From: a virus
Virus record (IMG/VR): IMGVR_UViG_3300025127_000283
Coordinates: 1-23,781 of that record
Reading direction: 5' to 3' (one strand)
Length of the DNA: 23,781 bases
Position 1 is the first letter of the stretch; each line of letters opens with the position of its first letter. The position numbers and the translations under genes are program-made. Under the pieces are notes generated by a model, which worked only from the letters and a program-made list of their open reading frames with translations, did no database searches and had not been told where the DNA came from. Of this stretch, positions 1-23,781 are shown one piece after another.

Positions 1-168
1 GTGGCTTTACCAAATAACAGAGTAAGAGTAACGCATCCTGCATGGTTTGCTGTGGGAGAGGGTGCGCCCGATTTTAAACCTTCACAACATATACACTATT
101 CAAAAAGTGATTTAGACTATACATTAGACGTAAATCGCATTTTTGATAATCTTTATAACGAGGAATAA
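1..168 (+). CDS. Small or partial phage protein at window edge
   Basis: An open frame runs from the first base, a GTG, to a TAA at 166-168, giving 55 residues (begins V/M-ALPNNRVRVTH, ends NLYNEE). Because the window starts on this codon I cannot tell whether it is a complete gene with a GTG start or the 3' end of a longer one. The composition is soluble and mixed charged/aromatic, with no membrane segment or motif I recognise. It sits 2 bp upstream of the gp4-like adaptor gene in the same direction, so it belongs to the late operon, where capsid-proximal genes would be expected. Function unknown. Confidence 0.55.
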   Translation: MALPNNRVRVTHPAWFAVGEGAPDFKPSQHIHYSKSDLDYTLDVNRIFDNLYNEE

Positions 169-170
169 AA

Positions 171-839
171 ATGGCTGTATCAGGATCAACAGACTTTGAA
201 TTAGATGTAGCTGAGTATGTAGAAGAAGCCTTTGAACGTTGCGGTTTAGAGGCTCGTACAGGCTACGACCTGAAAACAGCCAAAAGATCTCTTAATCTGA
301 TGCTTGCTGATTGGGCTAATCGCGGTTTAAATCAGTGGACTATAAAGCAGAGAACACAAGCATTAACAGCGTCTGATGGTCAATATGATATGCTAACAGA
401 CGTTATTGATGTTCTTTCCGTTGTTGTAAGAAGGGACGGAACAGACTTTACAATGGATAGGATTAGCAGGGATACATACCTTGCTATTCCTACAAAAACT
501 ACTACTGGAAGGCCAACGCAGTTTTTTTTAGATAGGCAGCTAACACCAAACTTAAAAATATGGCCTTTGCCCGAAAATAGTACAGATATTTTGGTTTATG
601 ACTGTTTGACAAGAATAGATGATGCTGATGCTCAAGTTAATACAATGGATATACCGTTTAGGTTTTATCCATGTTTATCAGCAGGTTTAGCTTATTATAT
701 TGCTTTAAAACGTGCTCCAGAGCGTGTGCAGATGTTAAAAGCGGTATATGAAGAAGAAATGAGAAGAGCGATTGATGAAGATAGAGATCGTGCTTCTTTT
801 CAAATTACACCAAGTTTAGGAAATTATCGTATTGTCTAA
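171..839 (+). CDS. P22 gp4-like head-tail adaptor (tail accessory factor)
   Basis: Predicted 222-aa connector that would bind under the portal ring and begin tail assembly. The N-terminal part (residues ~12-60: YVEEAFERCGLEA, then AKRSLNLMLADWANRGLNQW) matches the pattern of the P22 gp4 family, which has a helix, a Gly-Leu turn and a second helix ending in a Trp-containing segment. It is longer than P22 gp4 (about 166 aa). The central part is beta-rich, and the C-terminal half returns to helices (residues ~165-205). The ATG is preceded by a GAGG ribosome-binding site 7 bases away. The stop overlaps the TTG start of the next gene by 8 bases. The gp10-like hub further downstream supports a P22-like short-tail design. 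The assignment is by pattern, not by search. Confidence 0.65.
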   Translation: MAVSGSTDFELDVAEYVEEAFERCGLEARTGYDLKTAKRSLNLMLADWANRGLNQWTIKQRTQALTASDGQYDMLTDVIDVLSVVVRRDGTDFTMDRISRDTYLAIPTKTTTGRPTQFFLDRQLTPNLKIWPLPENSTDILVYDCLTRIDDADAQVNTMDIPFRFYPCLSAGLAYYIALKRAPERVQMLKAVYEEEMRRAIDEDRDRASFQITPSLGNYRIV

Positions 840-1623
840 ATTTGCAACAGGAAAACATGCTTTTGGCATATCAGACCGATCTGGATTCAGATATCGGTTA
901 AAAGATATGCGTAAAGAATGGAATGGTTTACTCGTTGGTAGAGATGAGTGGGAAGAAAAACACCCTCAACTACAGCCACTTAGAGCCATTCCTGATCCTC
1001 AAGCATTAAGAGATCCGAGACCAGAACAAAATTTAGATGAACAAAGAGACATACAATATGGTTATGATCCTGTTGGATTTAGAGATATACCCGGAATAAC
1101 ACCACCAAATAATTTAGTTGCTCAAGGAGAGGTTGGAACTGTTACAATAACAATATCCGACACAGGTAACGAAACTGTGAACGCTACAGGTTCAGTGGGA
1201 ACATCTGGAATTGGTTCTGTAACGGTAAATACCACTAGTGCAAATGTAAATGTTAGTGTTACAGGTTTAGGTGCAACAGGTTCAGTTGGTGCAATTCCAA
1301 ACGTAATTTCCGATACTTTTGCAGTTACCGTAGCTAACCCCGGATCAGGTAACAGGTATTATATTGATACTGTTTTACAGGCCACTCTCAACTTGAATGA
1401 GGGAAGAACGTACATCTTTAACTGGTCTGCTGCTACAAGTCATCCATTAAGGTTTTCAACTACATCAGATGGCACACATGGTGGTGGTTCAGAGTATACA
1501 ACAGGTGTTGTTAAAGATGACAGTGCATATACAACTCAAATAACTGTAGCGGCTAGTGCGCCAACCTTGTACTATTATTGCCAGAACCATCCAAATATGG
1601 GAGGCCAGATTAACACACCATGA
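832..1623 (+). CDS. Virion protein with short repeats and a cupredoxin-like C-terminal domain
   Basis: 263 aa in three parts. Residues 1-95 are a charged, Pro-rich segment (SKFATGKHAFGISDRSG, then RKEWNGLLVGRDEWEEKHP) that I recall as recurring in marine phage structural proteins. Residues ~100-155 hold two copies of an A-T-G-x-V-G-x-V-T-V type repeat also found in two other genes here. Residues ~160-263 look like a cupredoxin: His204 in TSHPLRF, then Cys250, His253 and Met256 in YYYCQNHPNMGG. These four residues are the type 1 copper ligands, with the C-x2-H-x2-M spacing of amicyanin. The start is a TTG that overlaps the previous gene by 8 bases; it is preferred because the N-terminal motif begins there and the next Met is residue 26. 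No signal peptide was seen. Copper binding is an inference. Confidence 0.7.
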   Translation: MSKFATGKHAFGISDRSGFRYRLKDMRKEWNGLLVGRDEWEEKHPQLQPLRAIPDPQALRDPRPEQNLDEQRDIQYGYDPVGFRDIPGITPPNNLVAQGEVGTVTITISDTGNETVNATGSVGTSGIGSVTVNTTSANVNVSVTGLGATGSVGAIPNVISDTFAVTVANPGSGNRYYIDTVLQATLNLNEGRTYIFNWSAATSHPLRFSTTSDGTHGGGSEYTTGVVKDDSAYTTQITVAASAPTLYYYCQNHPNMGGQINTP

Positions 1624-2270
1624 GCTTTACATTCGATCAACTTAAAACAGCCATTCAAGATTATACAGAAAATGATGAAACAACTTTCGTCAATAATCTC
1701 TCTTTATTTATAAGACAAGCTGAAGAAAGAATATTAAAAAGCGTACAGCTTAGTTTATTTCGTAAAAATGCTACAGCCTCTTGTACTGCAAGTAATAAAT
1801 ATCTTGCTTGTCCCGGGGATTTTTTAGCACCTTTTTCTCTTAGTCTTGCAGGTACAGATGGAGATAAGTTTTTTATAGATTTTAAAGATCCTAGCTTTTT
1901 ACAAACGTATACTCCAGATTCTACAACTACAGGATCTCCAAGGTATTATGCTGTTTTTGATGTTGATAACTTTATATTAGCTCCAACGCCAAATACTACA
2001 TTTACTGCAGAACTTCATTATTTTTATCGACCTACAAGTTTAACTGCAGGAAGTGGTAGCGGAACCACTTGGCTTAGTATAAATGCTGAATTATCATTGC
2101 TTTATGGAGCACTTGTTGAAGCTTATATTTTTATGAAAGGCGAACAAGATATGATGGCATATTACGATAAAAGGTTTACAGAATCTTTATCTGGTTTAAA
2201 AATGCTTGGAGAAGCGAAAGAAACAACAGATGAATACCGCACAGGAAAAGTAATTAGGGCAAAACAATAA
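1620..2270 (+). CDS. Phage connector/adaptor-like structural protein
   Basis: 216 aa. It begins SFTFDQLKTAIQDYTENDET and continues with LFIRQAEERILKSVQL, a helical N-terminus followed by a beta-rich middle (residues ~50-145) and a C-terminal helix containing MKGEQDMMAYYDKRF. This resembles a recurrent marine phage family that I recall being labelled adaptor or virion structural protein. Its position between the gp4-like gene and a set of appendage genes fits a neck or tail component. The ATG overlaps the upstream TGA (ATGA), and its own TAA overlaps the next ATG (TAATG), suggesting coupled translation. The exact role is not established from sequence. Confidence 0.6.
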   Translation: MSFTFDQLKTAIQDYTENDETTFVNNLSLFIRQAEERILKSVQLSLFRKNATASCTASNKYLACPGDFLAPFSLSLAGTDGDKFFIDFKDPSFLQTYTPDSTTTGSPRYYAVFDVDNFILAPTPNTTFTAELHYFYRPTSLTAGSGSGTTWLSINAELSLLYGALVEAYIFMKGEQDMMAYYDKRFTESLSGLKMLGEAKETTDEYRTGKVIRAKQ

Positions 2271-2566
2271 TGTTTAAAATTGATGTAAATGTGCCACAAC
2301 ATGAACAAATTGTAGGCGTCAGAACAACGGAAAACAGGGGATTTACTCCTGAAGAGTTGGCTGAACAATGTGTAGAAAAAATAGTTTCGGTTTCGGATCA
2401 GGCCCATCCCGGCATCAGAGACCAAGCTCATGCTTTCTCAAAGCATGTTGAAAAGCTTGTTGCATACTATATGAGGCAAGCTATTCGCAGTGACCGCACA
2501 ACTGTGTATAATGCAATCAAAGATGCGGGTCATCCCCAACTGGCTGAACTTATAAGGAGACTTTAA
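2270..2566 (+). CDS. Conserved small phage protein, unknown function
   Basis: 98 aa, soluble and mostly helical. Features include VRTTENRGFTPEELAEQC near residue 17, then IRDQAHAFSKHVEKLVAYYM and the C-terminal segment YNAIKDAGHPQLAELIRRL. I recall similar short proteins in the same gene position of uncultured marine phages, but no function is known to me. There is no membrane segment or catalytic motif. The ATG shares one base with the upstream stop, and the ribosome-binding site for the next gene (AAGGAG) lies inside its last codons. Possible roles are an assembly chaperone or a minor virion protein; neither is shown by the sequence. Confidence 0.6.
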   Translation: MFKIDVNVPQHEQIVGVRTTENRGFTPEELAEQCVEKIVSVSDQAHPGIRDQAHAFSKHVEKLVAYYMRQAIRSDRTTVYNAIKDAGHPQLAELIRRL

Positions 2567-2567
2567 T

Positions 2568-3017
2568 ATGGCCTTTTCTGGAAACTTTATGTGTACTTCT
2601 TTTAAGCAACAATTGCTTACGGGTAGTCATAATTTTACAAACTCATCTGGCGACACTTTTAAACTCGCTCTATATGACAACAATGCTTCGTTTAACGCTG
2701 CTACTACAGCATACACTTCATCAAACGAAGTGAGTAACTCTGGCTCGTATAGCGCGGGTGGAGGGGCGTTAACAAACGTAACACCCACAACTTCTGGAAC
2801 AACTGCTCTAACAGATTTTGCAGACAAGACATATACTTCTGCAACAATTACTGCTCGCGGTGCGTTGATTTATAACACTACAACAGGCGCAGGATCAGGA
2901 ACTACAGATACAGTTGTTGTATTAGACTTTGGGTCAAACAAGTCTTCTACTTCTGGCGACTTTCAGATTGTGTTTCCAACGGCTGACGCAAGTAGCGCGA
3001 TTATTCGTATCGCGTAA
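2568..3017 (+). CDS. Conserved phage structural protein (149 aa)
   Basis: A Thr/Ser/Gly/Ala-rich, beta-predicted protein with no charged helices, typical of a virion decoration or tail-appendage protein. Landmarks are FKQQLLTGSHNF, DTFKLALYDNNASF, a central TTSGTTALTDFADKTYTSAT, and a conserved-looking end, DFQIVFPTADASSAIIRIA. This pattern is familiar from marine phage structural genes. The start codon has a good AAGGAG site 9 bases upstream. It sits 1 bp after the preceding stop. I cannot say whether it is a capsid or a tail component. Confidence 0.6.
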   Translation: MAFSGNFMCTSFKQQLLTGSHNFTNSSGDTFKLALYDNNASFNAATTAYTSSNEVSNSGSYSAGGGALTNVTPTTSGTTALTDFADKTYTSATITARGALIYNTTTGAGSGTTDTVVVLDFGSNKSSTSGDFQIVFPTADASSAIIRIA

Positions 3018-3029
3018 GGCAGTCTACCC

Positions 3030-3956
3030 GTGACAAACATCACAGGTTGGGGACGTGGAGCATGGGGCGAGGGTGCTTGGAATGAAGCGACCCCTGTTCG
3101 TGTTGGTCATACTCTCAACGGTTGGGGTGGGTTAAGTTGGGGGGAAACCTCTTGGGGCGGTGAAAAATCTACTCTTGCAGCAATGCAGGGTCAGGTTGGC
3201 ACCGCTGTTGTTCGAGAAGATATATCTGTATCTGTTACGGGATTAGGTGCTACCGCAAGTGTTGGTAGCGTCACAGTACAAGGCAATAACACTGTAAATC
3301 CTGCGGGTCTTGCCGCTACAGGTGGTGTTGGGCAAGTCACTCTTGTTACGGAACAGAATGTTCCACTTACAGGATTACAAGGTCAAGGGTTTGTAGGCAC
3401 TGCCACAGTTGTTCAAGGTGGTGGTGTTGATGTTGTTGTTTCAGGACTATCAGCTACATCTGCGGTTGGATCTGGCACAAGTATTATAATCGGTGTAAAC
3501 GTACCACCCACAGGCATTGCAGCTACAGGTGGTGTAGGTTCAGTTACGATTAGCGAAGGTGTTGGTATTGATGTTACACCAACTGGTGTTGCAGCTACTG
3601 GAGGCGTTACTGAACCGACTATAATTGGTACGGCACCAAATGTTGCAGCCACAGGTGTAGCGGGTACAGGTACAGTTGGGCCTGTTACAGTATTAACATC
3701 ACAAGTTGTGCCAGTTTCACCAGATAACTTGATTGCAACGGCATCAGTTGGTACAGTTACGGTGGCTACGATCAGCAAAGCTCATGTAACTGGTGTTAGC
3801 ACTAGCGCATTAGTTGGTTCTGTGATAGTTTACGAAACAATAGTTCCTGCACCGGGTACTTCTTGGTCTACGGTGGGTCCAAATCCGGGCAGCACATGGA
3901 CAGAGGAAACACCAAGTCCGGGGACAACTTGGACAACGATAGGCGAAGCAGCGTAA
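3030..3956 (+). CDS. Trp-Gly and Gly/Val/Thr repeat appendage protein
   Basis: 308 aa with a clear modular build. Residues 5-45 hold six tryptophans in Gly-Trp motifs (GWGRGAWGEGAWNE and GWGGLSWGETSWGG). Residues ~63-270 consist of about nine degenerate 22-26 residue repeats around the core tGlxATgxVGxVTV. Residues 272-308 carry three PGTSW/PGSTW/PGTTW repeats. No catalytic residues or membrane segments were seen. The composition indicates an extended beta-structured fibre or spike that is exposed on the virion. The start is a GTG 12 bp after the previous gene, with only a weak AAGG upstream. The same repeat core occurs in the genes at 832 and 13801, linking three virion genes. Receptor or glycan contact is an inference. 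Confidence 0.65.
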   Translation: MTNITGWGRGAWGEGAWNEATPVRVGHTLNGWGGLSWGETSWGGEKSTLAAMQGQVGTAVVREDISVSVTGLGATASVGSVTVQGNNTVNPAGLAATGGVGQVTLVTEQNVPLTGLQGQGFVGTATVVQGGGVDVVVSGLSATSAVGSGTSIIIGVNVPPTGIAATGGVGSVTISEGVGIDVTPTGVAATGGVTEPTIIGTAPNVAATGVAGTGTVGPVTVLTSQVVPVSPDNLIATASVGTVTVATISKAHVTGVSTSALVGSVIVYETIVPAPGTSWSTVGPNPGSTWTEETPSPGTTWTTIGEAA

Positions 3957-3968
3957 AGGTAAGGAAAA

Positions 3969-4649
3969 ATGGCAACCTATACAACAAACAGCGGTATAAA
4001 GAAGATCGCTACAGGTGACGAATCTGGAACATGGGGTACGTCAACCAATACAAACTTCGATATTATTGACCGTGTTGCAGCGGGTGTCGGAGACATTACA
4101 CTCTCAGGAACAACGCATACACTGACCACCTCAGATGGTTCTGCATCAGATGGACAGTACCATGTGTTAGTTTTAGGCGGCTCACCTTCTGGGACAAATA
4201 CCATAACAGTTTCACCTAATGACGCAAAGCGTATGTACTTTGTAAAAAATAACTCAGGTCAGTCTGCTATATTCTCACAAGGATCTGGTGCAAATGTAAC
4301 CGTAGCAAACGGCGCATCAGCCATAATTTACTGTGACGGTGCAGGATCTGGCGCAGCGGTTGTTGATATAGGGGCTGCGTTACCTTTATCAGGAGCGTTG
4401 CTTGCAGCGAATAACTTATCAGATGTTGCAAATGCATCAACAGCAAGAACAAATTTAGGAGTTGCGATTGGGTCAAATGTGTTGGCTTATGATGCAAACC
4501 TACAGGGATTTGTAACGGCTCTTACCCTACCTACGTCCGACGGGACTAACGGGCAAGCGTTGGTTACAAATGGCAGTGGTACTATCTCTTTCGGTAGTGC
4601 CGGAATTGGAACAGGTAAGGCCATCGCAATGGCTATTGTGTTTGGATAA
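3969..4649 (+). CDS. Tail-fibre-like protein (226 aa)
   Basis: The N-terminus (TNSGIKKIATGDESGTWG) followed by a beta-rich region with DAKRMYFVKNNSGQSAIF resembles phage fibre proteins. Residues 149-165 carry the segment NLSDVANASTARTNLGV, a motif very common in tail-fibre repeats across phages. The C-terminus ends GTGKAIAMAIVFG, a hydrophobic tail that I recall at the ends of marine phage fibre proteins. No chaperone or peptidase domain is visible. A purine-rich AAGGTAAGG ribosome-binding region precedes the ATG. It lies between two other appendage genes. Probable role: a short tail fibre or fibre-tip component. Confidence 0.65.
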   Translation: MATYTTNSGIKKIATGDESGTWGTSTNTNFDIIDRVAAGVGDITLSGTTHTLTTSDGSASDGQYHVLVLGGSPSGTNTITVSPNDAKRMYFVKNNSGQSAIFSQGSGANVTVANGASAIIYCDGAGSGAAVVDIGAALPLSGALLAANNLSDVANASTARTNLGVAIGSNVLAYDANLQGFVTALTLPTSDGTNGQALVTNGSGTISFGSAGIGTGKAIAMAIVFG

Positions 4650-4655
4650 AGGAGG
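4648..4655 (+). promoter_or_regulatory. Near-perfect Shine-Dalgarno site
   Basis: AAAGGAGG overlaps the TAA of the upstream fibre gene and lies 7 bases before the ATG at 4663. It is the closest match to the 16S rRNA anti-SD sequence among the starts in this window and fixes that start codon. Confidence 0.8.
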
Positions 4656-4662
4656 CTAACCG

Positions 4663-5040
4663 ATGGCAGCACCGAACATTGTAAATGTAAGCTCTATACT
4701 AGGAAAAACAGATCAGTATGCTCTTACAACGACTTCACAGACTACAATCTTAAACAACGCAGCATCGAGTGATAATGTTCTGAAAGTGAATATGATCCAA
4801 GTTGCAAACGTAGATGGCACAAATGCTTGTGACATTACGATAGATGTACACAGCGCGGCATCAGGTGGCGGCACTGCATTCTCATTGATTGCCACTGCAT
4901 CTGTAGCGGCTGACTCTTCACTGGTAGTGTTGGATAAGAACACAGCGATATACCTAGAAGAGAACATGTCTATCACTGCGACAGCAGGGACTGCTAACGA
5001 TCTGGAAGTAATAATCAGTTACGAGCAAATAACTGACTAA
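4663..5040 (+). CDS. Small beta-rich virion protein, strong translation start
   Basis: 125 aa, beta-predicted throughout and rich in Ala, Thr, Ser and Val. Landmarks are NIVNVSSILGKTDQYALTT at the start, then KVNMIQVANVDGT and IYLEENMSITATAGTANDLE near the end. I recall this family as a frequent small structural protein of marine phages. Its ribosome-binding site, AAAGGAGG at 4648-4655 with 7 bases to the ATG, is the strongest in the window, which suggests a protein made in many copies. The upstream stop lies within that site. No other functional motif is visible. Confidence 0.6.
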   Translation: MAAPNIVNVSSILGKTDQYALTTTSQTTILNNAASSDNVLKVNMIQVANVDGTNACDITIDVHSAASGGGTAFSLIATASVAADSSLVVLDKNTAIYLEENMSITATAGTANDLEVIISYEQITD

Positions 5041-5051
5041 GGAGAGTTGTT

Positions 5052-7622
5052 GTGAAGGTAATTGGCAACTTAACCAAAGACGGCATCATCAGGGCTGCGG
5101 TCAGTGAAGGATTAGCTATTTCTTCGGCTGTTGATTCAACTGCTGTTTTTCTTGACGCTGATATAAGTTATTCCAAAGTAATTTTTGATAGCAGTAATAA
5201 CAAATTTGTAGTTGCCTTCAAAAGAATTAGTGACAGTAAAGGCTGTGCCGTTGTTGGAACTGTGAGTGGAACCTCAATAAGTTATGGCTCTGTTGTAGAG
5301 TTCGAACAAGGAAATACTCAATATATTTCAGGTGCATTTGATAGTAACAGTAATAAAGTTGTAATTACTTATCGTGATTATAATGACAGTATACATGGTA
5401 AAGCTATTGTTGGAACCGTATCTGGTACGTCAATTAGTTTTGGAACCGCTGTAACATTTAACGCAGCAGAAACTGAGGAAATTTTTACTACTTTTGACAG
5501 TAACAGTAATAAAGTTGTAACTGGTTATAGAAATGTCGGAGACAGTAGACATGGGTATGCTATTGTTGGGACGGTTTCAGGAACATCAATTTCATTTGGT
5601 TCTGCTGTTGAATTTGAAAATGCAAGAGTCAGTAGCGAAGGAATTACTTTTGATAGCAACAGCAACAAGGTTGTTATTACTTATAGAGATCACGGCAACT
5701 CAAACTATGGCACAGCAATAATTGGAACGGTTTCAGGAACATCAATTAGTTTTGGTACGCCTGTAGTTTATCATAGCACTAGTTCTCAATATAACACACC
5801 CGCTTTTGATACTAGTTCAAATAAAGTGCTTGTTGCTTTTAGAGATGGAGCGCAGTCTGATATAGGCCACGCGATAGTCGGCACAGTAAGTGGTACGTCA
5901 ATTTCGTTTGGTACTGTTGTTGAATTTGAAACTAATGCAACAACTTATATCTCAAATGTTTTTGATAGTAACGCTAATAAGTTTGTAATAGGTTATCAAG
6001 ACGGTGGAGATTCAAATTATGGCACTTTAATTGAGGCAACCGTTAGCGGAACTTCAGTTACTTTTGGGTCTTCTGTTCGAGCTAATGCTTCTGCTGTGGG
6101 GGTAAACACCTCATTGGCTTTTGATTCAAATTCTAAAAAAGTGATTTTTACTTATAGAGATGAAACCAATAGCAAGGGTAGATCAGTCCTTTATCAAGTA
6201 GGTTACAGCCAAGCCACAGGCGGCACGATAGCCGATGGTTCGGCTGTCATTGTAAATGCAAATGGGACGGTGAGTAGTGTAGCTGCATCATCAGTTTCTG
6301 AGGTAGTTGGCACAAAAGCTGTGTTTGAATCGGCACAGGCTGACTATACTAGGATTGCTTATGATCCTGTAAACAACAAAGTTTTTATTGCGTATGTAGA
6401 CGCAGGAGACAGCAGTAAGGGCAAATGTGTAGTTGGGACTATCTCTGGAACCTCTATTACATATGGAAGTGTAACTACTTTTCATAATAATAGCACAGCT
6501 TTTGTTGATACAGTTTATGATACCAATGCAGGAAAGTTTGTAATTGTTTATTATGATGGAGATAATTCTGGATACGGAACATCGGTTGTAGCAACAGTAT
6601 CAGGTAATTCTGTAACTTTTGGATCTGACGTTATTTTTAATAGTGCAAACTGTAGCTACATGTCTTTAATTTATTCTACAGCAGCACAAAAAGTTGTTGT
6701 TTCGTATAGATCAACTTCAGACGTAGGTAAGTCTCAAGTAGGAACAGTTTCAGGAACAAGTATTAGTTGGGGTAGTCAATATGACTATAACACAGGAGCT
6801 ACAGGGCCACATATACACTCAACCTATGACGTAGCTAATGACAGGTTAGTAGTAGTGTATAAGGACGAAGGAAATTCTAATTATGGTACAGCCCGTGTTG
6901 GATCAATAAGTGGAACGGCAATTACTTGGGGGTCAGAAACTGTTTTTAACGCAGGTAACTATACAGACAATGTAAGTTCAGCTTACGACGCGTCAGCCGA
7001 AAAAATAATAATAACATACAGAGATAATGCCAACTCTAATTATGGCACTGCTATAGTTGGGACAGTAAGCGGCACAGCTATATCCTTTGGGTCGGAAGCT
7101 GTAGTGTTAGCTTCTAATTCAACAAATTTTAATATTGTTTATCAGCCTGATGCCTCATTCAATGTTATAGTTTTTAGGGATGCGGGAAATGGTAACATAA
7201 TTAGATTTGTCACAGCGACTATCAGTGGAACATCACTTAGTTTTGGCACTGTGACTCAACTGAATGGCGAGCAGGGATACTATATGGATCAGGTATGGGA
7301 CCCTACAGCTAAAAAAATAATTGTTGTGTATAGAGCTAGTTCAAACTCTGATTATGGAACAGCGGTAGCATACACTCCTGCTCACAGTGCTCCTAACCTC
7401 ACCTCCGAAAACTTCGTAGGGTTTATGGACGGTGCAGCGTTAGACGGCACGAATGGCGAGATACTTTCTTCTTGCTCAATTGCAAGAAATCAAACAAGCT
7501 TAACAGCAGGGCAGACATACTTTGTGTCACCCACTGATGGGGCGTTAAGCACATCAGCAGGAAGTCCTTCCGTTACGGCGGGAACTGCTATATCATCCAC
7601 AGAGATAATAGTGAAAGGTTAG
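5052..7622 (+). CDS. Fibre/appendage protein with two seven-bladed beta-propellers (copy A)
   Basis: 856 aa made almost entirely of ~52-residue repeats, each with the core FDSxxNKVVIxYRD then GxAIVGTVSGTSISFG and a VxF strand. Residues ~31-386 contain seven blades and residues ~419-777 another seven. In both units the seventh blade lacks its last strand, and a matching strand lies before blade one (AVFLDADI; KAVFESAQ), the expected ring closure of a beta-propeller. The linker (TIADGSAVIVNANGTVS) copies the N-terminal module of the sister proteins. Residues ~782-856 form the C-terminal domain shared with copies B and C (SLTAGQTYFVSPTDG to STEIIVKG). The GTG start follows AAGGAG by 7 bases. Tail or surface receptor binding is inferred; no catalytic residues were recognised. 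Confidence 0.75.
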   Translation: MKVIGNLTKDGIIRAAVSEGLAISSAVDSTAVFLDADISYSKVIFDSSNNKFVVAFKRISDSKGCAVVGTVSGTSISYGSVVEFEQGNTQYISGAFDSNSNKVVITYRDYNDSIHGKAIVGTVSGTSISFGTAVTFNAAETEEIFTTFDSNSNKVVTGYRNVGDSRHGYAIVGTVSGTSISFGSAVEFENARVSSEGITFDSNSNKVVITYRDHGNSNYGTAIIGTVSGTSISFGTPVVYHSTSSQYNTPAFDTSSNKVLVAFRDGAQSDIGHAIVGTVSGTSISFGTVVEFETNATTYISNVFDSNANKFVIGYQDGGDSNYGTLIEATVSGTSVTFGSSVRANASAVGVNTSLAFDSNSKKVIFTYRDETNSKGRSVLYQVGYSQATGGTIADGSAVIVNANGTVSSVAASSVSEVVGTKAVFESAQADYTRIAYDPVNNKVFIAYVDAGDSSKGKCVVGTISGTSITYGSVTTFHNNSTAFVDTVYDTNAGKFVIVYYDGDNSGYGTSVVATVSGNSVTFGSDVIFNSANCSYMSLIYSTAAQKVVVSYRSTSDVGKSQVGTVSGTSISWGSQYDYNTGATGPHIHSTYDVANDRLVVVYKDEGNSNYGTARVGSISGTAITWGSETVFNAGNYTDNVSSAYDASAEKIIITYRDNANSNYGTAIVGTVSGTAISFGSEAVVLASNSTNFNIVYQPDASFNVIVFRDAGNGNIIRFVTATISGTSLSFGTVTQLNGEQGYYMDQVWDPTAKKIIVVYRASSNSDYGTAVAYTPAHSAPNLTSENFVGFMDGAALDGTNGEILSSCSIARNQTSLTAGQTYFVSPTDGALSTSAGSPSVTAGTAISSTEIIVKG
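5142..6209 (+). repeat. Seven tandem blade repeats, propeller A1
   Basis: Six complete ~52-aa units and a seventh lacking its last strand, at 156-nt spacing. Adjacent units still share identical DNA: a 22-nt match at 5343-5364 and 5499-5520, and a 21-nt match at 5571-5591 and 5727-5747, each pair exactly 156 nt apart. Other units use different synonymous codons. Confidence 0.8.
6307..7380 (+). repeat. Seven tandem blade repeats, propeller A2
   Basis: A second set of seven units in the same protein. It is more diverged than A1: units begin YTRIAYDP, FVDTVYDT, YMSLIYST, PHIHSTYDV, DNVSSAYDA, NFNIVYQP and YYMDQVWDP. A preceding strand, KAVFESAQ, would complete the last blade. Confidence 0.75.
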
Positions 7623-7625
7623 ACA

Positions 7626-7883
7626 ATGAAAACTATCGTGGAAACTTCAACTAAATTAAGCAAGTATCTACTTGCAGATGACGTAGTAATCACAGCAACA
7701 GCGAATGATATCACAGTGGGTGATCCTGCTCAGTTTATTATCGCTGATCTAAACAGTGGCAATGCGACTATTACTGAGAACGTAACCAACGCACCAGAAG
7801 ATTGGGTGGGCAACAAGTATAAGTTAGATGGCACAACGTGGTCAGCTAATCCTGATTGGGTAGAGCCAGAAGAAGAAGAGTAG
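7626..7883 (+). CDS. Small conserved phage protein between fibre genes
   Basis: 85 aa, acidic. The order of elements is IVETSTKLSKYLLADDVV, a beta segment, DPAQFIIADLNSGNATI, then DWVGNKYKLDGTTWSANPDW, ending in an acidic tail PEEEE. I recall short proteins with this layout beside tail-fibre genes in cyanophages and other marine phages, with no assigned function. It follows fibre gene A after 3 bp and precedes fibre gene B by 8 bp, so it is produced from the same message. It could be a fibre-associated virion protein or a fibre-assembly helper. There is no signal peptide or TM segment. Confidence 0.6.
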   Translation: MKTIVETSTKLSKYLLADDVVITATANDITVGDPAQFIIADLNSGNATITENVTNAPEDWVGNKYKLDGTTWSANPDWVEPEEEE

Positions 7884-7891
7884 GACTCCAC

Positions 7892-9358
7892 ATGCGTATC
7901 ATTGGTAACGACCCAAGCGTACCAAGACAGACACAAGAAGTCGCCAGTGGTACGCTGCCAAACGGCAAGCCTGTAGTTGTAAATTCTGACGGGACTGTAA
8001 GTGTTGTTTCTGAAACAACCGTTACTCAATCGGTTGGTGCCGCAGTAGCTAGAGATGACGGTGGAGATGCTACTTTAGGAACTTATTACTCCGCAGGTTT
8101 TGATAGCTCTAATAATAAAGTTATTTTTGTCTACAGAGATAATGGGGGTTCAGGAACTGGCAGAGCAATTGTTGGAACTATATCTGGCACAAGCATAAGT
8201 TTCGGCACACCTGTTGAATTTCAAAATAATAATATTGGAGAAACATCCGTAACTTTTGATAGCTCTAATAACAAAGTCTTTATAGCTTATCGGCATGCAG
8301 CTAATAGTAGTTATGGCACTGGAGTTGTTGGAACTGTATCTGGAACTTCTATAAGTTTCGGAACTCCTGTTTCTTTTAATAATGGATATACAACAAAAGT
8401 ATCTGCAACTTTTGATTCAAGTAATAATAAAGTTGTTGTAGCTTACAGAGACGATTCTCAAAGCGATCATGGTAAAGCGATTGTTGGAACAATAAGCGGT
8501 ACTTCCGTATCATTTGGCTCAGAGGTTACTTTTAACGCACAAGGTACGCATCAGTTAGCGGCAGGATTTGATAGCAATGCAAATAAAGTAGTCATTGCTT
8601 ATAGAGATTCAGGTAATAGTGAGTATGGAACAGCCATAGTTGGTACGGTTTCAGGAACAAGTATTAGCTTTGGTTCAGAAGTAGTTTTTGAAAGCGCAGA
8701 ATGTCGTAATTACGGTATTGCTTTTGATTCAAGTAGTCAAAAAATTCTTATTGGTTTTGAATTAGAATCTAGTGGCACAGGTTACGCTATCGTAGGAACT
8801 GTAAGCGGAACAAGTATTAGCTTTGGTTCTAAGTCTCAATTCACAACAAACCAAGTAGATGTAATAAGGTTAACCTATGATTCTGTTGCTCAAAAAGTTG
8901 TAATTCTTTACAGAAACCAAAGCACCTCTCCCTATTCTGGAAGGATTTTCCCTGCAACTATAAGCGGCACTTCTGTTTCATTTGGAACTGAAACAACTTG
9001 GACATCTACAAGCTTTTCTGAACCTGCTTTGACATATGACTCAAATCAAGGCAAAGCTGCTTTTGTATATGCAGACGCAAACAACAATTATTATTTTACT
9101 GCAAGAGTTTTTCAAACAGGTTACACTCAACAAAACCTCACCTCAGAGAACTATATCGGCATATCTCGTAGCGGCGCAGCAGACACAGCAGGAGCTATTA
9201 TAGATACGCAAGGTGCAATAGCCGACAACTTATCTGGACTGACAGCAGGGCAAAGCTACTACGTTCAGAATGATGGCACATTAGGTACAACGGCTGATGA
9301 TCCTAGCGTCTTTGCAGGGACGGCTGTATCGGCAACTAAACTTATCGTGAAAGGGTAA
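7892..9358 (+). CDS. Fibre/appendage protein with one seven-bladed beta-propeller (copy B)
   Basis: 488 aa, the simplest member of the paralogous trio. The N-terminal module at residues ~14-50 (SGTLPNGKPVVVNSDGTVSV) is followed by seven blades and then the shared C-terminal domain (LTSENYIGISRSG, then LTAGQSYYVQNDG and ending TKLIVKG). The ATG at 7892 is preferred over the upstream in-frame TTG at 7856, because that extension would be an Arg-rich stretch read through the end of the previous gene, and the conserved module starts just after this ATG. It is likely a receptor-facing virion protein, by analogy with the other propeller-bearing appendage proteins. Copy B looks like the ancestral single-propeller form from which A and C could be built. 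Confidence 0.75.
   Translation: MRIIGNDPSVPRQTQEVASGTLPNGKPVVVNSDGTVSVVSETTVTQSVGAAVARDDGGDATLGTYYSAGFDSSNNKVIFVYRDNGGSGTGRAIVGTISGTSISFGTPVEFQNNNIGETSVTFDSSNNKVFIAYRHAANSSYGTGVVGTVSGTSISFGTPVSFNNGYTTKVSATFDSSNNKVVVAYRDDSQSDHGKAIVGTISGTSVSFGSEVTFNAQGTHQLAAGFDSNANKVVIAYRDSGNSEYGTAIVGTVSGTSISFGSEVVFESAECRNYGIAFDSSSQKILIGFELESSGTGYAIVGTVSGTSISFGSKSQFTTNQVDVIRLTYDSVAQKVVILYRNQSTSPYSGRIFPATISGTSVSFGTETTWTSTSFSEPALTYDSNQGKAAFVYADANNNYYFTARVFQTGYTQQNLTSENYIGISRSGAADTAGAIIDTQGAIADNLSGLTAGQSYYVQNDGTLGTTADDPSVFAGTAVSATKLIVKG
8034..9126 (+). repeat. Seven tandem blade repeats, propeller B
   Basis: Seven units with starts GTYYSAGFDSS, ETSVTFDSS, KVSATFDSS, QLAAGFDSN, NYGIAFDSS, VIRLTYDSV and EPALTYDSN. 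The last is truncated after its third strand, and the strand GAAVARDDG before unit one can close the ring. Confidence 0.78.
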
Positions 9359-9360
9359 CT

Positions 9361-11883
9361 ATGTTAAGACGTATAGGGGCTGAAGAAGGTGGTGAGTTTA
9401 AAGCGATAGCCAGTGGCGCGGTGTCGAGTGGTAAACCTGTGATTGTGAACAGTGATGGGACGGTAAGTCTGCCTGAATCTGTCACTGGAGGAAATGGCAC
9501 TCCAAACACATTTTCAGGTGGAAATAATGCTAACCATAATGGCATGTCCGAAGTAGGTAATAGTAAATTTGTAATTGCTTACAGAGATTCAGGTAATTCA
9601 AATCACGGAACTGCTGTCGTTGCAACAGGAAGTGGAACAACACTTAGCTATGGTACTCCTGTAGTTTTTGATAGTCAGGACTGTAGAGAACATGTAGTTG
9701 TGTATGATTCAAGCACAGACAGAGTTGCGATTTTTTATTATGGCACAAGTGATGACAAGTCATATGCTATTGTTGGCACGGTAAGTGGCACGTCTATAAG
9801 TTTTGGCACAAGAGTAGAATTTGAACCTAATGAGATGGGAGATGGTTCTGGAGTATTTGATCCAGTAAACAATAAAGTTGTATTTTTTTATAAAGATGTT
9901 GGAAGCAATACTAATTATGGAAGATATATAATAGGGACAATAAGCGGTACTTCTATTTCTTTAACAACTCCGACTGCTTGGCATAGCGCAACTACAAGAC
10001 AGATTGCTGCGGTTTATGATGCTACAAACAGTAAAATGGTTGTTGCTTACAGAGATGGTGCTGCGTCAAGTCATGGTAAAATGTTTGTTGCAGATCCGGG
10101 TGCTTCTTCTTTAACATTTGGAAGTGAGCAAACATTTGCTTCAGCCACTACTTATCCACATGAATTAGTAGATGATACAGTAAACGGTAAATTAATAATT
10201 TTTTATGGCAATGCAAGTCAGCAAGGTTCGGCAAGAGTAATAACAGTTGATGGAGCAAATAAAACTATTTCAGCAGGTAGTGAACTAGTTTATGAAGCAG
10301 GCTCTACTGATACAACAGGTTCGGCTGCTTACAATACTCTAGCAGGAAAAGCACAGTCTATGTGTAAAGATCAAGGCGATTCCAACAAAGCTAAACTATA
10401 TTTATTTACCGTATCTGGCACAAGTATTACACTTGATTCTACCACAGTGATTGATACCAACGGTTGTGACAGATTTGCAGGTGATTTTAGCCCTTCTTTG
10501 GGGGCATCTGTTTTTGTTTACACCGATGAAGGAACATCTCAAGGAGAGGCTTTTGTTACCAAACTTGGGTATAACACACTCACCTCAGAAAACTACATTG
10601 GTATGTCGAGGGGCGCGGTCACACCATCAGTCTTGGGGACTGAACTTACATATGTAAGTGAAAATGCTTCTGAAAATATTCTAGCTTTTGACAGCAGTAA
10701 TAACAAAGTTGTGTTTGCATACACTGACGGATCTAATAGTCCTCAAAAAGGCGTGGCAGTAGTTGCTAATGTATCAGGGACTACTATGACCGCAGGATCA
10801 GCGGTAACTTTTGCAAACGTAAATACAAGTATGGGAGGAATGGCTTTTGACAGTTCTAATAATAAAATAGTCATAGCCTATAGGGATGGAAGCGACACTT
10901 ACGGAAAAGCGGTAGTCGGCACTGTTTCTGGTACGTCAATATCTTTCGGATCGCCTGTAACTTTTAAATCTGGAAATACCAATAACATAGATTGTTGTTT
11001 TGATTCCAACGCTAATAAAATTTATATTTCTTTCGGTTTTAATAACACAGGAATTGGTATTGTTGGAACAGTGAGTGGGACATCAATATCATTTGGCTCA
11101 GAGCAAATTTGGATAGGAAGTGAAGCTACTTATATAAAAAATACTTTTGATAGCTCTAACAATAAAGTTATTACTGTTTATAGAGATGATGGTGGTAGCT
11201 CAAATGGAAAGGCTATTGTCGGAACTATAAGCGGTACTTCAGTTTCATACGGCTCCCCCACTGCATTTAACTCTGGGTCTACAGGTAACACACGTGTTGA
11301 GTTTGATAGTGCTAATAATAAAGTTGTAATTTTCTTTCAACAAAGCACTTATAAGGCAATAGTTGGCACAGTATCAGGAACATCAATATCTTTTGGTTCA
11401 GAAGTAGAATGGTCGAGTGTTGAAAACCATGATAATTATGGCGTGTCTTTTGATCCGACTTTAGGTAAAATGATTGTTATATATAAAACAACTGGCAACA
11501 TAACAGCGTCAAAACAAGGAACTGTTTCAGGAACTTCAATATCTTTTAGCGATCAACAAGACAACCTAACTTCAGGGCAGGTTTATACTCCTAGAATAAC
11601 CTACGATACCAATTCAAAAGTAAGTGTGCTTGTCTACAGATTGACTACAAACAGTAACTATGGAACGACAAGAGTTTACAATCCAGAGATTAGAGGCCAA
11701 GCAACTAACGGTCAAGCTGCATCGGTAGACATCATTGGATCAGTTAGCACAAACCAAAGTAGCCTCACCGCAGGACAACAATACTTTGTACAAACAGATG
11801 GAACGATAAGCACAACAGCGGATAGCCCAAGTGTACTTGCAGGGACTGCTATCTCTGCAACCGAACTCGTAGTAAAAACATAG
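9361..11883 (+). CDS. Fibre/appendage protein with two seven-bladed beta-propellers (copy C)
   Basis: 840 aa. The N-terminal module (SGAVSSGKPVIVNSDGTVS, residues ~18-36) precedes seven diverged blades. A linker (~residues 404-425) reads LTSENYIGMSRGAV, the first part of the family's C-terminal domain, and is followed directly by a second, better-conserved set of seven blades. The true C-terminal domain closes the protein (SLTAGQQYFVQTDG to ATELVVKT) but lacks the LTSEN beginning. This arrangement indicates fusion of two B-like genes with loss of most of the first C-terminal domain. Blade lengths in the second propeller range from about 48 to 53 residues. The ATG is 2 bp after gene B with AAAGGG upstream. 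Receptor binding is inferred. Confidence 0.75.
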   Translation: MLRRIGAEEGGEFKAIASGAVSSGKPVIVNSDGTVSLPESVTGGNGTPNTFSGGNNANHNGMSEVGNSKFVIAYRDSGNSNHGTAVVATGSGTTLSYGTPVVFDSQDCREHVVVYDSSTDRVAIFYYGTSDDKSYAIVGTVSGTSISFGTRVEFEPNEMGDGSGVFDPVNNKVVFFYKDVGSNTNYGRYIIGTISGTSISLTTPTAWHSATTRQIAAVYDATNSKMVVAYRDGAASSHGKMFVADPGASSLTFGSEQTFASATTYPHELVDDTVNGKLIIFYGNASQQGSARVITVDGANKTISAGSELVYEAGSTDTTGSAAYNTLAGKAQSMCKDQGDSNKAKLYLFTVSGTSITLDSTTVIDTNGCDRFAGDFSPSLGASVFVYTDEGTSQGEAFVTKLGYNTLTSENYIGMSRGAVTPSVLGTELTYVSENASENILAFDSSNNKVVFAYTDGSNSPQKGVAVVANVSGTTMTAGSAVTFANVNTSMGGMAFDSSNNKIVIAYRDGSDTYGKAVVGTVSGTSISFGSPVTFKSGNTNNIDCCFDSNANKIYISFGFNNTGIGIVGTVSGTSISFGSEQIWIGSEATYIKNTFDSSNNKVITVYRDDGGSSNGKAIVGTISGTSVSYGSPTAFNSGSTGNTRVEFDSANNKVVIFFQQSTYKAIVGTVSGTSISFGSEVEWSSVENHDNYGVSFDPTLGKMIVIYKTTGNITASKQGTVSGTSISFSDQQDNLTSGQVYTPRITYDTNSKVSVLVYRLTTNSNYGTTRVYNPEIRGQATNGQAASVDIIGSVSTNQSSLTAGQQYFVQTDGTISTTADSPSVLAGTAISATELVVKT
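9499..10575 (+). repeat. Seven tandem blade repeats, propeller C1
   Basis: Seven diverged units. Unit one lacks the usual FDS start (HNGMSEVGNSKFVIAYRD), and units four to six have lost the consensus VSGTSISFG in part. The seventh unit ends at VTKLGYN without its last strand. Confidence 0.68.
10636..11688 (+). repeat. Seven tandem blade repeats, propeller C2
   Basis: Seven units following the strand TELTYVSENAS. Units three and five are shortened in the loop between strands two and three, while the GTVSGTSISFGS strand pair is retained. The seventh unit ends at GTTRVYNPE. Confidence 0.72.
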
Positions 11884-11890
11884 GTGATGA

Positions 11891-13801
11891 ATGCCACTAA
11901 CCAAACTTCAATTCCGCCCCGGTGTCAATCGAGAGACCACTTCTTACACCAATGAGGGCGGTTGGTTTGACGTAGACAAGGTGCGCTTTCGTTTTGGTAT
12001 GCCTGAGAAGATTGGTGGTTGGGAGAAGTTTACGAATGCTTCGTATTTAGGCACAGCAAGGGCTATGCATCCTTGGGTGGCGTTAGATAATAGCCGACTC
12101 ATTGGCATTGGCACCTCATTAAAATATTACATCAACCAAGATGGTGGTGCTTTTAATGATATTACACCAATAAGAAACACAACATCTGCGGGTGACGTAA
12201 CCTTTGCTGCTACCAATGGGTCATCAGTAATTACAGTAACAGATACAAATCACGGCGCAGTGGTAAATGATTTTGTTACCTTCAGTGGGGCTGCAAGTCT
12301 TGGTGGCAACATTACAGCGGCGGTGCTTAACCAAGAATACTATGTTACTCAAGTAATAAATGATAATAGCTACAAAATCGTAGCCAGAGCCGCAGGCACC
12401 ACAATCTCACAAATTACGGTCAACGGTGCTTTATCTCCAAGCCAAGTCAATGCAAACTCTTCTGACTCCGGCAACGGAGGTAGTTCTACAGTTGGCGCAT
12501 ATCAGGTCAGTGTTGGCTTAGATACAACCGCAACAGGCGCAGGTTGGGGCGTCGGTACTTGGGGTCGTAACGGTTGGGGCCAAGCTGCTACCACACCTAT
12601 TGTTACAAATACCTTGCGTATCTGGTCACACGATAACTTTGGAGAAGACTTACTTATTAACGTGCGTAATGGCGGCATATATTATTGGGATAAAACAGGC
12701 GGTTTTGCTACACGGGCGGTTAGTTTAGACTCTCTTGCCGGATCTACAAAAGCACCGACTATTGCTAAACAGATTATGGTGTCAGACAGAGACAGGCACA
12801 TTATTGCCTTTGGTTGTGACACTGAAACAAATCCCGGTGTTCAAGACCCATTAGTTATACGTTTTTCTTCTCAAGAGTCTTTAACTGATTGGGCAACAAC
12901 AACGGCAAATACTGCAGGTGAATTAAGGCTTGGATCTGGTTCAGAGATCGTAACAGCAGTTGAGACCAGACAACAAATATTAGTTTACACTGACGAATCC
13001 TTATACGCTATGCAGTTTTTAGGACCACCGTTCACCTTCGGTGTAAACCTTGTGTCAGAAAACATTACAACCATGGGGCCATTGTGTGCCGTGGCTGTAG
13101 AAGACAACGTATTTTGGATGGGGCTTAAAGAGTTTTATGTATATGGTGGTACGGTACAAAGATTGCCTTGCTCTGTGAGAGACTTTGTATTTGATGATTT
13201 TAATCTTTTACAACGTGAAAAAATTGTAGCTGCAACAAATACGGCTTTTTCTGAAATATGGTGGTTTTATCCTTCTGCATCTAGCGACAATAATGATAGG
13301 TATGTGGTTTATAATTATGAACAAAAGGTTTGGTATTATGGTTCACTTGCAAGAAGCTTTTGGATGGATCGTGGTATCTTCGACAACCCTATTGCAGCAG
13401 GGCCAAACAACTATCTCTACACTCAAGAATCTGGATTTGATGACGATGGGTCTGCACTTACTGCTTATATTGAATCAAGCCAACTTGACATAGGAGATGG
13501 AGAGCAGTTTTCTTTTATCCGTCGCATGATACCAGATTTAACATTTAGAGGATCGACTGCAGGTAGTCCATCTGCAAATATAACTGTAAAAACAAGAAAT
13601 TTCCCCGGTGGTAATTATCTACAATCAACATCAAGTGCTGTAACGAAGACAGCGTCTGTGCCTGTCGAACAGTTTACAGATCAAGTTCATTTAAGATTAC
13701 GTGGGCGTAGTTTTGCAATGCGTATAGAGTCTACAGCAACAGGCGTAGGTTGGAGATTGGGATCTCCAAGACTTGATGTACGGCCTGATGGGAGGCGTTA
13801 G
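11891..13801 (+). CDS. P22 gp10-like packaged-DNA stabilisation / tail hub protein
   Basis: 636 aa. The N-terminus, LTKLQFRPGVNRETTSY followed by VDKVRFRFGMPEKIGGW, is the pattern of the family related to P22 gp10, the protein that plugs the portal after DNA packaging and forms the tail hub. P22 gp10 is shorter (~470 aa). Extra material lies at residues ~94-200, where a beta module (VITVTDTNHGAVVNDFVTF, then NGA) resembles small domains inserted in many phage proteins, and at 218-230, where GWGVGTWGRNGWG repeats the Trp-Gly theme of the gene at 3030. The C-terminal half contains LRIWSHDNFGEDLL and the end LRGRSFAMRIESTATGVGW. Together with the gp4-like adaptor it argues for a short P22-type tail. 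The start has AGGTG just upstream. Confidence 0.68.
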   Translation: MPLTKLQFRPGVNRETTSYTNEGGWFDVDKVRFRFGMPEKIGGWEKFTNASYLGTARAMHPWVALDNSRLIGIGTSLKYYINQDGGAFNDITPIRNTTSAGDVTFAATNGSSVITVTDTNHGAVVNDFVTFSGAASLGGNITAAVLNQEYYVTQVINDNSYKIVARAAGTTISQITVNGALSPSQVNANSSDSGNGGSSTVGAYQVSVGLDTTATGAGWGVGTWGRNGWGQAATTPIVTNTLRIWSHDNFGEDLLINVRNGGIYYWDKTGGFATRAVSLDSLAGSTKAPTIAKQIMVSDRDRHIIAFGCDTETNPGVQDPLVIRFSSQESLTDWATTTANTAGELRLGSGSEIVTAVETRQQILVYTDESLYAMQFLGPPFTFGVNLVSENITTMGPLCAVAVEDNVFWMGLKEFYVYGGTVQRLPCSVRDFVFDDFNLLQREKIVAATNTAFSEIWWFYPSASSDNNDRYVVYNYEQKVWYYGSLARSFWMDRGIFDNPIAAGPNNYLYTQESGFDDDGSALTAYIESSQLDIGDGEQFSFIRRMIPDLTFRGSTAGSPSANITVKTRNFPGGNYLQSTSSAVTKTASVPVEQFTDQVHLRLRGRSFAMRIESTATGVGWRLGSPRLDVRPDGRR

Positions 13802-14097
13802 TGTCCCGAAATTTAATTTTACCTTTTTTCGCTGTACCTCCAACGCAGTACGATCAACAATATTTCGCAAATCTTACGCGAAGTTTTGCTATTTATATGG
13901 AGCAACAACAAAATCCCGGCGAAGAAAGAGCAACGAGACTCACTTTAACTGATTTGCAAACAGATGATTCTGGTCTTGAAATTGGTGCTTTGTTCCAACA
14001 AGATGGATTTGTAAAAATAACCCGAACAAATGTTCCCCATGTTCGTGGTTCTAGTGCAACAGGATCTGTGGGGACAGTAACGGTGACAACAACATGA
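13801..14097 (+). CDS. Small virion protein with C-terminal Gly/Val/Thr repeat
   Basis: 98 aa. The start, SRNLILPFFAVPPTQYDQQY, leads into a helix (NLTRSFAIYMEQQQNPGEE), then a beta part (ATRLTLTDLQ, GALFQQDGFVKIT), and ends SSATGSVGTVTVTTT. That end is the same repeat core seen in the genes at 832 and 3030. The GTG start overlaps the previous TAG by one base and is fixed by GGGAGG 6 bases upstream. I recall the family from marine phage tail regions without known function. It could be a tail or fibre attachment protein next to the hub. Confidence 0.62.
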   Translation: MSRNLILPFFAVPPTQYDQQYFANLTRSFAIYMEQQQNPGEERATRLTLTDLQTDDSGLEIGALFQQDGFVKITRTNVPHVRGSSATGSVGTVTVTTT

Positions 14098-14324
14098 GTG
14101 ATGATACTATTCTTATCATGTCTAATGGCTCCAAATGGAAGCCATCCACGAGCCAAGACTTAATTCATTGTGCTTCTTGTAATAATGCAGTTGATACCCC
14201 CGAAGAAATTGCATCATATCCAGACGGTAATTGCCCCCAATGCGGCAATACTTGGACAGGATCTGAATCAAAAGGGGTTCGTATTTTCGCAACTGCACCA
14301 GAGGCTATATCAGGAGAAGCCTGA
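14094..14324 (+). CDS. Zinc-ribbon-like small phage protein
   Basis: 76 aa with two Cys pairs, C26-x2-C29 and C47-x2-C50 (HCASC and NCPQCG), separated by 17 residues: a zinc-ribbon arrangement. The region between contains EEIASYPDGN, and the remainder after the second knuckle is short (WTGSESKGVRIFATAPEA). The start overlaps the upstream TGA as ATGA. Zinc ribbons in small phage proteins can bind nucleic acid or stabilise a fold; which applies here is unknown. It lies at the border between structural and lysis genes. Confidence 0.65.
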   Translation: MSDDTILIMSNGSKWKPSTSQDLIHCASCNNAVDTPEEIASYPDGNCPQCGNTWTGSESKGVRIFATAPEAISGEA

Positions 14325-14325
14325 T

Positions 14326-14802
14326 ATGGACCCCGTTAGCTGTGTAGCTCTAGCGACAGGGGCGTACAAGACGATCCGTGCGGCTATTTCTACGGGCAAA
14401 GATTTACAAGACATGACGGGAACTTTGAGTCAGTGGGGCAAGGCTTTTTCTGACTTTAGTAATCTAGAAGAAAGAGAAAAGAACCCACCTTTTTGGAAGA
14501 AAACATTCAAGGGATCTGATGAAGAAACTGCTCTAGAAATCTTTGCTAACAAAAAGAAAATGGAACAAATGAGGGCTGAAATCAAAGATCATATATCTTG
14601 GACATATGGCCCTAGTGCTTGGAAAGAAGTCCTGCAAATAGAAGCAGATATGCGCCGAAAAAGAAAACAAGAGCTATACCGAAAACAAGAACGAATAGAT
14701 GCCATGATAAATTTTGCTATAGGAGCTACAATATTTGTAATAAGTGGAGGCATCTTATTTGTTATTTTCTACTATTTGGGCAAATGGCAAGGTAGGTGGT
14801 AA
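14326..14802 (+). CDS. C-terminally anchored membrane protein (158 aa)
   Basis: Starts MDPVSCVALATGAYKTIRAA and is largely helical and highly charged in the middle (AKKKMEQ-like stretches, RRKRKQELYRKQERID). It has a single hydrophobic segment near the C-terminus (residues ~127-151, FAIGATIFVISGGILFVIFY). The landmark ISWTYGPSAWKEVL lies just before the charged helix. I recall this protein type in marine phages beside lysis genes. The ATG at 14326 was chosen over an in-frame upstream start at 14170, because the extra 52 residues would overlap the zinc-ribbon gene in another frame and look non-coding, while AGGAG precedes 14326. It could be a minor virion membrane protein or take part in lysis. 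Confidence 0.65.
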   Translation: MDPVSCVALATGAYKTIRAAISTGKDLQDMTGTLSQWGKAFSDFSNLEEREKNPPFWKKTFKGSDEETALEIFANKKKMEQMRAEIKDHISWTYGPSAWKEVLQIEADMRRKRKQELYRKQERIDAMINFAIGATIFVISGGILFVIFYYLGKWQGRW

Positions 14803-14964
14803 ATGTGGGTATTGTTGTGGTTACAAGTGGTAAGTGGGAGCTTCGACCACTATCATGTGGGTAGTTACTCTAGCGAAGAAGCTTGTAAAGAGGCACAAAA
14901 AGAAGCAAAAGTTCTTGTTACAAATCAAAACTCAAAAGTAGTATGCATTAAAATAGAACGGTGA
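14803..14964 (+). CDS. Tiny protein with hydrophobic N-terminus and two cysteines (53 aa)
   Basis: Begins MWVLLWLQVVSGSFDHYHVG, a short hydrophobic N-terminus like a signal sequence, then a helix rich in Glu/Lys/Ala (SSEEACKEAQKEAKVLV) and ends VVCIKIER. The two cysteines (27, 48) could form a disulfide outside the cytoplasm. The ATG directly follows the previous TAA, with GTAGGTGG upstream. I recall similar ~55-aa proteins in this position in marine phages. The coupled overlap with the next gene supports it being real. It may be a small secreted or inner-membrane lysis accessory; function unknown. Confidence 0.6.
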   Translation: MWVLLWLQVVSGSFDHYHVGSYSSEEACKEAQKEAKVLVTNQNSKVVCIKIER

Positions 14965-15074
14965 TACTCAAGGAATGGCGCAATAAATACATTGTATATG
15001 ACAAAAACGGAAAAGTGGTTATAATAAGCCGTGATAAACGAGTTGTTATGGCATACGCGAGGTCAAAGAAATGA
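14961..15074 (+). CDS. Tiny basic protein (37 aa)
   Basis: A GTG start overlaps the previous stop in a GTGA junction, and its own stop overlaps the next start in an ATGA junction, so the frame exactly fills the space between two genes. The product is MILKEWRNKYIVYDKNGKVV and continues with IISRDKRVVMAYARSKK: basic, with two beta strands and a helix. No motif or function is recognised. The tight double overlap is the main evidence that it is translated. Confidence 0.5.
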   Translation: MILKEWRNKYIVYDKNGKVVIISRDKRVVMAYARSKK

Positions 15075-15418
15075 CAGAATTTGAAAAAGCTGATTTAAAT
15101 AACAACGGTGTTATTGAAAAGGCTGAATGGAATAAAATAGCGTTAGAAGACCGTAGGCTTGAGATGATTGACCGTGATCTTAAACGAAACGCAGAGCGTA
15201 GATTTACAGGATTTGCCCTCGCAGGCATGTTGATATATCCGTTTATTATATTACTTGCATCTGTGCTTGGATTTGACAAAGCAGCAAGTTTAATCACAGA
15301 TATAGCAAGTGTATATGTAATTGCAGCTAGTGGCGTTGTGGCTGCTTTTATGGGATTTAACGCCTACAGTGCAAAAACTGAAAGTAAGAAAACAAGCATT
15401 CAGATGGAGGGAGACTGA
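15071..15418 (+). CDS. EF-hand-like two-TM membrane protein, holin-region
   Basis: 115 aa. Residues 8-19 (DLNNNGVIEKAE) match a 12-residue EF-hand calcium loop: D8, N10, N12, G13, I15 and E19 occupy positions 1, 3, 5, 6, 8 and 12. A charged helix follows (EDRRLEMIDRDLKRNAERR), then two TM segments at ~45-67 and ~79-98, and a short charged tail. There is only one loop, so a full paired EF-hand domain would need dimerisation. The size and two-TM topology would suit a class II holin or antiholin, and the next gene is a holin. The start has GAGG 9 bases upstream. Confidence 0.62.
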   Translation: MTEFEKADLNNNGVIEKAEWNKIALEDRRLEMIDRDLKRNAERRFTGFALAGMLIYPFIILLASVLGFDKAASLITDIASVYVIAASGVVAAFMGFNAYSAKTESKKTSIQMEGD

Positions 15419-15804
15419 TGCTAGATTTAATAGGAAAACTGGTTGATCCGGTAAGTAATATCCTTGACAAGGTAATAGAAGACAAAGATCAAAAGGCTAG
15501 ATTAGCTCACGAAATTGCAACAATGGCTGAGAAAAACTCTCAAGCTCTTATGATGCAACAACTTAAAATTTTGCAAGCTGATGCACAAGGAAACTGGTTT
15601 CAAGCATCGTGGCGACCCCTTATTGGATGGATCGCAGGCATATCGCTCGGTATAAATTACATGATCGCCCCAATTGCTTTGGGCTTTGGTTTTGAAATAC
15701 CACAGGCAGATATGTCAGTAATGATGCCATTGCTCTTAGGTATGCTTGGTATCGGTGGAATGCGTTCATTTGATAAGCTTAAAAAGACGGACAGTAAAAA
15801 ATGA
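15418..15804 (+). CDS. Holin, 3TM superfamily
   Basis: 128 aa. Residues ~57-71, GNWFQASWRPLIGWI, are the hallmark of the 3TM holin family found in phages and gene transfer agents. An amphipathic helical N-terminus (residues 1-55) is followed by hydrophobic segments at ~66-90 and ~99-117 and a basic tail (KLKKTDSKK). Holins form inner-membrane lesions that release the endolysin at a set time. The ATG overlaps the upstream TGA, and the site GGAGGGAG directly before it is strong. The neighbouring GH19 lysin supports the role. Confidence 0.85.
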   Translation: MLDLIGKLVDPVSNILDKVIEDKDQKARLAHEIATMAEKNSQALMMQQLKILQADAQGNWFQASWRPLIGWIAGISLGINYMIAPIALGFGFEIPQADMSVMMPLLLGMLGIGGMRSFDKLKKTDSKK

Positions 15805-16070
15805 GTGACTTAAAAATACCAGTAGCATTAGTTTTTGCTATGGCAGTGCAATTAGTGGGTTTGGTGTGGTATATTAGCAACATTGTGCATGATATTGAAC
15901 ATCTTCAAGGCCAAATGTCGGCACAAGAGGACATTATTGAGCTTCTCAACGCCGATGTAAACGATCTTTGGGCTTTTTGCACGTTTACTGAAAACAAATG
16001 GGCTGAAAGTTATACTTCTGACATGGTGTATGAGCGTGTTTGTGGGTCTAAGGAGTTTGTAAATGAGTGA
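15801..16070 (+). CDS. One-TM spanin-like or lysis accessory protein
   Basis: 89 aa. An N-terminal TM segment (residues ~6-28, PVALVFAMAVQLVGLVWYIS) is followed by a predicted coiled coil (HDIEHLQGQMSAQEDIIELLN) and a Cys-containing C-terminal part (FCTFTENKW and YERVCGSKE). This topology fits an i-spanin or holin-associated protein: anchored in the inner membrane with a helical periplasmic stalk. No lipoprotein o-spanin partner with a lipobox was found nearby, so the spanin label is tentative. It overlaps the holin by 4 bases and the endolysin by 8. Confidence 0.6.
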   Translation: MSDLKIPVALVFAMAVQLVGLVWYISNIVHDIEHLQGQMSAQEDIIELLNADVNDLWAFCTFTENKWAESYTSDMVYERVCGSKEFVNE

Positions 16071-16671
16071 AGCACTTAAAACATTACAGGAAAAAATAGG
16101 TTCAAATCCGGATGGTGCTTTTGGACCCAACACAGCAAAAGCTATTTGTAATCATTATGCATTGAACCCAGAGCGCGGCGCTCATTTTTTGGGTCAATTG
16201 GTGCATGAAAGCGGTACGTTTCGTTATGTTGAAGAAAACCTTAATTATTCTAAAGAATCCATTCTAAAAGTTTTTGGCAAATATTTTCCAACTGAGGGTG
16301 AGGCAGAAAGTTGTGCTCGAAACCCCCAAGCTCTTGCTGATCGTGTATATGGTGACAGAATGGGTAATGATGGACAAGGCTACCTGTGGCGAGGGCGTGG
16401 ATTTTTACAATGCACTGGCAAAAATAACTATTCTCAGTTTTCGGCTGACATGAATCTACCTGAAGTAATGGAAGATCCTAATCTTGTTGCCACAAAATAC
16501 CCTATGGAATCAGCTATTTGGTTTTTTCGTAGAAACAAATTATGGGACATTTGCGATGAGGGCGTCAATGACGATACAATTAAAACGATTACCAAAAGGG
16601 TAAATGGTGGTTACAATGGATTGAAACACCGAAAAGAAGAAACTAAGAAGATATATGAGTGGTTAAGATAA
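16063..16671 (+). CDS. Endolysin, glycoside hydrolase family 19 (chitinase/lysozyme-like)
   Basis: 202 aa, cleaving peptidoglycan glycan strands at lysis. Residues ~15-28 (NPDGAFGPNTAKAI) look like a trimmed peptidoglycan-binding helix. The catalytic region follows: H48-E49 in LVHESGTF holds the likely general acid, Glu57/58 in VEENLNYS the second carboxylate, and YLWRGRGFLQCTGKNNY (residues ~107-123) the typical GH19 substrate-cleft motif. The C-terminus has KRVNGGYNGLKHR. There is no signal peptide, so export depends on the holin. AAGGAG with 7-base spacing fixes the ATG, which overlaps the previous gene by 8 bases. Confidence 0.9.
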   Translation: MSEALKTLQEKIGSNPDGAFGPNTAKAICNHYALNPERGAHFLGQLVHESGTFRYVEENLNYSKESILKVFGKYFPTEGEAESCARNPQALADRVYGDRMGNDGQGYLWRGRGFLQCTGKNNYSQFSADMNLPEVMEDPNLVATKYPMESAIWFFRRNKLWDICDEGVNDDTIKTITKRVNGGYNGLKHRKEETKKIYEWLR

Positions 16672-16739
16672 TTTAAGTGTGACACTTTGAAATTAGGAAA
16701 TAGTATGTTAAAAAGCACATATGATACTCGGAGCGCCTA
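16672..16739 (+). other. 68-bp gap between lysis and ejection genes
   Basis: The only gap above 15 bp between plus-strand genes. It contains a perfect odd-centred dyad, a weak -10-like TATGAT (16720-16725) without a good -35, and an 11-codon mini-ORF (ATG 16705, TAA 16738-16740) preceded by TTAGGAAA. The mini-ORF stop overlaps the next ATG as TAATG. GGAG at 16730-16733 serves the downstream gene. No terminator hairpin was found. Confidence 0.5.
16675..16687. promoter_or_regulatory. Perfect 6-1-6 dyad, possible operator
   Basis: AAGTGTGACACTT is a perfect inverted repeat with a single central base. It cannot fold as a hairpin with a 1-nt loop, so it is more like a protein-binding site than a terminator. 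It lies 3 bp after the endolysin stop and 52 bp before the first ejection gene. A 13-bp dyad can arise by chance. Confidence 0.3.
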
Positions 16740-17519
16740 ATGTTAGATAAAATTGTACAAGGTATCGGAGCCTTAACAGGCGGTAATTTTGTAACCAATC
16801 TTATTGCAAATGCTATAACTTCTAAAATCCTTGGTGGCAGTACAAAAGACGCTCTTATGTTTACTGCGCTCCAACAAGGTCTTGGCGGTCAGGGACTTAA
16901 TTTATTTGGCGGTCAAGAAGCAGCGCCACAACAGATTAATCTCCCTCCGGCTCCCTCTTATGCGACTAGCCCCATGATGGAAGCAGGAAGACTTGTTAAT
17001 CCGGCAAACAAGATTGTAAACGCAGCAGGCGCAGCAAGTAAAATTAATCCAGTTTTTACACAAGCAGATAATACGCTTGGTTACGCTAAATTTCTTGTAG
17101 ATGCAGGATTAGTTAAACCTGACAGTAAAATAGCAACTCTTCTAAATTCTCGTGTTGGAGAAGCTTTAGCAACTGGTCTTGGCTCTCAACTTTTAGACAC
17201 CTTTAGTAGCGATGATCCCAGAGCAGGGAGAGGCTCTAGACCATTTGGTGGTGAAGGTGATATAAAAATTAATATACCGAACAAACTTGCTAACGGAGGC
17301 TATATTGACGGTCAGTATTTTCCAAGGCGTAACGGTGGTATAATGCCATCTGAAGGTTCGGGACAAAAAGATGATGTTCCTGCCATGTTAATGGCAGGTG
17401 AATTTGTTCTTACAAAAGACGCTGTAAAAGGTCTTGGCAACGGCGATTCAAATCGCGGAATTGAAAAAGCCTACTCTATGATGAATAAATTAGAAAATAA
17501 GGCGAACAATTATGTCTGA
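16740..17519 (+). CDS. Internal virion / ejection-type protein (259 aa)
   Basis: Ala/Gly-rich. The N-terminus (MLDKIVQGIGALTGG, then NLIANAITSKILGG) is amphipathic and Gly-rich, suited to membrane contact during DNA ejection. Residues 198-233 contain NGGIMPSEGSGQKDDVPAML followed by MAGEFVLTKDAVKGLG, a motif I recall at the end of many marine phage structural proteins. The GGAG site lies 6 bases before the ATG. The last codons overlap the next start by 8 bases, and the terminal residues ANNYV are encoded by an 18-nt sequence that recurs before the gene at 18654. It is the first of four ejection-type genes. The role is inferred from composition and position. Confidence 0.6.
   Translation: MLDKIVQGIGALTGGNFVTNLIANAITSKILGGSTKDALMFTALQQGLGGQGLNLFGGQEAAPQQINLPPAPSYATSPMMEAGRLVNPANKIVNAAGAASKINPVFTQADNTLGYAKFLVDAGLVKPDSKIATLLNSRVGEALATGLGSQLLDTFSSDDPRAGRGSRPFGGEGDIKINIPNKLANGGYIDGQYFPRRNGGIMPSEGSGQKDDVPAMLMAGEFVLTKDAVKGLGNGDSNRGIEKAYSMMNKLENKANNYV
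17497..17514 (+). repeat. 18-nt repeated translation-initiation block, copy 1
   Basis: ATAAGGCGAACAATTATG ends with the ATG of the gene at 17512 and is identical to 18639-18656. It contains AAGG 8 bases before the ATG. In this copy its TAA is out of frame, so the block encodes the end of the upstream protein. Confidence 0.8.
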
Positions 17520-18642
17520 TGAAAATGTAATTACGCAAGAAACTATAAAGCGCCGTCCAGAATACATTGAGCGTCTAGAAAAAGCCTTATTAAGCGGTAT
17601 ATTTGGCACTGAAGATTCCGCAGGAGTATTACAAGACGGTCTTCTTCAAGATCCTAACATGTTTGTAGTAGCTCCTTACAAACTAGCAGGTCAAACTGGT
17701 CGTGATCCCGCTACTGGTGCAATTACAGGTCTTGGTCTTGAAACATTTGCATCACAAGCGTTAATGCAAGATACAAATAATGATGGTATTCCAGATTTCA
17801 TCGGTCGTTATCAACCTTACTTTGATGTTGCAGGTGGAGCAGCTACTGGTGGCATTGAATCATTAGGTCGTGGTCTTGGCGCGTTAGGTGAAGCAAAAAC
17901 CTTCTTTGGTCCTGCTGCTCAATATGTGTCTGGTGGGCGTGGTATGTTTGACCCATCATCATATGTGACGCAATTTATGTCTCCATATACTGAAGACGTA
18001 ATTGATGAAACAATTGCTGACATTGAGCGTCAAGGTAATGTTGCTCGTAAGAAAGCTTCTGCTGAAGCAGTTGGTCGTGGAGCGTTTGGCGGTTCTCGCC
18101 AAGGCATTCAAGCCGCAGAGGTAGAACGTGCAATTTTAGACGCAAAAGCAAAAGCAACAGCAGATTTACGCGCAAGAAATTATGAACAAGCTCTTGCTGC
18201 ATCATCTCAAGCTTATCAACAAGCAGCGACTCGTGATTTAGAAGCAGGTCGTTTATTAGGCGGTCTTGGTCAATCTGTTGGTCAGCTTGGCACAGCATTC
18301 GGTGGTTTGGGTGGTCAATATGGTACTTTAGCAGGAACAACCGCAGATATTGGTCGCGTATACTCAGCGTTACAACCTGCGGATCTTGCATTTATGTCTG
18401 GTGTAGGCGAAGCAGAACGTGCGTATCGTCAGCAGATGATAGATACAGCAAGACAAGAATTCCAACGTCCGACAGAGCAAGCGTTGTTACCATATACATA
18501 TGCGTATGGCGCATTATCTGGAACACCTTCAGCGGGTGTTTATTCAGATACGCAACAAAATTATTATGAGTCAACAAACCCATTTTTCGGGGGGATTGGA
18601 GCTTACACAGCTCTCCAAGGTGTTAACCAAGCAGCGGCATAA
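17512..18642 (+). CDS. Internal virion / ejection-type protein (376 aa)
   Basis: Long Ala/Gln/Gly-rich helices, no enzyme motif. Residues 87-96 read DTNNDGIPDF, a calcium-binding loop of the thrombospondin-3/EF-loop type (D-x-N-x-D-G-x-x-D), followed by IGRYQPYFDVAGG. Residues ~155-245 are a helical stretch with VARKKASAEAVGRGAFGGSR and ILDAKAKATADLRARNYEQA. The C-terminal part is Gly-rich, then Tyr-rich. The pattern is that of podovirus internal core or ejection proteins, which leave the capsid with the DNA. The ATG is preceded by the 18-nt block and overlaps the upstream gene by 8 bases. Confidence in the class is moderate; the specific role is unknown. Confidence 0.6.
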   Translation: MSDENVITQETIKRRPEYIERLEKALLSGIFGTEDSAGVLQDGLLQDPNMFVVAPYKLAGQTGRDPATGAITGLGLETFASQALMQDTNNDGIPDFIGRYQPYFDVAGGAATGGIESLGRGLGALGEAKTFFGPAAQYVSGGRGMFDPSSYVTQFMSPYTEDVIDETIADIERQGNVARKKASAEAVGRGAFGGSRQGIQAAEVERAILDAKAKATADLRARNYEQALAASSQAYQQAATRDLEAGRLLGGLGQSVGQLGTAFGGLGGQYGTLAGTTADIGRVYSALQPADLAFMSGVGEAERAYRQQMIDTARQEFQRPTEQALLPYTYAYGALSGTPSAGVYSDTQQNYYESTNPFFGGIGAYTALQGVNQAAA

Positions 18643-18656
18643 GGCGAACAATTATG
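18639..18656 (+). repeat. 18-nt repeated translation-initiation block, copy 2
   Basis: Identical to 17497-17514 and again ending in a start codon (ATG 18654). Here its TAA (18640-18642) is in frame and is the stop codon of the preceding gene. Confidence 0.8.
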
Positions 18657-20516
18657 GCGAATGAACCTATTCGTAGCATGAAAAACCAAATGTACAATTA
18701 CGGGATAGGTAGAGCTTTTGCCGACAATAGGCCCGTAACCAGAGGTCAAATGGCAAGAGCAGCCATTCCAGAGAGCCGTAGCTTACTTGATGAAATTAAA
18801 AGACTTCAAATGGCAGGTGGCTTGAGTGGTAGAAATCAGTTAGTTGAAAACAAAGCTTATACTTTACCTGCTTTTGCAGATTCTCTGCCCAATGATATAT
18901 TTTCTGCAACGGAGGAAGTTGTTTCTACAGCTAAAGGGGCAAGAGTGCCTGATGATTTTGTTCCTTTTGTGGTGCCTACAGAAGGTCAAGAGGGCGTTGG
19001 TATCGTCCGTGGTGGGCCGGAATCTAAAATTGATAAAACAATTGCTGACGGAAAAACATTTTCTACTGATGAAATTTATTCCAGTGGTCGCCAAGGTAAT
19101 CTCGGAACAAGAGTAATGCCATCTGATCTTGCAGGCGGTAGAGGCGATCTCATTGAAAGTTTGACTGAACGTGCAGATTATATTTCGGAAGAATCAAGAA
19201 AAAAACAAGAGAAGAGTTTTGACCAACCAAAATCAGATAAAGGAGATCCTGTCACCAACGCTTTTATGGCGGGAATGGATGAGTTTATAAAATCAGCCCG
19301 TGATGCTAAGTCTCCAGACGATACTGAAGTTAAAGATCTTCCGTACTATAAGCAAGAATTTGCAGACGCAACAGGTTTAGATATCAGTGGCAAAGTGGAT
19401 AAGAGCCAAGCTCTCATGGCGTTTGGTTTAGCCCTGATGCAAAACCGTGCAGGTAAAGGCTTCAACGTAGGTAAAATACTACGAGAAGTTGGTAAGGCAG
19501 GTGAGAAAGCAATGCCAGAGCTAGAGGCTGCACGACAAGAAGCCAGAGCAAATGCAGCGGCTGCGGGTAAATATGCTTTAGATATGCGTTCTGCTGACCA
19601 AGAGAAAGCAATTTCAGCAGCTATAGCAGCACAACAGCGTGGCAAATATTACATTATGCCTAAGTCTGAAGGAATAAGTGGTTTTCTTTCTGTGATGGAT
19701 GAAGGAGTAGCAGAATTTTTAAATGCCACAGAACTTAATGCATTGGTAACAAATCCAGAGTTTTCTGAACAATACGATATAATTACTGAAGAAAGGTTTG
19801 CCACACTTGCAGATGCAGCATTAAATTCTGAAGAAGCTGCAGAACTTTACTCAACCACAAAATCCGACATGGTTTTATTCCCCGGAAATAATGTTGACGC
19901 TATTTTTACTTTTAAAGTAAACGATGTAAATCCAAATTTACCTGAAGATAAGGCTCCCAAATTTGGTAAATTGTCAAATCCCGGGCAAGCAGATCAAATC
20001 TATGATGCTTTGGGTAATGCATTACAAGATTTAAATAAATTTGAAACCACTTTTGCGGGAGCCATTGCAGATATTGATGAAGGTGGGGCAACTTTACAAG
20101 CTCAAGCTCAAAACGTTCTCATTCAAGCCCTTAACAGAATAGGTGTAGATGTAGATGCAAATACGCCTACACAAGATTTAAAAAGATTTGTTACTAAATT
20201 ACAGGCTCAGAATGCTGCTGAAATTTTAGGGGAGGCAGGTAAAACTCTTTCTGATAAAGATAGACAACTTGTAGCAGAAATTGTAGGCGATTTGCCGGGT
20301 CTTTTAGGTGGATCTCCTGACGATTTAAGAAAAAAGCTTCTTCAATTAAAAACAGAAATAGTTGATAAAAAAAGAAGACAAATACTTTCAGCCGTTAAAA
20401 CATTAGATAATCATTCGCGTAATAATTATCATTCCTTGTTTACTGATGGTGATTTCTCAGAAGAAGATGAAAAAGAGTTGCTTAGATTAAGAGAAGAGCA
20501 AGGGGTTAAAGCTTAA
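18654..20516 (+). CDS. Internal virion / ejection-type protein (620 aa)
   Basis: Large, mostly helical and charged. Residues ~1-60 are basic (IRSMKNQMYNYGIGRAFADN, then ARAAIPESRSLLDEIKRLQM). The middle contains MAFGLALMQNRAGKGFNVGK (residues ~260-279), then a long Ala/Glu/Arg helix (MPELEAARQEARANAAAAGK). The C-terminal ~200 residues are helical and end in acidic DGDFSEEDEKELLRLREEQ. No transglycosylase or protease motif is visible. The gene lies between two other ejection-type genes and overlaps the next by one base. It is likely a capsid-internal protein delivered with the genome, by analogy with P22 gp7/gp20/gp16 and T7 gp14/15/16; no direct homology is claimed. Confidence 0.58.
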   Translation: MANEPIRSMKNQMYNYGIGRAFADNRPVTRGQMARAAIPESRSLLDEIKRLQMAGGLSGRNQLVENKAYTLPAFADSLPNDIFSATEEVVSTAKGARVPDDFVPFVVPTEGQEGVGIVRGGPESKIDKTIADGKTFSTDEIYSSGRQGNLGTRVMPSDLAGGRGDLIESLTERADYISEESRKKQEKSFDQPKSDKGDPVTNAFMAGMDEFIKSARDAKSPDDTEVKDLPYYKQEFADATGLDISGKVDKSQALMAFGLALMQNRAGKGFNVGKILREVGKAGEKAMPELEAARQEARANAAAAGKYALDMRSADQEKAISAAIAAQQRGKYYIMPKSEGISGFLSVMDEGVAEFLNATELNALVTNPEFSEQYDIITEERFATLADAALNSEEAAELYSTTKSDMVLFPGNNVDAIFTFKVNDVNPNLPEDKAPKFGKLSNPGQADQIYDALGNALQDLNKFETTFAGAIADIDEGGATLQAQAQNVLIQALNRIGVDVDANTPTQDLKRFVTKLQAQNAAEILGEAGKTLSDKDRQLVAEIVGDLPGLLGGSPDDLRKKLLQLKTEIVDKKRRQILSAVKTLDNHSRNNYHSLFTDGDFSEEDEKELLRLREEQGVKA

Positions 20517-23491
20517 TGGATAAGCAACAAGAACTCCTTATTAGACAGTTGCTTGCACAGCCTGAAGGTTTAAGCAAACGCCAAGAACTCATTTTGCGTC
20601 GCGCACTTGACGGTCAAGTAGACGCGGATAGAGCTTTTGGTGAAATATATATGAGAAATTTAGGATCACCCAAAAGTTTTGAAGAAAAAATATTAGAGGC
20701 TCGTGGTAAATCTATAACTGAAGAGAATCGTTTTGATCGTAAAAGCGGCATAAAAGATGCAAAACTACGTTCTTCTCTAGGCGCAGCAGAAACCAAAGAA
20801 GAAGAAGATAGTATTCTATATAAGTTTGGCTTAACACAATCAGATTTTATTCGAGACAGGCGTGGTAATTTAGCTCTTACTCCTCAAGGGGCCACTAAGT
20901 TTGGTGTGAAGACAGACCGTAACATTGTAATTGATGAAGAAGGTTTTAGTCGTTATGATTTAGCAGATTTAGCAGCCATAGCTCCAGAGTTTAGTGGTGC
21001 GGTTGCAGGCGCAGTTGCAGGTCAGGCACTTATTCCTATTCCTATTCTTGGCGCAATGATTGGCGCAGGGTTAGGCGGTGCAGGCGGTTCTTTGCTTGAA
21101 GAGGGCATAGAGGGTTTAGCAGGTGTTTCTAAACAGACCGCAGGAGAAATAGCTAGAGATGCGGCAATAGAGGGTGGAATCTCAGCCCTTGGTGAAGGTG
21201 TCGTAGGAGGAGTTGCCAGAGGCTTTAATTTTCTTAGAGCAGGTCAAAAAAGTAAAGCAGATGAAGATACAATACGCGCTGTAGGTATGGGGCGTGAAGA
21301 ATTTGGTATTACGGCTGATCCGGGTCGTTCTGGTTTCAATGCACTTTTGGCTCGTGTCTTTGCTACAGGTGAAAAAATATTTGGTGGCTCTCCCCGCACA
21401 TACAAAAACAACATAGCAATTCAAGATGTTTTAAAAGAATTTAGAGACTTGGGTGGTGATATTGACGCAAACAGGCTTGGTGAAGCTTTATTTAACGCAC
21501 GATCAACTGGACAAAAAATATTAAGTGATGATGTTTTAGATGCTCAGAAAAAAGTATTGAAGCAATTTCAATATATTGCAGATGATTTAGGCAGGGCATC
21601 TAAAAATGATGTACAAGCGATTAATGCAGATTTGTATGACGCTTGGAAAAATGCATATGTAGATTTTCAATCTCTTGCCACAGCAAAATTTTCTTCTATT
21701 GACGATGCAGTAAGAAGTGCTGTGGGAGATGCTAATATTGTTCCTATAAACGATATCAAAAAATTTACTAAAAATAATTTAGATAAATTTGAAGGCTCTG
21801 TATTAACCGATAGTACAGGCACGACAGTTACGGCTTTAAGTAGTTTATCTGGATTAGGAAGAGGCAATAAAGCGTCTTTTGCGCAACTTTATAATGCGCG
21901 TAAAAGTTTAAATGATTTTATTGCGCAACTTCCTAAAGATGACACCCTTAAAAGATATGGTGGTGATCTGCTTAATATGTTGGATAATAAATTAGAATTT
22001 ACAAACATTGAAGACGCAGTCGCTAATGCAGGAAAAACCGTAGATAGTGCAGGGGCAGATTTACTTGTTCAAGCTGCAAAAGATATTCCAGATGCTAGAA
22101 ATTTTTATAGAGAAGGCATGACTCGTTGGGGCGAAGTTTCTAATATTGCAAATTTAAATCAATTAAGAAGAGAGGTAAAAGGTCTCGGCAGAGCAAATCC
22201 TGCAGGCATGATGGATCGTTTAGTTAAAAATAATAATCCAGATCTATTAAAACGTGCAGAGGAAATGCTTGGAGATGGTTGGAATAATTTAAAAGGCAGA
22301 ATTGGAGGAGAATGGATTCGTAAGAACATTGGTAATTCTGTAAATGATCTAGATCCTAACGATTTTAGAGCCACTTCTTTTCGCACTAAAGTAGACAATT
22401 TGGGAGCAACTGGCGAAGAATTGTTCGGATCTTCTGGGTATAACGAATTAAAAAAATTAGCCCGTCAAATGCAAGCAACTAATCTTAAAACTACTGACCA
22501 AACCGTGATAAGCCGAGTAAATGCTTTAGTTGATGCAGATGAACCTACGATTGGTCTTTTAAAAGGATTGCGAGATACCCAAAAACAATTCAATGAGTTT
22601 GAAAGAGACCGTGTTTTATCAAAACTAGATAGTGGTGACTTAGATGAGGTTGCTGCAGCAAACTTAATTACAAGTCCAAATACAAGCCCAACAACAATCA
22701 GAAAGTTATCAAAGTATTTTGATAGCCCAGAAGTCGATAGGAAATTTCGTAGCGTTTATATGGAAAACCTTATTGGTGACTTTGGCGAGAAGTTTGTTTC
22801 AGAACCCGGCAAGATGACTGAGTTTGGGACAAGACTAATTAAAGAATCAGACTCTGGTAGATTAAAAGAATTGTTTGGAGAAGAGATGGCGGGACGTATG
22901 CGCCGCTTTGGAGAAACGCTTACGTTCAATGCTAAAACTGCAGACGGTGGTGGAATCGTTGCGGCTCACGTTGCAATGTCACCTTTACAAAATTTAGATA
23001 AATTAGCAAGGTTTGGCTTGTTGACTCGAATGATGTCTACTAATTTGTTTTATAAAAATTTAGACGATCAATATAAAGCTCTTACTGGCAGAGCTAGTGT
23101 AAAAGAAAAAGCAAACACTTTTGGTAGATTGTTTGCAGATTCTATTTCAAAAGCTATAGCTCAAACTGGAGCGCAAGCTGTTGATGAGTCAGCATCCAAT
23201 GCAAGACGCACAGCAGAGAGCTTGCTCGAAAGCACAATAGAAGAGAACAGGCCAGAGGCGACACCAACAGCTTCTCCAACACCGCCCCCAACGCCGAGAC
23301 CAATGAGAACTCCGGTGCCTACAGTTAGCCCAACATTGAACGTGGCTCCTCAACCAACGCAGCCCCAAGACATACTTGGTCAGATTCGTCAAAGGGCAAT
23401 TGAAAAGAGAAACATACGACAGAGGGCAAAAGAAAACCCCGCAATAGCAGCTACACTATTAGGGGGTCTTGGAAGCGCAGGGCTTCTTTAA
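20516..23491 (+). CDS. Largest internal virion / ejection-type protein (991 aa)
   Basis: The last and largest late gene. Residues 1-150 are charged helices (QELLIRQLLAQPEGLSKRQE). Residues ~160-193 are a Gly/Ala hydrophobic stretch (FSGAVAGAVAGQALIPIPIL, then GAMIGAGLGGAGG) with a second at ~206-235, resembling glycine-zipper membrane segments. The next ~650 residues are helical with repeated Asp/Lys/Leu patterns. Residues ~909-950 are a Pro/Thr-rich spacer (ASPTPPPTPRPMRTPVPT), and the end (NPAIAATLLGGLGSAGLL) is again hydrophobic. Such a layout suits a protein that crosses the cell envelope during DNA entry. No lytic transglycosylase or polymerase motif was recognised. The stop overlaps the convergent minus-strand gene by 4 bases. 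Confidence 0.6.
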   Translation: MDKQQELLIRQLLAQPEGLSKRQELILRRALDGQVDADRAFGEIYMRNLGSPKSFEEKILEARGKSITEENRFDRKSGIKDAKLRSSLGAAETKEEEDSILYKFGLTQSDFIRDRRGNLALTPQGATKFGVKTDRNIVIDEEGFSRYDLADLAAIAPEFSGAVAGAVAGQALIPIPILGAMIGAGLGGAGGSLLEEGIEGLAGVSKQTAGEIARDAAIEGGISALGEGVVGGVARGFNFLRAGQKSKADEDTIRAVGMGREEFGITADPGRSGFNALLARVFATGEKIFGGSPRTYKNNIAIQDVLKEFRDLGGDIDANRLGEALFNARSTGQKILSDDVLDAQKKVLKQFQYIADDLGRASKNDVQAINADLYDAWKNAYVDFQSLATAKFSSIDDAVRSAVGDANIVPINDIKKFTKNNLDKFEGSVLTDSTGTTVTALSSLSGLGRGNKASFAQLYNARKSLNDFIAQLPKDDTLKRYGGDLLNMLDNKLEFTNIEDAVANAGKTVDSAGADLLVQAAKDIPDARNFYREGMTRWGEVSNIANLNQLRREVKGLGRANPAGMMDRLVKNNNPDLLKRAEEMLGDGWNNLKGRIGGEWIRKNIGNSVNDLDPNDFRATSFRTKVDNLGATGEELFGSSGYNELKKLARQMQATNLKTTDQTVISRVNALVDADEPTIGLLKGLRDTQKQFNEFERDRVLSKLDSGDLDEVAAANLITSPNTSPTTIRKLSKYFDSPEVDRKFRSVYMENLIGDFGEKFVSEPGKMTEFGTRLIKESDSGRLKELFGEEMAGRMRRFGETLTFNAKTADGGGIVAAHVAMSPLQNLDKLARFGLLTRMMSTNLFYKNLDDQYKALTGRASVKEKANTFGRLFADSISKAIAQTGAQAVDESASNARRTAESLLESTIEENRPEATPTASPTPPPTPRPMRTPVPTVSPTLNVAPQPTQPQDILGQIRQRAIEKRNIRQRAKENPAIAATLLGGLGSAGLL

Positions 23492-23718
23492 TCTTCTATG
23501 ACTGCAGATAAACCGCCAACGTATTTTTTTCTAAGCTTGGCAGGTAAATCTGCTTTCCTTAATTCTCTCATCCTGTATTCTTCATCGACTAACAGAGCTA
23601 ATTGTTGTGAAATGTTTCGGCGCTCTTCGTGTGCAAGATGAACAATCTTTTCATAAGTGTCGATACCGACACCTATTGACTTGTATTTTGATGGTTTAGG
23701 CACTAGCATAACTCCCAT
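23488..23718 (-). CDS. Ribbon-helix-helix-like small regulator
   Basis: 76 aa when started at the ATG at 23718; a TTG at 23769 would give 93 aa. The core KYKSIGVGIDTYEKIVHLAH then EERRNISQQLALLVDEEY matches the order beta strand, helix, NIS turn, helix of Arc/MetJ-type ribbon-helix-helix DNA-binding proteins, with a basic C-terminal tail (LPAKLRKKYVG). The shorter start is preferred because a promoter-like sequence overlaps the longer N-terminus and GAGAAC lies 6 bases or fewer before this ATG. It is the only minus-strand gene and is convergent with the late operon. It may regulate phage transcription or act as an antitoxin-like protein; no toxin partner is visible in the window. Confidence 0.6.
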   Translation of the reverse strand: MGVMLVPKPSKYKSIGVGIDTYEKIVHLAHEERRNISQQLALLVDEEYRMRELRKADLPAKLRKKYVGGLSAVIED

Positions 23719-23733
23719 AATGTTCTCGAAACC

Positions 23734-23762
23734 AACATATAATCCCAAACTAAAAAGGTCAA
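23734..23762 (-). promoter_or_regulatory. Sigma70-like promoter for the minus-strand regulator
   Basis: Read on the minus strand: TTGACC (23762-23757), a 17-bp spacer and TATGTT (23739-23734). The match is 5 of 6 to TTGACA and 4 of 6 to TATAAT. The expected start of transcription lies about 7 bp downstream, leaving a short leader before the ATG at 23718. The late operon shows no comparable site here. Confidence 0.45.
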
Positions 23763-23781
23763 GACCCAAGTACGGTAATAA

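Follow-up and report, generated by a model that had tools for sequence, protein, structure and literature searches.

An array of predicted seven-bladed beta-propellers as a candidate tail-fibre adhesin of a marine phage, diversified by ring exchange

Three neighbouring genes in 23,781 nucleotides of viral DNA (IMG/VR record IMGVR_UViG_3300025127_000283, positions 1 to 23,781; this whole stretch is called the window here) encode long runs of a repeat of ~52 residues, and they raise the question of what these repeats build and what they do for the phage. A preliminary description had proposed five seven-bladed beta-propellers, distributed 2+1+2 over three tandem paralogous genes, that would act as a surface array for receptor binding. 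Here the three genes are referred to as slots A, B and C (Table 1). For gene B, a TTG start at 7856 (500 aa) was set aside, and ATG 7892 (488 aa) is the most likely start because the alignment has a conserved MRIIGND start there. A scan of IMG/VR gave 429 candidate relatives; L-numbers below denote relative loci on metagenome contigs, some of which share a contig or a sample. A search of genome contigs returned only three MAG contigs, which were of no use for host assignment. A Maricaulis MAG contig (L131, NZMJ01000088.1, 4,149 bases) is apparently a phage fragment binned with a bacterium, and L118 and L131 have equal length and match position.

Table 1. Layout of the module and its immediate neighbours in the window
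Feature	Position	Strand	Remarks
Fibre-type gene, 226 aa	3969..4649	+	Putative dock; C-terminus ...GTGKAIAMAIVFG; phrog_31104 (E 2e-15) and a weak tail fibre match
orf125, module gene immediately 5' of slot A	4663..5040	+	
Slot A gene, 856 aa	5052..7622	+	2 rings of 7 blades
Slot A head, first half of the N-terminal scaffold segment	5052..5135	+	89% DNA collinearity with L028 up to 5131
A ring 1, inside the N-terminal scaffold segment	5136..6224	+	7 blades
A ring 2	6312..7403	+	7 blades
Slot A tail	7404..7622	+	94% DNA identity to L028 from 7395
orf85, conserved module gene between slots A and B	7626..7883	+	
Slot B gene, 488 aa	7892..9358	+	1 ring; start ATG 7892 by alignment; AlphaFold model m02732c1f39b6
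B ring	8012..9133	+	7 blades; pLDDT ~95-98
Slot B tail	9134..9358	+	First residues are the conserved border NLTSENYIG
Slot C gene, 840 aa	9361..11883	+	2 rings; AlphaFold model m5022634f1bd0
Slot C head	9361..9468	+	Last residues DGTVS; similarity to L028 and L038 stops at 9467
C ring 1	9469..10566	+	7 blades
C ring 2, inside a loop of the C-terminal scaffold segment	10621..11688	+	7 blades
Slot C tail	11689..11883	+	About 85-94% DNA identity to L038 and L028
P22 gp10-like tail hub ('stabilization protein')	11891..13801	+	Fixed right neighbour; phrog_3287 (E 8e-69)

A blade model built from the seven blades of gene B alone recovered those seven and found 14 more in each of A and C, which is the total of 35 and the 2+1+2 arrangement proposed earlier; the runs are interrupted at ring boundaries only, and 300 shuffled proteins gave two weak matches in total. 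The blades are ~52 residues long and spaced by about 48-54 residues. In each ring the seventh blade lacks the usual VSGTSISFG strand, and a matching strand stands just ahead of blade 1 (ETTVTQSVG in B). This is the closure signature that had been read from the sequence, and AlphaFold models the strand in B with a pLDDT of ~91. The B ring itself was predicted with a pLDDT of ~95-98 and both rings of gene C with about 85-95, including the most diverged ring of all five; the AlphaFold models are those of B and C, and the rings of gene A are 40-51% identical to the B ring by sequence comparison. Foldseek aligned the B ring with complete seven-bladed lectins (target TM 0.70-0.81), the best full-ring PDB matches being the seven-bladed Photorhabdus lectins, and matched gene C to double-propeller proteins. 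Furthermore, blade number is quantised in the relatives: among 190 complete ORFs on viral contigs, 140 have 7 blades and 27 have 14, none has 8 and none more than 14. The other 23 fall below 7 or 14, mostly at 6 or 13, and are read as undercounts of diverged, weak blades. The structural claim stands because blade counts, AlphaFold models and PDB fold matches concur: the five rings, with seven blades in each, are predicted to be beta-propellers closed by an N-terminal strand that completes blade 7.

Pfam, PHROG and PDB sequence searches with the rings found no real family, and neither phmmer nor a profile search of PDB chains matched a lectin. The preliminary description was right in setting the rings apart from Kelch, WD40 and Asp-box repeats, with no such Pfam match above the cut-off and no such motif. 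PF18050 (Cyclophil_like2) scored above its cut-off in C (2.5e-7) but aligns with only ~30 residues of the repeat, and was judged a false positive; it also does so on the blade repeat of relatives of the gene at 9361-11883, and is a likely source of wrong automatic annotation.

How the rings are held was examined in an alignment of 29 single-ring relatives. First comes a conserved head that ends in DGTVS after about 36 residues, then the ring, and last a conserved tail of about 74 residues that begins with LTSENYIG. Slot clusters, delimited by sequence similarity, have their own N-termini (MKxxGNxxKDG in A, MRIIGNDPxxPRQ in B and MLKRIGAEExGEFK in C), and the flavour of the tail is specific to each slot type. 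In A-type two-ring genes the head is split by ring 1 (VSEG / GGTIADGxxVIVNANGTVS), in C-type genes the tail is split by ring 2 (ENYIGMSRG / RGxVADG), and in L083 and L127 a ring splits the second tail loop. That loop holds an unrelated five-repeat YVTN-like propeller, with repeats of ~52 residues, in five further loci; these inserts lie at L016:4464-6728, L027:6670, L030:4621 and L085:1617, and also in L017. A plain 2+1+2 duplication in tandem is rejected on the ground that second rings split the scaffold, and do so at defined loops. Two of the five rings are insertions in such loops.

With the rings removed, the joined head and tail matched Phage_cement_2 (PF09956) in 11 of 14 cases (best E 1.6e-5), and gave weaker matches to other cement and head-decoration families. 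Among the alignments listed the match is collinear and covers most of the model; among the matches listed the scores are 13-18.5 bits, below the curated cut-off of 24. Head alone, tail alone or the two in reversed order gave no match to Phage_cement_2, nor did the joined scaffold of gene A of the window, and AlphaFold predictions of the scaffold are poor (pLDDT 30-60). The relation to cement proteins is distant and tentative because the scores are below the cut-off and the gene A scaffold is without a match; head and tail may form one split, distantly cement-like domain with rings inserted. Any resemblance to PF09956 decoration proteins would lie in the collinear match of the joined halves; here the domain is interrupted by a ring of ~370 residues and is sited among tail genes.

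This match to a capsid-decoration family, which requires both halves in the right order, would suit a scaffold that sits on the capsid and displays the propellers for non-specific surface attachment, in the manner of phi29 gp8.5 or T4 Hoc, and decoration proteins can indeed bind carbohydrates (PMC7602432). The surroundings of the genes argue otherwise. The module has a fibre-type gene on one side and a P22 gp10-like hub on the other, and homologues of the hub in phages DSL-LC04 and HTVC027P are 41% and 35% identical. The C-terminus of the fibre-type gene (STGKAIAMA[IM]VFG) recurs in 70 loci, joined to N-termini of more than 15 types, and it travels with the module, as does orf125, which is present in 77 of 118 loci and whose homologues in phages DSL-LC04 and S-CBWM1 bear the annotation 'putative lectin'. 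The gene orf85 occurs in 95 of the 118 loci, and its homologue next to gene vBLenPICBM2__49 of phage ICBM2 is annotated as tail assembly chaperone or tail fiber protein. Elsewhere among the relatives, fibres with stalk repeats carry the head-ring-tail unit at their C-terminal end, or the unit is embedded in the fibre stalk itself (L086, L108, L090 and L096), and stalk segments alternate with propeller units in one protein of more than 1,700 residues. Given this context, we regard capsid decoration as improbable.

The same module is found in phages with different tails. L036 (IMGVR_UViG_3300002483_000007, 99.6 kb), a contig with T4-like neck, sheath-stabiliser and terminase genes, carries the entire module with six rings, an orf125 that is 74% identical and orf85, near tail fibre genes. 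As judged from these contigs, the module is portable, occurring in both short-tailed and T4-like phages. The fibre proteins encoded at L090:2-5332 and L096:3-5219 are very long and alternate between stalk repeats and propeller units, diverged units included. In the window, the product of 832-1623 has a C-terminus like a small copper-protein (cupredoxin-like) domain and matches baseplate/fibre connector PHROGs; 3030-3956 encodes a protein of repeated VxGLxATxxVGxVTV units, of which a shorter run is present in 832-1623 and 13801-14097.

Comparison with close relatives reveals how the rings of the window differ from their surroundings. The window is collinear with L028 at 2268-5131, 7395-8016, 9201-9467 and 10579-16758 (86-94% DNA identity); heads, tails and neighbours are kept at ~90% DNA identity, and rings A1, A2, B and C1, four of the five, are replaced. 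Beyond 5131, the similarity of slot A to L028 drops to blade-level matches, and C ring 1 is only 46% identical in DNA to its counterpart at that position and was therefore replaced. C ring 2 is 96% identical in amino acids to that of L028 with a dS of 0.089, against 0.563 for gp10, so that its common ancestry is later than that of the backbone. L038 keeps the B ring, with A and C rings that differ, and the B ring is the only one that the window has in common with L038 and L009 (85% amino acid identity to L009). The nearest relative of A ring 1 is the second ring of L039 (81% identity), which lies in another insertion loop, and that of A ring 2 is the corresponding ring of the T4-like contig L036 (76% identity). 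The window is a mosaic of rings on a collinear backbone.

Similar patterns occur between unrelated loci, where rings of 93-100% DNA identity lie between heads and tails of only 47-70% identity with flanks at the level of unrelated DNA. A 1,116-bp ring is 100% identical in DNA between L076:11459 and L128:5921, with heads at 59%, tails at 70% and flanks at 42-46%; like pairs are L022/L072 (ring DNA identity 99%), L018/L030 (96%) and L099/L116 (93%), and rings at 83-95% identity are also found in unlike contexts. When 124 single-ring proteins were each paired with their nearest relative, the two came from the same slot in 90% of comparisons by tail and 26% of comparisons by ring, against 14% at random, and the Spearman correlation is 0.39 between heads and tails and -0.03 between heads and rings. 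Together, these comparisons of sequence show whole rings moving as cassettes between genes, slots, insertion loops and unrelated phages.

All exchange-bearing relatives are metagenome contigs, in which some apparent exchanges could stem from faulty assembly, and heads and tails are conserved enough to mislead an assembler into joining reads of different phages. However, the slot A form recurs in the separate assemblies L022 and L023 and the slot B form in both L071 and L072, L067 containing a relative at 95%; the joined genes are in frame with seven-bladed rings intact, the pattern persists at 83-95% ring identity, and ring dS is unlike backbone dS. It is thus very improbable that exchange is an assembly artefact. 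Diversity-generating retroelements switch tropism by diversifying receptor-binding proteins. No such system turned up here, with reverse transcriptase found in none of 12 related records (possibly fragments); the variation seen is instead whole-domain exchange.

The ring/tail border itself bears a mark at silent positions. In the 37 proteins that contain every compared motif, codon entropy at LTSENYIG is 0.86 bits, against 1.5-1.6 at LTAGQ, AGTA and GTVSGTSISFG, and for the threonine codon it is 0.41 bits at the border and 1.6-1.8 in other places; the border is unusually conserved at its silent codon positions. Repeated crossover through LTSENYIG would leave low silent-site variation, and a crossover site should show this kind of conservation. 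The same effect could come from selection at the nucleotide level.

Variation is distributed unevenly over the blade. Across 1,262 blades, it peaks in the segment that leads into the first strand and in that strand's first positions (columns 6-14, ~3.1 bits), with a second variable segment in the next-but-one connection (columns 29-36, ~2.5 bits); the connections at columns 18-23 (~1.7 bits) and 44-48 (~1.0 bits) are conserved. In the usual propeller topology, columns 6-14 and 29-36 would be parts of one face, the top. Furthermore, dN/dS is 0.23-0.37 in shared rings, compared with 0.05 in gp10. One-face variation, higher dN/dS and the fibre context point to a putative adhesin with changing selection on its top face.

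The lectins PLL, PLL2-4, PHL and BP39L resemble the rings in whole-ring fold, with seven four-stranded blades, yet are only 8-13% identical, with no detectable sequence relation, and are not described as phage modules in the parts of the literature covered. PLL-type lectins have tryptophan-containing glycan sites between blades (PMC6943638), and the tryptophans of these sites are absent from the rings of A, B and C, whose genes encode 3, 1 and 3 tryptophans, respectively (7 in about 2,190 residues). The surface receptor-binding role proposed at the outset is supported in part and indirectly: the fibre and hub neighbourhood, the fusions to fibre stalks and the variation on one face favour it. 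Binding of a glycan or outer-membrane receptor, as first suggested, would have to do without the site tryptophans of the closest lectins.

Sialidases are also among the Foldseek matches, and phage six-bladed propeller depolymerases exist (PMC11448410), which would be in line with the propellers being depolymerases or sialidase-like glycosidases that degrade capsule or O-antigen. Against an enzyme of this kind, the rings have seven blades, not the sialidase-type six, lectins superpose better (target TM 0.8 versus about 0.55), neither an Asp box nor a FRIP motif is present in the rings, and conservation is lacking in the exposed loops of the variable face. We consider enzymatic propellers highly unlikely.

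Some elements of the array have counterparts in named phages and known systems. The Lentibacter phage vB_LenP_ICBM2, a short-tailed phage of roseobacters with tail fibre functions encoded in its variable end, has a related single-copy protein (vBLenPICBM2__49, AYP28108.1) adjoining the orf85 homologue; it is only ~25-27% identical and is one gene, with no three-slot array and no recognised propeller. Phage DSL-LC04 (Gammaproteobacteria) resembles the window in the fibre C-terminus (71%), orf125 (58%) and the gp10-like hub (41%), but has other adhesins at that site (a ConA-like lectin protein), and no propeller genes were found in it. The 55-59 kb region of its genome (OR003939.1), with the common fibre tip, orf125 and other adhesins, is a possible model of the docking site. 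In T4-type gp38 adhesins, conserved borders let variable receptor-binding segments recombine. The variable units of gp38 are short loops, whereas here they are entire seven-bladed domains of ~1.1 kb, which also occupy nested insertion loops. Metaviromic islands, in which host-recognition genes or domains differ among otherwise similar marine phages, are described without propellers or exchange of complete rings between slots in the portions of that work covered (PMC3909814), and lectin-propellers occur in contractile injection systems (PMC12923769). Within the open-access literature, a multi-slot scaffold with entire rings as exchangeable, nestable cassettes, portable between phage types, appears to be novel.

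Together, these observations are best explained, with a probability of roughly 0.7, by a portable tail-fibre adhesin array with three slots, carried by a short-tailed marine phage and diversified by ring exchange. We infer virion location, oligomer state, ligand and recombination pathway as follows. Each slot gene would provide a small scaffold of head and tail that holds one or two seven-bladed propellers, and head and tail probably combine into a single cement-like beta-domain that oligomerises. The array is most likely located at the end of the tail fibre encoded just upstream, where the rings would grip host surface molecules through their variable face. Whole rings would be exchanged by homologous recombination through the short borders DGTVS and LTSENYIG, which would give the phage population combinatorial receptor specificities without mutagenic machinery, and exchange probably alters which bacterial surface the phage grips.

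A broader proposal, to which we give an even chance, is that marine phages of unrelated tail types draw on a common pool of ring cassettes and carry a portable acceptor module that takes 1-6 rings, so that tropism would change as whole receptor-binding domains are plugged in. The acceptor module would comprise the common fibre tip, orf125, the three slots and orf85, and its borders and insertion loops would be evolved features for crossover and acceptance.

Host prediction fails for uncultured marine phages because most of their receptor-binding proteins cannot be recognised. The propellers described here belong to an abundant family that has no matching Pfam or PHROG entry and can be recognised by its blade profile, with scaffold and variable part separable. 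Two questions thereby become testable: how a phage can switch receptor and still assemble its fibres, and whether tropism diversity in the ocean can arise from domain exchange alone, with no mutagenic retroelement involved.
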